Source: Arthrobacter sp. CJ23
GTDB lineage: Bacteria > Actinomycetota > Actinomycetes > Actinomycetales > Micrococcaceae
NCBI RefSeq assembly: GCF_024741795.1
Contig: NZ_CP102950.1
Span: 4,564,025 to 4,628,024 of the forward strand
Reading direction: 5' to 3'
DNA: 64,000 bases
Shown: positions 1 to 64,000 of the stretch, piece by piece
Numbering within the stretch: the stretch's first letter is position 1
Layout: the number at the start of each line of letters is the position of its first letter
Notes under the pieces: model-generated
Seen by the model: only the letters and a program-made list of their open reading frames with translations
What the model was told of the DNA's origin: nothing
Database searches by the model: none
Made by a program: the position numbers and the translations under genes

Positions 1-3
1 CAT
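1..3 (-). CDS. Start codon of a truncated gene, probably the ABC permease partner
   Basis: On the minus strand the ABC ATPase stop codon is followed after two bases by an ATG that runs off the window edge. A GGAGGG ribosome binding site inside the end of the ATPase gene lies about eight bases before it. ATPases of this type are normally followed by their membrane subunit, so a permease is inferred. Nothing of its protein is visible. Confidence 0.4.
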
Positions 4-5
4 GG

Positions 6-950
6 CTAGTTCCCTCCGGCCTGTGCGGAAACCGGGGCTCCCGTGGTGATGTGCGAGTGGTATTCGACCTCGTCCTTGGTCAGTTCCATGTAGGCCTCCT
101 CGAGGCTCGCCTGCAGGGGCGTCAGCTCGTAGACCATGACCTGGTTGTCCAGGGCGGCCCGGGCGATGCCGCGCGGGTCCAGGCCGGTGACTTCCAGCAG
201 CTCGCGGTCCTGTGCCTCCACGGAGACGCCGTTGGCGGCCAGCAGCTGCATGAGCCGTTCGGGCTGGTCGGTGCGGACACGGGTGCGGGCCTGGCCCTTG
301 CCGGTGATGATCTCCTTGATGGGGGCGTCGGCGATGATCTTGCCGCGGCCGATCACGATCAGGTGGTCCGCGGTCAGCGCCATCTCGCTCATGAGGTGGC
401 TGGAGAGGAAGACCGTGCGGCCCTCGGAGGCGAGGTACTTGACGAGGTTGCGCACCCAGACGACGCCTTCGGGGTCCAGGCCGTTGACGGGTTCGTCCAG
501 GATGATGGTCTGCGGATCGCCCAGCAGCGCGGCAGCGATGCCGAGGCGCTGCCCCATGCCGAGCGAGAAGCCCTTGACCTTCTTCTTCGCGACGTCGCCC
601 AGTCCGGTCATCTCGATGACTTCGTGGATGCGCTTCTTGGGGATGCTGTGCGTGGCCGCCATCGCCAGCAGGTGGTTGTAGGCCGTGCGGCTGGTGTGGA
701 CCGCCTTGGCATCCAGCAGGGCGCCGATTTCACGCAGCGGCGCCAGGTGCTTGGCGAACGGCACACCGTTCACGGTGACCGTTCCCGCCGTCGGCGCGTC
801 GAGGCCCATGATCATGCGCATGGTGGTGGACTTGCCGGCGCCGTTCGGGCCAAGGAAGCCCGTCACCCGTCCGGCCTGGACAGTGAAGCTGACGCCGCCG
901 ACGGCGGTTTTGTCGCCGTAGACCTTCGTCAGTCCTTTTGCCTCAATCAT
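6..950 (-). CDS. ABC transporter ATP-binding protein (BcrA/DrrA type)
   Basis: ATPase of a two-component ABC exporter, 314 residues, acting at the inner face of the membrane. It shows the Walker A motif GPNGAGKST, a signature region FSLGMGQR, Walker B IILDEP with the D-loop NGLDPEG, and the switch histidine in SSHL. The C-terminal 80 residues match the accessory tail of bacitracin/daunorubicin-type exporters. A longer frame exists upstream, but the start at 950 has AGGAGGG nine bases before it, and the upstream residues look non-coding. The permease probably follows immediately at the window edge. The substrate cannot be told from sequence. Confidence 0.9.
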   Translation of the reverse strand: MIEAKGLTKVYGDKTAVGGVSFTVQAGRVTGFLGPNGAGKSTTMRMIMGLDAPTAGTVTVNGVPFAKHLAPLREIGALLDAKAVHTSRTAYNHLLAMAATHSIPKKRIHEVIEMTGLGDVAKKKVKGFSLGMGQRLGIAAALLGDPQTIILDEPVNGLDPEGVVWVRNLVKYLASEGRTVFLSSHLMSEMALTADHLIVIGRGKIIADAPIKEIITGKGQARTRVRTDQPERLMQLLAANGVSVEAQDRELLEVTGLDPRGIARAALDNQVMVYELTPLQASLEEAYMELTKDEVEYHSHITTGAPVSAQAGGN

Positions 951-1093
951 GGAAGCGTTCCCTCCTGGGAGCAGATGGCTGCAGTTGCGTGTGTTGACTG
1001 TAGTTACAACGCTAGCCACGTCCGGTGCGGAAATCGCCGGTCTCAGGGATGATTCAGGGGCCAGTCAGGGTAGTCCTCATGGATGACACTGAC

Positions 1094-2590
1094 TCAGGGA
1101 CGCGGCCCGTACACGCGCAGCTTCCCGCGCTGCACGGTGAACTCCGCGGTCCGGACACCCGGCAGCGGTTCGCCGTCCACGGCCAGGACCAGGGGCTTGC
1201 CGATTGCCTCGATGCTGAGCCGGGACGCCTCGCTCAGGTGCGTGACTTTGGTGGCCGCCACGGTGCCGGTGAGCACGGCCCAGAGGAGCCGGAGCCGGGC
1301 AAAGGGTTCGTCGGCGGTGACCATGCGGATGTCCAGCACGCCGTCGTCGAGCACTGGCCGGCTCAGCGGTGCCACGTCCCGCGGGTAGTAGCGGCCACGG
1401 CCCAGGTAGAGGATCCACAGCTTGTGCCGCACGCCGTCGATTTTCAGGGTGGTGGGCGAGGCCACGGCGAAGGTGCGCAGGCCCGCCACGAGGCCGGCGA
1501 GCGGTTTCCCCAGCGCCGGCTGGAGCCGTTCGCGGCGGCGGACCAGGTTGGGGTAGACGCCGAAGCTTGCCGTGTTGAGCATGGTGAGCTCGAGGGTTTC
1601 GTCGGCGCCCTCGATGCCCCGGCCCACGGAAACGTGCCCGAGATCCGAGGAGACGGCGGTCCCCGTCGAGGCAGCCGCCGCGGCCTCCGCCACCGTGGCC
1701 ACACCGGCGTCGCGGGCGAAGTGGTTCAGCGTGCCGCCGGGCAGCACCAGCAGGGGCAGGGACTGTCCGACGGCGGCCGCGGCGGCGGTGCCCACCGTGC
1801 CGTCGCCGCCCCACACCCCCAGGGCTTTGGTCCCGGGCCGGGCGGCGGCCGCCTGGATCTGGGCGGCCACGTCCTCGCCCTCGCTGATTTCATGAATATG
1901 CGCCTTGGGGAATGCTTCCCGGAGCAGCGTGACGGTCTCCGGCGAGTAGGAGCCGCCCAGCGCGTTGACCGCGATGCTCAGCCCCTCGCCGTCGTCGAGG
2001 GCCGGCGCCTCGGCAGCCGTCCGGCCGGTGGGCGGGGCCGCTTGCCGCTCCGGCCACCACTTCCGCGTCAGCAAGGCCGCCCCGGCGCCGATGGTGCAGC
2101 CGAACACCACGTCCGAGGGCCAGTGCGCCCCCGTATGGACCCTGGAGTAAGCCACTCCTGCGGCGATCGGGGCCAGCACCGCCCCCAGTGCCGGGGACAC
2201 CATCCCGGCACCCAGGGTGAAGGCCGCGGCGGAGGCCGAGTGCCCCGAGGGCAGTGAAGAGCTGGTGGGCTGCGGGTGCACGAAGCGGAACACCGGGAGA
2301 TGCTCGGGCAGCGGCCGGGCCCGGGGGAGCAGCGTCTTGAAGAGCAGGTTGGTGGCGGCCGAGGCGACGCCGAGCGCCAGGAGACCGTGCAGGGCGGCCC
2401 GGCGCGGCTTGCCCGGAAGGGCGGCGAATCCGCCGGCGATGGCAAACCAGAGCTTGCCCTTGGTGGCCGCGGCGGAGAGGGCGCTGAAGAAGTCGTCGTG
2501 CTGGCCCTGGGGCTGCCGCGAGACGGCGCGGACGAGGAAGCGGTCGAATACTGCCACCCGGCCAGGACCCTTGCGCAGCATGCTTCGCAT
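1094..2590 (-). CDS. PAP2 phosphatase - diacylglycerol kinase fusion
   Basis: A 498-residue two-domain lipid enzyme. The N-terminal half (about 1-175) is a membrane PAP2 phosphatase: K85 to R92-P93 (motif 1), PSGHS at 114-118 (motif 2) and SRVHTGAHWPSD at 149-160 (motif 3). The C-terminal half (about 205-498) is a diacylglycerol/sphingosine-type kinase with GGDGTV at 261-266 and PGGTLNHFARD at 284-294. One half removes a phosphate from a lipid and the other adds one, so the protein may cycle phosphatidate/diacylglycerol or an isoprenoid phosphate. The natural lipid is unknown. Such fusions are known in Actinobacteria. A -10-like TAGGGT ends six bases before the start, so the mRNA may be leaderless. 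Confidence 0.88.
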   Translation of the reverse strand: MRSMLRKGPGRVAVFDRFLVRAVSRQPQGQHDDFFSALSAAATKGKLWFAIAGGFAALPGKPRRAALHGLLALGVASAATNLLFKTLLPRARPLPEHLPVFRFVHPQPTSSSLPSGHSASAAAFTLGAGMVSPALGAVLAPIAAGVAYSRVHTGAHWPSDVVFGCTIGAGAALLTRKWWPERQAAPPTGRTAAEAPALDDGEGLSIAVNALGGSYSPETVTLLREAFPKAHIHEISEGEDVAAQIQAAAARPGTKALGVWGGDGTVGTAAAAAVGQSLPLLVLPGGTLNHFARDAGVATVAEAAAAASTGTAVSSDLGHVSVGRGIEGADETLELTMLNTASFGVYPNLVRRRERLQPALGKPLAGLVAGLRTFAVASPTTLKIDGVRHKLWILYLGRGRYYPRDVAPLSRPVLDDGVLDIRMVTADEPFARLRLLWAVLTGTVAATKVTHLSEASRLSIEAIGKPLVLAVDGEPLPGVRTAEFTVQRGKLRVYGPRP

Positions 2591-2596
2591 CCCCCC

Positions 2597-2602
2597 ACCC
2601 TA
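2597..2602 (-). promoter_or_regulatory. Candidate -10 element, leaderless promoter of the PAP2-kinase fusion
   Basis: TAGGGT on the minus strand ends six bases before the ATG at 2590. That is the spacing expected when transcription starts at the start codon. No Shine-Dalgarno sequence is visible. Inferred from position only. Confidence 0.4.
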
Positions 2603-2616
2603 GCGTGGCGCACCAC

Positions 2617-2622
2617 TAGGAT
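2617..2622 (+). promoter_or_regulatory. Candidate -10 element, leaderless promoter of the PAP2 gene
   Basis: TAGGAT lies six bases before the ATG at 2629. Only 38 bases separate the two divergent start codons, which leaves little room for untranslated leaders. This supports leaderless transcription in both directions. Confidence 0.4.
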
Positions 2623-2628
2623 GTAGCC

Positions 2629-3345
2629 ATGATCCGGGCCCTTCTCCCGCGCAGGTCCGCGGCCGGAACGGTGGTAGCCGTCAGCACGGCGCTGCTCACC
2701 GTGGCCGTGGTGCTGGGCGGGATGCTGCTGCTGGACGTGGCGCGGCCGGCCTTCCAGGACATGGACAATTCATGGCACGACTTCTCTGCCACGCTGCACA
2801 CGCCCTTGTGGGATGCCGTGAACCCCGTCCTGAACTGGGCCGGCTACATGGGAATGCTCATTTTCCACGTGGTGCTGGCGTTTGCCCTGATCGTGGGCCG
2901 GCGGCCCATTTCCGCCGCCTTCAGCGCGACCGCAGGGTTCGCCGTGGTACTCGTGACGCAGCTGGCCAAATGGACCATCGGCCGGGAACGTCCGGCCGAC
3001 AACCACGTCCTCACCGATACCGGTTCCTACCCCTCCGGCCACGTCTCCGCCACCACGGCGTTCCTGCTGGTGGTGACGCTGCTTCTGGGCCGCTGGTGGA
3101 TGTGGATGCTTTCCCTTGCGGGAATCTTTGCCATGATGCTCAGCCGCACCTACCTGGCCGCCCACTGGTTCACGGATGTGGTGGGCGGCGCCTGCCTGTC
3201 AGCCGGGGTGGTGCTCCTGCTGTGGCTGGCATTCCAGGACGTATGCATTCAGGAGAATATGAATGCCGTGCAGACGGCTACTTGGTGGTCAAGGGCTTTG
3301 CAGCGCCGGCAAGCCAGAGGGCAAGCAGGATCGGAGCCCCGATAG
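2629..3345 (+). CDS. PAP2-family membrane phosphatase
   Basis: Integral membrane phosphatase of 238 residues. All three PAP2 motifs are present: KWTIGRERP, PSGHVS and SRTYLAAHWFTD, with about six hydrophobic segments. Family members dephosphorylate phosphatidate, undecaprenyl diphosphate or related lipids at the outer face of the membrane. The substrate here is not determined. It is transcribed divergently from the PAP2-kinase fusion, which suggests shared lipid-phosphate metabolism. The last 68 bases overlap the 3' end of the convergent MFS gene. The polar C-terminal tail (about 35 residues) falls in that overlap and is not part of the family core. Confidence 0.88.
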   Translation: MIRALLPRRSAAGTVVAVSTALLTVAVVLGGMLLLDVARPAFQDMDNSWHDFSATLHTPLWDAVNPVLNWAGYMGMLIFHVVLAFALIVGRRPISAAFSATAGFAVVLVTQLAKWTIGRERPADNHVLTDTGSYPSGHVSATTAFLLVVTLLLGRWWMWMLSLAGIFAMMLSRTYLAAHWFTDVVGGACLSAGVVLLLWLAFQDVCIQENMNAVQTATWWSRALQRRQARGQAGSEPR

Positions 3346-4459
3346 CCAGCAGCGCCAAGTGGATGCCCGTGTGGTCCCCCAGGTAGCCGAGCAGCGGCGG
3401 GCCCGAAAGGAATGCCACGTAGCCGATCGTGGACACCACGGAAACGCGGGCGGCGGCGTGCTTGGGGTCATCGGCCGCGGCCGACATGCCCATGGGGAAG
3501 GCCAGTGCGGCGCCCACACCCCACAGGGCGGCACCGATGCCGGCCAGGACCAGGTTGCCCGCGAACACGAAGAGCGCCAGGCCCAGGGCCGCCGCGGCCA
3601 TGCTGGCCCGCAGCACTGCGACGCGGCCGAACTTGTCGATGACCATGCCGCCCAGGAACCGCATCACGGTCATCGCGAGCACGAAGAGGGCGAAGAACAG
3701 GGCGCCCGTGGACTCGGAGGTTTCCAGCCCGTCAACGGCGGCCTTGGCGATCCAGTCGTTGCCGGCACCTTCCGTGAGGGTGGCGCCGAGCACCACGACG
3801 CCGATCAGCAGCGTGCGGGAGTCCCGCCAGGCCGAGGGGCCCTTGGCCGCTGCCGCCCCGCCGTCGGCGGTGTCATGGGACTCATGCGGCAGGAAGTAGC
3901 GTGGCGCCGTCAGTGCCAGCAACACTACAACGCCGGCGATCACCAGCAGGTGCTCGGGCAGGCCCACGCCCATGCCGGAGAGCCCGGCGCCGATCAGGGC
4001 GCCCACAAAGGCGCCCCCGCTGAAGGCTGCATGGAACTGCGGCATGATGGTGCGCCGGAGCCGGTGTTCGACGTCGGCGCCCTCGATGTTCTGCGCCACG
4101 TCCCACAGCCCGACTCCCACGCCGAAGAAGAACAGCGCCACGGCGGTGCCGGGCACGGACTCGGCCATGAGGGAGAAGGCGATGCCCGCACCGGCGGCCG
4201 CGGCCACCATCCCGCCGAGCCGGACGGTGTTGGCCGTTCCGATCCGCCCGATCACCCGTCCCGCGGACGGCAGCGCGAGCAAGGACCCGACGGCGGTGCA
4301 CAGCAGCAGCGTGCCCATCTGGCCGGAGGTCAGGTGCAGCGTCTCGGTGACGGCCGGGATGCGCGCGGCCCAGCTGGCGAACACGAGTCCGTTCATGCCG
4401 AAGACCAGGAACGTGGCCACGGCCGCGGCCCGGACGTTGATGCTTTGGGTGAGGGTCAT
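3278..4459 (-). CDS. MFS transporter (YbjJ/fucose-permease-like)
   Basis: A 393-residue major facilitator protein with about 12 hydrophobic segments. It starts at MTLTQSINVR, and an early SWAARIP motif is typical of the YbjJ/fucose-permease branch. Its ATG overlaps the stop codon of the upstream TetR gene (ATGA), which fixes the start and shows translational coupling. In tetR-MFS pairs the regulator usually controls the exporter and senses its substrate; that is an inference here. The 3' end overlaps the convergent PAP2 gene. Confidence 0.85.
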   Translation of the reverse strand: MTLTQSINVRAAAVATFLVFGMNGLVFASWAARIPAVTETLHLTSGQMGTLLLCTAVGSLLALPSAGRVIGRIGTANTVRLGGMVAAAAGAGIAFSLMAESVPGTAVALFFFGVGVGLWDVAQNIEGADVEHRLRRTIMPQFHAAFSGGAFVGALIGAGLSGMGVGLPEHLLVIAGVVVLLALTAPRYFLPHESHDTADGGAAAAKGPSAWRDSRTLLIGVVVLGATLTEGAGNDWIAKAAVDGLETSESTGALFFALFVLAMTVMRFLGGMVIDKFGRVAVLRASMAAAALGLALFVFAGNLVLAGIGAALWGVGAALAFPMGMSAAADDPKHAAARVSVVSTIGYVAFLSGPPLLGYLGDHTGIHLALLAIGAPILLALWLAGAAKPLTTK

Positions 4460-5040
4460 TGAGTGGCAACTTCCAACGTGGTGTGCTCGGTGTGGTTCAA
4501 GGGAGTGGTGATGCGGGCGACCGCCTCCACCGTGGTGGAGCGGTGGTGCGGTTCCGTGTCGAGTGCGGCATGGATGAACAGTCCTTCGATCAGCGCGTCC
4601 AGCATCCTGCACGTGACTGGATCGAAATGCAGCCCGAGGGCCCGCCTGCTCCGGGCCATCCAGTCGCGGGTGATCTGGCGGAACACCGGTTTCCTGGCGG
4701 CCAGCGTGTAGAGCTCGTGGGTCAGGACCAGGTCCCGCTGCGAGTCCAGCAGGTCAAGGTGGATCAAGTCCACCACGGCCCGCCGCGCGCCCTCGACATC
4801 CGCCGCTCCCGCGAGCTGCTCGTCAAAGCGGTCCGCGATCGAGTCGCCGAAGCGCCGGAAGGCTTCCGTAAGAAGCTCGTCCATGCCGGCGAAGTGATAT
4901 GTCATGGATCCCAGCGGCACACCGGCCTGTTCGGCAATCCTGCGGTGCGAGGCTCCGGCGACACCCTGGGCTGCGATGACGTCCAGGGCGGCATCGATGA
5001 TCCGGTCCCGGCGCTCCGGGTCGAAACGGCGTGTGGCCAC
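4456..5040 (-). CDS. TetR-family transcriptional regulator
   Basis: A 194-residue repressor-type protein. The N-terminal helix-turn-helix spans RIIDAALDVIAAQG and ASHRRIAEQAGVPLGSMTYH, a textbook TetR_N domain, and is followed by a helical ligand-binding domain. A GTG start at 5040 is chosen: the longer frame adds 50 low-complexity Arg/His residues, and this start gives the usual family length. It follows the acetyltransferase stop by five bases and overlaps the MFS start, so the three genes form one operon. The ligand is unknown. Confidence 0.85.
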   Translation of the reverse strand: MATRRFDPERRDRIIDAALDVIAAQGVAGASHRRIAEQAGVPLGSMTYHFAGMDELLTEAFRRFGDSIADRFDEQLAGAADVEGARRAVVDLIHLDLLDSQRDLVLTHELYTLAARKPVFRQITRDWMARSRRALGLHFDPVTCRMLDALIEGLFIHAALDTEPHHRSTTVEAVARITTPLNHTEHTTLEVATQ

Positions 5041-5045
5041 GGCTG

Positions 5046-5624
5046 TCAGATCTCCCGGATGACGCGGGCCGGGTTGCCCACAGCGAGCGAGTTCGCCGGT
5101 ATGTCCTTGGTGACCACGGACCCGGCGCCGATCACGGAATTGCTGCCGATGGTGACGCCGGGCAGGACGATGGCCCCGCCGCCGAGCCATACGTTGTCGC
5201 CGATGGTGATCGGTTCCGCGGCTTCCAGGCGGTCGCGCCTGGGCTGGGGTGCCACGGGGTGGGTCGGGGTCAGCAGCTGCACGTTGGGGCCGATCTGGCA
5301 GTCTTCGCCGATGCTGATCGGGGCGACGTCCAGGGCCGTCAGGTTGTAGTTGATGAAGGTACGTGCGCCCACCGTGATGTATGTTCCGTAATCGACATAT
5401 ATCGGGGGCTTGATGTGCGCCTCGTAGCCCAGGGAGCCGAGGAGCTCGTCCAGAATGGACCGGGCAGCATCCGGGTCCTCGGCATAGGCGGCCGTGTACT
5501 TTGTCTGCAGCGAGACTGCGCGCTGTGATTCACGGGCGCTCTGGGGGTCGTCGGAGATGTAGGGGTCCCCGGCAAGCATGCGTTCCCGGTTGGTGCGCGG
5601 ATCGCCGGCAAAGTAATCGGTCAT
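5046..5624 (-). CDS. Maltose/galactoside O-acetyltransferase family protein
   Basis: Left-handed beta-helix acetyltransferase of 192 residues that would transfer acetyl from acetyl-CoA to a sugar hydroxyl in the cytoplasm. It has the N-terminal Mac domain (about 5-60), hexapeptide repeats (for example ITIGDNVWLGGGAIV, VTIGSNSVIGAGSVV), and the catalytic His in TPTHPV. The C-terminal motif AVGNPARVIREI is typical of LacA/Maa. An upstream ATG at 5642 is a possible alternative start; neither has a good ribosome binding site. It is the first gene of the operon with tetR and the MFS exporter. Confidence 0.85.
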   Translation of the reverse strand: MTDYFAGDPRTNRERMLAGDPYISDDPQSARESQRAVSLQTKYTAAYAEDPDAARSILDELLGSLGYEAHIKPPIYVDYGTYITVGARTFINYNLTALDVAPISIGEDCQIGPNVQLLTPTHPVAPQPRRDRLEAAEPITIGDNVWLGGGAIVLPGVTIGSNSVIGAGSVVTKDIPANSLAVGNPARVIREI

Positions 5625-5626
5625 GC

Positions 5627-5638
5627 GTACGATCGTAC
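5627..5638. promoter_or_regulatory. Perfect palindrome GTACGATCGTAC, candidate TetR operator
   Basis: A 12-base perfect palindrome lies three bases before the acetyltransferase start, at the head of the acetyltransferase-tetR-MFS operon. Autorepression from such a site is common for TetR regulators. The function is inferred. Confidence 0.4.
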
Positions 5639-5696
5639 ACATCCTTGGGGTGAAGAGAAAGGGAGCCCTTGCGCCGCCCTCGGGACCGCGTCGAGG

Positions 5697-7379
5697 CTAA
5701 CGGGCCCGGTCGACGCGCCCTTCGTCCCAGACGGGCTCCTCGGACTCGTAGACCTTGCCGTCCGAGCCGAACACCAGGAAGCGGTCAAAGGACTTCGCGA
5801 ACCAGCGGTCGTGCGTCACGGCCAGGACGGTTCCCTCGAAGGCGTCGATGGCGCGTTCCAGGGCCTCGCCGGAGTGCAGGTCCAGGTTGTCCGTGGGCTC
5901 GTCCAGGAGCAGGAGCGTGGCGCCGGAGAGCTGCAGCAGCAGGATCTGGAACCGCGCCTGCTGGCCGCCGGAGAGCGATTCGTACTTCTGTTCCGACTGC
6001 CCTGCCAGGCCGTAGGCATCGAGCGCGCCGGCCGCGGCCTCGCGGGCCAGGCCGGAGCGGTGCTCGTCGCCGCGGTGCAGGATTTCCAGCAGGGTGCGGC
6101 CCAGGAGGTCGGGGCGGACGTGCGTCTGCGCGAAGAAGCCGGGGCGGATGCGGGCGCCGAGTTTCACGGTGCCCTCGTGCGGCACTTCGGCGATGACGAC
6201 GTCGGACACCGGCAGGTGCTCGCGTTCCGGGTCGGTACCGCCCGTGGCGAGCAGCCGCAGGAAGTGGCTCTTGCCGGAGCCGTTGGAGCCGAGCACGCCC
6301 ACGCGGTCGCCGAACCAGATTTCCGTGGAGAACGGCTTCATCAGGCCCGTCAGTTCGAGCTTCTCGGCCACGACGGCGCGCTTGGCGGTGCGGCCGCCCT
6401 TGAGGCGCATGCGCACGTTCTGCTCGATTGGCAGGGCCTCGGGCGGGCCGGCTTCGAGGAACTTGGCCAGGCGCGTCTGGGCGGCCTGGTAGCGGTTGGC
6501 CATGTCGGAGCGGAATGCGGCCTTGTTCTTGTACATGTTGACGAGTTCCTTGAGCTTCACGTGCTCCTCGTCCCAGCGCTTGCGGAGCTCTTCGAAACGG
6601 GCGTTACGGTCCGCGCGGGCCTCCACATAGGAGCCGAAGCCGCCGCCGTGGATCCAGGCGCCGGCGCCGTTGATGCCCGGTTCAAGGGTGACAATGCGCC
6701 CGGCGGCGTTGTTCAGCAGCTCGCGGTCGTGGCTGATGAACAGCACGGTCTTCTTGGACTCGTTGAGCTTGGCTTCGAGCCAGCGCTTGCCGGGGACGTC
6801 CAGGTAGTTGTCCGGTTCGTCCAGGAGCAGGAGTTCGTCGGGGCCGGAGAAGAGGGCCTCGAGCACCAGCCGCTTCTGCTCGCCGCCGGACAGGGTGGAC
6901 GCCCGGCGGTGCTGTGCCTTGTCGAAGGACAGTCCCAGCGCAGCCATGCAGACCTCGTCCCAGACGGTCTCGACGTCGTAACCGCCGGCGTCTCCCCAGT
7001 CCACGATCGCCTGGGCGTACTTCATCTGGGAGGGCTCGTCGTCATGCTCGAGCATGGCAAGCTCGGCGTCCTCCACTGCTTTCGCAGCCGCGGCGAGTCC
7101 GGGAGGGGCCGCAGAGACCAGGAGGTCCCGGACCGTGGACTCGTCCCGGACCTGGCCCACGAACTGGCGCATGATGCCCATGTTGCCGGAGCGGCCCACG
7201 GCGCCTTCATCCGGGACAAGATCGCCCGCGATGATCTTGAACAGGGTGGTCTTGCCGGTTCCGTTGGGTCCGATCAGCGCCGTCTTGGTGCCGTCCGGGA
7301 CCTTGAAGGTCACGCCGTTGAGCAGCTGGGTGCCGTCGGAGAGGAAATAGTCAATGCCGGAAACGTCAATATGGGCCAC
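5697..7379 (-). CDS. ABC-F family ATPase
   Basis: A 560-residue soluble protein with two ABC cassettes and no membrane segments, so it is an ABC-F factor and not a transporter. Cassette 1 has GPNGTGKTT, LSGGEQKR and LLLDEPDNYLD. Cassette 2 has GSNGSGKSH, LSGGQQARF and LLLDEPTDNLD. The linker between them (about 255-330) is rich in Arg/Lys and fits the P-site tRNA interaction motif. ABC-F proteins act on the ribosome: housekeeping members gate or rescue translation, others give antibiotic protection. Which kind this is cannot be judged here. Confidence 0.9.
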   Translation of the reverse strand: MAHIDVSGIDYFLSDGTQLLNGVTFKVPDGTKTALIGPNGTGKTTLFKIIAGDLVPDEGAVGRSGNMGIMRQFVGQVRDESTVRDLLVSAAPPGLAAAAKAVEDAELAMLEHDDEPSQMKYAQAIVDWGDAGGYDVETVWDEVCMAALGLSFDKAQHRRASTLSGGEQKRLVLEALFSGPDELLLLDEPDNYLDVPGKRWLEAKLNESKKTVLFISHDRELLNNAAGRIVTLEPGINGAGAWIHGGGFGSYVEARADRNARFEELRKRWDEEHVKLKELVNMYKNKAAFRSDMANRYQAAQTRLAKFLEAGPPEALPIEQNVRMRLKGGRTAKRAVVAEKLELTGLMKPFSTEIWFGDRVGVLGSNGSGKSHFLRLLATGGTDPEREHLPVSDVVIAEVPHEGTVKLGARIRPGFFAQTHVRPDLLGRTLLEILHRGDEHRSGLAREAAAGALDAYGLAGQSEQKYESLSGGQQARFQILLLQLSGATLLLLDEPTDNLDLHSGEALERAIDAFEGTVLAVTHDRWFAKSFDRFLVFGSDGKVYESEEPVWDEGRVDRAR

Positions 7380-7408
7380 CGGTCAATCTTCCCATGGCTT
7401 GCGGGAGG

Positions 7409-8719
7409 TTACTTTGCCGCCTGGGGCGGGCCGCCGCCGTCGGACCGGCCGCCGCCGTCGCGCCCTTCGCGCCGCGCGAACGCCGGGGCATGTTCGGGCC
7501 GCGGCCCGAAGGCGATCATGAGCGCAGGCAGCTTCCGAAACCCGGGCAGGTGCCGCGCGATGAACACGACGGGGCCTGGCGCAGCTGCCTGCTGCCCCCT
7601 CACGACCGAGCCAAAGACCACCTTGTGGAGCAAGAGCTGCATGTTCTGCAGGACCACCGTGGGGAACCAGCGGCGCTTCTGGACCGAAGCCAGCTCGGCC
7701 TCGCCCAGGGTCCCGAGGAGCAGCGGCCCGGCGATGCGCGTGGCCGCGGCCACGGCGTCCTGGATCGCCAAGTTGATTCCGACGCCGCCGGCGGGAGACA
7801 TGGCATGGGCGGCGTCACCGAGCAGGAGCAGCCCGGGCTTGTGCCACCGGTTGATCCGGTTGAGCTTGACGTCCAGGAGGTGGAGATCGTCCATGGACTT
7901 GATCTCGTCCACCCTGTCCGCCAGGTCCGGCCGCAGCTTGGCCACGCGGGCCCGGAAGCTCTGCACCCCTTGGGCCCGCAGCTGTGGATCCAAGCCCTTC
8001 GCGGCAAGGTAGGCGATCTGGTAGTACTCCTTGCGGGTCAGGCTCAGCAGGATGTCGGACCCGGCGAAGCGCGGCACAATGGAGGCCACCGGCTCCTGTT
8101 CATCGTCGCGGCGGGGAAGCCGGAACCACCAGGCATCGAACGGCACCGGGAACTCCTGCGGAACCAGGCCGGCCTTCCCGCGGAGCACGGAGCCGCGGCC
8201 ATCGCACGCCACGGTGAGCTCTGCACGGATCTCGCCGCTTCCGGTGGCCTCGCCGGACACCGCATCACGGGTGCGGTACGCCACCCCGGCGACCTTCCCG
8301 CCGGCGTCGTACAGCAGATCCGTGGCCTGGGTGTTCCTCCGGAGGGTGAACTGCGGCTCCTGCCGCGCGGCGTCCACCAGGAAGTTCAGGAGGTCCCATT
8401 GCGGCACCATGGCCACGTAGTTGTAGGGCGGCTTGAGGAGGCCAAAATCGGCGAGGGTGACTTCTCCACTGCCCGTTGGAAGCCGGAAGTTGCCGAGTTT
8501 GCTCTGCGGGAGCTTGCGGAAGCCCTCACCGAGGCCGAGTTCGTCCAGCAGCCTGATGGTGGAGGCGTGGACGGTGTCGCCGCGGAAATCGCGCAGGAAG
8601 TCGGCGTGCTTTTCGAGGACGGTGACGCCGACGCCGGCGCGCGCCAGCAGGAGTCCGAGCATCACGCCCGCGGGGCCGCCGCCGGCGATGACGCAGCTGG
8701 TGCTTTCAGCCTGGTCCAT
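7409..8719 (-). CDS. FAD-dependent monooxygenase (PHBH/UbiH fold)
   Basis: A 436-residue flavoprotein hydroxylase. The N-terminal dinucleotide motif GGGPAG (about 13-18), the VACDGRG motif in the middle and LLLLGDAAHAMSP near residue 300 define the group A flavin monooxygenases. These use NAD(P)H and oxygen to hydroxylate an aromatic or polyketide substrate, which is not known here. The C-terminal 30 residues are Gly/Arg/Pro-rich and probably disordered. The gene stands alone. Its leader can form two mutually exclusive hairpins, one of which covers the start codon. Confidence 0.87.
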   Translation of the reverse strand: MDQAESTSCVIAGGGPAGVMLGLLLARAGVGVTVLEKHADFLRDFRGDTVHASTIRLLDELGLGEGFRKLPQSKLGNFRLPTGSGEVTLADFGLLKPPYNYVAMVPQWDLLNFLVDAARQEPQFTLRRNTQATDLLYDAGGKVAGVAYRTRDAVSGEATGSGEIRAELTVACDGRGSVLRGKAGLVPQEFPVPFDAWWFRLPRRDDEQEPVASIVPRFAGSDILLSLTRKEYYQIAYLAAKGLDPQLRAQGVQSFRARVAKLRPDLADRVDEIKSMDDLHLLDVKLNRINRWHKPGLLLLGDAAHAMSPAGGVGINLAIQDAVAAATRIAGPLLLGTLGEAELASVQKRRWFPTVVLQNMQLLLHKVVFGSVVRGQQAAAPGPVVFIARHLPGFRKLPALMIAFGPRPEHAPAFARREGRDGGGRSDGGGPPQAAK

Positions 8720-8796
8720 GGTTCCCCTCCCAGCCCGGTTCGATGATTCCCTTCAGGGTCGATGCTGCCCCACATCGTGTGTGAAGGGAACCATGG
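8716..8796 (-). promoter_or_regulatory. Leader with alternative inverted repeats over the start codon
   Basis: Read on the minus strand, CCATGGTTCCCTTCA (8796 to 8782) can pair in two ways. Its first 11 bases match GGGAACCATGG (8726 to 8716), which contains the monooxygenase start codon and part of its ribosome binding site. Its last nine bases match TGAAGGGAA (8755 to 8747). The two pairings share TTCCC and exclude each other. Switching behaviour is inferred; chance similarity is possible. Confidence 0.4.
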
Positions 8797-8809
8797 AATC
8801 GGCGGCCGG

Positions 8810-10240
8810 TCAGGCCAGGGTGAGCAGCTCCGGCCGGCGGCCGGCCCACGGGAGGACGGCCTCGACGGCGGCACCCACCGTGAACACGGTGGCGTCGTCG
8901 AAGGGGTGCCCCACGATCTGGACGCCTGTGGGGATGCCGCACCCGGCCATGCCGCTGGGCACGGCCAGAACAGGGCAGCGGTTGGCGATGTTGAACGGGG
9001 CCGTCATGTGGCCCTGCCAGTAGTGCTCCAGCTGCTCCCCGTTGGCGTCGATGCCGTCCAGGTACATGCCGTCCGCCTCGAGCGAAGGAACCGCCGAGGC
9101 CGGGCACAGCAGGGCGTCGAAGCCTTCCATCGCCGCGGCCAGCTGGGCCTGGAGCAGGGTTTCGGCCCGGATCCCGTCCACGAAGCGGTTCTGCCGGGCG
9201 GCACGCCTGGCATCGGCCATGAAGCGGCGGGTGTAGGGCGCCAGGAGCTCCTCGGAGCCCGCCGTCTCGTCCTCCATGGCAGGTCCCAGCAGGTAGCCGA
9301 AGTGCGTGAACATGGTCCGGCTGATCGCCTCAACCGTCCAGGGGAGTTCGATCTCCTCCACGGCCGCACCCGCGTCGCGCAGGGCCGCGGCCACGCAGCG
9401 CGTGTTGGCCTCGACGTCCGCCGCCACCGGGTAGTTCCCCAGCCGGATGCACAGGGCGATCCGCAGGCCGGCCACGGATGCGGCCGGCGCGTGGAATTTG
9501 TGCGGAGGGACGTCTGCCAGCGAGGTGTGGTCGCCGGGGTGGCGGCCCGACATGACATTGGCCAGCAGGGCGGTGTCCGCCACGGTCCGGGCCATGGGCC
9601 CGTCGCCGCGGTAGTGGTCGGCCGAGAGCGGAGCCAGGCCGGGGATCCGGCCGTAGGGTGCCTTGAAGCCGACCGTTCCAGTGAACGACGCCGGCAGCCG
9701 GGTTGAGCCGGCGATGTCCGAGGCCGTTGCCAGCGGGGTGAGTCCGGCGGCCAAGGCGGCGCCCGCGCCGCCGGAGGAGCCACCCGGCGAGAACTGCAGG
9801 TTCCAGGGGTTCCGGGTGACTCCCCACAGGGGACTGTGGGTGACGGTGGCGCAGCTGTATTCCGGGGTGGTGGTGCGGGCGTGGATGATGCCGCCCGCAC
9901 GCTGGATCCGCTCCACAACGGGGTGGTCCTCCGCGGCGTACTCGTCTTTCCTGGCCACCAGGCCCTGGGAAAGCGTGCGCCCCTTGATGCCGTGCTTTTC
10001 CTTCGTCGCCACGGGCAGGCCCAGCAGCGGGGTGAGGTCCCGGCCGCGGGCGTAGCGGATGGCGGCCTGCCGGGCGGCGGGCAGGGCCTCCTCGAACAGG
10101 GTTTCCGTCAGCGCGTTGACGCCCCCGTTCACGGCCTCGGTCCGGGCCATCACGGCTTCCAGGAGTTCCACCGGGGACAGCTCGCGGCTGCGGAACATGC
10201 CCAGGGCCGTGGTGGCGTCGAGGTAGTGCAGCTCGGTCAC
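8810..10240 (-). CDS. Amidase-signature hydrolase
   Basis: A 476-residue amidase with the Ser-cisSer-Lys triad: K80 (GLPVATKEKHG), the Gly/Ser loop GGSSGG at 153-158, and the nucleophile S179 in DIAGSTRLPA. The family hydrolyses carboxamides to acid and ammonia in the cytoplasm. Its start overlaps the stop of the upstream amidohydrolase by four bases, so it is the third gene of the transporter-amidohydrolase-amidase operon. It probably handles an amide or carbamoyl intermediate of the same pathway. The exact substrate is unknown. Confidence 0.88.
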   Translation of the reverse strand: MTELHYLDATTALGMFRSRELSPVELLEAVMARTEAVNGGVNALTETLFEEALPAARQAAIRYARGRDLTPLLGLPVATKEKHGIKGRTLSQGLVARKDEYAAEDHPVVERIQRAGGIIHARTTTPEYSCATVTHSPLWGVTRNPWNLQFSPGGSSGGAGAALAAGLTPLATASDIAGSTRLPASFTGTVGFKAPYGRIPGLAPLSADHYRGDGPMARTVADTALLANVMSGRHPGDHTSLADVPPHKFHAPAASVAGLRIALCIRLGNYPVAADVEANTRCVAAALRDAGAAVEEIELPWTVEAISRTMFTHFGYLLGPAMEDETAGSEELLAPYTRRFMADARRAARQNRFVDGIRAETLLQAQLAAAMEGFDALLCPASAVPSLEADGMYLDGIDANGEQLEHYWQGHMTAPFNIANRCPVLAVPSGMAGCGIPTGVQIVGHPFDDATVFTVGAAVEAVLPWAGRRPELLTLA

Positions 10241-11553
10241 GCGGCACCGCCCGCCGTGACGCCGGCGGTGCCGGCTCCCGCCGTCGCCAGGCCCGCCGTC
10301 GCGTGTTCCTGACCCGCCGGGGCTTCCAAGGCGCCGGCAAGCAGCTCCCGCGCCACCCCGGTGAGCATCGCCAGGCCGGTGACCATGTCGGCGTCGGTGG
10401 TGAATTCACGCTCGCAGTGCGAGACGCCATCCACGCTGGGGATGAACAGCATCACGGACGGGGCCACGGTGTTCATGGCCACGGAGTCGTGCCCGGCCAT
10501 CGTCTGGATGCGCCGGGACGAGAGCCCCAGCCTGCCCGCCACCTTCGCGGAGAGCTCGAGCCCGGCTTCCGGGAAGCGGCGGATGGGGCGGATGTCGAAG
10601 TCCTTCACGTTGACCTTGATGTCGTGCTCGCGGGCCAGGGCGTCGATCTGCTCCAGTAAGGCAGCGCGCGCCGCGCCGACAATCTCCGGGTCTCCGGAGC
10701 GCAGGTCCGCCACAAGGTGCACGCGCCGGGCAACCACGATGGGCGAGTTCGGTTCCAGGGTCAGCTGCCCCACCGAGGAGACCAGGGCTTCCTCGGCAAA
10801 GTCCTTGGTGACGTCGTGCACCATGAGGATGATCTTGGAGGCCGCCACCAGGGCGTCGTGCCGGTCGGCCATGGCCGTGGCGCCGGTGTGCGACTGCTCG
10901 CCGAGGACCTCGATGTCCAGCTTCTGCGTGTACCAGCTGCTGTCCACGAGGCCGATGTTGATGCCTTCCCGTTCCAGGATGCGGCCCTGCTCGATGTGGA
11001 TTTCGGCGTAGCCGGCCACGTCCGGGCCCGCGGCGGTGCCGAGGTAGCCGATGCCGTCCAGGGCTTCCCGCACGGTCACGCCCTGCAGATCGGTGACGGC
11101 CAGCATCTTTTCGCGGTCCAGAAGCCCGGCGAACACCGAGCTGCCCATGATGCTGGGCGCGAAGCGGCCGCCTTCCTCGTTGAACCAGTTGACCACGGCC
11201 AGGTTGAAGCGCGGGGCCACGCCGGATTCGGCCACCTCGAGGTCGATGGCGCGGGCGGCGTGCAAGGCCGCGATGACGCCGTACGCGCCGTCGAAGCGGC
11301 CGCCCAGCGGCTGGCTGTCCAGGTGCGAGCCGATCACCACGAACGGCGCGCCCGGGGTCCACTCCAGCAAGCCGAACATGTTGCCGATGCCGTCCACGCG
11401 GGCCTCCCAGCCGGCCCGGCGCACCCACTCGGCGAACCAGGTACGGGTGCGGGCGTCGTCGGCCGTGGCGGCCTGGCGGTCCACGCCGTTGTTGGGCGTG
11501 GAGCCGATGGTGGCCACGTGGTGGAAGTCTTTGAGGAAGGCATCTGCGCTCAT
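10237..11553 (-). CDS. M20-family amidohydrolase (hydantoinase/carbamoylase type)
   Basis: Zinc amidohydrolase of 438 residues related to N-carbamoyl-L-amino acid hydrolase, allantoate amidohydrolase and beta-ureidopropionase. Metal-ligand motifs visible in order are GSHLDSQP, GGRFDGAYG, NEEGGRF, HIEQGRILE and SHCEREF. A frame extending upstream to 11712 overlaps the transporter gene and is not credible; the start MSADAF at 11553 is used. The final 25 residues are Ala/Gly/Thr-rich. It is the middle gene of an operon, with a 40-base gap to the transporter and an ATGA overlap with the amidase. The substrate (carbamoyl amino acid, ureido acid or similar) is not resolved. Confidence 0.87.
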   Translation of the reverse strand: MSADAFLKDFHHVATIGSTPNNGVDRQAATADDARTRTWFAEWVRRAGWEARVDGIGNMFGLLEWTPGAPFVVIGSHLDSQPLGGRFDGAYGVIAALHAARAIDLEVAESGVAPRFNLAVVNWFNEEGGRFAPSIMGSSVFAGLLDREKMLAVTDLQGVTVREALDGIGYLGTAAGPDVAGYAEIHIEQGRILEREGINIGLVDSSWYTQKLDIEVLGEQSHTGATAMADRHDALVAASKIILMVHDVTKDFAEEALVSSVGQLTLEPNSPIVVARRVHLVADLRSGDPEIVGAARAALLEQIDALAREHDIKVNVKDFDIRPIRRFPEAGLELSAKVAGRLGLSSRRIQTMAGHDSVAMNTVAPSVMLFIPSVDGVSHCEREFTTDADMVTGLAMLTGVARELLAGALEAPAGQEHATAGLATAGAGTAGVTAGGAA

Positions 11554-11593
11554 GTGAAGTCCTTGATTCAGTGGTGGAAGTGGGGAGCGGGCC

Positions 11594-12955
11594 TTAGCCC
11601 ATGCGTCCGCGGGTCTCGGGCACCCTGGTGAAGAGCACCAGGAGAAGTACGACGGCGGCAGCGGCCGCCATGTAGACGCCCGGGGCGTGCGGCACGCCGC
11701 TGGCCCCCACAAGGGCGGTGCCGATGAACGGGGCGGTGCCGCCGAAGATCGCGTAGGCGCCGTTGTAGCTGACGGCGGCCGAGGTGAAGCGTGTCTTGGT
11801 GGTGAAGATTTCGACGAAGAAGGTGTAGCAGCCGCCGCCGTAGATGCACAGGGCCACCACGAAGATCGCCTGGCCCAGCAGGGCGAGGGGCAGGCTGCCG
11901 CTGGTCACCAGCATGAAGCTGGGCACGGACAAGATGGCGATGGCGGCGGAGCCGGCGATCAGCATGGGCTTGCGGCCGAAGCGGTCGCCCAGGCGGCCGC
12001 CGATCGGCAGGAGCACTGCGTACAGGGCCAGGGCGCCGGCGTTGATGAGGAGCGACTGTTCGCGGCTGAGGTGGCCCGTGGTCTGCACGTAGGAGACGAA
12101 ATAGGCCGAGAGGAAATAGAAGCCCATGGCGGTGAGGCCCATGACGAAGATGACCTGGAGCATGCGGAGCTTGTTCTCGCGGAAGGCCTCGCGGATGGGG
12201 CTGAATTCCTTGGCCTGGCTGGCCTTGGCGTCCTTGAAGGCGGCGCTTTCCTCGGTGCGGCTGCGGATCCAGACCCCGAAGAGGGCCAGCGGGAGGGCCA
12301 GGAGGAACGGCAGGCGCCAGCCCCAGGCGATGAAGGCCTCGTTGGGCATGGACTGGCTCAGGATCAGGATCATGGTGCCGGCCACCACCGAGGGCAGGGC
12401 CGTGGCCGCGATGGTGATGTTGAGCCAGAAGCCGCGCTTGCTGACGGGGGCGTGTTCAAAGACGAACGACGGTGCGCCGACGGACTCGCCGCCGGCGGAG
12501 AACCCCTGGACGAGCCGGCAGAGGACCAGCAGGGCCGGCGCCCAGGCGCCGATCTGCGCGTAGCCGGGCAGCAGGCCCATGAGCGCGGTGGCACCGCCGA
12601 TGGCGATGAGCGTGATGGTGAGGACCCGGCGTCGGCCGATCCTGTCGCCGAGGGCGCCGAAGAACAGGCCGCCCAGCGGCCGCACCACGAACGCGACGCC
12701 GAAGGTGGCGAAGGTGGCCAGCATGGCGGCCAGCGGGTTGCTGCCGGGGAAGAACAGCTGGGAGAAGATGACGGCGGTGAGGCCGTAAAGCGTGAAGTCG
12801 TAGAACTCGATGAACTGGCCGACGCTGCCGCCCAACAGGACGCGCCGCTGCATTTTGGTGATCTTGGGGGCCTGTGCGGATCCGGTCAGGCCGGGGGTCG
12901 TCTGTGCCTCCACGGCTCCAGGGACCGGCTGGGTCTTGGTGTCGTTAATGGTCAT
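11594..12955 (-). CDS. MHS-family MFS transporter
   Basis: A 453-residue proton symporter of the metabolite:H+ symporter group, with 12 predicted membrane segments. Family signatures are IEFYDFTLYG near the first helix, GGLFFGALGDRIGRRRVL in loop 2-3 and the GFSAGGESVGA stretch. These carriers import organic acids, osmolytes or aromatic acids. As first gene of the operon it presumably imports the substrate of the two hydrolases. An upstream frame start at 13030 is less likely than the ATG at 12955. Confidence 0.88.
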   Translation of the reverse strand: MTINDTKTQPVPGAVEAQTTPGLTGSAQAPKITKMQRRVLLGGSVGQFIEFYDFTLYGLTAVIFSQLFFPGSNPLAAMLATFATFGVAFVVRPLGGLFFGALGDRIGRRRVLTITLIAIGGATALMGLLPGYAQIGAWAPALLVLCRLVQGFSAGGESVGAPSFVFEHAPVSKRGFWLNITIAATALPSVVAGTMILILSQSMPNEAFIAWGWRLPFLLALPLALFGVWIRSRTEESAAFKDAKASQAKEFSPIREAFRENKLRMLQVIFVMGLTAMGFYFLSAYFVSYVQTTGHLSREQSLLINAGALALYAVLLPIGGRLGDRFGRKPMLIAGSAAIAILSVPSFMLVTSGSLPLALLGQAIFVVALCIYGGGCYTFFVEIFTTKTRFTSAAVSYNGAYAIFGGTAPFIGTALVGASGVPHAPGVYMAAAAAVVLLLVLFTRVPETRGRMG

Positions 12956-13000
12956 TACAGCCACGCTCCTTTGGCGGTGCGGGCACATCCGGCGCGATTC

Positions 13001-13015
13001 AGATTCATCGAATCT
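13001..13015. promoter_or_regulatory. Inverted repeat AGATTC-ATC-GAATCT upstream of the MHS operon
   Basis: A perfect repeat with six-base arms lies 46 bases before the transporter start. Two TTGATCA motifs (13020-13026 and 13151-13158) lie in the same 250-base intergenic region. This is a candidate operator for an unlinked regulator; no regulator gene adjoins the operon. Inference only. Confidence 0.3.
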
Positions 13016-13206
13016 CCTATTGATCAGCATGGTGTTCCGGGTTTCGGGCTGCCGGCAGGAGTTCGAATTCCTGCCGGCGGGCCCCCAATCCGCCCGACAA
13101 GATCAACTGTGTGTGACTGGCTTCACATCTGTCCAATTGATTGTTTTTGCTTGATCAATAGATTTTGCTTATGGAGATGCCGGCACCGCCGCCGGCCAAT
13201 GGACGC

Positions 13207-14595
13207 CTAGACGAACTGGTAGATCAACGCCGCCATCCCGAAGCCCACCACGGACAGCACCGTCTCCAGGACAGTCCACGTCTTCAGCGTGTCCTTGACG
13301 GACATGTTGAAGTATTTGGAGATGATCCAGAAGCCGCCGTCGTTTACATGGCTGGCAATGATCGAACCCGAGGAGATTGCGATCGCGATCAGGGCCAGCT
13401 GGGGCTGGGAGTAGCCCGAGGCCAGGCTCGGCGCCAGGATGCCGCCCGTGGTCACGATGGCAACCGTGGCCGAGCCCTGGGCGATGCGCATGCCCGCACT
13501 GATCACGAAGGCCGAAAGGATGATCGGCAGGCCCGCCTGCGACAGCGAATCCGCTACGGCCTTGCCAACACCGGTGGCGGAAAGGACCGCGCCAAAGAAC
13601 GCACCGGCACCAACAACCAGCAGGATCATGCCCACCGGACGCAGCGAGGAGCCCGTGATTTCGCTGAGTTCGGCGGAGGTCATGCCGCGTCGGATGCCCA
13701 GGAGCCACATGGCAAGCAGCACGGCCACGGTCAGCGCGATGGCCGGGTTGCCGAAGAACTGAAGCGTGTCACGGAAGGGGCCGGCAGGAGCGAAGATGTT
13801 GCCGAAGGTGCCACCCAAGATGAGGATCATGGGCAGGCCGATGGCCAACAGCACCAGCCCGATGGACGGCTCGTGGCCCTTGGCCTCCTCGGCTTCGGGG
13901 ACGATCCGGTCCTCGGGAACAGTGATCATGACGCGCTTGCCGATCCAGGTGCCCCACAAGATGCCGGAGGCGAACCAGGCCGGGATACCGCAGATGAGGC
14001 CCATGAGGATGATCCAGCCAAGGTCCACGTGGAACAGGCCGGCGGCCGCAACGGGTCCGGGGTGGGGCGGCAGGAACGCGTGCGTCACGGAGAGGCCTGC
14101 GAGCAACGGCAGGGCGTAAAGCGCGAGCGACTTGCCGCCGCGGATGGCCGCCACGTAGACCAGCGGCGCCAGCACGAAGATGCCGATGTCGAAGAAGACG
14201 GGGATACCGAGCACGAAGCCGGTGATGCCCATGGCGAGCGGCGTGCCCTTCTCGCCGAAGATCTTTACGAGCCTGCCCAGCAGCACCTCCGCACCGCCGG
14301 ATCGCTCAAGGATGGCGCCGAGCACGGTGCCGAGGCCGATGATGACCGTGATGTGGCCAAGGATGCCGGCGAAGCCCTTCTCAATGAGGGCGTCGCTGCT
14401 CTTGGTGGCTGAGCCGACCAGCGCCTCCACCGATATCCCGCCCACCAGGGCCACGATCACACCGGTGCCCACCAGGGCGATGAAGGGTTCGAGCTTGACC
14501 TTGATGATCAGGAACAGCAGGAGGGCGATGCCGGCTCCCGCCAGGAGGAGCAGGCCTGCGGTGTCGTGCCGCAGCCATTCAAGGAATTCATTCAT
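13207..14595 (-). CDS. GntP-family gluconate/aldonate permease
   Basis: A 462-residue integral membrane permease with about 12-14 hydrophobic segments. It matches the GntP family, with stretches such as GIPVFFDIGIFVLAPLVY and HAFLPPHPGPVAAA. The family imports gluconate, 2-keto-3-deoxygluconate, D-glycerate or D-serine by proton symport. It is the last gene of a minus-strand operon (ammonia lyase, deacylase, KDPG aldolase, permease), 23 bases after the aldolase. An aldonic acid such as glucosaminate or its N-acyl form is the inferred cargo. Confidence 0.9.
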   Translation of the reverse strand: MNEFLEWLRHDTAGLLLLAGAGIALLLFLIIKVKLEPFIALVGTGVIVALVGGISVEALVGSATKSSDALIEKGFAGILGHITVIIGLGTVLGAILERSGGAEVLLGRLVKIFGEKGTPLAMGITGFVLGIPVFFDIGIFVLAPLVYVAAIRGGKSLALYALPLLAGLSVTHAFLPPHPGPVAAAGLFHVDLGWIILMGLICGIPAWFASGILWGTWIGKRVMITVPEDRIVPEAEEAKGHEPSIGLVLLAIGLPMILILGGTFGNIFAPAGPFRDTLQFFGNPAIALTVAVLLAMWLLGIRRGMTSAELSEITGSSLRPVGMILLVVGAGAFFGAVLSATGVGKAVADSLSQAGLPIILSAFVISAGMRIAQGSATVAIVTTGGILAPSLASGYSQPQLALIAIAISSGSIIASHVNDGGFWIISKYFNMSVKDTLKTWTVLETVLSVVGFGMAALIYQFV

Positions 14596-14618
14596 GGACG
14601 TTTCTTTCTCGGTAAGTC

Positions 14619-15254
14619 CTACTTGAGGGCGCCGGTGAAGGCGGCGGCCCTGGCCGAAATGTCGGCCCAGTGGCCGGCTGCCACTGCTGCCGGGGGAACA
14701 ACGCTGGTTCCGCAGCAGACGGCCGTGGCTCCGGCGTCGAGGTAGCTCATTGCGTTGGTGGCATCGATGCCACCGGAGGGGAGGAGACGGATTCCCGGAT
14801 ACGGACCCTGGAGATCCTTGAGGTAGGCCGGACCGAGCTGCCGGGCCGGGAAGATCTTGACCACCGAAGAACCCAGGTCGAGGGCCTGCGCCACCTCTGT
14901 GGGTGTCATGGCGCCGAGGCTGAACGGGATTCCGGCGGCCGCGGCTACGGCAGCCACCTCCGGGCGGAGTCCCGGAGTCACCAGGAACCGGGCGCCGGCG
15001 TCCAGGGCTGCCCGGGCCTGGTCTGCGGTCATGACCGTGCCGATCCCGACGGCGACGCCATGCTCCGCGGCGGTCTCCGCGGCACGCTGGACGTGCCGGA
15101 GCACATCCGGCGTGGTGAAGGTCAGCTCCACCGTGCGGATGCCGCCGTCGGCCAGCGCCCGGCAGAGATCCGCGGCGTCCGGGATGGATGCGGCGCGGAC
15201 CACGGCGAGCGTGCGGTCGGCTTCGAGCTGCTGGACGAATTCCTCAGGGGTCAT
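14619..15254 (-). CDS. eda: 2-keto-3-deoxy-6-phosphogluconate aldolase
   Basis: A 211-residue class I aldolase that cleaves KDPG to pyruvate and glyceraldehyde-3-phosphate. The Schiff-base lysine is K133 in VVKIFPA, the catalytic glutamate E43 in TVELTF, and the phosphate loops are TPG at 93-95 and PSGGI. The length is standard. AAGGA precedes the ATG by six bases, and the start overlaps the upstream deacylase stop (ATGA). It supplies the last step of the route shared with the KDG kinase encoded in the divergent operon. Confidence 0.92.
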   Translation of the reverse strand: MTPEEFVQQLEADRTLAVVRAASIPDAADLCRALADGGIRTVELTFTTPDVLRHVQRAAETAAEHGVAVGIGTVMTADQARAALDAGARFLVTPGLRPEVAAVAAAAGIPFSLGAMTPTEVAQALDLGSSVVKIFPARQLGPAYLKDLQGPYPGIRLLPSGGIDATNAMSYLDAGATAVCCGTSVVPPAAVAAGHWADISARAAAFTGALK

Positions 15255-16894
15255 TGTTGTCCTTCTCGGGTGAGTCCGTCGCTGCTGCGACGCAGAGCGC
15301 GGCCGGCACGGGCGCCAGTGGGCTGGCCGCCGTCGATGGCTGCCGTGCCGTTGACGAAGACGTAGCGGATGCCAATGGCGGCCTGGCGCGGATTTTCAAA
15401 GGTGGCTTCGTCGCGGACGGTTTCCGGATCGAAGAGCACGACGTCGGCCGCGTAGCCTTCGCGGACCAGTCCCCTCTTGTGGAGCTTGAGTCGTGCGGCC
15501 GGACGGCCAGTCAGGTGATGGACCGTTTCCTCGAGGCTCAAGAGTCCGAGGTCGCGGGAGTAGTGGCCGAGATACCGCGGGAACGTGCCCCAGGCGCGGG
15601 GGTGTGGCTTGGCGCCGACAAGGAGACCGTCGCTGCCCCCGGTGTGCGTGCGGTGCTTCATGATGGCCTGCACATTTTCCTCGTGGCCAACGTGCTGCAG
15701 GATGCCGGTGCCGAGGCGGTCGTCCCGGAGGATCTGCGCGAAGACGTCGAACGGCTCGCTGTTGGCTTCCGCCGCGATGTCCTTGATGGTCTTGCCCACG
15801 TAGCCTGCGAGCGCCGAGTTCTGGACGCCGCTGATTTCCAGGGTGTCCCACTCGGCCACCACGCCGTGGCAGCCGTCGGAGCCGTAGATCTCCACGCTTT
15901 CGCGGATCTTCGCCAGGGTGTCCGGATCGGACAGGCGGTCCAAGGTGGCCTGGGTGCCGCCCGACGACGCCCAGCTGGGGAGGATCGCGGAGAGCGTGGT
16001 GGCGCCGGGCAGGTAGGGGTACGTGTCCAGGGTGATGTCCACGCCGTCGTCCAGGGCTGCGTCGATCAGCTCCAGCAATTCCCCGGCGCGGCCCTTGTTC
16101 TCGGCGAAGTTCATGGTGGCGTGGGACAGGTGCAGGGCGCAGCCGGTGTCCCGGCTCAGCCCGATCATCTCGGCATAGGCGCCCAGCGCTCCCTTGCCGT
16201 AGGAGCGGTGGTGCGGTGCATAGAAGCCGCCCATTTCCCCCACGGTCCGGCAGAGTCCGGCGAGTTCCTCGGTGCGGGCGTACATCCCGGGCGTGTAGGT
16301 GAGTCCGGAGGACATTCCCACGGCGCCTTCCTCCATGGCGGTGCGGATGGCGTCCTGCATTTGCTGCTGCTGTTCGGGCGTGGGGTCGCCTTCGGCGAAG
16401 CCCATCACCATGGCCCGGACGGTTCCCTGGGGCACCAGGTAGGCGGCGTTGGTGGCGATCCGGCCGCCGTGGTCCTCGCGGTCCAGGCGGTCGAGGTATT
16501 CGCCTACGGTCCGCCAGTCCCAGTCGAGGTCCGCGGGGTTGTCGTTCCAGCCGGCGATCTTCTCGCGGACTCCTGCCAGCGTGGCGTCATCCACGGGCGC
16601 GTAGGACAGTCCGTCCTGGCCCAGCAGTTCCGTGGTGACGCCCTGGCTGAGCTTGGCGTAGTGGTCCCTGTTAATGAGCAGCTGAAGGTCGGAATGGGCG
16701 TGCATGTCGATGAAGCCGGGGCTCAGGACCAGGCCTGCGGCGTCGATCGTACGGCCGGCGCCTGTTCCGGTGGCGGTGAGGGTTCCGGCGTCGGCGACGG
16801 CGGCAATCACCGTGCCGTCCAGCAGGACGTCCGCGGGGCGGCGGTCCGCCCCGGTTCCGTCCACAAGGGTGGCGTTGCTGATGAGTGTCTTCAT
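15251..16894 (-). CDS. D-aminoacylase-like amidohydrolase (N-acyl deacylase)
   Basis: Metal-dependent amidohydrolase of 547 residues in the D-aminoacylase group. It has the N-terminal small beta domain, HAH at 65-67 (FIDMHAHSDL) and later metal-site regions around ALHLSHATM and GTGILQHVGHEENV. In known D-aminoacylases a Cys in a GNCG motif is a zinc ligand. Here that motif reads GQDG (92-95), so the Cys is replaced by Asp, which suggests a different metal site and substrate. The start at 16894 has GAGGA six bases upstream. Between an ammonia lyase and a KDPG aldolase, it may remove the acyl group from an N-acyl-D-glucosaminate-like acid. That is inference; an N-acyl-D-amino acid is the alternative. 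Confidence 0.85.
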   Translation of the reverse strand: MKTLISNATLVDGTGADRRPADVLLDGTVIAAVADAGTLTATGTGAGRTIDAAGLVLSPGFIDMHAHSDLQLLINRDHYAKLSQGVTTELLGQDGLSYAPVDDATLAGVREKIAGWNDNPADLDWDWRTVGEYLDRLDREDHGGRIATNAAYLVPQGTVRAMVMGFAEGDPTPEQQQQMQDAIRTAMEEGAVGMSSGLTYTPGMYARTEELAGLCRTVGEMGGFYAPHHRSYGKGALGAYAEMIGLSRDTGCALHLSHATMNFAENKGRAGELLELIDAALDDGVDITLDTYPYLPGATTLSAILPSWASSGGTQATLDRLSDPDTLAKIRESVEIYGSDGCHGVVAEWDTLEISGVQNSALAGYVGKTIKDIAAEANSEPFDVFAQILRDDRLGTGILQHVGHEENVQAIMKHRTHTGGSDGLLVGAKPHPRAWGTFPRYLGHYSRDLGLLSLEETVHHLTGRPAARLKLHKRGLVREGYAADVVLFDPETVRDEATFENPRQAAIGIRYVFVNGTAAIDGGQPTGARAGRALRRSSDGLTREGQQ

Positions 16895-16914
16895 GGCGCG
16901 TGTCCTCGAAGGTC

Positions 16915-18216
16915 CTAGAAAAAGGTGTGGATGAGGTCGACGACGGTCTGGTCGCCATCGGTGTTGCTGTCCGCAAGCACCGGGATGACGGTCCATTTGT
17001 CGAAGGCGGTGCACGGGTGGGACAGGCCCAGCCGGACAACATCGCCGGGGCGCACCGTGGTGGTGCCGGCGTCGAATGTCATGAAGCTGTGCTGGTCATT
17101 GACCGAGGTGATTTCGGCTCCAAGCAGTGGTTCCATGGGTCCGCCGAGGGCCGGGCCGATGAGCTGCGGCTCCGGCAGTCCTTCGTCGAACGGGAGGTCC
17201 CGTTTGCCGGCGTCCAGGATGGCCAGTCCGGGCTCGGTCTGGGACACGACCCGCGCCCAACCGTGCATTGCGGCAGCGAATGGCCGGCCGCCTTCGCGGG
17301 AAAACGGCGAGATGCCGCGGTAGAAACCGTCGTCGTGGATGATGTACGCGCCGCTGCGGATCATGAGTTGGACGCGGGGAGCTGTGCTGGTGGAGATGCA
17401 CGGCGACAGGACCGTGACGACATCGTCGAAGTAGGCACTGCCGCCTGCCGTGAGGATCACGGAGTCGGTGCCGTAGAGGCCGTCGGCCAGCAGCTGCTCG
17501 TGGAGCAGCCGCATCTTGGCGAGGTAGCCGCGAACGGCGGCCAGGGCGGCGTCGTCCGCTGTGTGCGCCAGCGAGCCTTCGTAGCCGCTGACTCCCACCA
17601 GCCGCAGGTTCGGCGAGACCGCAATGGCGCGGGCAAGCTGCAACGCGGCCTCAACAGAGCGGGCACCGGTCCGGCCGCCATGGGCGCCGAGCTCCACGAG
17701 GACGTCCAGCACAGCATCGCTGCCCGCCAGGGTCCGGTTGATGACGTCCACGGTTCCCAGGGAGTCAATCCAGGAAAGGATCTTGGTGTCCTCGGGCGCG
17801 CCGGCAACCCACTGAATCGCGTGCGGGTCGGTGAGGCTGTTGGCGAGCTGGAGGTTCCGGACGCCGAACTCCCGGGCCACGCGGAGCTGCGCGAAGTTGG
17901 CGAGCGTGATGCCCCAGGCGCCGCGGTTGAGCTGCTCGGTCCAGAGCTGCGGCGCCATGGTGGTCTTGCCGTGCGGCGCCAACAGCACGCCGTGTTCCTT
18001 GCACCACTCGGACAGGCGATCGGCGTTGGCTTGGAGCGCAGAGGAGTCAAGCGTCAGCAGCGGGGTCTGGAGCTCGGCCAGGGTGTGCTTTGCGGCGACG
18101 AAGTCCGCGTGGGTGGTCCCGTTGGCGGTGGCGGGCACGGCCTTGTGCCGCCAGTCGAGCCGGCGTTCTGCGAGGCCGGCCACGGCGGTTGCCGAAATGG
18201 CTTCGGAAGTGTTCAC
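16915..18216 (-). CDS. PLP-dependent D-serine dehydratase-like ammonia lyase
   Basis: A 433-residue fold-type III PLP enzyme of the DSD1/D-threonine-aldolase group. An alanine-racemase-like barrel carries the PLP lysine at K84 (PHGKTTMAP), and the C-terminal beta domain holds the metal pair H400 and C402 in SHPCTAFDKW. Family reactions eliminate water and ammonia from D-serine or cleave D-threonine; D-glucosaminate dehydratases also act on PLP-bound 2-amino acids to give 2-keto-3-deoxygluconate. Its neighbours (KDG kinase, KDPG aldolase, RidA) favour the last role here, as an inference. The start is GTG at 18216 with AAGGGA upstream. First gene of the operon. Confidence 0.85.
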   Translation of the reverse strand: MNTSEAISATAVAGLAERRLDWRHKAVPATANGTTHADFVAAKHTLAELQTPLLTLDSSALQANADRLSEWCKEHGVLLAPHGKTTMAPQLWTEQLNRGAWGITLANFAQLRVAREFGVRNLQLANSLTDPHAIQWVAGAPEDTKILSWIDSLGTVDVINRTLAGSDAVLDVLVELGAHGGRTGARSVEAALQLARAIAVSPNLRLVGVSGYEGSLAHTADDAALAAVRGYLAKMRLLHEQLLADGLYGTDSVILTAGGSAYFDDVVTVLSPCISTSTAPRVQLMIRSGAYIIHDDGFYRGISPFSREGGRPFAAAMHGWARVVSQTEPGLAILDAGKRDLPFDEGLPEPQLIGPALGGPMEPLLGAEITSVNDQHSFMTFDAGTTTVRPGDVVRLGLSHPCTAFDKWTVIPVLADSNTDGDQTVVDLIHTFF

Positions 18217-18298
18217 GCGTTCATTCCCTTCGCGGTGCTGCGTTTTTGAAGCTGCGGTGTGGGGTTGTGTTGGCTGAGGTTTCGCTTGCGTTGCGTAA

Positions 18299-18318
18299 TT
18301 TGCAACGCTGGTTGCAAA
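18299..18318. promoter_or_regulatory. Perfect palindrome TTTGCAAC-GCTG-GTTGCAAA, candidate IclR operator
   Basis: Eight-base perfect arms with a four-base spacer lie in the 244-base divergent promoter region between the ammonia-lyase and KDG-kinase operons. A further GTTGC half-site lies at 18290-18294. The IclR gene in the right-hand operon is the obvious candidate to bind it and control both operons. Confidence 0.6.
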
Positions 18319-18460
18319 CCTGCTGGTGATATGTCTAACATGGTGGCGGATTGGGAGTCAAGGCCGCGGCACGTCCGCAGAGCCGTCCAATCCGCCGCGG
18401 AACGCTCCGTACCGCGGCGTCCGAGTGCCGCTGAAAAGCGCAAGAGTGAGTGGGGAGAAC

Positions 18461-19483
18461 ATGCTTTCAGCTGTATGTGTTGGCGAGACGATGGCCATGC
18501 TCACCCCTGTCCAAGCCGTCCCCCTCCACCTCGCCACCGAGCTCCACTTCGGGATCGGCGGCGCCGAGTCGAACGTCGCCATGGGCCTCGCCGCGATGGG
18601 CCTGGACACCCACTGGGTCAGCCGCGTGGGCCGCGACGGCTTCGGCACCCGGATCCTTCATGAGCTCAGCGAACACGGGGTGGGCGTCTCCGCCGTCGAG
18701 GTTGACGATTCCCTGCCTACCGGCCTTTACGTGAAGGTCCCCGCCCAGGAAGCAGACCCCGACGGCGGCAGCTCGGTGTTGTACTACCGGCAAGGATCGG
18801 CGGCCTCGGCCATGGGACGCGGCACACTGGCCAACCCTGCGGTGGCATCCCTGCTGGAAAGCGCTACCCTCATCCATCTGAGCGGCATCACGGCCGCCCT
18901 CTCCCCTGCGTGCCTCGAACTCCTCGAGGCCATCCTCACTGCGCCCCGGAACGGCCGGACCATCAGCTTCGACGTCAACTGGCGGGCAGCCTTGTGGGCA
19001 GGCCAGGACCGTGGGGTCCTGCAGCGCCTGGCGAACCTGGCCGACGTCGTGCTCGTTGGAAAAGACGAGGCCGAGCACGCCTTCGGCACCACCGACGAAG
19101 CCGAACTCCGCCGGATGATGCCGGACCCGCAAGTGCTGGTCATCAAGAACGAGGCGATCAGCGCTATCGCCCTGGCGCGCGGCGGGGCCGACTCGAGCGG
19201 CACCCGGGAGGAGGTGCCCGCATTGTCCGTCGCCGTCGTCGAGCCTGTAGGCGCCGGTGACTCGTTCGCCGCCGGCTACCTCAGCGGCATGCTGTTCGGG
19301 CTGGGCCAGAAGGCGAGCCTCCGCAGGGGCCATGTGGCAGCCGCCTGCACCCTGACCGTCCACGGCGACCGCGGCCCGCTGCCCGATGCCGCGCAGCTCT
19401 CGGCCATCCTCGATTCTTCGGATGACGCCTGGGCTGCTATCCATGTTGAAGACGGACATTTCAACACCAGAACCGGAGCGTGA
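18461..19483 (+). CDS. kdgK: PfkB-family sugar kinase, probably 2-keto-3-deoxygluconate kinase
   Basis: A 340-residue cytoplasmic ribokinase-fold kinase. It has the N-terminal substrate-side motif GGAESNVAMGLAAMG and the C-terminal anion hole PVGAGDSFAAGY with catalytic base D267. The overall pattern resembles KdgK, which phosphorylates KDG to KDPG with ATP. The KDPG aldolase in the opposite operon supports this; the substrate is not proven. The start ATG at 18461 has GGGGAGA just upstream, and the frame before it shows no homology. First gene of a kinase-iclR-ridA operon. Confidence 0.85.
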   Translation: MLSAVCVGETMAMLTPVQAVPLHLATELHFGIGGAESNVAMGLAAMGLDTHWVSRVGRDGFGTRILHELSEHGVGVSAVEVDDSLPTGLYVKVPAQEADPDGGSSVLYYRQGSAASAMGRGTLANPAVASLLESATLIHLSGITAALSPACLELLEAILTAPRNGRTISFDVNWRAALWAGQDRGVLQRLANLADVVLVGKDEAEHAFGTTDEAELRRMMPDPQVLVIKNEAISAIALARGGADSSGTREEVPALSVAVVEPVGAGDSFAAGYLSGMLFGLGQKASLRRGHVAAACTLTVHGDRGPLPDAAQLSAILDSSDDAWAAIHVEDGHFNTRTGA

Positions 19484-19487
19484 CACC

Positions 19488-20249
19488 TTGAGCCAGAGCC
19501 TCATGCGGGCCATCGACCTGCTCGCCGAACTCGCCGCGAAGCCAGCCACCCTGGACGAGCTCGCGTCCAAGGCATCCGTGCACAAGACCACTGTGATGCG
19601 GCTCCTGCACGCCATGGAGGAGAAGCGCTTCGTGGTGCGCGACGAGGACCAGCGGTTCATGCTCGGCTCCAAGCTCTTCGAACTGTCTTCCCTCGCGCTG
19701 GAGCAGCGGGACATCCGCAAGGTGGCCCACCCGCACCTGGCCGAACTGAACGGCCGCACCGGGCACACCGTGCACCTCGCCGCCTTCGAAGGGAATGAAG
19801 TGGTGTATATCGACAAGTTCGAGTCGCACCACCCCGTCCGCATGTACTCGCGCATCGGCCTGACAGCTTCGCTGCACTCGGCCGCTGTGTCGAAGGTCCT
19901 CCTCGCCGACATGCCGCGCAGCCGGCAGGAAAAGATCGCGGCGGGGCTGGACTACGTGAAAGTTACCGAGAACACCCTGACCTCGCCGGAGGCCCTGTTG
20001 GCCGAACTGGAGCAGGTCAAGGAGCAGGGCTGGGCGCACGACAACGCCGAGCACGAAGCGTTCGTGCACTGCATCGCGGCCCCCATCCGCGACGCCAGCG
20101 GCGCCGTTGTTGCCGCAGCCTCTTGTTCGGTACCGGTAGTGATGCTCAGCTATGAAGGCTTGCTTGAGCTGCTGCCCGACCTCAAAGCCAGCACCGAGGC
20201 CATTTCGCGTGACCTCGGCTGGATCAGCCACGAAAGGAACTCAGCATGA
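19488..20249 (+). CDS. IclR-family transcriptional regulator
   Basis: A 253-residue regulator: a winged helix-turn-helix (about 1-60, LSQSLMRAIDLLAEL then TLDELASKASVHKTTVMRLL) followed by an IclR effector-binding domain (about 75-250). A TTG start at 19488 is preferred: GGAG lies nine bases before it and it follows the kinase stop by four bases. An ATG at 19443 inside the kinase gene is the alternative. IclR proteins usually regulate the adjacent catabolic genes; the 18299-18318 palindrome is the likely target. The inducer is probably a pathway sugar acid (inferred). Confidence 0.87.
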   Translation: MSQSLMRAIDLLAELAAKPATLDELASKASVHKTTVMRLLHAMEEKRFVVRDEDQRFMLGSKLFELSSLALEQRDIRKVAHPHLAELNGRTGHTVHLAAFEGNEVVYIDKFESHHPVRMYSRIGLTASLHSAAVSKVLLADMPRSRQEKIAAGLDYVKVTENTLTSPEALLAELEQVKEQGWAHDNAEHEAFVHCIAAPIRDASGAVVAAASCSVPVVMLSYEGLLELLPDLKASTEAISRDLGWISHERNSA

Positions 20250-20650
20250 GTGAAAAGACCGTAGTACTGACCGAAAACGCCCCCGCCCCGGCGCACGTAT
20301 TCTCCCAGGGCATCAAGAAGGGTGGCCTGTTCCAGGTTTCCGGCCAGGGCCCCATGGACCCCGCCACCAACCAGTACATCGGCGAGGGCGACGTCCGCGT
20401 CCAGACCCGCCGCACGCTGGAAAACGTCAAGGCCATCCTCGAGGCCGGCGGATCCTCCGTGGAAGACGTGCTGATGTTCCGCGTCTACCTCACCACCCGC
20501 GACGACTTCGCCGCCATGAACGACGTCTACGGCGAGTTCATCCGCGAAAACGTCCCCAGCGGTGCCCTGCCGAGCCGCACCACAGTCTTCGTGGACCTGC
20601 CCCATGAGGTCATGCTCGTGGAGATCGACGCACTGGCGGTTACGGCGTAG
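20246..20650 (+). CDS. RidA/YjgF-family imine deaminase
   Basis: A 134-residue trimeric-type RidA protein. The invariant Arg that binds the substrate carboxylate is R111 (PSRTTVFVDLP), and the catalytic-site E126 lies in VMLVEIDAL. RidA hydrolyses reactive enamine/imine intermediates released by PLP dehydratases to ketoacids and ammonia. Its start overlaps the iclR stop (ATGA). The pairing with a PLP ammonia lyase in the facing operon is chemically coherent: it would protect PLP enzymes from the enamine formed when an amino sugar acid is dehydrated. Confidence 0.9.
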   Translation: MSEKTVVLTENAPAPAHVFSQGIKKGGLFQVSGQGPMDPATNQYIGEGDVRVQTRRTLENVKAILEAGGSSVEDVLMFRVYLTTRDDFAAMNDVYGEFIRENVPSGALPSRTTVFVDLPHEVMLVEIDALAVTA

Positions 20651-20709
20651 TTTCGCGGCCCGCCCGGGGATCTGCGCCGTGGGCAGATGGATTGCTCCCG
20701 GGATAATAC

Positions 20710-20735
20710 GCTGCCGCGGCACGCGCCGCGGCAGC
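20710..20735. terminator. GC-rich hairpin between convergent ridA and the LysR gene
   Basis: Arms GCTGCCGCGG and CCGCGGCAGC pair perfectly around a six-base loop. No T-run follows, so this is a candidate bidirectional or factor-assisted terminator. Confidence 0.4.
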
Positions 20736-20833
20736 ACCGGCGTCGTTCATTGGCATCTCCATCCGCACTCCCAGGCCTGTTTCGCACAATTCATCCGAAC
20801 GGAATCCTGCCACAGCCTTTGGGGAAGGTATTC

Positions 20834-21751
20834 CTAGCCCGCCGCCGCCCCGTAGACGCGTGCGCACGTCTCCTCGAACGCCAGCGCCCTGCGCGTGGGC
20901 TGGACCCCTTCCGGGCGCACCAGCATGACCTCGATCGGGGGAAAGTTGTCGGTCAGGGTCAGGGCCACCACCTTGCCGCCGGAGTAGGTGACGTCGCTGT
21001 GCAGCCGCTGGTTCAGCATGGCGTAGCCGTGGCCCTTGGCCACGAAGGAGCGGACGGTCTCGTAGCCCGCAAAGCGGTGCCGGACGTTGGGCACCACGCC
21101 CGCCAGGGCGTACAGCTGCTCGTAGTACTCCCGGCTGTGCGGGAGGTCGAGCACCACGGCGGGTTCGCCGTCGAGGTCCCTCAGCGCGATCTCCCGCCCG
21201 GGGCGCGAGGCCGCCGGGTGCTCGGCGTGCACCAGCACGTGCGGCGGGATCCGCTCCACCACCTGGTACGTGAAGCCGCGGCCGAGCCCCAGCCCGTACA
21301 TCAGTGCGGTATCGCACTGGCCCTCAAGCAACGCCGTCTGGAGTTCGGCGAGGTCGGCTTCAAGGAAGGAGACCTCCACTCCCGGGTGCTCCGCCTCGAA
21401 GGTCTGCAGGATGGTGGGCAGCCGGAAGGGCGCGAGGGGTGCGAAGACGCCCACCTTGAGCTCACCCACCAGCGAGGTCCCCATGCCGCGGGCCGACTCA
21501 TAGAGGGAGTCTGCGTGCTCCAGGAAGACCTTGATGTCCTGCGCGAACTGCCGCCCGCTTGGGGTCAGCCGCAGCCCGCGCGTCTTCAGCCGGACGAACA
21601 GCTGCGTGGACAGGCTCGCTTCCAACTGCGCCAGCGAGGCGGAGAGCGCCGACTGCGTCACGAGCAGGCGCTCCGCAGCGGCCGTCATGTTCTCAAGCTC
21701 GGCAACCACCGAGAAGTACCGCAGCTGGGTCAGGGTGAAGGGCTTGGCCAT
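20834..21751 (-). CDS. LysR-family transcriptional regulator
   Basis: A 305-residue regulator with an N-terminal helix-turn-helix (LTQLRYFSVVAELENMTAAAE then LLVTQSALSASLAQLE) and a periplasmic-binding-protein-like effector domain from about residue 90. It resembles NAC/CynR-type regulators. It ends convergently with ridA and lies just downstream of the PucR gene on the same strand. Its target is not evident; LysR proteins usually act on a divergent neighbour, and none is present. A start at 21766 is possible. Confidence 0.86.
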   Translation of the reverse strand: MAKPFTLTQLRYFSVVAELENMTAAAERLLVTQSALSASLAQLEASLSTQLFVRLKTRGLRLTPSGRQFAQDIKVFLEHADSLYESARGMGTSLVGELKVGVFAPLAPFRLPTILQTFEAEHPGVEVSFLEADLAELQTALLEGQCDTALMYGLGLGRGFTYQVVERIPPHVLVHAEHPAASRPGREIALRDLDGEPAVVLDLPHSREYYEQLYALAGVVPNVRHRFAGYETVRSFVAKGHGYAMLNQRLHSDVTYSGGKVVALTLTDNFPPIEVMLVRPEGVQPTRRALAFEETCARVYGAAAG

Positions 21752-21780
21752 GCGTCCATGATGCACCCTGGGCGAAAGCC

Positions 21781-23463
21781 CTACTGCCCCCGCAGCCGGT
21801 GCAGCAGAAGGGCGACGTGCAGGGACGTCCGCGATTCGGCGTCGTCGAGGTCCACGGCCAGCAGCTCCTCCAACTTCGCCAGCCTCGCGTACAGCGTGGG
21901 CCGGCTGAGGTAGCCATTGCGCGCCAGCGCGGCCTTGTTGCCGCCGGATTCGAGGTACTTGCCGAGCAGCTCGAGCAGCCCTTCCCGGCCCTGCGCCTCG
22001 GCCTCGAGCAGGCCGGCGAGCTCCGATTCGGCGAACTGCTGGGCGCGGGGGTCGTTGCGCAGCAGCGCCAGCAGGCCGCGGAGCCGGACGTCGGTGGCCC
22101 GGTAGAAGGGCCGCCGGGACTCGTGCAGGGTGGCCGCGGTTTCGGCGACGTGCGCCGCCTCGTCGATGCCGGCCGCCGCCTCCAGGAGGCTCGCCCGGTA
22201 GCGCCCGACGCCGATGGTCCAGACCGGGGGCGCGTCGCCGGCGTGCGCGGCCAGTGCGTCCGTCAGCCGCTGCAGGGTGGCGTCCTCAAGCTGCCGGGCA
22301 GGCAGGGCCAGGATCATGCCGAGGGAGCCGGACTGGATGCTCGCCGTCAGGGCGCTGCTGGCCGTGGACTTGATCGCCCTGGCCAGCAGGTCGAGCAGCT
22401 TGCGCTCTTCCTCCTGCCCGGCCAGCGGATCGCCCTGCGCGGCAGCGGGCAGCCGGGCGGGAAGCCCGGCGCCGCCATGAGAATCGGGAACCTGTCCGGC
22501 AGGCAGCGCCGTTCGGAACACCACGGGCACGTAGTAGGGCGAGCGCTTGAGTCCCAGCGACGCGGCGCGGGCCAGGGCCTCGGCCTCGCTGAGCCCGCGC
22601 GGCTGCCGGAGCGCATTGAGCAGGCCGGCCTGCGCCTGTTGGGACAGCTCGCGTTTGTCCCGTTCGGCGAGGCGGTTGATGGCCAGGGTCTGGGCCGCGC
22701 GTTCGAGCACCATGGCGGCCATCTCGTCGTCGTCGAGCGCCACCGGGACCACCAGCCGCCCCCACAGCTGCCGCCGTACGCCCACCGGCAACTGCAACCA
22801 TTCTTCGGGGCCGGCGCGCCTTGCGGACCCGTGGGCCTGAGCGGGCGACGGCGTGGTCCGCGAGCGCCGCTCCCAGTCGTCCAGCAGCTCGGTGGTGGCC
22901 AGGTTCCGGGCCGAGTAGGCGAGCACCAGGTGCTGCAGGTCCTCGAGGACCACCGGCGCGCCGATCATGGCAGCGGCCTGTTCCACCACCTGCTGCGTGC
23001 CGGCGCTCTCGAGGCTGAGCACGGTGAAGGCCTCGTGGACGTCCCGGGCGCGCTCCACCCGTTCCAGCTGCTCGGCCACGATCATCCGGTGCACCGTCTC
23101 GGTGATCTGGACGAAGCGGACTCGGTGTTCGAGCACGATGACCGGCAGCTTGGCGGTCCGGGCCGCCGTGCGCAGGGCCGCGAGGCTGCGGTTCCGCTGC
23201 CCCACCAGTTCCACGATGAGGCCCGCCGCGCCGGCCTGCTCCAACGAGCGGATGTACGACGCCGCCACGCCGGGTTCCTTTTCCAGCTCCAGTCCGGTGG
23301 TCAAGACCAGTTCGCCTCCCGAGAGCAGGCCGGTCAGGTCCAGGATTTCGCTGACGTGGACCCAGCGGACGGGCGTGTCGAGGGCGCCGTCGCCGCCCAG
23401 GATGGCCGGTGCGGCATCGCGGAGGACGGCGAGGTCAAGGATGGCACGGACAGTGGGCAGCAT
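21781..23463 (-). CDS. PucR-family transcriptional regulator
   Basis: A 560-residue PucR/CdaR-type regulator. It has an N-terminal PucR effector domain (about 5-130), a long middle region with GGDEF-like remnants, and a C-terminal helix-turn-helix (about 500-555) ending LARNGYLSRPTLYARLAKLEE. The family regulates purine, GABA, beta-alanine or proline catabolism. It is divergent from a semialdehyde dehydrogenase and aminotransferase, its likely targets. Its own ATG forms one end of a 19-base palindrome, which implies autoregulation. Confidence 0.88.
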   Translation of the reverse strand: MLPTVRAILDLAVLRDAAPAILGGDGALDTPVRWVHVSEILDLTGLLSGGELVLTTGLELEKEPGVAASYIRSLEQAGAAGLIVELVGQRNRSLAALRTAARTAKLPVIVLEHRVRFVQITETVHRMIVAEQLERVERARDVHEAFTVLSLESAGTQQVVEQAAAMIGAPVVLEDLQHLVLAYSARNLATTELLDDWERRSRTTPSPAQAHGSARRAGPEEWLQLPVGVRRQLWGRLVVPVALDDDEMAAMVLERAAQTLAINRLAERDKRELSQQAQAGLLNALRQPRGLSEAEALARAASLGLKRSPYYVPVVFRTALPAGQVPDSHGGAGLPARLPAAAQGDPLAGQEEERKLLDLLARAIKSTASSALTASIQSGSLGMILALPARQLEDATLQRLTDALAAHAGDAPPVWTIGVGRYRASLLEAAAGIDEAAHVAETAATLHESRRPFYRATDVRLRGLLALLRNDPRAQQFAESELAGLLEAEAQGREGLLELLGKYLESGGNKAALARNGYLSRPTLYARLAKLEELLAVDLDDAESRTSLHVALLLHRLRGQ

Positions 23464-23479
23464 TTACATAGTGTAAATG
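23461..23479. promoter_or_regulatory. Palindrome CATTTACA-TAG-TGTAAATG covering the pucR start codon
   Basis: Perfect eight-base arms with a three-base spacer. The left end is the pucR start codon itself. It lies in the divergent promoter region about 110 bases before the dehydrogenase gene. A bound regulator here would block pucR directly. Inferred operator. Confidence 0.5.
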
Positions 23480-23585
23480 CTGGAACGGATTCCTTTACAG
23501 GATGCCTCTTATGGGGCCGTGGCGCGGCGGACAGACTGGAGCCAACACACAGCAACCACCCCTTTCCGAACCACGCAGGAGAACC

Positions 23586-25073
<1,488 letters not shown>

Positions 25074-25102
25074 GCCGCGCGATTCGAACAGGAGACAGTG
25101 AC

Positions 25103-26494
25103 ATGACTTCCACCCTTGACAGCGGGCTCCTTCCCGAACGGACCGAGCCGCATCCCGATGTCGACACCGTCGCCGCGAAGCGCGCCTACGAACTGGACCG
25201 CAAGCACGTCTTCCACTCCTGGTCTGCCCAGGACCTGCTGGACCCGATGGTCATCTCGGCTGCCCAGGGTTCCTACGTGTGGGACGGCGAGGGCACGCGG
25301 TACCTCGACTTCTCCTCGCAGCTGGTCAACACCAACATCGGCCACCAGCACCCCGCCGTGGTGGCCGCGATCGCGGCTCAGGCAGCCAAGCTGTGCACCA
25401 TCGCCCCGAGCTACGCCAACGAGGCCCGCTCCGAGGCGGCGCGGCTCATCGCCGAACGGACCCCGGGCGAGCTGAACAAGATCTTCTTCACCAACGGCGG
25501 CGCCGACGCCAACGAGCACGCCGTCCGCATGGCCCGGCTGCACACCGGACGGCAGAAGGTCCTGTCCGCGTACCGTTCGTACCATGGCGGCACGCACCTG
25601 GCCATCAACATCACGGGTGACCCCCGTCGCTGGGCCAGTGACAACGGCTCAACCGGCACCGTGCACTTCTTCCCGCCGTACCTGTACCGCACGGCCTTCC
25701 ACTCCACCACGGAAGCCGAGGAAAGCCAGCGCGCCCTGGAGCACCTCGAGCAGCTCATCGTGTTCGAAGGCGCCTCCACCATCGCCGCCCTGATGCTGGA
25801 GAGCATCCCGGGTTCAGCCGGCATCTACGTGCCACCGGCCGGCTACATGCAGGGCGTGCGTGAACTGTGCACCAAGTACGGCATCATGTTCATCGCGGAC
25901 GAGGTCATGGCCGGTTTCGGCCGCACGGGCAAGTGGTTCGCCGTGGAGCACTTCGACGTGGTCCCGGACCTACTGACCTTCGCCAAGGGCGTGAACTCCG
26001 GCTACGTTCCCTTGGGCGGCGTGGCCATCAGCCCGGAAATCGCGGCAACGTTCGCCACCAGGCCCTACCCCGGCGGCCTCACCTACTCGGGCCACCCGCT
26101 GGCCACCGCGGCTGCCGTTGCCACCATCAACACGATGGAAAGGGAAGGCATCGTGGACCACGCGGCCCGTGTGGGCGCCGAGGTGATCGGCCCGGCCCTG
26201 GCGGACTTCGCCGCACGGCACAAGTCCGTGGGCGAGGTGCGCGGCAAGGGCGTCTTCTGGGCGATCGAACTGGTCAAGGACCGCGAAACCCGCGAGCCGC
26301 TGGCCCCGTACGGTGCGTCCAGCCCGGAGATGAACCAGCTCATCGCCGCCTGCAAGTCCCGCGGCCTCATCCCGTTCGCGAACTTCAACCGCATCCACGT
26401 GGTCCCGCCGTGCAACATCAGCGTGGAGGACCTCAAGGCCGGCCTCACGATCCTGGACGAGGTGCTGGACATCGCCGACGGCTTCGCCGTGTAA
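25103..26494 (+). CDS. Class III omega-aminotransferase
   Basis: A 463-residue fold-type I PLP aminotransferase. It has SYHGGTHLAINITGDPRRW, the PLP-anchoring FIADEVMAGFGRTGKW and the Schiff-base lysine K295 in TFAKGVNSGYVPLGG. Relatives act on beta-alanine, GABA, taurine or other omega-amines with pyruvate or 2-oxoglutarate. It lies 29 bases after mmsA with GGAGA before the ATG, so the two are an operon. Beta-alanine:pyruvate activity is the most economical reading, but other omega-amino acids are possible. Confidence 0.88.
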   Translation: MTSTLDSGLLPERTEPHPDVDTVAAKRAYELDRKHVFHSWSAQDLLDPMVISAAQGSYVWDGEGTRYLDFSSQLVNTNIGHQHPAVVAAIAAQAAKLCTIAPSYANEARSEAARLIAERTPGELNKIFFTNGGADANEHAVRMARLHTGRQKVLSAYRSYHGGTHLAINITGDPRRWASDNGSTGTVHFFPPYLYRTAFHSTTEAEESQRALEHLEQLIVFEGASTIAALMLESIPGSAGIYVPPAGYMQGVRELCTKYGIMFIADEVMAGFGRTGKWFAVEHFDVVPDLLTFAKGVNSGYVPLGGVAISPEIAATFATRPYPGGLTYSGHPLATAAAVATINTMEREGIVDHAARVGAEVIGPALADFAARHKSVGEVRGKGVFWAIELVKDRETREPLAPYGASSPEMNQLIAACKSRGLIPFANFNRIHVVPPCNISVEDLKAGLTILDEVLDIADGFAV

Positions 26495-26524
26495 TTCCGC
26501 CCGGACCCGCATCAGTCCGGATAC

Positions 26525-26560
26525 CGCAGAGGCTCCCCACCGTGGTGGGGAGCCTCTGCG
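26525..26560 (+). terminator. Terminator of the mmsA-aminotransferase operon
   Basis: A 16-base perfect stem starting CGCAGAGGCTCCCC, with a four-base loop, lies 30 bases after the aminotransferase stop and is followed by TTTACG. It also separates the convergent penicillin-binding protein gene. Confidence 0.75.
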
Positions 26561-26593
26561 TTTACGTCTGCGGCCCGGCGTGAGCCGGGGCGC

Positions 26594-28564
26594 TCAGCCG
26601 GCCGCCGTCAGGAAGCTCTTGAGCAGCGGGCCGCTGGTGGTCGCGCCGAGTCCGCCGTCCTCCACGAACACCGCCACCGCAAGGTCGCCGTGGACAGCGA
26701 CGATCCACGCGTGCGTCTTGGGCGGGGTGTCCTTGCCGAACTCGGCCGTACCCGTCTTGGCCCCCACCGGCGCCCCCGGAACCTCTGCGAGGAACCCGGC
26801 GTGCCCGGAGGTCACCACGGCGCGCATCATGTCCGCGATGGACGCGGCCTCGGCCTTGGTGAGGGGCGTTCCGGACGCCTTCGCGGGCGCGGCGGCGCTT
26901 GCGGAAGCAGACGACGACGGCGCGGTGCCGCCTCCCGCGGTGGCGGCACCGGCGTCGGGGTTCAGCACGAGCTGGGGCGAGACCGGGGCCCCGTTGCCCA
27001 CCGAGGCGGCCATGACGGCCGCCGTCAGCGGGGAGAACAGGACCTTGCCCTGGCCGATCATCGAGGCCGCGTGTTCGGTGCCCTCGGCGGTGCCCGGGAC
27101 GGATCCCAGGAACGCGTCGATGCCGAGCTTGGGTGCCTCGACGGCCACGCCGAGTGCTTCCGCGGCGGCTTCGAGCTGGTCCTGGCCAATGGAGTCGCGG
27201 GCGTTGATGAAGGCCGTGTTGCAGGAGTGCGCAAAGGCGTCGCGCAGGGGCACGGAGCCCAGGGAGCCGGCCGGGTAGCCCTCCGCGTTCTTGAAAGTGC
27301 GCCCGTCCACAGTGACGGTCGCCGGGCAGTCGACCTTCGAATCCGGGGTCTGGCCCTTGCGGAGCATCGCCAGGGAATCCACCATCTTGAAGATCGAGCC
27401 GGGCGCATACTGGCCCAGGACGGCGGTGTTGTAGCCGTTGCTGCCCGGTCCGGACGCAGCGGCAAGCACGGCGCCGGTGGAGGGACGCAGCGCCACGATT
27501 GCGGATGCCGGCCCCACACCGGCCAGCGTGTCCTCGGCCAGCTGCTGGAGCCTGAGGTCCAGCGTGGTCTTGAGGGCGGTGCCCGGGGTGGGCGCAGAGG
27601 AGAAGAAGACCTTCACGCCCGGCGCCGCGGTGCCGTCCGGCTGCTTGTCGACCTTGGCGACCACCTCCACGCCGTCCTTGCCGCGCAGCAGGGCGTCGTA
27701 CTGCTGCTGCAGGCCGCCGGTGCCGGTGGTGTCCCCGGCGCGCAGGGCGCCGTTGGATTTTTCGATCTGCTCGGCGCTGGCCTGGCCCACGCTGCCGAGC
27801 AGTGCCCGCGCGAAGGTGCGGGTGGGCGCCAGCGCCATGGTGTCGGTGATGCTCACGGCGCCCGGGATCGCCTGGATCTTCTCGGCCGAGATCTCGGGCG
27901 TGTAGGCGCGCAGGACGATGCCCTCCACGAAGGCCTCGGGCCCGGAGGCGGCCGTCTGCTTGACGTAGCTGTCAACGTCCAGGCCCAGCAACGCGGCCAG
28001 TGCCTTCGCCGAGGGCTCTGCCTGCTCGGCCGGGATCTTGGTCTTGTCGATGCCCACGCGCAGCACGGGGCGGTCCTGGACGATCGGAGTGTCTCCGGCG
28101 CCCAGGATCTGGCCACGGGAGGCCGCGGTGGTGCGGACCGTGAGCTTTTCGCCGTCCGCGAGCTGCGGCGCGAGAAGTCCCGAGTTCCACTGGACGGCCC
28201 ACTTGTCGCCGGACTTCTTCAGTTCGGCCTGGGAGGTGTATTTCCACTCGGCCGCACCGAAGGTCCAGGTGAAGTCCAGCGGCACGGTGGCTTTGTCGCC
28301 GTCGAGCGTCAGGGCGCCCGGCTGCACGGCCGGTTTGGCGGGTCCGAGGCCGGCGAACGCGGCCCTCAGCTCCTCGTTGGCGGCAGCGGCGTCCTTGCCG
28401 TCCACGGCAAGAGAGCCCACGTCCAGCGCGGCAAGGGAGGATGCGAGCTGCTTCGCCGCATCCTCCGCTCCCGCGCGGCCGTCGCCGCAGGCGGTCAGTG
28501 AACCCGCCATCATCAGAGTTACAAGGCCAAAGACAATATTCCTGGTTTTCCCCACCCGCGCCAT
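26594..28564 (-). CDS. MecA-like penicillin-binding lipoprotein
   Basis: A 656-residue membrane-anchored transpeptidase-type protein. A lipoprotein signal ends at C26 (GSLTAC). An NTF2-like MecA_N domain spans about 30-150 and a dimerisation region about 155-310. The penicillin-binding domain holds SxxK at S390-K393 (GSIFK), SxN at 447-449 (SCN) and KTG at 603-605. A Gly/Ala/Ser-rich insert near 535-565 sits before the KTG box. The start at 28564 follows GGGGGAGGGG. It would cross-link peptidoglycan outside the membrane; whether it confers beta-lactam tolerance is not known. It has no operon partners. Confidence 0.9.
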   Translation of the reverse strand: MARVGKTRNIVFGLVTLMMAGSLTACGDGRAGAEDAAKQLASSLAALDVGSLAVDGKDAAAANEELRAAFAGLGPAKPAVQPGALTLDGDKATVPLDFTWTFGAAEWKYTSQAELKKSGDKWAVQWNSGLLAPQLADGEKLTVRTTAASRGQILGAGDTPIVQDRPVLRVGIDKTKIPAEQAEPSAKALAALLGLDVDSYVKQTAASGPEAFVEGIVLRAYTPEISAEKIQAIPGAVSITDTMALAPTRTFARALLGSVGQASAEQIEKSNGALRAGDTTGTGGLQQQYDALLRGKDGVEVVAKVDKQPDGTAAPGVKVFFSSAPTPGTALKTTLDLRLQQLAEDTLAGVGPASAIVALRPSTGAVLAAASGPGSNGYNTAVLGQYAPGSIFKMVDSLAMLRKGQTPDSKVDCPATVTVDGRTFKNAEGYPAGSLGSVPLRDAFAHSCNTAFINARDSIGQDQLEAAAEALGVAVEAPKLGIDAFLGSVPGTAEGTEHAASMIGQGKVLFSPLTAAVMAASVGNGAPVSPQLVLNPDAGAATAGGGTAPSSSASASAAAPAKASGTPLTKAEAASIADMMRAVVTSGHAGFLAEVPGAPVGAKTGTAEFGKDTPPKTHAWIVAVHGDLAVAVFVEDGGLGATTSGPLLKSFLTAAG

Positions 28565-28625
28565 TATGCCCCCTCCCCCTGACAACGTCAGCGGCAGCCC
28601 TACGGAAGCCCCGCTGCTGCATGCA

Positions 28626-28681
28626 AAAAGCCAGCGACGGCGGCAGCCCGCCTCCCGAGGGGAAAGCGGGCCACCGCCGTC
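28626..28681 (-). terminator. Terminator of the GH31 gene
   Basis: Arms at 28636-28651 and 28666-28681 form a 16-base GC-rich stem with one internal CA/CA mismatch. On the minus strand it is followed by CTGGCTTTTTG, a good T-run, just downstream of the glycosidase stop. Confidence 0.75.
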
Positions 28682-28689
28682 GTACTAAG

Positions 28690-31600
28690 TCACGGCGCGC
28701 AGGTGAACTTGGCGTCCCCCCATACGCCGTGGGCGCCGTTGATGGAGCCGGACGGGTCCACGATCACGTCCACGTACGCCACGCCGCTGAGGTCCACGGT
28801 CACGGACTCGGGGGCGAAGCCGGGCGTGTACGTGCGCGACTGGTACTTGTTCACGCCGTCGGCATCCACCTTGAAGATGATGTTCCCGCCGAAGCCGCTC
28901 TCAAGGCCCACCTGGGCGGTGAAGCTGCTGCACTTGCCGCCCAGGTAGTACGTGATCCTGGAGGCAGCGTGCACGCCCAGGCCCTTGGCGTAGCCGGGCT
29001 GCAGGCCCGTGGCGGGGTCGGTGTAGTTGATGGCCAGCGGCTTGTCCGGGGACGAGGCCGAGTCCTTGTTGGCCACGTTCTTGCCGATCACGCCGTAGCC
29101 GTTGAGGGCCTGGACCCACGGGGTTTCGGAGGCGTAGACCGCGCCGTGCGGCACCTCGGGCAGGGGCTGCGTGGTCACCTTCCAGTCGAAGAACTTCACC
29201 CGCGTGTCGGTGGGCAGGGTCACCGAAGCGAGTTCCTTGGTGGGGTTCAGCCGGACCGTGTTGGCGAAGGCCTGGTACTTGTACTGCGTGTACTCCGGGG
29301 ACGGTCCGTTGGCGTTGTTGCGGCCCTGCTCGGAAACCGCGACGACGGCGCCGTTCAGCACCGAGGGCTGCAGCCAGTTGGGGAAGAAGATGGACTGCTT
29401 CTCCGTGGTGCCGTCCTTATAGCTCAGGGTCAGCGTGGGGCTGGTGCCGTTGCCTACGGCGGCCGAGCCGAGAACGGCCAGATGCGTTCCCTGGCCCGTG
29501 ACGGCGATCGTCTGGGCGGAAAGTGCCACCGCGTTGGGGACATCCGGGCCCACGGCCGGCCAGGTGAAGTCCACCTGCTTGGGCGTTCCGGCGTTGACCG
29601 TCACCGTGCTGCCGGGGCGGACCCCGCCGGCCGGAACGGCCGCCGCGGCGAGCTGCTCAGCGGAGAACGTGGCCCCGCCGCCGTCGAAGTTGCCCAGGGC
29701 CTTGTTGGCCACGGTGGTGACCGAGATGTTGTTGTAGGCGGCAGCCAGCGAGCCGTAGGCCACGTAGATCTGGTTGGCTCCCGCCACGGTCTGCGGCGTT
29801 CCGTCAGCGGCAGCGTACGACGCCGAGAACCGCACGGTCTGTGCGCCCGCCTTTGAGGCGGCGCCGGGGGAGACCACGAAAGTGGCCGTGATGGACTGGC
29901 CGCCTCCGACGCTTGCCGCCGAGTCGCCGGTGGCGCTCTTGACGGTCCAGCCCTCCGGCAGTGCCGGGGTCAGCCGGACGTTGTTCTTGGCCTGCTTGCC
30001 GGTGTTGACGAATTCAGCGGTGACCGTGGCTTCCTGGTCCTGGAAGACCTGCTGCCCCGTGGTGACGCGGAGTTCGGCGGCGGTGCCTTCCTGGCTCCGG
30101 CCGCCCAGCGGGCCGGCCTGCTTGAGCAGCACAGTGGCCGTCTTGTCGGAGGCAATGGGGCCGGTCTTGACGTGGACGGTGCCGTTGTTGGCTCCGTCGA
30201 AGTACCAGCCGGTGGTGGCGGCCTCGAAGGCTGCCTTGTCGGCGAGCTTGGCCAGGAGGTTGCCGCCGACCTGAACGTCCCGAGGGGCCTCGCCGGCGTG
30301 GACCGTGAGCTGGTAGGGTCGGGCCGCAGCCTTGCCGGCATAGTCGCCGTCGCGGGTGTTGATCTTCACCGACACGGTGCCCGGACCGTAATCCGGGGCC
30401 TCAACCTCGAACAGCTGGCGGGAGGCCTTGCCGTCCTTGTATTCGCGGCTGACCTTGTCATCCTCGTAGAGCATGAAGGTGTTCTTGCCCTTGGCGTAGA
30501 TGTCGAGGGTGATGGGGGAGTCCTCGGCCACCAGGGACGCGTTGCGGGCCACGATGCCCTGCGGCACCACGGCACCGGCGCGGACGAAGACGGGCAGCTT
30601 GTCCAGCGGGGCGTTGTAGCCGTTGAGGATCTGGCCGCCCTGGTAGAGCTTGCCCGTCCAGTAGTCCACCCACTGCTGCCCGGCCGGCAGGAAGATGCCG
30701 TTGCGGACGTCGGTCTGGGTAAAGACCGGGGCCACCAGGAAGTCGGAGCCCAACATGAACTGGTTGTTGGCCTCGGCGCCGTAGGACCACTGCTGCTCCG
30801 GGAACTCGAGGGCCATGGAGCGCATCATCGAGACGCCGGTGGCCGAGGATTCCTGAGCCAGCGTGTAGATGAAGGGCATGAGCTGCTGGCGCAGCTGCAG
30901 GTACTGGCGGTTGATCGCGGTGGCTTCATCGCCATAGAGCCACGGGCGCTTGTCCTTGGCGGCCCAGCCGGACATGGAGTAGAGAGCCGGGGCGAAGGCC
31001 TTCCACTGGAGGTCGCGGACATAGGACTCGGCGGAACCGCCGAAGATGCCGTCCACGTCGCCGGTGCTGAAGGCGAAGCCGGAGTTGCCGGCTCCGGTCA
31101 GCGCGGAGACCTGCCAGCGGACGGCGTCGAGGTTGCCCGAGTGGTCGCCGGTCCACTGCATGCCGCAGCGCTGGGCGCCCGCCCAGCCTTCCACCATGAG
31201 GGAGGTGCCACGGGAGGTGGAGTACTGCTCGATCCCGTCGTGGGCTGCCTGGCAGCCGGTGAGGGCCTGGCGGTAGCCCTGGCCCACCCAGGCGACGTCC
31301 AGTTTGCGCATGCGGACGCCGGCCTCGCCCACCTCGTATTCCTGGTTGGTCAGCGAGCGCTGGGTCCAGAGGCCCACCTTGAGGTCGGTCTCTTCCTCGA
31401 TGCTGTCCACGGTTTCGGGGAGCTGCTGGTATTCGCAGCCGTAGCCGTCGTTGACGAGCATCCAGCCGGCGGGCATGTCGTTCTCGACGAACTTCCGGGC
31501 CGTCTTGATGGCGTCCGGCGTGCGCTGCTTGGCGCCGTCGGGGTCCCCGAAGCCGGAGGAGGAGTAGCCGGGGTTGGAGCGGTTGTAGCAGTCGGCGTCG

Positions 31601-32538
31601 CCGTATTCCAGGGCGTAGACCGGCGGCATCAGCGGCTTGCCGGTGAGCGTGGTGTAGGAGTTCAGGGATTGCTTGTAGTCGCCCACGAAGTAGTAGGCGT
31701 CGAAGCGCCTTTCCTCGTGGGTGGAGGTGGGCTGGTTCCCGAAATCGTAGGAGCCGCGGGCGAAGGTATCGCGCAGGACGCCGTAGCCCTTGTTGGACAT
31801 GTAGTACGGCACGGCGTTGGGGTAGCCGTCATCGTCCCAGTCGAAGTTCCGGGCGATGTTGATCAGGGCGCCGGTGTGGACGGAGCGGCCGTTCTGCATT
31901 CCGCCGCCGATGAACTGTTCGCCGTCCTGGGGTGCCAGGTGCTGGGTGGCCGACTTGGCGCCGAAGGTGATGGGGGCGGATTCGGCGAAGACCAGGGAGC
32001 CGTCGGCGCGGAGCAGCTTGAGCTGGGTGGTGGCCTTGTTGACGTGCAGGCTGACTTTGGCCGTGGACAGGACGATCCAGTCGCCGTCAGTGACCGCGGG
32101 GGTGGTGCCGGGGAACTTGTCCTTGCCCACCACGATGTTGGCCGTCCGGGCGGGGTCGCCCTGGTCGGTGTTGGCGGGGTCCGTGAACGTTCCGGTGGGG
32201 TCGGCTTCGAGGCGGAAGTTGCCGTCATCGAGGAACGTGACGCGGATGGCGCCGGCTTCCGTGGCGAGGTCGACGACGTTGCCTGCCTGGGTAAAGCCGG
32301 TGATGGCGCCGAGGGGTACTCCGGCGGAGTCCACCGGTACTTCCGGGGTAACGGTCTTGATGGCTGCCGGGTCGCCGGGGGCGGCATTGGCGGCGGCGGG
32401 GAAGGTCAGGGCGGGAACGGCTGCGGCCAGCAGGAGGGAGGCGAGGCCGAGGGCCGCGGCCTTTCTGCCAAGACAGCTGAGGGTACCCGTGGTGCCCGTC
32501 CGGACGGCGCCGGACAAGCCCTGTGAGGGTGCGGACAT
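28690..32538 (-). CDS. Secreted multidomain GH31 glycoside hydrolase
   Basis: A 1282-residue exported enzyme. A signal peptide (about 25-53, ending ANAA) is followed by an N-terminal beta domain with GGGMQNGRS and a GH31 TIM barrel (about 300-690). Candidate nucleophile is D414 (KLDVAWVG) and acid/base D465 (WTGDHSGN). After the C-terminal barrel-associated beta domains comes a NEW3-like beta-sandwich (about 865-925), and a NPCBM carbohydrate-binding domain fills the last 150 residues. GH31 enzymes act on alpha-glucosides, alpha-xylosides or alpha-galactosides; the barrel resembles the less studied alpha-galactosidase-like branch more than classic alpha-glucosidases (inferred). It is monocistronic with its own terminator. 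Confidence 0.85.
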   Translation of the reverse strand: MSAPSQGLSGAVRTGTTGTLSCLGRKAAALGLASLLLAAAVPALTFPAAANAAPGDPAAIKTVTPEVPVDSAGVPLGAITGFTQAGNVVDLATEAGAIRVTFLDDGNFRLEADPTGTFTDPANTDQGDPARTANIVVGKDKFPGTTPAVTDGDWIVLSTAKVSLHVNKATTQLKLLRADGSLVFAESAPITFGAKSATQHLAPQDGEQFIGGGMQNGRSVHTGALINIARNFDWDDDGYPNAVPYYMSNKGYGVLRDTFARGSYDFGNQPTSTHEERRFDAYYFVGDYKQSLNSYTTLTGKPLMPPVYALEYGDADCYNRSNPGYSSSGFGDPDGAKQRTPDAIKTARKFVENDMPAGWMLVNDGYGCEYQQLPETVDSIEEETDLKVGLWTQRSLTNQEYEVGEAGVRMRKLDVAWVGQGYRQALTGCQAAHDGIEQYSTSRGTSLMVEGWAGAQRCGMQWTGDHSGNLDAVRWQVSALTGAGNSGFAFSTGDVDGIFGGSAESYVRDLQWKAFAPALYSMSGWAAKDKRPWLYGDEATAINRQYLQLRQQLMPFIYTLAQESSATGVSMMRSMALEFPEQQWSYGAEANNQFMLGSDFLVAPVFTQTDVRNGIFLPAGQQWVDYWTGKLYQGGQILNGYNAPLDKLPVFVRAGAVVPQGIVARNASLVAEDSPITLDIYAKGKNTFMLYEDDKVSREYKDGKASRQLFEVEAPDYGPGTVSVKINTRDGDYAGKAAARPYQLTVHAGEAPRDVQVGGNLLAKLADKAAFEAATTGWYFDGANNGTVHVKTGPIASDKTATVLLKQAGPLGGRSQEGTAAELRVTTGQQVFQDQEATVTAEFVNTGKQAKNNVRLTPALPEGWTVKSATGDSAASVGGGQSITATFVVSPGAASKAGAQTVRFSASYAAADGTPQTVAGANQIYVAYGSLAAAYNNISVTTVANKALGNFDGGGATFSAEQLAAAAVPAGGVRPGSTVTVNAGTPKQVDFTWPAVGPDVPNAVALSAQTIAVTGQGTHLAVLGSAAVGNGTSPTLTLSYKDGTTEKQSIFFPNWLQPSVLNGAVVAVSEQGRNNANGPSPEYTQYKYQAFANTVRLNPTKELASVTLPTDTRVKFFDWKVTTQPLPEVPHGAVYASETPWVQALNGYGVIGKNVANKDSASSPDKPLAINYTDPATGLQPGYAKGLGVHAASRITYYLGGKCSSFTAQVGLESGFGGNIIFKVDADGVNKYQSRTYTPGFAPESVTVDLSGVAYVDVIVDPSGSINGAHGVWGDAKFTCAP

Positions 32539-32660
32539 GGGGACTCACTTTCGAGAGGTGACTTTTTGTGATCTAACTCATAGTGAAATGTGCACTAATC
32601 GTCACTCCGAAAAGGCAAAAGGTCAACCGTTTCACCAAAATTGCCCGCCCAACTAGCTCG

Positions 32661-32700
32661 CAATAGTGGTTGTTCTGGACGCTCAGAACAACCACTATTG
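32661..32700. terminator. Perfect 16-base hairpin after the response regulator gene
   Basis: CAATAGTGGTTGTTCT and its exact complement flank an eight-base loop, 28 bases after the response-regulator stop and 120 bases before the GH31 start. No T-run follows. It may end the two-component transcript, as U-less hairpins are used in Actinobacteria, or act as an operator for the GH31 gene. Confidence 0.45.
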
Positions 32701-32728
32701 CCAGTCAGCTGGGTTCGCGGGGCGCGCG

Positions 32729-33385
32729 TCAGCGGGTGCGGATGATCCGCCGCTGGGTGGCCACGGCGATGGCCGCCGTGCGGTTGTCCACGCCGAGCTT
32801 GGCGTAGATGTGGACCAGGTGAGTCTTGACCGTGGCCTCGGAAATGAAGAGCTGGCGCGCGATGGCCCGGTTGCTCATGCCCGTGGCCAGGAGCTCCACC
32901 AGTTGGACTTCACGGGTGCTCAGCGCGGGCTCCGGATTGCGGATCCGGCCCATCAGCCGGGCCGCCACCACGGGCGCAAGGGCGGTCTGGCCTGCGGCGG
33001 CGGAGAGCACAGCCTGGCGGATCTGCTCCGGCGGCGCGTCCTTGAGCATGTAGCCGCTGGCCCCGGCCTCGACGGCGGCCAGGATGTCGGCGTCGGTGTC
33101 GTACGTGGTGAGGATCAGCACGGGCGGCGGGGGAGATCCGGCGTCGCCGGCTTTGATCTTGCCTGTGGCGGTGACGCCGTCCATCCCGGCGCCCATCTGC
33201 AGGTCCATCAGGACCACATCCACGGGCTCGCCCAGGGTGTGGAGCTTGGCCAGCTCGGCGAGGGCGGCGCCGCCGTCGGCGGCTTCGGCCACCACGGTGA
33301 TGCCTTCGAAATCGGCCAGCATGGCGCGGAGTCCGGCACGGACCACGGGGTGGTCGTCCACCAGCAGGACACGGATGTCGTTCAC
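32729..33385 (-). CDS. NarL/LuxR-family response regulator
   Basis: A 218-residue two-component regulator. The receiver domain has acidic DD in LLVDDHP, phospho-acceptor Asp in VVLMDLQM and lysine in YMLKDAPP. The C-terminal LuxR helix-turn-helix is LSTREVQLVELLATG then RAIARQLFISEATVKTHL. The GTG start at 33385 follows GAGGAG by eight bases, and its first four bases overlap the kinase stop (GTGA). It is the partner of the upstream kinase and probably controls the divergent ABC exporter genes and itself. Confidence 0.9.
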   Translation of the reverse strand: MNDIRVLLVDDHPVVRAGLRAMLADFEGITVVAEAADGGAALAELAKLHTLGEPVDVVLMDLQMGAGMDGVTATGKIKAGDAGSPPPPVLILTTYDTDADILAAVEAGASGYMLKDAPPEQIRQAVLSAAAGQTALAPVVAARLMGRIRNPEPALSTREVQLVELLATGMSNRAIARQLFISEATVKTHLVHIYAKLGVDNRTAAIAVATQRRIIRTR

Positions 33386-34737
33386 GGTGCGGGCTCCTCG
33401 GTGACGTCGCTTGCGACGGTGCTTTCGGCCTGCTCCAGGGGCAGCCGGATGGCCACCACGGTCCCTTCGCCGGGCGCGGATTCGATGTCCAGGCTGCCGT
33501 CCAGCGCCGCCACCCGCTCGCGCAGGCTCTTGAGCCCGATGCCGGTTCCATCGCCCCGGGCGGCAGGCCCCGGCCCGTCGCCCAAGGCAGAGCCGCCCAG
33601 CGCTGCGGCGTCGAAGCCGGTACCGTCGTCGAACACATCCATGGTGACCTCCGCGTCCAGGAAGGACAGGGTCACCACGGCGGTGCGCGCGTGGGCGTGC
33701 GCCCACACGTTTGCGAGCGAGGACTGCGCCGCACGGAGCAGGGTGGCCTCATACGGTTTGGGGAGCTCCACGGGGGTGCCGTCGAGCTCGAAGCGGCAGC
33801 GCAGCGCGGTTCCCCGGGCCGCTGCCTCGGTTTCGGTCTTCCCGCAGAGCCGGCGCAGGGTCTCCACGAGCGTGGATTCCTCCAAGGCCGGGGAGCTGAG
33901 TCCGCGAACGAAGTTCCGGGCCTCGGCCAGGTTGGCGGAGGCGGTGTCCTGAACGATCCGCAGCCGTTCCCGTACGGTGCCGGAGTCGCCGGCGTCGAGG
34001 GCCTTCTCGGCGGACCGTCCCATCAGGACGATGCTGGAGAAACCCTGGGCGAGGGTGTCGTGGATTTCCCGGGCGAGCCGTTCGCGCTCGGCCAGCACAC
34101 CGGCGTCGTGCTGGGTCCGGGCCAGTTCGGCGCGCGTCCGCCGCAGTTCCTCGGCGGCCAGGCGCTGGCTTTCGGCCTCCACGTACAGGGCACGGTAAGC
34201 CAGGCCCGTGACCACGGCGAAGGCGGCCCCGAACACGGGGCCCAGGACCATGGGGAGCTGCATCCCGCCGTCGGCGGCCCCGCGGCTGTGGAACCAGAGA
34301 GCCCCCACCAGCAGGGCCGTGCTCCCCGCGATAGCCGGCAGCGCCCAGCGCCGGGGGAGCAGATGCAGCTGCAGGAAGAAGAGCGGGAAGGCGAGCCAGG
34401 CGAAGTCGGAGCTGACCAACAGGAGCAGCAGCCAAAGCAGGGTCACGGCGCCAAGCCACCAACGGGCAAAGGGCTCCGGATTGAAGCGGGACGGATCCAC
34501 GGAGCGGCGTTTTTCGAGGATGGTCCCGGCCAGGTACACGGCCGCGAGGAGCGCGGACAGCAGCAGGCCCACGCCGACGGCGAAGGCGGACGTCCCCTCG
34601 CTGTAAGCCGCGCCGGAGACGGCAACGCGGACCACGGCCACCAGCAGCAGCACGGCGAAACCGACATGCAGGCTCACCCGGAGCACGCGCAGGATCAGGG
34701 CGGCCCCGCTGACCGTTTCCCGCGCGTTCCTCTGCAT
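33382..34737 (-). CDS. Sensor histidine kinase (HisKA_3 type)
   Basis: A 451-residue membrane sensor with about six hydrophobic segments in the first 185 residues and a coiled stretch rich in Glu/Arg. The phospho-acceptor region is REIHDTLAQGFSSIV. The HATPase domain shows NVWAHAHA (N box), DVFDDGTGFD and GIGLKSLRERV. The protein has almost no extracytoplasmic loops, so it likely senses the membrane itself, as in DesK-type or cell-envelope kinases. The start at 34737 is chosen where homology begins; the ribosome binding site is poorly spaced. Co-transcribed with the response regulator and divergent from an ABC exporter. Confidence 0.87.
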   Translation of the reverse strand: MQRNARETVSGAALILRVLRVSLHVGFAVLLLVAVVRVAVSGAAYSEGTSAFAVGVGLLLSALLAAVYLAGTILEKRRSVDPSRFNPEPFARWWLGAVTLLWLLLLLVSSDFAWLAFPLFFLQLHLLPRRWALPAIAGSTALLVGALWFHSRGAADGGMQLPMVLGPVFGAAFAVVTGLAYRALYVEAESQRLAAEELRRTRAELARTQHDAGVLAERERLAREIHDTLAQGFSSIVLMGRSAEKALDAGDSGTVRERLRIVQDTASANLAEARNFVRGLSSPALEESTLVETLRRLCGKTETEAAARGTALRCRFELDGTPVELPKPYEATLLRAAQSSLANVWAHAHARTAVVTLSFLDAEVTMDVFDDGTGFDAAALGGSALGDGPGPAARGDGTGIGLKSLRERVAALDGSLDIESAPGEGTVVAIRLPLEQAESTVASDVTEEPAP

Positions 34738-34799
34738 GCCTCCCAGCGTAGCCCCGGCCTCCGACGGAACAGCCCCGAATCCGCGCCGGAGCAGGCCAA

Positions 34800-34830
34800 T
34801 CAACCGAACGGTTGATCCCCGGGTCAACCG
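34800..34830. promoter_or_regulatory. TCAACCG repeats in the kinase/ABC divergent promoter
   Basis: TCAACCG-AA-CGGTTGA (34800-34815) is a perfect inverted repeat, followed by a third copy, TCAACCG at 34824-34830. Placed between the divergent two-component and ABC operons, it is a good candidate for the response-regulator binding site. Confidence 0.45.
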
Positions 34831-34939
34831 CACGGCCCCGGCCAAGCAACCGTGCTCCCGATGCCGGAGCCGCCCAACGCCGGGAGAGTGGAAACAGGGC
34901 CGGAAACCGGCCGCCATGGGGCACAAACGAAGGATTCCA

Positions 34940-36022
34940 ATGCTTCTCGCCGTCCGCGACATCCGCTTTGCCAAGGGCCGCTTCGCCCTCATGGGCAGCG
35001 TGGTCGCCCTCATCACCCTCCTGCTGGTCATGCTGTCCGGCCTGACCGCCGGCCTGGGCAACCAGTCGACGTCGGCCATCGCCGCGCTGCCCACGGACCA
35101 GATCGTCTTTGGCGCCCCCGCAGGCGGCGAAGCGAAAGCCTCCTACACCGAATCCGAGGTCTCCCCGGCCCAGCTGGACGCCTGGCGCCGGCAGCCGGGA
35201 GTTGCCTCGGCCACGGCGCTGGGGATCAGCCAGACCCGCTTCCAGTCCCTCGGCGACGGCGGCGCCACAGGCACGGCCAACGTCGCGGTCTTCGGGGCCG
35301 ACGACGGAACCGCACCGTCGCCCGTCGCGGACGGGGCCGTCGTCGTCGGTCAGTCCCTGGCGAAGGAACTGGGGCTGGCGCAGGGCAGTCGGGTGGCCGT
35401 TGCCGGCACCGAACTGGCAGTCTCGGCCGTCGTCCCGGACCAGTGGTATTCCCACACGGGCGTGGTGTGGACAACGCTCGATACCTGGCGGAAGCTCGCC
35501 CACACCGCTCCCGGCGAGGCGACAGTCCTGGCCGTGACGTTCGACGCCGGAGCCTCCGTGGACGTCGACGCCGCCAATGCGGCGGCCGGCACGGTCAGCG
35601 CCTCGCCCGCCGGTTCGTTCCAGGCCCTCGGCTCGTACAAGAGCGAGAACGGCTCACTCATGCTGATGCAGGCATTTCTCTACGGCATCTCCGCGCTGGT
35701 GATCGTGGCGTTCCTGACCGTTTGGACCGTCCAGCGCACCCGCGACATCGCAGTCCTCAAAGCCATGGGCGCCTCATCCGGCTACGTGCTGCGCGATGCC
35801 CTGGTCCAGGCCGGAATCGTGCTGCTCGCCGGGGCCGCCGTGGGCGGCACGGCGGGTGTGGTGGGCGGATTCTTCGCCGCCCAGGCCGCGCCGTTCCTGG
35901 TCACGCCGCTCACCACGCTCCTGCCGATCGCCGGGATTGTGCTCCTGGGCCTGGCCGGTGCCGTACTGGCGGTCCGAGGCGTCACCAAGGTCGATCCGCT
36001 GCTCGCCCTCGGCGGCAACTGA
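34940..36022 (+). CDS. ABC transporter permease (FtsX/MacB-like)
   Basis: A 360-residue permease. One N-terminal membrane segment (about 18-40) is followed by a 210-residue extracytoplasmic domain and three C-terminal membrane segments, with FtsX-domain motifs such as QRTRDIAVLKAMGAS. This topology is that of DevC/MacB-type mechanotransmitters, which export lipids, peptides or antibiotics or sense them. The start at 34940 follows AAGGA by five bases. It is paired with the ATPase 50 bases downstream and lies next to a two-component system, as in envelope-stress or antimicrobial-resistance modules. Confidence 0.86.
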   Translation: MLLAVRDIRFAKGRFALMGSVVALITLLLVMLSGLTAGLGNQSTSAIAALPTDQIVFGAPAGGEAKASYTESEVSPAQLDAWRRQPGVASATALGISQTRFQSLGDGGATGTANVAVFGADDGTAPSPVADGAVVVGQSLAKELGLAQGSRVAVAGTELAVSAVVPDQWYSHTGVVWTTLDTWRKLAHTAPGEATVLAVTFDAGASVDVDAANAAAGTVSASPAGSFQALGSYKSENGSLMLMQAFLYGISALVIVAFLTVWTVQRTRDIAVLKAMGASSGYVLRDALVQAGIVLLAGAAVGGTAGVVGGFFAAQAAPFLVTPLTTLLPIAGIVLLGLAGAVLAVRGVTKVDPLLALGGN

Positions 36023-36072
36023 CCGGTCGCCAACCTCCGCCCCACCAAAACATTCCTCGAAAGGCATATACC

Positions 36073-36762
36073 GTGAGCACCGCCCTGAACCTCGTCAATG
36101 TCACCCTCGAATACCCCGACGGCGACTCCACCCTCAAGGCGCTCGACGCCGTCAGCCTCAAGCTGGATGCCGGCGAATTCCTGTCCCTCGTGGGACCTTC
36201 CGGCTCCGGGAAATCCTCGCTGCTGGCGGTCGCGGCCACGCTCGTCCGCCCCACGTCCGGGCTGGTGGTGATCGACGGCCAGGATGCCACGGGGCTCCGC
36301 CTGGCCGAGCTGACGGCCCTGCGCCGGGACGCCGTGGGCATCATCTTCCAGCAGCCCAATCTCCTGCCCTCGCTGACCGCCGTCGAGCAGCTCGTCATCG
36401 GCGACCATCTGCGCGGCAATCCCGTGCGGCCGGCACGGCGGCGGGCTGCGGACCTGCTCGACGTCGTCGGGCTGGGCGGCGTGGTCAACAAGCGCCCGCA
36501 CCAGTTGTCCGGCGGGCAGCGCCAGCGCGTCAACATTGCGCGGGCGCTCATGGCCAGCCCGCGAGTGCTCCTGGTGGACGAGCCGACGGCGGCCCTGGAC
36601 ATGGAGCGCAGCGAGTCGATCGTGCGGCTGCTTCGCCAGGTCACGGACGAGTTCTCGACGGCGACCCTCATGGTCACGCACGATACCGAGTTCCTGCCGC
36701 TCACGGATTCCGTGGCCAGCATGCGCGACGGGCGGCTGGGCCTGCCGATCCGTACCGCCTGA
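36073..36762 (+). CDS. ABC transporter ATP-binding protein (LolD/MacB type)
   Basis: A 229-residue ATPase with Walker A GPSGSGKSS, Q-loop FQQPNLLPSLTA, signature LSGGQRQRVNIARAL, Walker B VLLVDEPTAALD and switch His in MVTHDTEF. It belongs to the subfamily that pairs with FtsX-like permeases. A GTG start at 36073 is used, since the longer frame upstream is a shadow of the permease gene; AAAGG precedes it. It energises the permease just upstream. Confidence 0.9.
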   Translation: MSTALNLVNVTLEYPDGDSTLKALDAVSLKLDAGEFLSLVGPSGSGKSSLLAVAATLVRPTSGLVVIDGQDATGLRLAELTALRRDAVGIIFQQPNLLPSLTAVEQLVIGDHLRGNPVRPARRRAADLLDVVGLGGVVNKRPHQLSGGQRQRVNIARALMASPRVLLVDEPTAALDMERSESIVRLLRQVTDEFSTATLMVTHDTEFLPLTDSVASMRDGRLGLPIRTA

Positions 36763-36782
36763 GCCAGCCCACAAGGCGCGGG

Positions 36783-37175
36783 TCAGCGGCCCAGCACGGC
36801 CTCGTCCTGCGCGTCATCGTAGGCGTCGCGGGCCTCGAGGATGCTGGGCACATGGTTCTCGGCCCATTCGCGCAGCATGGTGAGCGGCTGCAGCAGAGAT
36901 TCGCCGAGCGCCGTGAGCTCGTAATCCACGCGCGGCGGCACCTGGGCGTGGATGGTGCGAGTGATGAGGCCGTCGCGTTCCAGCGTCCGCAGCGTCTGGG
37001 TCAGCACCTTGGGCGTCACCACGCTGACCATCTTGCGCAGCTCGGAGAACCTGACGGGCCCGCCGCCGAGGACCTGTATCACCAGGGACGCCCATTTGTC
37101 CCCGATCCGCTGGAAGACCACGCGGGAAGGGCAGTTGGCGTCAAGCACATTGGCGGGAAAGTCTTTGGTATCCAC
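36783..37175 (-). CDS. HxlR-family winged-helix regulator
   Basis: A 130-residue regulator with the typical HxlR layout: an N-terminal Cys (C15 in DANCPSR), then IGDKWASLVIQVLGGGPVRFSELRK, SVVTPKVLTQTLRTLERDGLITR and YELTALGESL. HxlR proteins are often redox- or aldehyde-responsive repressors that use the N-terminal Cys. It is divergent from a NAD(P)-binding oxidoreductase, the expected target. A palindrome lies between them. Confidence 0.88.
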   Translation of the reverse strand: MDTKDFPANVLDANCPSRVVFQRIGDKWASLVIQVLGGGPVRFSELRKMVSVVTPKVLTQTLRTLERDGLITRTIHAQVPPRVDYELTALGESLLQPLTMLREWAENHVPSILEARDAYDDAQDEAVLGR

Positions 37176-37203
37176 GAGGTAACTAGGTTCCTTTGAAGCT
37201 ATC

Positions 37204-37220
37204 AGTATCCGAAAGATACT
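37204..37220. promoter_or_regulatory. Inverted repeat AGTATC-CGAAA-GATACT, candidate HxlR operator
   Basis: Six-base perfect arms with a five-base spacer lie midway between the divergent HxlR and oxidoreductase genes, 29 bases before the HxlR start and 38 before the oxidoreductase. Confidence 0.5.
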
Positions 37221-37257
37221 TTTGTGTCACGCAAGGATAGCAACCCCAAGGAGAGTC

Positions 37258-37863
37258 ATGAAAATCGCAGTCTACGGCGCAACCGGCATGGTCGGCAGCC
37301 AGATCGTCAACGAATCCCTCACCCGCGGCCACCAGGTCACCGCCATTTCCCGCAAGGGCGCCGAGGTTGCCGGTGCGGTCTCCGTGGCCGCCGACCAGGC
37401 CGACAGCCAGACGTTCGCGCAGATCGCCAAGGAGCACGACGCCGTGGTGCTGGCGACGGGCCCCAGCCGCACCGGCGGCGACCACGCCGAATGGCTCGCG
37501 GCCATGGAGACCGCCTTCAGCAACGCGGAAGGCACGCGCCTCATGATTGTGGGCGGCGCGGGAACCCTGGTGATCGACGGCGTCCGTCTCCTTGATTCGC
37601 CTGACTTCCCGGAGGCCTACAAGGCTGAGGCCACCACGGCGGCCAAGGCCCTCGCCGCCGTCAAGGAAGCCCCGGAATCCCTCGACTGGACCGTGCTCGC
37701 CCCGGCACCGATGATCCAGCCCGGTGAGCGCACGGGCAGCTACTCCGTGGCCAAGGACTCGCCGGCAGGCAGCAGCATCTCCACGCAGGACTACGCCGTG
37801 GCAATGCTGGACGAGATCGAAACCCCGGCCCACCGCCGCGCCCGCTTCACCGCCGCCAACTAA
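37258..37863 (+). CDS. NAD(P)-binding oxidoreductase (NmrA/SDR atypical)
   Basis: A 201-residue Rossmann protein. The N-terminal motif YGATGMVGSQIV binds NAD(P), and the rest fits the NmrA/BVR-B-like atypical short-chain dehydrogenases (LMIVGGAGTL, LDWTVLAPAPMI). No Tyr-Lys catalytic pair is seen, so it may be a quinone/flavin reductase or a redox sensor. AAGGAGAG lies seven bases before the ATG. Its expression is probably under the divergent HxlR regulator, suggesting a role in electrophile or oxidative stress. Confidence 0.85.
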   Translation: MKIAVYGATGMVGSQIVNESLTRGHQVTAISRKGAEVAGAVSVAADQADSQTFAQIAKEHDAVVLATGPSRTGGDHAEWLAAMETAFSNAEGTRLMIVGGAGTLVIDGVRLLDSPDFPEAYKAEATTAAKALAAVKEAPESLDWTVLAPAPMIQPGERTGSYSVAKDSPAGSSISTQDYAVAMLDEIETPAHRRARFTAAN

Positions 37864-37882
37864 AGCCGCCAACTAGAACCCA

Positions 37883-37989
37883 GCGCCCTCGCGAAGGCCC
37901 TGCGCGCCCTCGCGAAGGCCCGGCGCCCTCGCGAACGGGCAGCACGTGCCCCTAAATCCGCGCCAAGAGGGCATCTGCTGCCCGTTCGC
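37883..37989. repeat. Tandem GCGCCCTCGCGAA repeats joined to a long inverted repeat
   Basis: GCGCCCTCGCGAA occurs three times, starting at 37883, 37904 and 37923. The last copy runs into GCGAACGGGCAGCA (37931-37944), which is perfectly complementary to TGCTGCCCGTTCGC (37976-37989). It resembles a REP-type intergenic element and could fold as a terminator between the two convergent genes. Confidence 0.6.
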
Positions 37990-38002
37990 GCTCAAACAAG
38001 AG

Positions 38003-39442
38003 CTAGCCCAGGCCCAGCCCGGGTACCTGGATCCCGAATATGTCCTTCAGGGCATGCTTCGCCGCGTGGTACCCGGGCATTCCTGTCACGCCGGGTCCGG
38101 GCGGGGTGGACGAGGAACACAGGTACACGCCCGGCAGCGGGGTGCGCCACGGAACCGCGGACAGCACGGGCCGCCGCAGCAGGCCCCGGACGTCCATCAG
38201 CCCCGCGCTGAAGTCCCCGCCCACATAGTTCTCGTTGTGCGCGGCCATGTCCGCCGCCGTTGTGGTCCTGGAGGCAAGCACCACGTCCCGGAAGCCCGGG
38301 GCAAAGCGCTCGATCCTGGCCGTCACGGCCTCGGCCATGTCCACCGCGGAGCCGGCGGGCACGTGGCAGTAGCTCCACAGGATGTGCCGTCCCGCCGGTG
38401 CCCGGCCGGGGTCCACCACGGACGGCTGCGAGACGAGCACGTAGGGCTCCGCGGGATGCCGGCCGGCGGCCACGAGGTTCTCGGCCTCGGCCATCGCGGC
38501 GCGGGTGCCGCCCACGTGCACCGTTCCGGCGCGGGCCAGCTCCGGCGCCGCCCACGGCACGGGTCCTGACAGGATGAAGTCCACCTTGCACGCCGCGTTC
38601 CCGAAGCGGTAGGAGTCCAGCGCCCGGCGGTAGCGTTCGGGCAAGCCGGCCGGGGCCATCCGCAGGAAGCCAGTCGGTGCCACGTCCAGCAGTTTCACGC
38701 GCCCCGGCAGCGACGCCAGGAAGTCCACGCGTTCCCCCGTGTGGATCGTCCCGCCGTGGGCCAGGACGTCGTCGGCCATGGCAGCGGCGATCGACGCCGA
38801 GCCTCCCACGGGGATCGGCCAGCCCACGGCATGGGCCAGCAGTGCCAGCATCAGCCCCGCCCCGGATGCCGTGACGGAGGGAAGGGGTGCCACGGCATGT
38901 GCGGCGACGCCCGTCAGCAGGGCCGGCCCCTGGTCCCCGGCAAACTTCCGGTTCCACCATGGCGATCCCTGTTCCAGGGTTGCCAGGCCCAGCAGGGCGG
39001 CCGCCACAGGGTCACGGGGAACGCGCAGCAGCGCATTCGTGGTCACGTCCAGCACACCGTCCAGCCGCTGAAGCAGCGGCGCCATCAGCCGCCGGTACGC
39101 CGGCCCGTCAGCTCCGAGCCCCGCCGCCGTCTGCTCCAGCGAGCGGTACGCAATCGCGGCCCGGCCGCCGTCGAGCGGTGTCCCGTACTGGACCTCCGGC
39201 ACGCGCAGTTCCACACGCCGTTCCAGCTCGAAACTGCGGAAGAACGGCGAAGCGATCGCCATGGGATGCACGGCCGAGCAGATGTCGTGGAAGTGCCCGG
39301 GCTCGATCAGCTCCGCCGTCCGTGTTCCGCCGCCGATCGTCTCGGCAGCCTCGTAGACGTGCACGTCCAGGCCGGCGCGGGCCATGACCACCGCGGCCGC
39401 GAGGCCGTTGGGTCCGGAGCCGACGACGGCGACGTCAGGCAT
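38003..39442 (-). CDS. FAD-dependent oxidoreductase (phytoene desaturase-like)
   Basis: A 479-residue CrtI/PYROXD2-like flavoprotein. The N-terminal FAD motif GSGPNGLAAAVVMARAG (about 8-24) is followed by EAAETIGGGTRT, and the C-terminal FAD site is GMPGYHAAKHAL. No carotenoid genes lie nearby, so carotenoid desaturation is not implied; many such actinobacterial enzymes have unknown substrates. Its ATG overlaps the end of the upstream GT87-like gene by eight bases, so the two are co-transcribed. Confidence 0.83.
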   Translation of the reverse strand: MPDVAVVGSGPNGLAAAVVMARAGLDVHVYEAAETIGGGTRTAELIEPGHFHDICSAVHPMAIASPFFRSFELERRVELRVPEVQYGTPLDGGRAAIAYRSLEQTAAGLGADGPAYRRLMAPLLQRLDGVLDVTTNALLRVPRDPVAAALLGLATLEQGSPWWNRKFAGDQGPALLTGVAAHAVAPLPSVTASGAGLMLALLAHAVGWPIPVGGSASIAAAMADDVLAHGGTIHTGERVDFLASLPGRVKLLDVAPTGFLRMAPAGLPERYRRALDSYRFGNAACKVDFILSGPVPWAAPELARAGTVHVGGTRAAMAEAENLVAAGRHPAEPYVLVSQPSVVDPGRAPAGRHILWSYCHVPAGSAVDMAEAVTARIERFAPGFRDVVLASRTTTAADMAAHNENYVGGDFSAGLMDVRGLLRRPVLSAVPWRTPLPGVYLCSSSTPPGPGVTGMPGYHAAKHALKDIFGIQVPGLGLG

Positions 39443-40982
39443 CGTGCGACGCCCCCACAGCGGGAGGTTCTACAGCGGGAGGTGCGGCGGGTGGCGCCGC
39501 GGGAGTCGCCGCAGAGCGGGGCCGCCAGGGCAGCACCGAGGCCGTGGGCCGGAGGACGTCCAGGCGCAGCCAGTCCTTGCAGCGGTCGAAGGGCCCGCCG
39601 TGCGGATCGTCCACGCCGCGCAGGCGGACCGGGTCAAGCTCCGGCTCCCAGATGTCCCAGGCCACACGGAACATCAAATATGCCGTGGCGAACATATGCA
39701 GGGCCACGGCCATGACGTAGTAGGGCATGTCGATGTTGTGCTGGGACGCGCCGCCGCTGGTGAGCTGCCCCAGGTACATCCACACGGCCGCCCAGTGCAG
39801 CCCCTCGGCGGCCTGCCAGAGCAGGAAGTCCCGCCAGCGGGGGCGGGCCAGGGCCAGCAGCGGAATGAGCCACAAGACAAACTGCGGCGAATAGACCTTG
39901 TTGGTCAAGATGAAGGCGGCCACGATCAGGAAGGTCAACTGCGCCAGGCGGGGGCGCCGCGGTGCGGTCAGCGCCAGGATGCCGATCAGCACGCACGCCA
40001 CGAGGAAGAGGTTGGTGGCCAGGGTGTTGATGGCCGCTGCCTCGAGCTGCTCCCACTTCAGGCGGTTGGCCACGATGTTGTAGACGAACCAGGGGGAGCT
40101 GTAGCCGGCGGGGCGCTCCTCGGAGAATTCGAAGAAGTACCTCCAGCCGGCAGGGTTCATGGCGGCGATCGGCACGTTGATGGCCAGCCAGGCGGCGGCC
40201 GCGGAGACGGCGGTCACCAGGAAAACCTTGATCCGTCCGGTGCGCAGGGCCAGGAGGAAGACGGCGCCGAGGATCAGCACGGGGTACAGCTTGGTGGCTG
40301 TGCCGAGGCCGAAGAAGATGCCCGCCACCACTGGATGGTTCTTCGCGAAGAAGTACATGCCCACCGCGAGCATGCCCACGGCCCACATGTCCCAGTTGAT
40401 GACACCGGCCAGGATGATCCCGGGCGCCAGGGCCACCATGGCCGCATCCCAGGGCCTGCTCCGGTTGATCCGGGCCGTCGCCAGGACGGTGACCAGCCAG
40501 ACGGCCACGATCAGGGTGGCATTGACGTCGAAATACCCCAGGATGCGTTCGTCGTTGACTCCCTGGCCGGGGACCAGAAGGGCCGTGGCTCCGGCGATGA
40601 CGCCCATGATGACCGGGTATTCGAAGAAGCTGCCCTGGGTGAAGAACGGGAAGACGCCGTCCCCGATCCCGCGGTTGCGGAACAGTTCGGGGAAGTCCGA
40701 GTAGCAGGTGGCGTAGAACTGGACCGGGGTGTGCCAGCCGTTCACGCGGCAGTGCTGCTTGACCAGGATCGCGAGGAGTGCGGCCAGCACCGTCAGGATG
40801 ATCAGGACGCGTTCCACCGTGAAGATGCCGGGGGAGACCCTGCCGGGCGCGGACCTCCTCCCGAGCGGACCGCCGATCAGTTCGGTGAAGTTCCGCAGCA
40901 TGGCGTCGCTGCGGCTGGGAACCACAAAGCGCGCGCGCTTTCGCTGCCGGTGCGGCTTTGTCTCCTGCATGGCATCGAGCAT
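39435..40982 (-). CDS. GT87-type polyprenyl-phosphate-dependent mannosyltransferase-like membrane protein
   Basis: A 515-residue integral membrane protein with about 10-12 hydrophobic segments. It matches the DUF2029/GT87 group that includes mycobacterial alpha-mannosyltransferases using polyprenyl-phosphate-mannose outside the membrane. Visible markers are an acidic first periplasmic loop (YSDFPELF), YFDVNATL and ATKLYPVLIL. The cytoplasmic tail is Pro/Ala-rich. The start could also be 40970. It would add sugars to a lipoglycan or cell-wall glycan; the acceptor is unknown. A terminator hairpin stands only 18 bases before the start. Confidence 0.82.
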   Translation of the reverse strand: MLDAMQETKPHRQRKRARFVVPSRSDAMLRNFTELIGGPLGRRSAPGRVSPGIFTVERVLIILTVLAALLAILVKQHCRVNGWHTPVQFYATCYSDFPELFRNRGIGDGVFPFFTQGSFFEYPVIMGVIAGATALLVPGQGVNDERILGYFDVNATLIVAVWLVTVLATARINRSRPWDAAMVALAPGIILAGVINWDMWAVGMLAVGMYFFAKNHPVVAGIFFGLGTATKLYPVLILGAVFLLALRTGRIKVFLVTAVSAAAAWLAINVPIAAMNPAGWRYFFEFSEERPAGYSSPWFVYNIVANRLKWEQLEAAAINTLATNLFLVACVLIGILALTAPRRPRLAQLTFLIVAAFILTNKVYSPQFVLWLIPLLALARPRWRDFLLWQAAEGLHWAAVWMYLGQLTSGGASQHNIDMPYYVMAVALHMFATAYLMFRVAWDIWEPELDPVRLRGVDDPHGGPFDRCKDWLRLDVLRPTASVLPWRPRSAATPAAPPAAPPAVEPPAVGASHDA

Positions 40983-41000
40983 ACCTTCAGCTTAAAAGGC

Positions 41001-41030
41001 AGGAGCCCACGCGTAGCCGCGTGGGCTCCT
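41001..41030 (-). terminator. Terminator of the 46-residue small gene
   Basis: A 13-base perfect stem starting AGGAGCCCACGCG, with a four-base loop, is followed on the minus strand by GCCTTTTAAG. It lies 57 bases after the small gene's stop and 18 bases before the GT87 start, so it may also attenuate the latter. Confidence 0.7.
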
Positions 41031-41087
41031 TGAGGATCTGTTCCAATGTGGATCATCGGACACTCCCTTCGGAAGGGCTGAAGGGCA

Positions 41088-41228
41088 TCAGCGGATGACT
41101 CCCATCTGGTGCATGACGACGTAGACGTCTTCGCGGCGCTGATCCAGCAGCTGTCCGTTGAAGATGGTCCGGTCCTTCTCGACAGGCCTGCCGTTGAAGA
41201 CCAGTATGTCCTTTAGGCGCTTTCCCAT
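41088..41228 (-). CDS. Small protein, 46 residues, unknown function
   Basis: Starts MGKRLKDILVFNGRPVEKD and ends YVVMHQMGVIR. A near-perfect Shine-Dalgarno, AGGAGGTGA, precedes the ATG by four bases, and a strong intrinsic terminator follows, so the gene looks like a real, well-translated, monocistronic unit. The protein is charged and has no signal or membrane segment. I do not recognise the family. A perfect palindrome CCGAATTCGG (41270-41279) lies about 40 bases before the start and could be an operator. The upstream DNA is AT-richer than the genome average. Confidence 0.65.
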   Translation of the reverse strand: MGKRLKDILVFNGRPVEKDRTIFNGQLLDQRREDVYVVMHQMGVIR

Positions 41229-41604
41229 GGTTCACCTCCTTTCCTCGATGATTGATACGAATGAATTGACCGAATTCGGGCACAACAATTAAGGCCCATT
41301 GAATTCGTGAGAAAACAGCAGCCCAATTAGCGGCATGAGCGCCGGTCAATAATGAGTGGATAAAGCGGATCGATTGAGGTAAACCCCGGATGACCGTGCA
41401 CACAGCCGAGGCCGGCGCCCTGCAGCCGTCCCCAACAAGAAGCTGGTTCCGAACTATGGGGATACTGCGCACCTGCGGCAAACCGCGTGGATCCGCGTCA
41501 ACAACTGGCTCTTCCAGGCGCCGAGCCCGGAATACGGGATAGGCGGAAGATCAGATTCCCGCCGGCGACAGGCCGGGCCGGAAAATCAGGGAAAAGCCAG
41601 TGGG

Positions 41605-41682
41605 TTAAATGTGGCGTCGATCAGCAGTGAAGGCCGGGGTAGCAGAGACGTTCATCATCCATCCGCTAGTCAAAGTAATCAT
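41605..41682 (-). CDS. Micro-ORF, 25 residues, unknown function
   Basis: Starts MITLTSGWMM and ends FTADRRHI. GAGGAGG lies about eight bases before the ATG, far better than chance. The peptide is Thr/Met-rich with one Trp and no hydrophobic stretch long enough to span a membrane. It may be a regulatory leader peptide for something downstream, or a small protein in its own right. About 375 bases without a credible gene separate it from the 46-residue gene on the same strand. Confidence 0.45.
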   Translation of the reverse strand: MITLTSGWMMNVSATPAFTADRRHI

Positions 41683-41850
41683 TTTCCCAACCTCCTCTTC
41701 TGCTGTGGCAATGGCCCGTTTGACTGACCGGAGCATTGCGCGCCTCGATCCCGGCAAATCGCTCTGGGAACAAGATTTAAGTTACACCATGTTTCGTGCA
41801 CATGGCCAGTGAATTCGAAGATTTACTAAAAAGAATTTCCGAACCGCGGT

Positions 41851-42435
41851 TCAGAGGCCCCAGCGCACAATTGCGGGGGTCCGCTTGTCCCAGCCCAGGG
41901 TGCAGACCTTTGCGGTGCCGAGGATGAAGTGGCGGCCTTCCCGGGCGTCCAGTTCCAGCCAGCGGGCGGTGAGGATCCGGGAGAAGTGGCCGTGGGCCAC
42001 TACAAGGACATTGTCCATGCCGGATTCGAGGACTCGCGCAATGATCTTGTCCGCCCGGGCGGCCACTTCGTCCAGTGTTTCGCCGTTCGGCACGCCGTCG
42101 GTCCAGATCAGGTACTCGGGGTTGTCCTTGCGGATCAGGTCCGAGCTGATGCCCTCATAGTCGCCATAGTTCCATTCGACGGCCAGCGGCTCGTGGACGG
42201 CGTCCGGATAGCCGGCCAGCTCCGCCGTGCGGCGGGCGCGGCGCAGCGGCGAGGTCAGCACGACGTCGAAGTCGATGCCTTCCAGGACCTTGCGCGCCTC
42301 CACGGCCTGCTGCTCGCCTTCAACGGTCAGCGGCAGGTCGGTGAGCCCGGTGTACTGCCCGCTCTTGGACCATTCGGTCTCGCCGTGGCGGAGGATCCAG
42401 AGCTGCGGGCGCGTGAGCTTCGATGTTTCGTTCAC
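41851..42435 (-). CDS. Histidine phosphatase family protein (phosphoglycerate mutase-like)
   Basis: A 194-residue branch-2 histidine phosphatase. The catalytic RHG motif is ILRHGETEW (His17), the proton donor lies in EWNYGDYEG, and the second His is VVAHGHFSR. Relatives dephosphorylate sugar phosphates, nucleotides or phosphoglycolate; the substrate here is unknown. It starts with GTG immediately after the cca stop, with GAGGAG inside the end of cca, so the two genes are coupled. Confidence 0.88.
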   Translation of the reverse strand: MNETSKLTRPQLWILRHGETEWSKSGQYTGLTDLPLTVEGEQQAVEARKVLEGIDFDVVLTSPLRRARRTAELAGYPDAVHEPLAVEWNYGDYEGISSDLIRKDNPEYLIWTDGVPNGETLDEVAARADKIIARVLESGMDNVLVVAHGHFSRILTARWLELDAREGRHFILGTAKVCTLGWDKRTPAIVRWGL

Positions 42436-43962
42436 TTATGACTCCTCTGATGTTGCGGCGGGCGCGACGGCGGCGGGCGCGGTGTCTTCCGGGGCGGAAC
42501 CGGCGGTCTCCGCGGAAGGTTCGACGGCGGCGGCGGACTCGGGCTGGCTTGCCCACCATGCCAGAAGCTTGGACTCGGCTTCCTCGTGGGAGAGGGGGCC
42601 GTGTTCCATGCGTTCTTCGAGCAGGAACTTGTACGCGCGGCCCACCACCGGTCCGGGCTTGAGCCCCAGCATTGCCATGATCTGGGCCCCGTCCAGGTCC
42701 GGGCGGATCGCGTTCAGTGATTCCTGTTCGAGCAGGACCGAAATCCGTTCCTCGAGGTCATCGTAGGCGAAGGAGAGCCGCTCGGCCTTGCGCTGGTTAC
42801 GCGTGGTGACGTCCGATCGCGTCAGGCGGTGCAGCCGTTCCAGGAGGGGGCCGGCGTCGGTCACGTAGCGGCGCACGGCGGAATCCGTCCAGCCGGCCTC
42901 GCCGTAGCCGTAGAAGCGCATGTGGAGCTCCACGAGCCTGGCCACGGCCTTGATGGTGTCGTTGTCGAAGCGCAGCGCCTTCATCCGCTTGGCGGTCAGC
43001 TTGGAACCCACCATGTCGTGGTGGCGGAAGCTCACCGCGCCGCCCGGTTCGAAGCGGCGCGTCGCCGGCTTCCCGACGTCGTGCATGAGGGCCGCAAACC
43101 GCAGCACAAAGTCAGGGCCGGGCACGGCACCGTCCCCGCCGGTTTCCAGCGAAGCGGCCTGCTCCAGGACCTGCAACGAGTGCTGGTAAACGTCCTTGTG
43201 GCGGTGGTGCTCGTCGGATTCCAGGCGCAGGGCCGACACTTCGGGCAGCACGAACTCCGCGAGCCCGGTGTCCACCAGGAGGTCGATGCCCACGCGTGGG
43301 TGCGCACCGTTAATAAGCTTGACCAGTTCGTCGCGGACGCGCTCGGCGGAGATGATCTGGATCCGCTCGGCCATTTCGGTCATCGCCAGCCGGACGTCGT
43401 CGTGCACGGAGACGCCCAGCTGCGAGGCGAAGCGCGCGGCCCGCATCATGCGCAGGGGGTCATCGGAGAAGGAGGCCTCCGGGGCGCCGGGCGTGGCCAG
43501 CTCGGAGGCGTGCAGATCGCGGACGCCGCCGAAGGGATCCACGAGTTCCATGGACGGCAGGCGCAGGGCCATGGCGTTGATGGTGAAGTCGCGGCGCAGG
43601 AGGTCGTCCGTGAGCGAGTCACCGAAGGCCACCACGGGCTTGCGCGAATCAGGATCGTAGGCCTCGGCCCTGTACGTGGTGATCTCGATCTGGAAGCCGG
43701 ACTTCTTCATGCCGATGGTGCCGAACGCACGGCCGATTTCCCAGAAGTTGTCCGCCCACTTCTTGATGACGGAGATGGTCTGGTCCGGCGTGGCATCGGT
43801 GGTGAAATCGAGGTCCGGGGAGGTCCGCCCCAGGAAGAGGTCGCGCACGGGGCCGCCCACCAGGGACAGCTCGAATCCGGCGTCAACAAATCGCCGACCA
43901 AGGTCCAGGACCACCGGGTCGATCGTGAAGTTAACTGAAGAGCTGTCCAATACGTGCGCCAT
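42436..43962 (-). CDS. cca: CCA-adding tRNA nucleotidyltransferase
   Basis: A 508-residue class II polymerase that builds or repairs the CCA end of tRNA. The N-terminal catalytic motif GGPVRDLFLGRTSPDLDFTT carries the metal-binding Asp pair. RRDFTINAMAL and DDPLRMMRAARFASQLG form the neck and nucleotide-recognition segments. An HD domain follows (ALMHDVGKP, FRHHDMVG). The C-terminal 45 residues are Ala/Glu-rich and outside the family core. This is the gene called pcnA in mycobacteria, and it is divergent from the NUDIX gene exactly as there. Confidence 0.93.
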   Translation of the reverse strand: MAHVLDSSSVNFTIDPVVLDLGRRFVDAGFELSLVGGPVRDLFLGRTSPDLDFTTDATPDQTISVIKKWADNFWEIGRAFGTIGMKKSGFQIEITTYRAEAYDPDSRKPVVAFGDSLTDDLLRRDFTINAMALRLPSMELVDPFGGVRDLHASELATPGAPEASFSDDPLRMMRAARFASQLGVSVHDDVRLAMTEMAERIQIISAERVRDELVKLINGAHPRVGIDLLVDTGLAEFVLPEVSALRLESDEHHRHKDVYQHSLQVLEQAASLETGGDGAVPGPDFVLRFAALMHDVGKPATRRFEPGGAVSFRHHDMVGSKLTAKRMKALRFDNDTIKAVARLVELHMRFYGYGEAGWTDSAVRRYVTDAGPLLERLHRLTRSDVTTRNQRKAERLSFAYDDLEERISVLLEQESLNAIRPDLDGAQIMAMLGLKPGPVVGRAYKFLLEERMEHGPLSHEEAESKLLAWWASQPESAAAVEPSAETAGSAPEDTAPAAVAPAATSEES

Positions 43963-44122
43963 AGTCTCTTAAGCTTGGCAGATTTTTGGGCCGTCATGGG
44001 CCACCGGGACGCCCCAAAACGCGGGGTCCCGCACGCGGACCGGAGGAGACCGGCTCCTGCCGTCCATTTTGCGGCCATGTCCCGGTCATCACCACAGGGC
44101 AAGAGTCGTTAGAGTGGAGTTC

Positions 44123-44671
44123 ATGGCCAATCCGATCCCGAGTGCTCCTGGCAGGAGGACGAACGCACCGTTGCCGTCGGCAATCGGCGCCCACGTCGCG
44201 CCCGCCCAGCACCCGGTGCAGGCCGCACTTCCCACTGTTGAGGAAGTGTCCGCTGGCGGCGTCGTGGTGGACACCTCCGACGGCGCACTCCGGGTTGCGA
44301 TCATCGCCCGCCTTAATAGGGGCGGCCGGCTCGAGTGGTGCCTGCCCAAGGGCCACCCGGAGGGCCGGGAAAACAGCGAACAAGCCGCTGTCCGCGAGAT
44401 CGCCGAGGAGACCGGCATCGAGGGCGACATCTTGGCCCCGCTGGGCAGCATCGACTACTGGTTCACCGTGAGCGGCCACCGGGTCCACAAGACCGTGCAC
44501 CATTTCCTGCTCCGGGCCACCGGCGGCGAGCTGACCATCGAGAACGATCCGGACCAGGAAGCCGTGGACGCCGCCTGGGTGCCCATCCAGGATCTGGCCC
44601 GCAAGCTGTCCTTCCCCAACGAGCGCCGCATCGCCGATTTGGCCCGGGAAGTACTGCCCGAATACCTCTGA
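44123..44671 (+). CDS. NUDIX hydrolase (MutT4-like)
   Basis: A 182-residue NUDIX hydrolase. The NUDIX box is complete: GHPEGRE followed by REIAEETGI (G-x5-E-x7-REUxEExGU). A 40-residue Pro/Ala-rich N-terminal extension precedes the fold. It would hydrolyse a nucleoside diphosphate-linked compound. It occupies the place of MutT4 (Rv3908) in mycobacteria, divergent from cca. GGAG lies four bases before the ATG at 44123. murJ follows after 26 bases. Confidence 0.9.
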   Translation: MANPIPSAPGRRTNAPLPSAIGAHVAPAQHPVQAALPTVEEVSAGGVVVDTSDGALRVAIIARLNRGGRLEWCLPKGHPEGRENSEQAAVREIAEETGIEGDILAPLGSIDYWFTVSGHRVHKTVHHFLLRATGGELTIENDPDQEAVDAAWVPIQDLARKLSFPNERRIADLAREVLPEYL

Positions 44672-44697
44672 CGCCGGCACATGGGACGATAAAGGCG

Positions 44698-46788
44698 ATG
44701 TCTGCAGCCAAAACAACCCAGTCCGTCCAATCCGGAGAAGCTCGTTCCAGCGCCATCATGGCCGCCGGAACGCTGGTTTCCCGGTTCCTGGGCTTCGCCA
44801 AGACCTGGATGCTCGGCGCCGCCCTGGGCCTGGGTTCAACGGTCAATGACACGTTCATCAACGCGAACAACCTGCCCAACCTGATCTTCCTGCTGGTGGC
44901 CGGCGGCGTGTTCAACGCCGTCCTGGTGCCGCAGATCATCAAGGCGAGCAAGGCCCCGGACCGGGGTGCGGACTACATCGGCCGGCTGCTGACCCTGGCC
45001 GTCATCGTGCTCCTGGCCTTGACCGCACTGGTGACGCTGGCCGCGCCGCTGGTCATCGACCTCACCACGCAGGGCTATTCGCCGCAGCAGAAGGCCCTCG
45101 CCGTCACCTTCGCGTTCTGGTGCCTGCCGCAGATCTTCTTCTACGGCCTCTACGCACTCCTGACGCAGGTCTTGAACGCCAACGGCGCCTTCGGCCCGGC
45201 CATGTGGGCCCCCATCCTGAACAACGTGGTGGCCATCGCCGGCTTGGGCATGTTCATCTGGATCCTGGGCGAAAACTACACCAACCCGCACACCCTGGAT
45301 AACTGGGGTCCGTTCCAGACCTTCCTGATAGCCGGGTTCTCCACCATCGGCGTGGTCGCCCAGACGGTCATCCTGATGATCCCGGTGTTCCGGCTGCGGC
45401 TAGGCCTCAGGCCGCGTTTCGGCTGGCGCGGCGTGGGACTCGGCCAGGCAGCAAAACTGAGCGTCTGGACGCTGCTGACGGCCGCCGTCGGGCAGTTGGC
45501 GTTCCTCTATGTCATGAGGATCGCAACGATTCCCGGTGCCGAGCGCCTCCGCCTGGAACATGCCGGCGAGCTCACCGCCGCGGCAACGCTGCCTGGCAAC
45601 GCAGTCCTCGAAGTGGCCAGCCAGCTGTACCTGCTGCCGCACTCGATCATCGCGCTCTCACTGGCCACCGTCCTCTTCAACCGGATGACGCGCGCATCCC
45701 AGGACGGCAACAAGGCCGAGCTCCGCGATGCCCTGTCCCACGGCCTGCGCACCATGGCGGTGGCCACGGTGTTCGGTGCGCTGGCCCTGTTCGCCCTGGC
45801 GGGGCCGCTGGGCATGTTCTTCTCCGGCGGGGAGCCCGCCGACGGCGTCATGCTGGCCCAGACTCTGACCCTCCTGGCGCTCAGCACGCCGTTCATGAGC
45901 GCCAACTTCATGATGTCGCGCGTGTTCTACGCCAACGAGGACGCCCGCACCCCGTTCTACGTCCAGCTCCTGCTGGCGGTGGTCTACGTGGTGGGTGCCT
46001 TCGCCATCCAGTTCCTGCCGGTGGGCCAGATCATCTACGCCATCGCCGGCCTGTACACCCTCGGAAACATCCTTTCCGTGGTCATCAGCGTGTGGTTCCT
46101 GCGCCGCCTGCTGGGCCACCTGGACGGCCCGCGCATCGCCAACTCCTACATCCGGATGGGCTATGCGGCGCTTGGTTCGGCGCTCGCCGGCGCCCTGGCC
46201 CTGTGGCTCCTGGGCAGCTACCGGGCCGACGGCTTCGCCTGGAGCAGCCGCCCGGCGTCCCTCGTCACGGTGGTGGTGGTGGGTCCCGTCATGCTGGTGG
46301 CCTACCTCTTCCTGCTGAAGGTCTTCCGCGTCAGCGAACTGCGCGATCTGCTGCGCCCGCTGCTCGGCCGCCTGGGCAGCCGTGCCGCACCCGCCGCCGC
46401 CCCTGCGGCAGGACAGGGCCCGACGCCGGTACGCGCCACGGTCTCGGACGACACCGGTTTGATTCCACGCATCTCGGGCGAGTTCGACGCCGCCTCCTTC
46501 AGGGCGGGCCCCGCGCTGGAACCGGAACCACAGCCGGAGGCGGGCCAGGCACACGGGCCGGCAGCCGCCGTCGGGCAGGCTGTGGAGGACGGGACACTTG
46601 CGGATGCCGTCCCGGAGGCCGCCGGGGAAGCCGCGGGCGAAAAGAGCTACCTGCCGGACGAGAACGTCCCCAGTTCCACGCAGGGCGGCTTCCTCCGCCA
46701 GCAGATTCCGCTGCCCGGCCGCCGTGCCTACCAGGGAACCCCGGGGCGCAATCCGCACTTCAGGGGCAGGCGCACGCCGAAGAAGTGA
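44698..46788 (+). CDS. murJ: Lipid II flippase MurJ
   Basis: A 696-residue MATE/MOP-type flippase that moves lipid II to the outer face of the membrane for peptidoglycan synthesis. About 14 membrane segments fill residues 20-555; the start shows SRFLGFAKTWMLGAALGLG and TVNDTFINANNLPNLIF, hallmark MurJ sequence. The C-terminal 130 residues form an acidic, Pro/Ala-rich cytoplasmic tail. In mycobacteria MurJ carries a fused pseudokinase; here the kinase-like part is a separate downstream gene. Confidence 0.92.
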   Translation: MSAAKTTQSVQSGEARSSAIMAAGTLVSRFLGFAKTWMLGAALGLGSTVNDTFINANNLPNLIFLLVAGGVFNAVLVPQIIKASKAPDRGADYIGRLLTLAVIVLLALTALVTLAAPLVIDLTTQGYSPQQKALAVTFAFWCLPQIFFYGLYALLTQVLNANGAFGPAMWAPILNNVVAIAGLGMFIWILGENYTNPHTLDNWGPFQTFLIAGFSTIGVVAQTVILMIPVFRLRLGLRPRFGWRGVGLGQAAKLSVWTLLTAAVGQLAFLYVMRIATIPGAERLRLEHAGELTAAATLPGNAVLEVASQLYLLPHSIIALSLATVLFNRMTRASQDGNKAELRDALSHGLRTMAVATVFGALALFALAGPLGMFFSGGEPADGVMLAQTLTLLALSTPFMSANFMMSRVFYANEDARTPFYVQLLLAVVYVVGAFAIQFLPVGQIIYAIAGLYTLGNILSVVISVWFLRRLLGHLDGPRIANSYIRMGYAALGSALAGALALWLLGSYRADGFAWSSRPASLVTVVVVGPVMLVAYLFLLKVFRVSELRDLLRPLLGRLGSRAAPAAAPAAGQGPTPVRATVSDDTGLIPRISGEFDAASFRAGPALEPEPQPEAGQAHGPAAAVGQAVEDGTLADAVPEAAGEAAGEKSYLPDENVPSSTQGGFLRQQIPLPGRRAYQGTPGRNPHFRGRRTPKK

Positions 46789-46925
46789 CCTCCGCCAACC
46801 GGGGAGGCAGCACGCAATCGGCTAGGATCAAAGACGAATACAGGTAGTTGCAGACCACGGATCAACCGGCCTCCGGGGGATCCGTACGCACCACCCGCAG
46901 CTCCCGGACAGCCTAGGAGGAACCC

Positions 46926-48584
46926 GTGTCCCACCCGATCGACGTCGGATCAGTGCTTGGCGGCCGCTACAAGGTCACGGCCACCGTATTGACCTCGCAT
47001 GACCAAGATCTGGTGCTGGACGGCGTGGACCAGGTCCTCAACCGGCCCGTCAGCATCCTGGTTGCCGGCCCCGGAAACGGCGAACAGGTCGCCCAGAGCG
47101 CCCGCGAAGTCGCCACCGGAGAGCGTCCGGGCCACGTCCAGATCCTCGACCTGGGCGTCAGCGACAACACCACCTACCTCATCACCAACCACAGCACCGC
47201 ACCGGACCTGCTGGACCTGGTGGTCGCCACCAACGCGCCGTACGTGGAGCCGTTCTTCACGGAAACCCTCGGCAGCGAGATCTTCGGCCGGCCCCGCACG
47301 TACGAGCCCGAAACCTACGACGGCCTCTACGAGGACGATGAGCACGACGCCGAGTACATCCAGTACGACGAGGACGGCTACGCGTATCCTGCTGCCCAGG
47401 CGCCTGGCGGCCGGCCCGCTGTCCCGCCGATGCCCGAAGGCAGGCCTTCCTCCGCCCAGGCCGGCGGCATTGGTGCACGTCTGGCTGCTGCGGCCGCTGG
47501 AGCGGGCGCCGCGGCAGCCGCTGCCGCCGCCGCGGTGAAGAATTCCGCCGCTAAGGAAACCGCCCCCGACGCCGGAACGTGGGCTCCCGCGCAGGCCGCC
47601 CCGCCGGCCGCAGCGCAGGCGGCGGCGCCCCAGGAGCCCCAGGCACCGCCGGCAACGCAGGCCGTTCCGGCCGCTGCGCCTGTTGCTCCGGCTGTGCCCG
47701 CCTCGCCCCCAGCCTCCGCCTCGCCCGAGGCAAAGGTTTCGCTGTGGTCCGAGGAGGACTACGGCTTCATCGGCAATGACTCCGCGCCCCGCGCTGGCGC
47801 TGGCGCTGGCGCTGGCGCTGGGGCAGCAGGTGCAGGTGCAGCCGCTGCCGGCAACGTCCGCACGGCCTCGAGCTTTCCGGCGCAGGCCGCTGCCGGGTCC
47901 GGGGACGTCAACGAGGACTACTACGACGACGAACCCCAGCGTGAGCCCCGCTCCATGCGCTGGCTGGTAGGCGGCCTGCTCGCTGCTGTGCTGGTGGTCG
48001 GCCTCATCCTGGCAGTGACCAACCTGGGCAGCCTCCTGCCCGGCGGTGGCCCGGCAGCAACCAGCCAGTCCACCGGCGCCCAGACCGGCGCCGGCTCCGG
48101 AACACCGACGTCCACGGAAACCGTCGCTCCGCCCGCCCAGCCGCCGGCCATCGAGGGCATCACCCGCCTGGGTACCTTTGACTTCGCCGCCACCTTCGAC
48201 AAGGACCTTGGCCGGGCCTTCGACGGCAACGCCGCAAGCTACTGGTCGGACATGGAATTCGCTACGGAGGACTGGGGCGGACTGGCCGCGGACCTGCCGC
48301 TGGTGGTCAAACTGAAGGCACCCGCAGAGGTCAAGTCGATCACCCTGAGCCAGCTCGGCGGCTCCGGCGGCAACATCAGCGTCTACACGAACGACCGCCC
48401 CGCAATGGATGGCGCCAAGCTGGTCGGCACCAACAGTTTCACCTCCCCGGAACTAACCATGCCGCTCAGCGCGCCGGTCAATGCGCAGTACGTCATCGTG
48501 GTCATCAAGGCCCTGCCGAAGCTGGCAGCGCCGAAGACCAGGTTCGGCTATGGACTTCGCCTGGCCGAGGTCAAGGTCCAGTAA
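46926..48584 (+). CDS. Membrane protein with degenerate kinase N-lobe and discoidin-like external domain
   Basis: A 552-residue protein encoded just after murJ. Residues 8-100 resemble the N-lobe of a Ser/Thr kinase (SVLGGRYKV, then RPVSILVAG where the ATP-binding Lys is replaced by Leu45), ending after the hinge with no C-lobe. An Ala/Pro-rich linker (160-320) contains a GA repeat. A single membrane helix spans about 345-366. The external C-terminal 150 residues look like a discoidin/F5-8-type beta domain. By position it corresponds to the MurJ-associated pseudokinase of mycobacteria, so a role in regulating peptidoglycan synthesis is inferred. Confidence 0.75.
   Translation: MSHPIDVGSVLGGRYKVTATVLTSHDQDLVLDGVDQVLNRPVSILVAGPGNGEQVAQSAREVATGERPGHVQILDLGVSDNTTYLITNHSTAPDLLDLVVATNAPYVEPFFTETLGSEIFGRPRTYEPETYDGLYEDDEHDAEYIQYDEDGYAYPAAQAPGGRPAVPPMPEGRPSSAQAGGIGARLAAAAAGAGAAAAAAAAAVKNSAAKETAPDAGTWAPAQAAPPAAAQAAAPQEPQAPPATQAVPAAAPVAPAVPASPPASASPEAKVSLWSEEDYGFIGNDSAPRAGAGAGAGAGAAGAGAAAAGNVRTASSFPAQAAAGSGDVNEDYYDDEPQREPRSMRWLVGGLLAAVLVVGLILAVTNLGSLLPGGGPAATSQSTGAQTGAGSGTPTSTETVAPPAQPPAIEGITRLGTFDFAATFDKDLGRAFDGNAASYWSDMEFATEDWGGLAADLPLVVKLKAPAEVKSITLSQLGGSGGNISVYTNDRPAMDGAKLVGTNSFTSPELTMPLSAPVNAQYVIVVIKALPKLAAPKTRFGYGLRLAEVKVQ
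47791..47820 (+). repeat. Hexanucleotide repeat (GCGCTG)5 within the coding sequence
   Basis: Five perfect tandem copies encode alternating Ala-Gly in the cytoplasmic linker of the kinase-like protein. In-frame six-base units could change copy number without breaking the frame. Confidence 0.85.
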
Positions 48585-48711
48585 GTCCCACGCAGCGGCC
48601 CCCGTCGCGGCCCACCAGGGCCGAAGTAACCCGGCGTCCGCTCTTCCTTGGCCTGAGCCGCCAGACGGTATCCTGAATGGTGGTGTGTTTTTCGGGTCCC
48701 CAAAAACCGCC

Positions 48712-48737
48712 GGAATATTTGGGGCCGTCACCCGGTT
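48712..48737 (+). promoter_or_regulatory. SigR/SigH-type promoter of trxBA
   Basis: GGAAT at 48712-48716 and GTT at 48735-48737 are separated by exactly 18 bases, matching the consensus known for Streptomyces SigR and mycobacterial SigH. In those organisms thiol-oxidative stress drives thioredoxin genes from such promoters. It lies 58 bases before the trxB start. CCCCAAA/TTTGGGG arms (48698-48704 and 48718-48724) overlap it. Confidence 0.7.
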
Positions 48738-48795
48738 GAGTCAGGTGGCTGCCCCAAAGGCAGCAGCATCGACCAAGGAAGAGGTTCACCGCCAA

Positions 48796-49752
48796 GTGAG
48801 CATTGCAGAAAACAGCGCATCGCAGGTGCGGGACGTCATCATTGTAGGTTCTGGCCCGGCCGGCTACACCGCCGCCGTGTACACCGCCCGAGCTAACATG
48901 AACCCCCTGCTTATTGCTGGTTCTGTCACCGCCGGTGGCGAACTGATGAACACCACGGACGTCGAGAACTACCCTGGCTTCCCGGACGGCATTCTGGGCC
49001 CGGACCTCATGGAAAACTTCGAGAAGCAGGCAGTCCGCTTCGGCACGGAGATCCAGTTCGAGGACGTTACCGAGCTGGACCTCGACGGCGACATCAAGAC
49101 TGTCACCATCGCCACGGGGGAGAAGTTCCAGGCCCGCGCCATCATCCTCTCCACAGGCTCCGCCTACCGCGAGCTCGGCCTTGAGAACGAAAAGCGCCTT
49201 TCCGGCCACGGCGTTAGCTGGTGTGCAACCTGCGACGGTTTCTTCTTCAAGGACCAGGACATCGCGGTCATCGGTGGCGGCGACTCCGCCATGGAAGAGG
49301 CACTCTTCCTCACCAAGTTCGCCAAGTCCGTCACGGTCATCCACCGTCGCGATGCTCTCAAGGCTTCCAAGATCATGGGCGACCGCGCCCAGGCACACGA
49401 GAAGATCAACTTCATCTGGAACACCGGTGTTGAGGATGTTCTTGGCGGCGACAAGGTAACCGGCCTCAAGCTCAAGAACCTGGTTGACGGCACCGAGTCT
49501 GAACTCCCCGTCACCGGCGTCTTCGTTGCTATCGGCAACGATCCCCGCACGGAGCTCGTGAAGGGCAAGCTGGACCTGACCCCGGAAGGCACCATCGCCG
49601 TCGAGGGTCGCAGCTCGCGCACCACCATCAAGGGCGTCTTTGCCGCCGGTGACGTTGTCGACCCCACGTACCGCCAGGCCATCACGGCTTCCGGTTCCGG
49701 TTGTGTTGCGGCGCTGGACGTGGAGCACTACCTCGCAGACCTGCACGCATAA
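48796..49752 (+). CDS. trxB: Thioredoxin reductase
   Basis: A 318-residue NADPH-dependent flavoenzyme that reduces thioredoxin. It has the FAD motif GSGPAGYTAAVY at 18-29, redox-active C143 and C146 in SWCATCDGFFF, the NADPH motif GGGDSAMEEA and the C-terminal FAD motif GVFAAGDVVD. The GTG start at 48796 gives the expected length; the longer frame upstream is not conserved-looking. It is followed by trxA after 36 bases and preceded by a SigR-like promoter. Confidence 0.95.
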   Translation: MSIAENSASQVRDVIIVGSGPAGYTAAVYTARANMNPLLIAGSVTAGGELMNTTDVENYPGFPDGILGPDLMENFEKQAVRFGTEIQFEDVTELDLDGDIKTVTIATGEKFQARAIILSTGSAYRELGLENEKRLSGHGVSWCATCDGFFFKDQDIAVIGGGDSAMEEALFLTKFAKSVTVIHRRDALKASKIMGDRAQAHEKINFIWNTGVEDVLGGDKVTGLKLKNLVDGTESELPVTGVFVAIGNDPRTELVKGKLDLTPEGTIAVEGRSSRTTIKGVFAAGDVVDPTYRQAITASGSGCVAALDVEHYLADLHA

Positions 49753-49788
49753 GCGGCACAAGCAATTCACTAGAAGGGAAAGTCAAAC

Positions 49789-50115
49789 ATGAGCAACGCC
49801 AAAGACGTTACCGACGCAAGCTTCAGCACCGACGTTCTGGCCGCTGACAAGCCGGTCATCGTGGATTTCTGGGCCGAATGGTGCGGCCCGTGCCGCAAGC
49901 TGGGTCCGATTCTGGACGAGATCTCCGTCGAGTACGGTGACAAGGTGAACGTCGTCAAGGTCAACGTTGATGACAACCCCGCCATTGCCGCCGAGTACGG
50001 CATCACCTCCATCCCGGCCGTTTACCTGTTCAACGGGGGAGAAGTGAAGAACACCGTCATCGGTGCCAAGCCGAAGCAGTTCTTCGAGAAGGAATTCGCG
50101 GACGTTCTGTCCTAG
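49789..50115 (+). CDS. trxA: Thioredoxin
   Basis: A 108-residue thioredoxin that keeps cytoplasmic protein thiols reduced. The active site is WCGPC (C32, C35) in FWAEWCGPCRKLGP, and the cis-proline segment is ITSIPAVYLF. The length is standard. Second gene of the trxBA operon; GAAGGGAAAG lies upstream of the ATG. An intrinsic terminator follows. Confidence 0.96.
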   Translation: MSNAKDVTDASFSTDVLAADKPVIVDFWAEWCGPCRKLGPILDEISVEYGDKVNVVKVNVDDNPAIAAEYGITSIPAVYLFNGGEVKNTVIGAKPKQFFEKEFADVLS

Positions 50116-50163
50116 TTCCTCTCAGTACGCGTTTTTCGGTAGCCGTTTCGCGGGTGCCGCTCG

Positions 50164-50220
50164 GAAAGCCGGTGGTTGCCGCTCCTTTGGGAGTGTGCAG
50201 ACCACCGGCTTTCTTGGTTT
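50164..50220 (+). terminator. Terminator of trxBA
   Basis: GAAAGCCGGTGGT (50164-50176) pairs perfectly with ACCACCGGCTTTC (50201-50213), and TTGGTTTTT follows. It closes the trx transcript and marks the left edge of the gene-poor region. Confidence 0.85.
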
Positions 50221-50316
50221 TTGGACCATTCATGGATATTGAACCCTTTTGGGTTTTGTAGTTGCGTCTGGTTTCCAGGAACCGTTTCTCTGTTGCCCTG
50301 CTACTTTTGCCTACCT

Positions 50317-50370
50317 GGGGTAGGGCGAAGTTTGCAGCGTCCGGGGGTAGGGCGAAGTTTGCAGCGTCCG
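50317..50370. repeat. Perfect 27-base tandem duplication
   Basis: Two exact adjacent copies (50317-50343, 50344-50370), each starting GGGGTAGGGCGAAG. No gene function is evident. Confidence 0.9.
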
Positions 50371-50401
50371 GGGCGGTTGGTGCCTCTCCACGGCATTTTC
50401 A

Positions 50402-50417
50402 TGTTTCACGTGAATCA
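50402..50417. other. Degenerate parS site
   Basis: TGTTTCACGTGAATCA, one mismatch from the consensus in the right arm. It is the outermost site, farthest from oriC. ParB binding is likely weaker, if any. Confidence 0.5.
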
Positions 50418-50657
50418 GTTCCCGTGGGGTCTGGATCATCAGCTGCCTGGCGAGGGACAGGCCTCCGTGATCTCTCACGACTTCATGGACACTTCACGTT
50501 TCGGTGCTTCGTGCACACATCCTTGCTCAGCTCCGGCGGCCTTTCTGGTAGGTCATTTTCGTTTCCTTTGTCCCGGCATGGTTGCCGGCCTTGCATGCAT
50601 CAGAACTCCACCGGCGCGCGTGGCGTTTGATGACCGTGCTGACGACCGCATCGCGGA

Positions 50658-50699
50658 CTGGGGCATTTCGACGGTGGGCTGGGGCATTTCGTCGATGGG
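50658..50699. repeat. 21-base tandem duplication, two mismatches
   Basis: Copies at 50658-50678 and 50679-50699, each starting CTGGGGCATTTCG. Non-coding context. Confidence 0.8.
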
Positions 50700-51358
50700 C
50701 TGGAGGAACCCGCACCCGGCCACGCATTCATCTTCAATGCGGGATTCGTGAGACGTACTGACCATAAGGTCTTGAGGGATGTGTTGCCCTGGATCATTGC
50801 CCTCCGGTTGTGGCCACATTCTCGGATGGCATGATTCCGTCGGGCTGAGGCTGACCAGGCGAGGCGGTCAGAATTCCTACGTGAGCGTGTCAGCATCGGA
50901 CGTAAGAGCAAGGCCCGGGGGGAGGGATGACTGCTGCAAGCTGGTGAAGGCCTACTCCGAGAGACCTTCCGCATCCACCGGCACCCATGGAAGGCCTTCA
51001 CTCTGCCGCGTGGATTGCAGGCCCTTGGGCTGGACCCTGCTCCAGGCCTTGGCCCACGGTTTCCGCGCGGTGCGTGCCGCCTGCGGTGCTTCGGCAGTGA
51101 GCCGTCATCACCTGTGCGGGGGAGCTCGTCTGCTTGACCGTGACTTCATCGGCCAGTGCCGCGGCGTATGCCAAGTTGCGGGCCGCGCATGGAACGTCCA
51201 AACATTCCACGTGTCCATTCTGAATCCAAGCACGACTGGTCCGCCTGTATCGACCTTCGCTCCCTAACGTGACTCCGAAGGATAATGCTTCCTGGCAGGC
51301 TGCCACGGCTAACCAACGCGTCCGAGGCGTCTCTGCATTCGAGTGCGGCTTGCTGTCT

Positions 51359-51374
51359 TGTTCCACGTGAAACA
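51359..51374. other. parS site
   Basis: TGTTCCACGTGAAACA, identical to the classical Bacillus subtilis parS consensus. ParB loads here as a CTP-dependent clamp in known systems. Confidence 0.9.
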
Positions 51375-52097
51375 TCACCATCGTAGGGAGAGGATGACAC
51401 TACGCCTAGGCATCCCAGCTCCACCTTCTGACCACGGTCCACAGCCGCCGACGGGCGCCGAACCGTTTCGATTCCTCGGCTCAATTCGTCGCCGCAGCTC
51501 ATTGCCGGTTGAAGCGCTGCGCAGGAAGAAGCGGGGAAGGCGACTCAGGTGACTCCAAAGGAAGGCACGGCTCCCTGCAAATACCACGGCAGCTTGCCTG
51601 CAGGACCGTCCGACAGCGGAGGATCAGCCGCTGGCTCGGACTGTCACCGGGCAGAGCTGTCCACGAATCCAGGGTCCGTACACTCGATTCGTTCCGGGCT
51701 GGTGGCCGCCGCGGCATAGGGATAGGTGCCGGAGGGTACTCCCGCCGATGGCATTCCGAGCAGTTCGGGGCAGCCGATTCAATGATGTACGGAGCCTCCC
51801 GAACAGCAACCACTCCCGCCCATGCTGACGCAACTACCGCCGGCTCCTCGGGTGAACGCCAAGGCAGAGGTAGCGGCAGGATTGAACAATGCCACGGCAC
51901 ACTGGGACGTCGGCTGGCGTTCCAACCCCTTTACGTCGTCCATCAGGACGCGGGAACTCTAGTCCGGCCCTGGTGAACGGCTGCAGTCGCCACATGCCGC
52001 ACATCAGTCGGGGTGTCACCAGCAACCGCCGGACCGGGCCGCGCCGACTGCGTCTAGGCCTCAGTTCTCCTCCAGGCGGTCAGGCTGCGCGTTTGGG

Positions 52098-52113
52098 TGT
52101 TTCACGTGAAACG
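52098..52113. other. parS site
   Basis: TGTTTCACGTGAAACG. The 14-base palindromic core GTTTCACGTGAAAC is intact. First of three sites within 151 bases. Confidence 0.9.
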
Positions 52114-52131
52114 TGAGCACAGCGTGGTATC

Positions 52132-52147
52132 CGTTTCACGTGAAACA
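52132..52147. other. parS site
   Basis: CGTTTCACGTGAAACA, perfect core, starting 34 bases after the start of the previous site. Confidence 0.9.
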
Positions 52148-52232
52148 TTCACTCACCCGTGAACGTCACCTGTTGAACCCGCGGCAGGCGAAGCGCGGTC
52201 AGGCGCTGTGACGCCTGTCTGCCCTTTTGGCC

Positions 52233-52248
52233 CGTTTCACGTGAAACA
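52233..52248. other. parS site
   Basis: CGTTTCACGTGAAACA, perfect core, third of the tight triplet. Confidence 0.9.
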
Positions 52249-52573
52249 TCTCCAGAGAGTAGCCACTGCCCCTGGCGCTGATACCTACTTCTCTTTGCCA
52301 AGAGGCATTGGTGAGCGGCTCCCGGCTTTTGGTTCCGGGGCCGTTCATCGCGTGCCGGCCGGTGGTGGTGGGGGTGTTGGCTGGACTCGTCTGGACTGCA
52401 GTGTCTGGCTGATGATCGCGGGTTGGTTGCCGCATGACGATGCGTTCGGCTGGAGCGTGTCTGCGTCCAAAGGCCGAGTGCGGTCGGTCTGGCCCGTCTG
52501 TTCCCAGCCGAATCTCGAGTTGGCTCCATGTGCTGCCATCACACTGTCCGCAACACACGGGGGCGCGTTCGTG

Positions 52574-53678
52574 TCAGGCCGCGTTCATGCGTTGTCCTTG
52601 CCGAAGCGGGGTGGCCAGTGACCAGCACCAGCCGGCGAGCTCAAGGACGATCACGGTGTTCGCCGTGACGGACCTCTTCCTGCGGGCATCGAACTGTTCC
52701 CATCTGTAGTGGATCCGGTGCGTGCCTTCCAGGTCACGGGTACGGGTTGCCGGGCGACAAGGTCGAACTGGCGCAACAGCCGTTCCCCCGGGCGGGAGTA
52801 TGGGCGTTGGTGCTGCGGGGCGGCTTTGACCAGGAGTTTGCGGGCATGGCTGTTCGCGGCTTTCGTGATCGGGCCTGGTGCCGGGACTGGCCGGAGGAGA
52901 TGTCGCTGGGCACCAGGCCGAGGTAAGGAACCGATGGTGAAGCCGTGAAACGCGTCCGGTCCCCGATCTCCACGGCCAGCCCGCACGCGCGGTTGTGATT
53001 TGGATGCCGCGCGTAGGCACATCAAGGCGTCAATCACCGGGCCGTAGCGGCACTCCGCGGACGTGGCGGCAACCTGCTTGTCGATCCGTGCCAGGTGCCG
53101 GCTAGGACTTCGGCCCGCTTCACCTCGGCCTCGTAGATGAACTGCAGCGCCGGTTCCTCAAGCGTTGGCAGTGCAGCCACAAGCCATGTTCCGTCGTCCA
53201 CCTGGTCTCCTTGGGATAGCGGATGCCGTGGCGCTGCAGGATGGCATTCACCTGCTGGCGGGCGTGCGCGAGGCCCTTGGCCGTGCCGGAGAGCAGCCGG
53301 GACAGATCCCACGGGGCTTCTTCGTGCGAGTCCGGGATTCGCACCTCTGTGAAAGAGCCGACCGCGGGCATCTCGGACAGCACCCGGGCGTCCCGCTTGT
53401 CGGTCCTGATCCGGTCCTCGGGCCCGCGGGAGTTTTCGAGGAGGCCGCAACCACGTAGTTGATGCCGGGTGCCTGCAGGCACCGGGCGAGAACCATTCCG
53501 GTGGCGCCGGCTTCGTAGATTCCTTGTCGGGCGGGGTGAACCGGTGGATCCCCTCCAGCACCACGGCCGGGTCGGAGGACATCGCATGGGTGCTGACTTC
53601 ACCGGCGTCCGGGTTCAGTGCACGGCAAACGACGTTGACCGTGTGAACATCCCGCCCAATGAAGATATGTTCACCCAC
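52574..53678 (-). pseudogene. IS110-family transposase remnant, frameshifted
   Basis: Joining three frames gives a near full-length (about 365-residue) IS110 transposase. The N-terminal RuvC-like start is IFIGRDVHTVNVV, then YEAGATGMVLARCLQA, DRIRTDKRDARVL, HARQQVNAILQRHGIRYPKE, YLGLVPSDISSG and ITKAANSHARKLLV near the C-terminal serine motif, ending IVLELAGWCWSLAT. At least four frame changes break it, so it is dead. The element sits between parS sites at 52233 and 53859. Its ends are not recognisable. Confidence 0.85.
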
Positions 53679-53782
53679 GGCCGGAGTCTGGTTGCCCCTC
53701 CAAATACGCACCGATCTCCACAGCCACACTGTCCCACTCATGGCCCACGACTCACGCCCCACGCCCCACGCCGACAGCCTCG

Positions 53783-53836
53783 CCTCACCCAAGTCCGTCG
53801 TCCACGTCACCTCACCCAACTCCGTCGTCCACGTCG
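53783..53836. repeat. 27-base tandem duplication upstream of the IS110 remnant
   Basis: Copies at 53783-53809 and 53810-53836, starting CCTCACCCAA, differ at two positions. They lie in what would be the 5' non-coding end of the IS110 element. Confidence 0.75.
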
Positions 53837-53858
53837 TCAATCCCATCCACGCCCCATA

Positions 53859-53874
53859 TGTTTCACGTGAAACA
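53859..53874. other. parS site
   Basis: TGTTTCACGTGAAACA, a full 16-base palindrome. Confidence 0.93.
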
Positions 53875-54682
53875 GGCAGGTCCAGCTTCTACGTCCAGTC
53901 CAGGGCGCTTGCTTCCGCTAGCGGCCTCTACCGACCGCTTCTCGGTCCCGGCTTGCCCGCACAACCGAGTCCGATCCGGCCACTCCGGCGGAGTTGGCCA
54001 CGTGTATTTTCTGGACGCTGGCACACAGGCGCCAGACAGCCAGGCGCCGGCGCCTGGGCGTCAGGGACACGTTGACCCCGGCACCGGCAGGCCCAAGCCA
54101 CGCGCTCTCCTGGATCTCCGGACGCGCTGCTGATTTGAGACCAACCCAGTCAGCGTGGGCACAGAGAAGCGTGCAACGGCGCCAGCCCCTGGCCACCACG
54201 GAGGTGCCTTGTGAAAGGCTACCGAGTCGGCTGGATCCATCTGGTGGCGCTGACTGGTGAGCACAGGCGACCCGTACCGCCTCCCTCGACAGGGTCTGGA
54301 ATGTGGCGTGAGTGTTCGGTCCTCCACACCGCTTGATCCGATCGCAGGCAACAACTGATGTACTCCGATGCCCTTCGACAGCCAAGTAGCTGACACTGCG
54401 TTTCCTTGGTGCTGCTCCTTCGAACTTTCGAATTCCTTGCCCTCTACCCTCGCAGCCATGCCAGCCTAGGACGACTGGAGGCCGGGACGGGGACGGGACC
54501 GGGCCATGCAGTCACACTCCTTGCCAGCCGTGGACGATGGCCTCAAATCAACAGAGGCATTCCTGGACTTGCTGTGCACATACCAATCGTTCCGGCCAGC
54601 AGCCAAGGCCCGAACATTTTGGGGTACCTCCCGGATCCGGGGAGGCGATTGCTGGTCTCAACTTCGACGGGCAAGGCTCCGT

Positions 54683-54695
54683 CCCCCCCCCCCCC
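54683..54695. repeat. Run of 13 C
   Basis: A homopolymer of 13 cytosines in non-coding DNA. It could be real or a length error in sequencing. Confidence 0.7.
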
Positions 54696-55104
54696 GGAAG
54701 GGATCAACCCTGGACAAACACACGGACATGGCCCCTTGCCATTGTCCTTGCACCGTACAGGACTCGCTCTCGCTCTCGCGTTGAGTATCCGCCCAGTCCT
54801 CCCATGCTCTCCCAAACGCGAGCACGAACACTTGCAGGTCCACGTCCGGATCTACTCACGACGGAACTGCAGCTAGTGCCGGCAGCCGACATGGGCGGCT
54901 ACACCCTTCCATGGAGACCGGACACGCCGACAGTGCTTCAGATGGACCTAGTTCACGTGATGCTGAACCGGGCCTACGGTTGATGCCACCCAGTGAGTCG
55001 ATCCCGGATTCACAGCAAGGACGATGCATCGCCAGCTGTACGTCCAGCATGCTCTCTCAAATTGGCTTAGTAATGCACAGGACCCACTTGAGATATTCAC
55101 AATG

Positions 55105-55466
55105 TTATCCACAGGACTATCCACCGGGACCAAGATCGGGCCAGGGACCCTGGTTCGCAGCTTAGATCGCCGAAGCCCCACTCGACGCCAAGCGTTCGAT
55201 GGCAGCGGGACTACGACGGTTGATCTGAGTACGCATAGGAATCCCCTGAAATAGCTAGGGTTCCATGTCAAGCGACACCAGAATCTCCGAGTCAGCGGGG
55301 CGGCTGTCTTCGTTTCACGTGAAACACTCCTATGACCACCAGAGACCCACCAGGGGGCGGCGGCGAACCTGATGCAACGGGGGGCGTTAGTCACCCCACT
55401 TCTCCATAGAGTTTTCCCCAAAGTTATCCACAGGCATATCCACTGCCGTATTCTGCGTTACCCACA
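55105..55466. other. Cluster of DnaA boxes inside the parS region
   Basis: Two perfect boxes TTATCCACA (55105-55113 and 55424-55432) and a near match TTACCCACA (55458-55466), with further TATCCAC half-matches at 55118 and 55437. A parS site (55311) lies in the middle. The cluster is about 8.5 kb from the expected dnaA gene. It could be a DnaA-titrating or reactivating site, or part of the origin itself. Confidence 0.6.
55311..55326. other. parS site
   Basis: CGTTTCACGTGAAACA, perfect core, flanked by DnaA boxes on both sides. Confidence 0.92.
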
Positions 55467-55534
55467 GGTCCCGGTCGATACCAGGAGGCGCAAAGAAGAT
55501 GAGCAGTGCGCTTTGGGTCTTCATTACTCCCATC

Positions 55535-55550
55535 CGTTTCACGTGAAACA
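55535..55550. other. parS site
   Basis: CGTTTCACGTGAAACA, perfect core, 69 bases after the last DnaA box of the cluster. Confidence 0.92.
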
Positions 55551-56532
55551 TTGCCGCACCGCCGACTGACCTAGCCAGCGTGGAGCCAAGATTCGGACCG
55601 CGCTCATCCGAATCCGACCCGACGAGTGAATCTGCCGACCCGGCCCAACTCAAACCAGCCCTGGGATTCGATGGCCACGCTCTTGGCGACAGCGCAGGAC
55701 GTGCCTAATGTCCCGACAGTGGTGATGGCAGAACCCAGCAATGGACGATGTCACTGCCACCGCTGCCGACACGGCTGCCCTAGTCAAAGCCCTCCTAACT
55801 CCAAGGGCTCGCACTACGGCTGATAGCTCGGAGCCGCAAACTGTCGTCGGTGGACTGCCCGGGTGAGGGCACGGGCATGGGACCCAGAACGCCGCTGTGG
55901 CGCGATCCGTTCCAAACGGATTCTCCTTGCGGCCAAGTGGGGTGCCAGCTCACCTAGAGGCACCGAAGCTAGATGCTCCGACGGAGCCTCCGGCTGCCAT
56001 CCAGGCGCCTGATCGAGCGGGGCTGGCACAAGGATCGAGCGCCCTATCGGCAGCGGGTGACTGTCGACGGTGACTGCTCTGTGGACGCCAGCAGCTCCGG
56101 CGCCGGCCAGGGGTCGACACGTCAGGGGGGACCGAGTAGGACGCAGCCTCCGGAACTCTCCTTCAGGAGCTCTTCCACGGGTGAGACTCAGCCATTATCG
56201 GAAGCTTCAACACTTCAAGCATTGGAGTCAGAGGTATCGAGTTGGTCAAGCCATGAGTTTACTCGCCAGAAGCCAGGGCCTCAGGGGGCCTGGGGACAGC
56301 ACAGTTGTATGGTCCGAGGGGCCTGCGCGAACCCCGCGGCGGATACCTCCCGTCCAGCAGAGCGCACACGACGGACGCCGATGGTTCCGTCGGCCCCAAT
56401 GAAACGTTCAGCCCTCCAACGTAGTGGGATGGTTCATGCGTTCCCTCCGTGGCCTTCCATCCTTGGGGCGGCGAGGGCTGGACATGGCATCCGTGGATAG
56501 GGACGGAGAAGGCATGCGGAATAGCTCATGCC

Positions 56533-56548
56533 TGTTTCACGTGAAACA
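56533..56548. other. parS site
   Basis: TGTTTCACGTGAAACA, a full 16-base palindrome. Confidence 0.93.
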
Positions 56549-56793
56549 GAACGCGCAGTGGCCCGCTGGAAGGCAGGGGATCCAGCTTGCTTGCACCAGG
56601 CCGGAGCGTCCGAGGAATCTCCTCGGGAGGCCACCAAGGCGTATGCCAATTCTCTTGCCTGCCCCATACCCGCGCCACGGCGGTGACAGTGTCAGGGCCG
56701 TACTGGTGCCAGCGGCACGCCTGTATCGGGTCCGGACTGTACTGGCCGTGCCAGAGGAACGGCCCTTGGGGCACACTGCCTAGCTCAGTGCTA

Positions 56794-56809
56794 TGTTTCA
56801 CGTGAAACA
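56794..56809. other. parS site
   Basis: TGTTTCACGTGAAACA, a full 16-base palindrome, 261 bases from the previous site. Confidence 0.93.
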
Positions 56810-57270
56810 CGGCTGCCGGTGAATCGACATGCCAAGACGCAGCGCTGGACGGCACGGAAACCCACGGAAGCTCAGTGTCGACGTGGACCGAAACTCACAG
56901 TGGGATGTGCGCTCTTTGAGGTGTGCCATGCGGATATCAACACTGCCCGCCGTGACCTTCCCTGTCGCATGGATCCAGCAGCGCTGACGAACACGCGCAG
57001 GAGCAACAAATTCCCGGAGCCCCATGGCCAGTGAGTCAAAGGGGCGGCTTCGTCCCAGGTGCAGGGCCCCCTACGGGCGCAGAGGAGCCCCGGACTCCGG
57101 ACAGGTGCTACCGAACACCAAACAAGGAGAGCATGTGCGCGACCATTGGCCTGCACTGGGAACAACGTTCGGCCCAGGAGGCTCTCTTTGGGGCAGCTTC
57201 GGCCTACCCAGGAATTCAAGTCCCGGGGAACCCGAGGACTCCAACGACCATGAGTACGGGAGAAGGACCA

Positions 57271-57286
57271 TGTTCCACGTGAAACA
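57271..57286. other. parS site
   Basis: TGTTCCACGTGAAACA, the same variant as at 51359. Confidence 0.9.
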
Positions 57287-57687
57287 AGGGCATCCGTAGT
57301 GCGGCCGCGGTCGGATTCTGAATCTGGACGTGCCATAGGCGGCTTGTAACTGGGCCCTGCGGCACACGGCAATCATCCCTCGGCAGCCCTATCAGGAATC
57401 CATCCACTGCCGATTCCGTCCGCCCATCCTTGCTTGCTCTGGCTCCACGCATACTCACGGGATGCCAGAGCCAGGGGAAAGGGGGAAGTACTCTCCGGAC
57501 GGAGGAGTGGTCGCAACTGCGCAGCGAGGTAGGCGCAGTGCCGCTGATCCCCGGCCTGGCAAAAGGGCTTCTGCTGCCAAAAACTGGCGAGGCCGCCACG
57601 TCCAGGCAAGGTGCCAACCGCATGTGATCTTGCAGAGTCCACGCAACTTCCGGACCAACGCAATCCTTCTGCGCCGGGACAAGGTGC

Positions 57688-57703
57688 CGTTTCACGTGAA
57701 ACA
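57688..57703. other. parS site
   Basis: CGTTTCACGTGAAACA, perfect core, about 180 bases before the parB terminator. Confidence 0.92.
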
Positions 57704-57883
57704 TCCGCCTCGTGGGAGACGGATGTGCCCGCAAATAGAAGAGCCAAGCCACTAGCGCAGCGTGCACGGCCAAGGCCCGATATGAAGGAATCGCCAGTCC
57801 TGCCCAATCAGCAAGCGGCAAAAGCAGCAAGCGTCAACACAGGAGCGGCCAACACGGGACCACCCAGACGGGATCACCCAAAC

Positions 57884-57921
57884 AAAAAGATGGGGCCTGC
57901 CTCAAGGAAGCAAACCCCATC
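57884..57921 (-). terminator. Terminator of the parAB operon
   Basis: On the minus strand GATGGGG and CCCCATC pair around a partly self-complementary 19-base interior and are followed by TTTTTGTTTG. It lies 18 bases after the parB stop. Confidence 0.75.
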
Positions 57922-57938
57922 CAGTGGAAAATCGATCG

Positions 57939-59153
57939 TTAGCCCTCGGCCCCGGGACTCAGAACATCCATGATCCGGTTGAGATCCTCAACGCTGGCGA
58001 ATTCGATGCTGACCCGCCCCTTCCGGGCACCGAGCGTGATCTTCACACTGGTGTCCAGACGGTCGGACAGGGACGAGGCCAGGTAGTCCAGGCGTTCGTG
58101 GCGGGCGTTGGGGCGCGGGATGCTGTTCTTGGCCGGAGCCACAGGATCCTGGTAAAGAGTGACGGCTTCCTCGGTGGCCCTGACGGACATGCCTTCAGCA
58201 ACGATCTTCTGGGCAAGCCGCTCCATGGCCGCAGCGTCTGGCAATGCCAGCAGGGCACGCGCATGCCCCGCGGACAGCACGTTCGCGGCAACCCGGCGCT
58301 GAACCAGCGGGGGGAGCTTCAGCAGGCGAAGCGTGTTGGTGACCTGGGGCCGGGAGCGGCCGATCCTGTCGGCCAGCTGCTCGTGCGTGGTGCCGAAGTC
58401 CTCCAGAAGCTGCTGGTACGCGGCAGCTTCTTCCAAGGGGTTCAGCTGGCTGCGGTGAAGGTTCTCAAGGAGGGCGTCGCGCAGGAGGTCGTCATCCGTG
58501 GTGTCACGGACAATTGCCGGGATGGTGTCGAGCCCAGCGGCCTGAACTGCACGCCACCGGCGTTCACCCATGACCAATTCATATGGTTCTCCACCCTTTT
58601 CGGTTGAAGTACGCACCACAATTGGCTGGAGGACGCCGATTTCCTTGACCGAGTGCACAAGCTCAGCCATGTCGTCTTCATCGAAGACGCTACGGGGCTG
58701 CTTGCGGTTCGGGTGGATGTCGGTGACCGCGATTTCAGCGAACCGGGCGCCAGGTACTTCAACCAGCTCAACCTGGGGTACCGAAACAGCTTCCGGCGCC
58801 TCTACGTCAACCTTGCCGGCAGCGGAGCCAGCGGCAGCCGCCTTCGCGGCCGGCACCTTCACAGCACCAGCCCTTGCCGGGGCCTTCGCCGCAGCGCTCT
58901 TGCCTGCCACGGTCTTCGCAGGCGCTTTCGCAGGGGTCTTGCCGTTTCCCGATTCCGCAACAGCAGGCTCCACTACGGCTGGGGACTCAACCTCAACAGA
59001 TTCAGCAGGTGCTGCCGGAGTCTTGCGGGCTTCCGGGAAGAACAGGTCCACTGGGCGGCTGGACACTGCGCTGGCGCCAACTGCTCCGGTCGCGGGGGAA
59101 CTCGGAATGAGAGCCCCAAGACCCCTGCCCAGGCCTCGTCGCTTTTCGCTCAT
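57939..59153 (-). CDS. parB: Chromosome-partitioning protein ParB
   Basis: A 404-residue CTP-dependent clamp that loads on parS and segregates the origin. The N-terminal ParA-contact peptide is [14 protein letters not shown]. The CTPase/N domain starts near residue 140 ([20 protein letters not shown] at 196-201, [14 protein letters not shown]). The parS-binding helix-turn-helix is around 255-278 ([22 protein letters not shown]). The C-terminal dimer domain ends the protein. Between 40 and 135 lies an unusual Ala/Pro/Lys-rich insert with KAPAK/AAKAP repeats, like histone H1 tails. This lengthens the protein beyond the usual 280-340. Start at 59153. Downstream of parA, next to eleven intact parS sites. 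Confidence 0.95.
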
Positions 59154-59220
59154 TGATACATCCCTCCGATGGAATAGCCGGGCACGGACCGGCCAAGGCT
59201 GTTGCAGTGTTTCAAAGATT

Positions 59221-60270
59221 CTAGCGTTCAGCGATTTCCGCGGCGGCTTCCATGTAGGACAGGGCCCCACTGGACGACGGGTCGTAGGTCATGACTGTCT
59301 GCTGGTAACTGGGGGCTTCGGAGATCCGCACGGAGCGGGGTACAACAGCGCCCAGGACCTGCTCGGGGAAATGGAGACGCACTTCCGAGGCCACCTGGGC
59401 AGCCAGGTTGGTGCGGCCGTCGTACATTGTCAGAAGAATCGTGGAGACCACCAGATCGGCGTTCAGGTGCTTCTGGATCATCTCGATGTTCTTCAGCAGC
59501 TGGCTGAGGCCCTCCAGGGCGTAGTACTCGCACTGGATGGGGATCAGCACTTCGCTGGCTGCGCAGAAGGCGTTGACCGTCAACAGGCCAAGGCTGGGAG
59601 GGCAGTCGATGAAGATGAAGTCGAGGCGGGCCTCGCCGGCCTTCTCGCGTTCCTTGGCGTAGACGTCAATTGCACGGCGGAGGCGCTGCTCACGGGCGAC
59701 CAGGGAGACCAGCTCAATCTCGGCACCGGCCAGATGGATTGTCGCAGGGGCGCAGATGAGGTTCGGGATATCCGGGCACGGCGCTACAACGTCCTTCAGC
59801 GGCAGGTCGTTGATGAGGACGTCGTAGATGCTGTCGACGTCGGCGTGGTGCTCGATGCCCAGAGCCGTGGACGCGTTGCCTTGAGGGTCGATGTCGATGA
59901 CCATCACATTGAGGCCGGCGGATGCCAGGGCCGCAGCGATGTTCACCGTGGTGGTCGTCTTGCCGACGCCGCCCTTCTGGTTCGAGACCGTGAAGATGCG
60001 GGTCCGCTCGGGCTTGGGGAGCTCCCGGCCCACCAGCCGTTCGCGGCGGCGGGTCTCGTTGGCGAGCTGCCGAGCGATGGGGCTGGAGTCGTCGATCGAG
60101 TCCATGACGTCGTCGGGAATCAAGGTTTCACGTGAAACAGCCAGGTTTGCAACCGAATTCGGGCGCAGGATGGCAGACTGCAGGGACGCCGAGGGCACCG
60201 CCATTGCCCGCGCGGACCCCAAAGACATAAACGGCGGGATCCGCTGCGTGGAGGTTTCACTACTGCCCAC
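59221..60270 (-). CDS. parA: Chromosome-partitioning ATPase ParA (Soj)
   Basis: A 349-residue Walker-type ATPase that binds nucleoid DNA as an ATP dimer and moves ParB-parS complexes. The deviant Walker A motif is KGGVGKTTT (99-107), with [12 protein letters not shown] and [15 protein letters not shown]. An 85-residue N-terminal extension contains AVSRETL (44-50), encoded by a perfect parS site. The start is GTG at 60270; an ATG at 60228 is an alternative. It lies 67 bases upstream of parB and 87 bases downstream of rsmG. Confidence 0.95.
60124..60139. other. parS site within the parA coding sequence
   Basis: GGTTTCACGTGAAACA on the + strand, with the 14-base core intact. On the minus strand it encodes Ala-Val-Ser-Arg-Glu-Thr of ParA. 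It is the parS site nearest the origin in this window. Confidence 0.93.
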
Positions 60271-60357
60271 TGGTCACACTCTCACTCTCATTCGGCTCTT
60301 GCTGCCGTGCACTAGCCTAACCGCTTACCCGCGGACACGCGGGAAACCGAGCTGGAT

Positions 60358-61008
60358 CTAGGCACGCTTTCCGGGCTTGTTGACGATGATCCTCACCACT
60401 GTGGTGGGTTCCTCCAAAAGCTCCTGTCCACAAACCACAACCGAGGTTTCCACCCCGCCCAGTTTGCGGATGGTCTTGGCCGCCTTCTCGATTTCCTCTG
60501 CCGCGCTGCGGCCCTTGATGGCCACAACTTCGCCCTTGCCGCCGAGCAGCGGAATCGTCAGCCCGGCCAGGTTGGTCAGGGCCGACACGGCCCGCGCCGT
60601 GACAACATCCGCCTCGACCATGCCGACGGCCAGCTCAGCGCGGGTGCGCATGATGGTGACGTTGTCCAGGCCGAGGTCGTCCACCACTTCCTGGAGCCAG
60701 ATGACCCGGCGCTCGAGCGGCTCGATGAGAGTGAGTTCCAGGTCGGGGCGGGCAATCGCCAGGCAGAGGCCCGGCAGGCCGGCGCCGGATCCGACGTCGG
60801 CCACGCGGCTGCCCTCGGCGATCGCCGACTCGATGACTGCGCAGTTGAGCACATGCCGGCTCCACAGCCGTGGAACCTCGCGGGGGCCGATAAGCCCGCG
60901 CTCGGTTCCGGACGTGGCCAGGTGTTCTACATACCGCTGGGCCAGGCCCAGGCGGTCCCCAAAGATCTTTTCTGCTGCCTGCAGCTCAGCTGCGGTGATT
61001 TCAACCAT
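60358..61008 (-). CDS. rsmG: 16S rRNA (guanine527-N7)-methyltransferase RsmG
   Basis: A 216-residue SAM-dependent methyltransferase (GidB) that modifies G527 of 16S rRNA; loss of it gives low-level streptomycin resistance in other bacteria. It has LWSRHVLNC near the N-terminus, the SAM-binding motif VADVGSGAGLPGLCLAIARP and LIEPLERRVIWLQEVV. Its place between jag and parA is the normal one in Actinobacteria. It starts six bases after the jag stop. Confidence 0.95.
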   Translation of the reverse strand: MVEITAAELQAAEKIFGDRLGLAQRYVEHLATSGTERGLIGPREVPRLWSRHVLNCAVIESAIAEGSRVADVGSGAGLPGLCLAIARPDLELTLIEPLERRVIWLQEVVDDLGLDNVTIMRTRAELAVGMVEADVVTARAVSALTNLAGLTIPLLGGKGEVVAIKGRSAAEEIEKAAKTIRKLGGVETSVVVCGQELLEEPTTVVRIIVNKPGKRA

Positions 61009-61014
61009 GATCCG

Positions 61015-61572
61015 TTAGTCGGCCGAAACCACGATGTGGCGGCCGGCGCCTTCGCCTTCGGACTCGGAGACGAATCCGAGGTCGGCGACGGCGTCGTGAA
61101 CGATCTTGCGCTCGTAGGCGCTCATCGGTTCGAGGGCAACGGCGGCGCCGCTTTCCTTGACCTTGGCGACGGCGTCCTCGGCGATCTGCTGCAGCACACC
61201 TGCGCGTTCCTTGCGGTAGCCGTTGATGTCCAGCACCAGGCGTGAGCGGTTCTCGGTGGCCGAGAGAACGGACAGGCGGGCCAGCTCCTGGAGGGCTTCC
61301 AGAACTTCGCCGTCGCGTCCTACCAAGCTGTCCAGGGCAGCGGACTCTTCGTCGGTGCCGATGGAGATGTAGGTGCGGCCGTTGCGGACCTCAATGTCGA
61401 TGTCGCCGTCGATGTCGGCGATGTCCAGCAGTTCCTCGAGGTAGTCCGCGGCGATGTCGCCTTCCTCTTCCAGGCGGCTGGCGCCCTTGGAGGTTCCGGT
61501 GGTCTCTTCCTCGGTGCCTTCTTGGTCTTCGATGACCTCGGCCGATACTTCTTCGGTGCTCTCAGCAGACAT
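61015..61572 (-). CDS. jag: Jag/KhpB RNA-binding protein
   Basis: A 185-residue protein with an acidic N-terminus (about 1-40), a KH-type domain (about 45-110, with RDGEVLEALQELARL) and a C-terminal R3H domain (YRKERAGVLQQIAEDAV then MSAYERKIVHDAV). KhpB proteins bind small RNAs and affect cell division and envelope growth. The N-terminal Jag_N module is missing. It starts on the last base of the yidC stop (TAATG), so it is translationally coupled. Confidence 0.9.
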   Translation of the reverse strand: MSAESTEEVSAEVIEDQEGTEEETTGTSKGASRLEEEGDIAADYLEELLDIADIDGDIDIEVRNGRTYISIGTDEESAALDSLVGRDGEVLEALQELARLSVLSATENRSRLVLDINGYRKERAGVLQQIAEDAVAKVKESGAAVALEPMSAYERKIVHDAVADLGFVSESEGEGAGRHIVVSAD

Positions 61573-62543
61573 TACTTCTTCTTCCTGTTCTTGCGTTGGG
61601 GCTGGGTGCGCTGAACCTTGGTTTCAGCCACGACGGCCGTGGCGGCCTCGTCGTCGGCCTTCTTGGCGCCCAGAAGCGGAATGGCCGGCAGGCCCTTGGC
61701 GGCACGGCGGTCTGCCAGTGCCTTGGCGGCGGGGGAGCCGGGGGTCGGCATGCGCCGGATGACGAAGAACTGCTGTCCCATGGTCCACAGGTTGGTGGTG
61801 GTCCAGTAGATGAGGACACCGATGGGGAAGTTGATGCCACCGATGCCGAACACGAGCGGCAGGATGTAGAGCATCATCTTCTGCTGGCGCATGAAGGGGC
61901 TGGCCATGGCCTCTTCGGACATGTTCTTGGCCATGATCTGCTTCTGCGTGATGAACTGCGAGGCAGTCATGGCGAGGATCATGACGATCGAGAGGATCCA
62001 GACGGCGGTTACGTTGCCGCCTTCGGGCGTGCCGTGAAGCAGGGTTGCGGAGAGCGGGGCGCCGAAGATGCTCGACTCGTCGAACTGGACTACCTGGTCG
62101 TGGCTCATCGCCCCGATGCCGATGCCCTTGTCACGCGCGGCGGTGACGCCGGACAGCACCTGGAACAGGGCGAAGAAGAACGGCATCTGGATCAGCATGG
62201 GCAGGCACGCGGAGAACGGGTTGGTGCCGTGCTTCTTGTACAGCGCCATCTGTTCCTGCGCCATGGCCTGGCGGGACAGCTGGTCGGTCTTGCCCTTGTA
62301 CTTCTCCTGAAGCTTCTTCAGGTCAGGCTGCAGCAGCTGCATGCCGCGCTGGGCCTTGATCTGCTTGACGAACACCGGGATCAGGGCGGCACGGATCACC
62401 AGCACCAGCCCGATGATGGACAGAGTCCAGGTCCAGCCGTTGGCTGCAGGCAGACCGATGAAGCTCAGACCGTCATGGAAGCCAACCATGATGATTGACA
62501 CCAGCCACTTGAACGGAAACATGATTGTTTCAAAGAAGTCCAT
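61572..62543 (-). CDS. yidC: Membrane protein insertase YidC
   Basis: A 323-residue Oxa1/YidC insertase with five hydrophobic segments. The cytoplasmic hairpin has QIKAQRGMQLLQPDLKKLQEKYKGK, and the core helices ACLPMLIQMPFFFALFQVL and GVLIYWTTTNLWTMGQQF are family hallmarks. It inserts membrane proteins alone or with Sec. The C-terminus is basic (RKNRKKK), as in ribosome-contacting homologues. It overlaps jag by one base and follows yidD after 17 bases. Confidence 0.95.
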   Translation of the reverse strand: MDFFETIMFPFKWLVSIIMVGFHDGLSFIGLPAANGWTWTLSIIGLVLVIRAALIPVFVKQIKAQRGMQLLQPDLKKLQEKYKGKTDQLSRQAMAQEQMALYKKHGTNPFSACLPMLIQMPFFFALFQVLSGVTAARDKGIGIGAMSHDQVVQFDESSIFGAPLSATLLHGTPEGGNVTAVWILSIVMILAMTASQFITQKQIMAKNMSEEAMASPFMRQQKMMLYILPLVFGIGGINFPIGVLIYWTTTNLWTMGQQFFVIRRMPTPGSPAAKALADRRAAKGLPAIPLLGAKKADDEAATAVVAETKVQRTQPQRKNRKKK

Positions 62544-62560
62544 ACGATATCCCTATTTCG

Positions 62561-62953
62561 TCAGGCCGCTGAGCGGCCTTCTTCATCAGTCTGAGCAGCC
62601 AGGAACAGGTCCGGATTGTTCAGTACAACAATTGTGGGGGTCTTGCCCTCGGGCCAGTGGCGGTGTCCGGCGGGGACGTGGTCCACGCCGCCGGAGTTCC
62701 AAGGGTGGCATTTGGCGAGCCTCTTGGCTGCGAGCCAGCTTCCCTTCACGGCGCCGTGCACCGTCACTGCTTCAAGGGCGTAGGCCGAGCAGGAGGGAAA
62801 GAAACGGCAGACCTGGCCGTACAGGGGCGAAACGACCTTGCGGTACGTCTTCAGCAGAAGAATGAGGATGTTGCGCGGAAGGTCCCAGAGGAAGCCGCCG
62901 ATGATTTTGGGCATGCCAACGGAAGGAACGACGGCGGTGCTTACGTCATGCAC
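62561..62953 (-). CDS. yidD: Membrane protein insertion efficiency factor YidD
   Basis: A 130-residue small membrane-associated protein with the conserved core YRKVVSPLYGQVCRFFPSCS followed by YALEAVTVHGAVKGSWLAAKRL and CHPWNSGG. It helps YidC-dependent insertion. A GTG start at 62953 overlaps the rnpA stop; the ATG at 62914 (MPKIIGGF) is an equally possible start and matches the family length better. Confidence 0.9.
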   Translation of the reverse strand: MHDVSTAVVPSVGMPKIIGGFLWDLPRNILILLLKTYRKVVSPLYGQVCRFFPSCSAYALEAVTVHGAVKGSWLAAKRLAKCHPWNSGGVDHVPAGHRHWPEGKTPTIVVLNNPDLFLAAQTDEEGRSAA

Positions 62954-63356
62954 GCGGTGTCCCTTCCGTAGTGGTGCCGTGGTTGTCCGGCGCAGTGCTG
63001 CGCGGAACGGATCCGTGCAAACGCTTCGTCGTCACTGCCAGGGCGGCGTTGTAGTCAGAGAGCAGCTGCTCCCAACTTGCAGTTGCAGCGGCAGGCAGAG
63101 CCCGGACCACGACCGCAAGGCCGGTTCCATGCTCGTGCAATGACATTGCACCTGCTTCCCTCAGTCTCCTCTTAACGAGGTTCCTGGTCACAGCGTTCCC
63201 GACGGCTTTGGAGACAATGAAGCCGATTCGACTCGGCTCCGCGGCACCGATAGGTGCCGTATATAACACTAAGTTCCGGCGTCCATTGCGGACGCCGGAA
63301 CGTACAGTTGTTGAAAAGTCGGTAGACGTCCGCAGACGGTTAGAGGTGGCTAGCAC
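62946..63356 (-). CDS. rnpA: Ribonuclease P protein component
   Basis: A 136-residue basic protein that assists RNase P RNA in tRNA 5' maturation. It has the N-terminal LRTSTDFSTTVRSG, the signature RNR-type segment SKAVGNAVTRNLVKRRLRE and the C-terminal WEQLLSDY. The start is GTG at 63356. The last 25 residues are Ser/Thr/Pro-rich. It follows rpmH by 41 bases, the universal arrangement next to dnaA. Confidence 0.94.
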   Translation of the reverse strand: MLATSNRLRTSTDFSTTVRSGVRNGRRNLVLYTAPIGAAEPSRIGFIVSKAVGNAVTRNLVKRRLREAGAMSLHEHGTGLAVVVRALPAAATASWEQLLSDYNAALAVTTKRLHGSVPRSTAPDNHGTTTEGTPRA

Positions 63357-63397
63357 CGTCGAACCCGCATAAGGACCCTGCTCGACAAGTCAGTTAT

Positions 63398-63535
63398 TTA
63401 CGCCGACAGTTCGACGCGGCCCTTGCCACGGCGGGCAGCCAGGATGGCGCGGCCGGCACGGGTGCGCATACGAAGGCGGAAGCCATGCTTCTTTGCCCGA
63501 CGGCGGTTATTCGGCTGAAAAGTCCGCTTGCTCAC
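63398..63535 (-). CDS. rpmH: 50S ribosomal protein L34
   Basis: A 45-residue ribosomal protein starting [18 protein letters not shown] and ending GKGRVELSA, nearly identical in pattern to all bacterial L34. GTG start at 63535. First gene of the rpmH-rnpA-yidD-yidC-jag-rsmG-parAB string running leftwards from the origin. Confidence 0.97.
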
Positions 63536-63741
63536 GTTAGTTACTCCAGTGGATCAAAGGTGCGCCCACCCGATCAAAAGGGGAAGAACTGGCCGACGCT
63601 GAGTTTTGTATATGTCTGCTGACGCGGCACTCCGCACGCTGGGCGCAAGGAGATACAACTGGTCACAAAAGCGGACACAAAGGACTTCACAACGTTAGGG
63701 CAAAAATGCCCTCCCAGTCAAACCGGGAGCCCCGGGGCCGG

Positions 63742-63924
63742 CTGTCCACAACTGTGTCTAAGCAGAGGCCGGCGCCTGTGGATGAAGTGGCTCACAGGCC
63801 CGGTTTCAGAACCACAACCGTGTAATTATCCACAAGCAACTTCCCAGCTATCTTCTGGCGATTCCATCCCCTAGAGTGTCTCAGTAGCCCGTTGTCCACG
63901 CGCTGTGTATAACTCTGTGGATTA
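63742..63924. other. DnaA box cluster upstream of dnaA (part of oriC)
   Basis: The 465 bases after rpmH hold no gene. They contain one perfect box TTATCCACA (63826-63834) and five near matches: CTGTCCACA at 63742, TGTGGATGA at 63777, TTGTCCACG at 63892, TGTGTATAA at 63904 and TGTGGATTA at 63916. They face both directions. This is the rpmH-dnaA spacer, which in Actinobacteria forms part of the origin or autoregulates dnaA. The dnaA start itself is beyond the window. Confidence 0.8.
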
Positions 63925-64000
63925 GTCCCGGAATCCAGGCCCTGCAGTGGACTCGTCGGCTGCCAGCAACGCAGGCAAGCAAGCATTTAGGAACCCATTG

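Follow-up and report, generated by a model that had tools for sequence, protein, structure and literature searches.

A candidate IclR-controlled module for catabolism of oxidized N-acetyl amino sugars in Arthrobacter sp. CJ23 and related actinobacteria

A divergent seven-gene locus and its closest described counterpart

The closest described system is the ong cluster of Pseudoalteromonas prydzensis, for which the published account reports catabolism of N-acetyl-D-glucosaminate (GlcNAc1A) by the same chemistry as proposed here, backed by knockouts and assays (PMC9537276). The same paper places the GH20 enzyme OngA within the cluster, notes kdgA in the Vibrio, Klebsiella, and Serratia versions, and gives complete sets for Gammaproteobacteria and one Achromobacter (PMC9537276). 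On this account, the route has so far been known mainly from marine gammaproteobacteria. The initial annotation of the present locus had pointed to a marine Pseudoalteromonas precedent, and that precedent is real.

Positions 13207-20650 of the window (the whole 64,000-nucleotide stretch of DNA analyzed here) hold seven genes in two divergent operons (Table 1). All seven are present in the Pfam/NCBIfam families that the initial annotation had named. Its divergent, two-operon layout also stands, but its description of the operons as facing does not: the genes run back to back, one arm comprising GntP, Eda, the deacylase, and the PLP enzyme, and the other KDG kinase, IclR, and RidA. An MFS gene at 11594-13030 lies outside the conserved unit and has a homolog near only some related loci. 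Rfam searches at gathering cut-offs and a tRNA scan gave no matches.

Table 1 Features of the divergent locus (window positions).
Feature	Position	Strand	Family or evidence
GntP-family permease	13207..14595	-	PF02447, 418 bits
KDPG aldolase (Eda)	14619..15254	-	PF01081; TIGR01182
D-aminoacylase-fold amidohydrolase (deacylase)	15251..16894	-	PF07969
Fold-III PLP D-serine-dehydratase-like enzyme	16915..18216	-	PF14031 + PF01168
Predicted operator GTTGCGTAATTTGCAACGCTGGTTGCA	18290..18316		three half-sites RTTGCR/YGCAAY/RTTGCR between both promoters
PfkB-family 2-keto-3-deoxygluconate (KDG) kinase	18461..19483	+	best PDB match 1v19
IclR-family regulator, start uncertain (19386-19503)	19443..20249 (about)	+	PF01614 + PF09339
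RidA-family enamine/imine deaminase	20246..20650	+	PF01042

Actinobacteria rank among the main degraders of soil chitin, and no paper found in our literature searches deals with the fate of oxidized chain ends in these bacteria. We propose, with a probability of roughly 0.86, that the locus serves, under IclR control, to catabolize an oxidized N-acetyl amino sugar, most likely GlcNAc1A from C1-oxidized chitin. GntP would import the N-acetyl-D-glucosaminate monomer, which the metal-dependent amidohydrolase would deacetylate to D-glucosaminate, releasing acetate. From D-glucosaminate, the PLP enzyme would eliminate the 3-hydroxyl group and ammonia to yield KDG, and RidA would remove the enamine/imine; KDG kinase would convert KDG to KDPG, and Eda would cleave KDPG to pyruvate and glyceraldehyde-3-phosphate. 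The binding site of IclR would be the three-half-site operator of the divergent gap. Amycolatopsis, Streptomyces, and related genera would extend the same regulon by a lactonase (secreted in most cases), an ABC importer, and a GH20 enzyme that would act in the cytoplasm to release GlcNAc1A from oxidized chito-oligosaccharides. We infer each enzymatic step as well as IclR binding and its ligand; gene content, conservation, the operator, and the neighbors of operator sites were observed directly.

Family evidence and the active site of the deacylase

The permease scores 376 bits with the gntP subfamily model (cut-off 293) and 199 bits with that of the D-serine transporter DsdX, under its cut-off of 618; it is predicted to carry the N-acetyl-glucosaminate monomer. 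Eda scores above the cut-off of the KDPG aldolase model (TIGR01182 eda, 184 bits, cut-off 156), and its best natural PDB relative is the T. maritima KDPG aldolase (1wa3, 132 bits), with the KDPGal aldolase 2v81 at 68 bits. For the kinase, Thermus thermophilus KDG kinase (1v19) ranks first of 51 PDB matches at 147 bits. The GGAE-NVA, YYR-GSA, and GAGD stretches of the two proteins align, and KDG is the predicted substrate of the window enzyme; KDG/KDGal kinase models lead in NCBIfam but fall under their cut-offs (145 vs 440 and 142 vs 400 bits). The best equivalog for the regulator, KdgR, reaches 183 bits (below its cut-off of 275), and the protein is predicted to bind the divergent-gap operator. 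RidA scores 103.9 bits with TIGR00004, slightly below the cut-off of 106. The PLP enzyme carries the PF01168 and PF14031 pair of the D-serine dehydratase/D-threonine aldolase fold III above cut-off, finds D-serine deaminase 3gwq as its best PDB match (190 bits), and retains the HPC motif in the alignment. We predict that it acts as a glucosaminate ammonia-lyase yielding KDG.

We predict that the deacylase, which carries a GQDG motif and falls outside the OngB branch, deacetylates N-acetyl-glucosaminate. Its PDB relatives are AfDam, BbDam, and OngB, with 285 bits against AfDam and 191 against PpOngB. It shares the D-aminoacylase fold family with PpOngB at 33% identity, has a longer chain, and keeps the equivalents of His68, His70, His222, His252, Asp368, Tyr194, Tyr285, and Arg379, but differs by Cys97 to Asp, Lys254 to Thr, Glu226 to Tyr, Ser290 to Gly, and Ser292 to Thr (PMC12017989; PDB 9kb1, 9kb3). 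Judged from the alignment alone, both metal-site histidines and Asp368 are retained. Lys254 and Cys97 have been described as strictly conserved across the PpOngB, AfDam, and BbDam types. The enzyme departs from the Cys/His/His metal site of subtype V amidohydrolases (D-aminoacylase, OngB): Asp stands in for Cys97 both here and in all 79 aligned loci. The OngB-clade residues Ser290/Ser291/Ser292/Gln298 are likewise absent, with Gly/Ala/Thr/Lys in their place, the alignment near 298 being gapped and uncertain. These differences and the higher score with AfDam speak against the proposed deacetylase activity.

A tree separates OngB and AfDam from the actinobacterial deacylase clade by a long branch with 100/100 support. 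Given the different active-site residues and the separate clade, we rejected the deacylase as an OngB ortholog. Its position on a separate branch and its Asp in place of the Cys ligand make it probable that the activity was recruited apart from OngB, and the proposed pathway suggests that GlcNAc1A deacetylation arose twice. The long branch, together with a different regulator, transporter, and operator, makes it scarcely credible that the locus was simply acquired by horizontal transfer of the ong cluster from proteobacteria, even though an ong-type Vibrio locus has homologs of the deaminase, deacylase, kinase, and Eda in one run.

The sugar-contact positions 226, 290, and 292 are unlike OngB in 79/79 aligned loci, as could be expected if the same pathway logic served another epimer of the N-acetylhexosaminate (GalNAc1A, ManNAc1A) or a different N-acyl group; GH20 enzymes, moreover, accept both GlcNAc and GalNAc. 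We nevertheless consider such a substrate unlikely, because Eda is nearest to KDPG rather than KDPGal aldolase, the kinase is nearest to KDG kinase, and no other source is nearly as common as chitin. GlcNAc1A is the probable substrate, the sugar epimer (Glc, Gal, or Man) and the acyl group both being predictions.

Conservation, operator, and regulon

The initial annotation proposed looking for the gene set in other genomes; 80 relatives were retrieved with the deacylase, and the set recurs in them. Within 6.5 kb of the deacylase, the deaminase is found in 80/80 loci, RidA in 78, IclR and KDG kinase in 75 each, GntP in 61, and Eda in 45, and all seven genes occur together in 31. Deacylase, deaminase, RidA, and KDG kinase are encoded together in the window and in 73 of the 80 related loci. 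Neighbor clustering over 91 loci places the seven families in 48 to 87 loci each and the next family in only 15, an association far beyond chance. Tsukamurella, from another order, keeps the exact gene order. One locus labeled "Sporosarcina" (L026) has 68% G+C, which points to a misassigned actinobacterium, and we therefore make no claim of spread to Firmicutes.

Related clusters with a common DNA switch recur across many actinobacteria. The operator core occurs once in the divergent gap of 80/83 loci and is absent from the remainder of the 1.709 Mb that these loci span, and in the Arthrobacter genome the divergent-gap operator is the only match at up to one mismatch. A set of 35 genomes has 26 further sites: six precede a lactonase gene, five SBP-permeases-GH20 genes, and two an Eda gene away from the cluster. 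The other 13 are not tied to the counted pathway genes; two (L124, L137) have another ABC importer about 320 bp downstream, and 11 are without explanation. Among 45 further sites in 23 Streptomyces-like genomes (genus g30), 40 stand ahead of pathway genes at distances of up to about 300 bp (22 Eda, 12 SBP-permeases-GH20, three GH20, three lactonase). The remaining five are not explained (L147, L161, L172, L178, L183); a GH20 gene follows the L147 and L183 sites at distances of about 1.0 and 0.6 kb. No pathway gene was seen at eight extra sites in other genera (L192-L199), these counts being exclusive of the extra matches of G236, G037, and G189. Of 50 further genomes with a deacylase homolog, 13, including the fusion genome G106, gave no operator match.

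These patterns bear on whether the module degrades N-acyl-D-amino acids and D-serine/D-threonine, with the kinase and aldolase as accidental neighbors. The deacylase is nearer AfDam than PpOngB, with Thr in place of Ser292, OngC also accepts D-Ser and D-Thr, and related deaminases on Klebsiella and P. silvicola plasmids adjoin amino-acid ABC transporters. Kinase and Eda are not nearby in five of the 80 loci, three of which (L021, L060, L075) also lack IclR. The kinase is, however, within 6.5 kb in the other 75, Eda falls under the same operator even away from the cluster (22 + 2 sites), and the lactonase and the GH20 fusion also count against this reading. The operator-linked genes and the conservation of the gene set led us to reject a D-amino-acid pathway as the main function, and we regard it as very improbable.

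Chitin-related genes and comparison with the ong cluster

Evidence from outside the window sets the substrate class: operon extensions, a GH20 fusion, and operator-linked genes of relatives. In seven Amycolatopsis loci the operon extends into a lactonase, an ABC sugar importer (SBP and permeases), and a GH20 beta-N-acetylhexosaminidase, the last verified in 7/7. A lactonase adjoins the module in 11 loci, directly after GntP in ten and by RidA on the other arm in one, and its family (PF10282) was verified for seven of the 11. Microbacterium has a deacylase-GH20 fusion, a predicted bifunctional hexosaminidase-deacetylase that tops a list of 120 proteins (query included) at ≥70% identity, and G248 has GH20, deacylase, deaminase, and RidA in one run followed by an ABC importer. 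Together with the common operator upstream of distant Eda, lactonase, and ABC-GH20 genes, these findings support the oxidized N-acyl amino sugar that the initial annotation had put forward.

In the Arthrobacter genome itself, GH20 is present as one copy outside the locus. The lactonase has only a weak homolog (34%), PF03067 finds no AA10 LPMO, and a search for a second operator was negative, three points that weigh against the proposal. With no AA10 LPMO and a single operator, this strain probably scavenges the monomer. An AA10 LPMO is carried by 85 of 296 sampled actinobacterial genomes: 39/51 of those with the deacylase (456 bits or more) versus 46/245 of the others. The excess across genomes stems largely from a handful of heavily sampled genera, since the difference by genus is not significant (7/15 vs 24/99, p = 0.115). 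GH20 occurs in 10/15 genera with the deacylase versus 25/99 others (p = 0.0023, not corrected for kinship).

The cluster would encode a complete pathway, as the initial annotation proposed, and has a defined operator; on this view, genes annotated as D-aminoacylase and alanine racemase gain a new reading. It is quite probable that actinobacteria recruited a second, independent N-acetyl-glucosaminate deacetylase from the D-aminoacylase fold, with Asp for the hallmark Cys ligand, and surrounded it with an IclR regulon of lactonase, ABC importer, and cytoplasmic GH20 or, in the case of Microbacterium, fused it to GH20, so that in soil the LPMO-oxidized ends of chitin enter the lower Entner-Doudoroff pathway.

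The ong cluster has a MurR/RpiR regulator and SSS and TonB-dependent transporters, whereas the present locus has IclR in place of MurR/RpiR and GntP (ABC in relatives) in place of the SSS inner-membrane transporter; an AA10 LPMO in the same genome, as expected for an ong-type system, is likewise absent. Actinobacterial relatives add the lactonase, and their deacylase belongs to another branch than that of ong. GH20 is common to the ong cluster (OngA) and the regulon of the relatives. The window and the ong cluster share a D-aminoacylase-fold deacylase, a fold-III PLP deaminase, RidA, and KDG kinase, by which the window enzymes are predicted to convert GlcNAc1A to KDPG.

Two back-to-back operons in the window

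The seven genes of the window locus, assigned to families with Pfam and NCBIfam, form two operons lying back to back, a correction to the "facing" operons of the initial annotation. Eda/deacylase and IclR/RidA overlap by 4 bp each, and a kinase/IclR overlap is possible depending on which IclR start is chosen. With NCBIfam models, the permease scores far higher as a gluconate-type transporter than as a D-serine transporter. Comparison with PDB sequences identifies the nearest structures as T. thermophilus KDG kinase (1v19) for the kinase, T. maritima KDPG aldolase, with designed derivatives of it, for the aldolase, and D-serine deaminase (3gwq) for the PLP enzyme. The deacylase retrieves D-aminoacylases first and OngB, the N-acetyl-D-glucosaminate (GlcNAc1A) deacetylase of the Pseudoalteromonas prydzensis ong cluster, next. 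The window is the terminal part of a 4.63-Mb contig; scans of the window returned no tRNA and no Rfam family at gathering cut-offs.

Features of the window and of two related loci (positions within each sequence)
Sequence	Positions	Strand	Content
Window	within 13207-20650	minus	PLP enzyme, deacylase, Eda (KDPG aldolase), GntP permease
Window	within 13207-20650	plus	KDG kinase, IclR regulator, RidA
Window	8810-13030		Amidase-like and amidohydrolase-like genes (both named by eye) and MFS gene, adjoining the locus; resembles an independent operon for amide catabolism
Window	21781-25073		PucR-family regulator, divergent from a gene resembling acylating semialdehyde dehydrogenase (by eye)
L050 (Kribbella)	12380-18574		Cluster, then ABC importer, GntR regulator, enolase-superfamily enzyme; GntP not found
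L009 (Cupriavidus campinensis plasmid)	5028-12367		OngB-type deacylase, GntP, KdgK (KDG kinase), Eda, RidA, RpiR

Conservation of the gene set

A profile built from three deacylases (window, Tsukamurella, and StoSoilB13) yielded 545 confirmed relatives, the best 80 of which were used. The initial annotation had suggested seeking the same gene set in other genomes, and there it recurs: among these best 80, in which contig ends interrupt some loci, the deaminase lies within 6.5 kb of the deacylase in 80/80, RidA in 78, IclR and the kinase in 75 each, GntP in 61, and Eda in 45, with all seven genes inside this distance in 31. Clustering of neighboring genes across 91 loci, as predicted by a simple codon-usage script, gives seven families present in 48–87 loci each; the next family reaches 15. 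Gene order on a Tsukamurella plasmid is identical to that of the window. The deaminase occurs in 26 of 121 genomes of the window's genus (E ≤ 1e-100) and the deacylase in 93 of 296 genomes of the class sample (E ≤ 1e-60), 51 of these 93 at 456 bits or above.

Some loci depart from this pattern. Three (L021, L060, L075) carry minimal RidA/deaminase-deacylase-GntP sets with kinase, IclR, and Eda absent nearby, where the substrate may differ. Deacylase homologs of 44–53% identity (L103-L107, L111, L112) possibly belong to related pathways for other substrates; in L104, L105, and L107 a KdgK-like kinase and RidA accompany the deacylase, though no deaminase was recognized, and L111 has an ABC importer. 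The record titled Sporosarcina beigongshangi (L026) combines 68% G+C with an Arthrobacter-like cluster and is probably misassigned or contaminated.

The predicted operator and its associated genes

One copy of TTGC-N7-GCAA-N6-TTGC, in constant orientation, occupies the divergent gap in 80 of 83 loci, a count that is not independent since the motif was derived from these very gaps. The tests are therefore its absence elsewhere and the sites in the regulon. Outside the divergent gaps it occurs zero times in the 1.709 Mb of the 83 loci. Two of the three loci without the exact core have it with one mismatch; the third, L060, also lacks IclR, kinase, and Eda. Searched genome-wide with at most one mismatch, RTTGCR-N5-YGCAAY-N4-RTTGCR gave 61 matches in 35 genomes versus 14 for the reversed pattern used as control. 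Matches were present in 37 of 50 further class-sample genomes (control matches, 6); the 13 without one include the fusion genome G106 and G158, in whose loci no IclR was seen.

Thirty-five of the 61 matches were assigned to the clusters themselves, and all 26 others were fetched. Six lie upstream of a lactonase, five upstream of an operon of binding protein (SBP), two permeases, and GH20 β-N-acetylhexosaminidase, two upstream of an Eda distant from the cluster, and two ~320 bp upstream of another ABC operon; no associated gene was recognized at 11. The chance of 13/26 extra sites falling at pathway genes is P ~4e-32, if one roughly assumes that 7.2 Mb holds 20 suitable genes, each with an upstream stretch of 400 bp. 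In g30, a genus of 26 genomes read as Streptomyces, all 45 extra sites (23 genomes) were fetched: within ~300 bp downstream lie Eda (22), the binding protein-permease-permease-GH20 operon (12), GH20 (3), or lactonase (3), and five sites have no such gene. Eda under remote operators explains its absence from such clusters. No pathway gene showed at any of the eight additional sites inspected in other genera. Of the regulon labels, Pfam confirms those of lactonase, Eda, permease, and GH20 in every member tested; the remaining regulon labels rest on BLAST similarity.

Genes of these kinds also lie in the operons themselves. A lactonase follows GntP in ten loci (15–71 bp away in nine of them, 433 bp in the tenth) and adjoins RidA, on the other arm, in Actinospica. 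Of these eleven lactonases, seven were tested with Pfam and all belong to PF10282; each of the other four shares at least 93% identity with one of those seven. The operons of seven Amycolatopsis loci extend through a binding protein and two more genes to GH20. Pfam verifies the GH20 domain in every one of them, and in L032 also the binding protein and the two permeases. Inspection of N-termini by eye found twin-arginine-like leaders in five of seven lactonases (L082 has none; L116 may be cut short), no clear leader in six of six GH20 proteins, and lipoprotein-like starts in three of three binding proteins. G106 fuses deacylase and GH20 in one 1080-residue frame beside the deaminase, and a protein search at ≥70% identity found 120 such fusions including the query, each with both domains; named hosts are Microbacterium except for one unplaced MAG. 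G248 carries GH20, deacylase (just 33–36% identity), deaminase, and RidA in a single run, with an ABC importer farther along.

The window's own genome holds two Eda-family aldolases. With no AA10 LPMO (oxidative chitin-cutting enzyme) found there, a single GH20 located away from the locus, a weak lactonase homolog, and one exact operator (plus two 2-mismatch matches versus 11 control matches), the organism looks like a monomer scavenger.

The deacylase branch and known pathways

The marine precedent named in the initial annotation holds: PMC9537276 demonstrates the proposed chemistry by knockouts and assays and places complete gene sets in Gammaproteobacteria and one Achromobacter. Its main text has no mention of "actinobacteria", nor does that of PMC12017989 mention Streptomyces, "actinobacteri-", "Actinomycet-", or Arthrobacter. 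No actinobacterial GlcNAc1A pathway appeared among the matches listed, at the level of titles, abstracts, and passages of PMC11653859.

We aligned the deacylases of 79 of the 80 loci (L090 left out) to OngB. In PpOngB numbering, Cys97 corresponds to Asp, Glu226 to Tyr, Ala256 to Asn, Ser290 to Gly, and Ser292 to Thr in all 79, and Lys254 to Thr in 78. His68, His70, His222, His252, Asp368, Tyr194, Tyr285, and Arg379 are retained. Lys254 and the metal ligands are described in PMC12017989 as strictly conserved across the OngB type and the AfDam and BbDam D-aminoacylase types. In a 30-row tree (BbDam left out, midpoint root for drawing), OngB groups beside AfDam and a 100/100 branch separates the actinobacterial clade. 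If the actinobacterial enzymes have the function proposed here, this split would mean that GlcNAc1A deacetylation was recruited twice.

PDB entries 9g5m/9gv8, named just "Amidohydrolase family protein", carry the OngB diagnostic residues (SSSQ) and group with OngB in the tree; they are probably a GlcNAc1A deacetylase structure. Unlike the actinobacterial branch, Cupriavidus campinensis has a true OngB-type deacylase, together with GntP, KdgK, Eda, and an RpiR-type regulator; judged by its genes, L009 is a betaproteobacterial ong-like cluster employing GntP.
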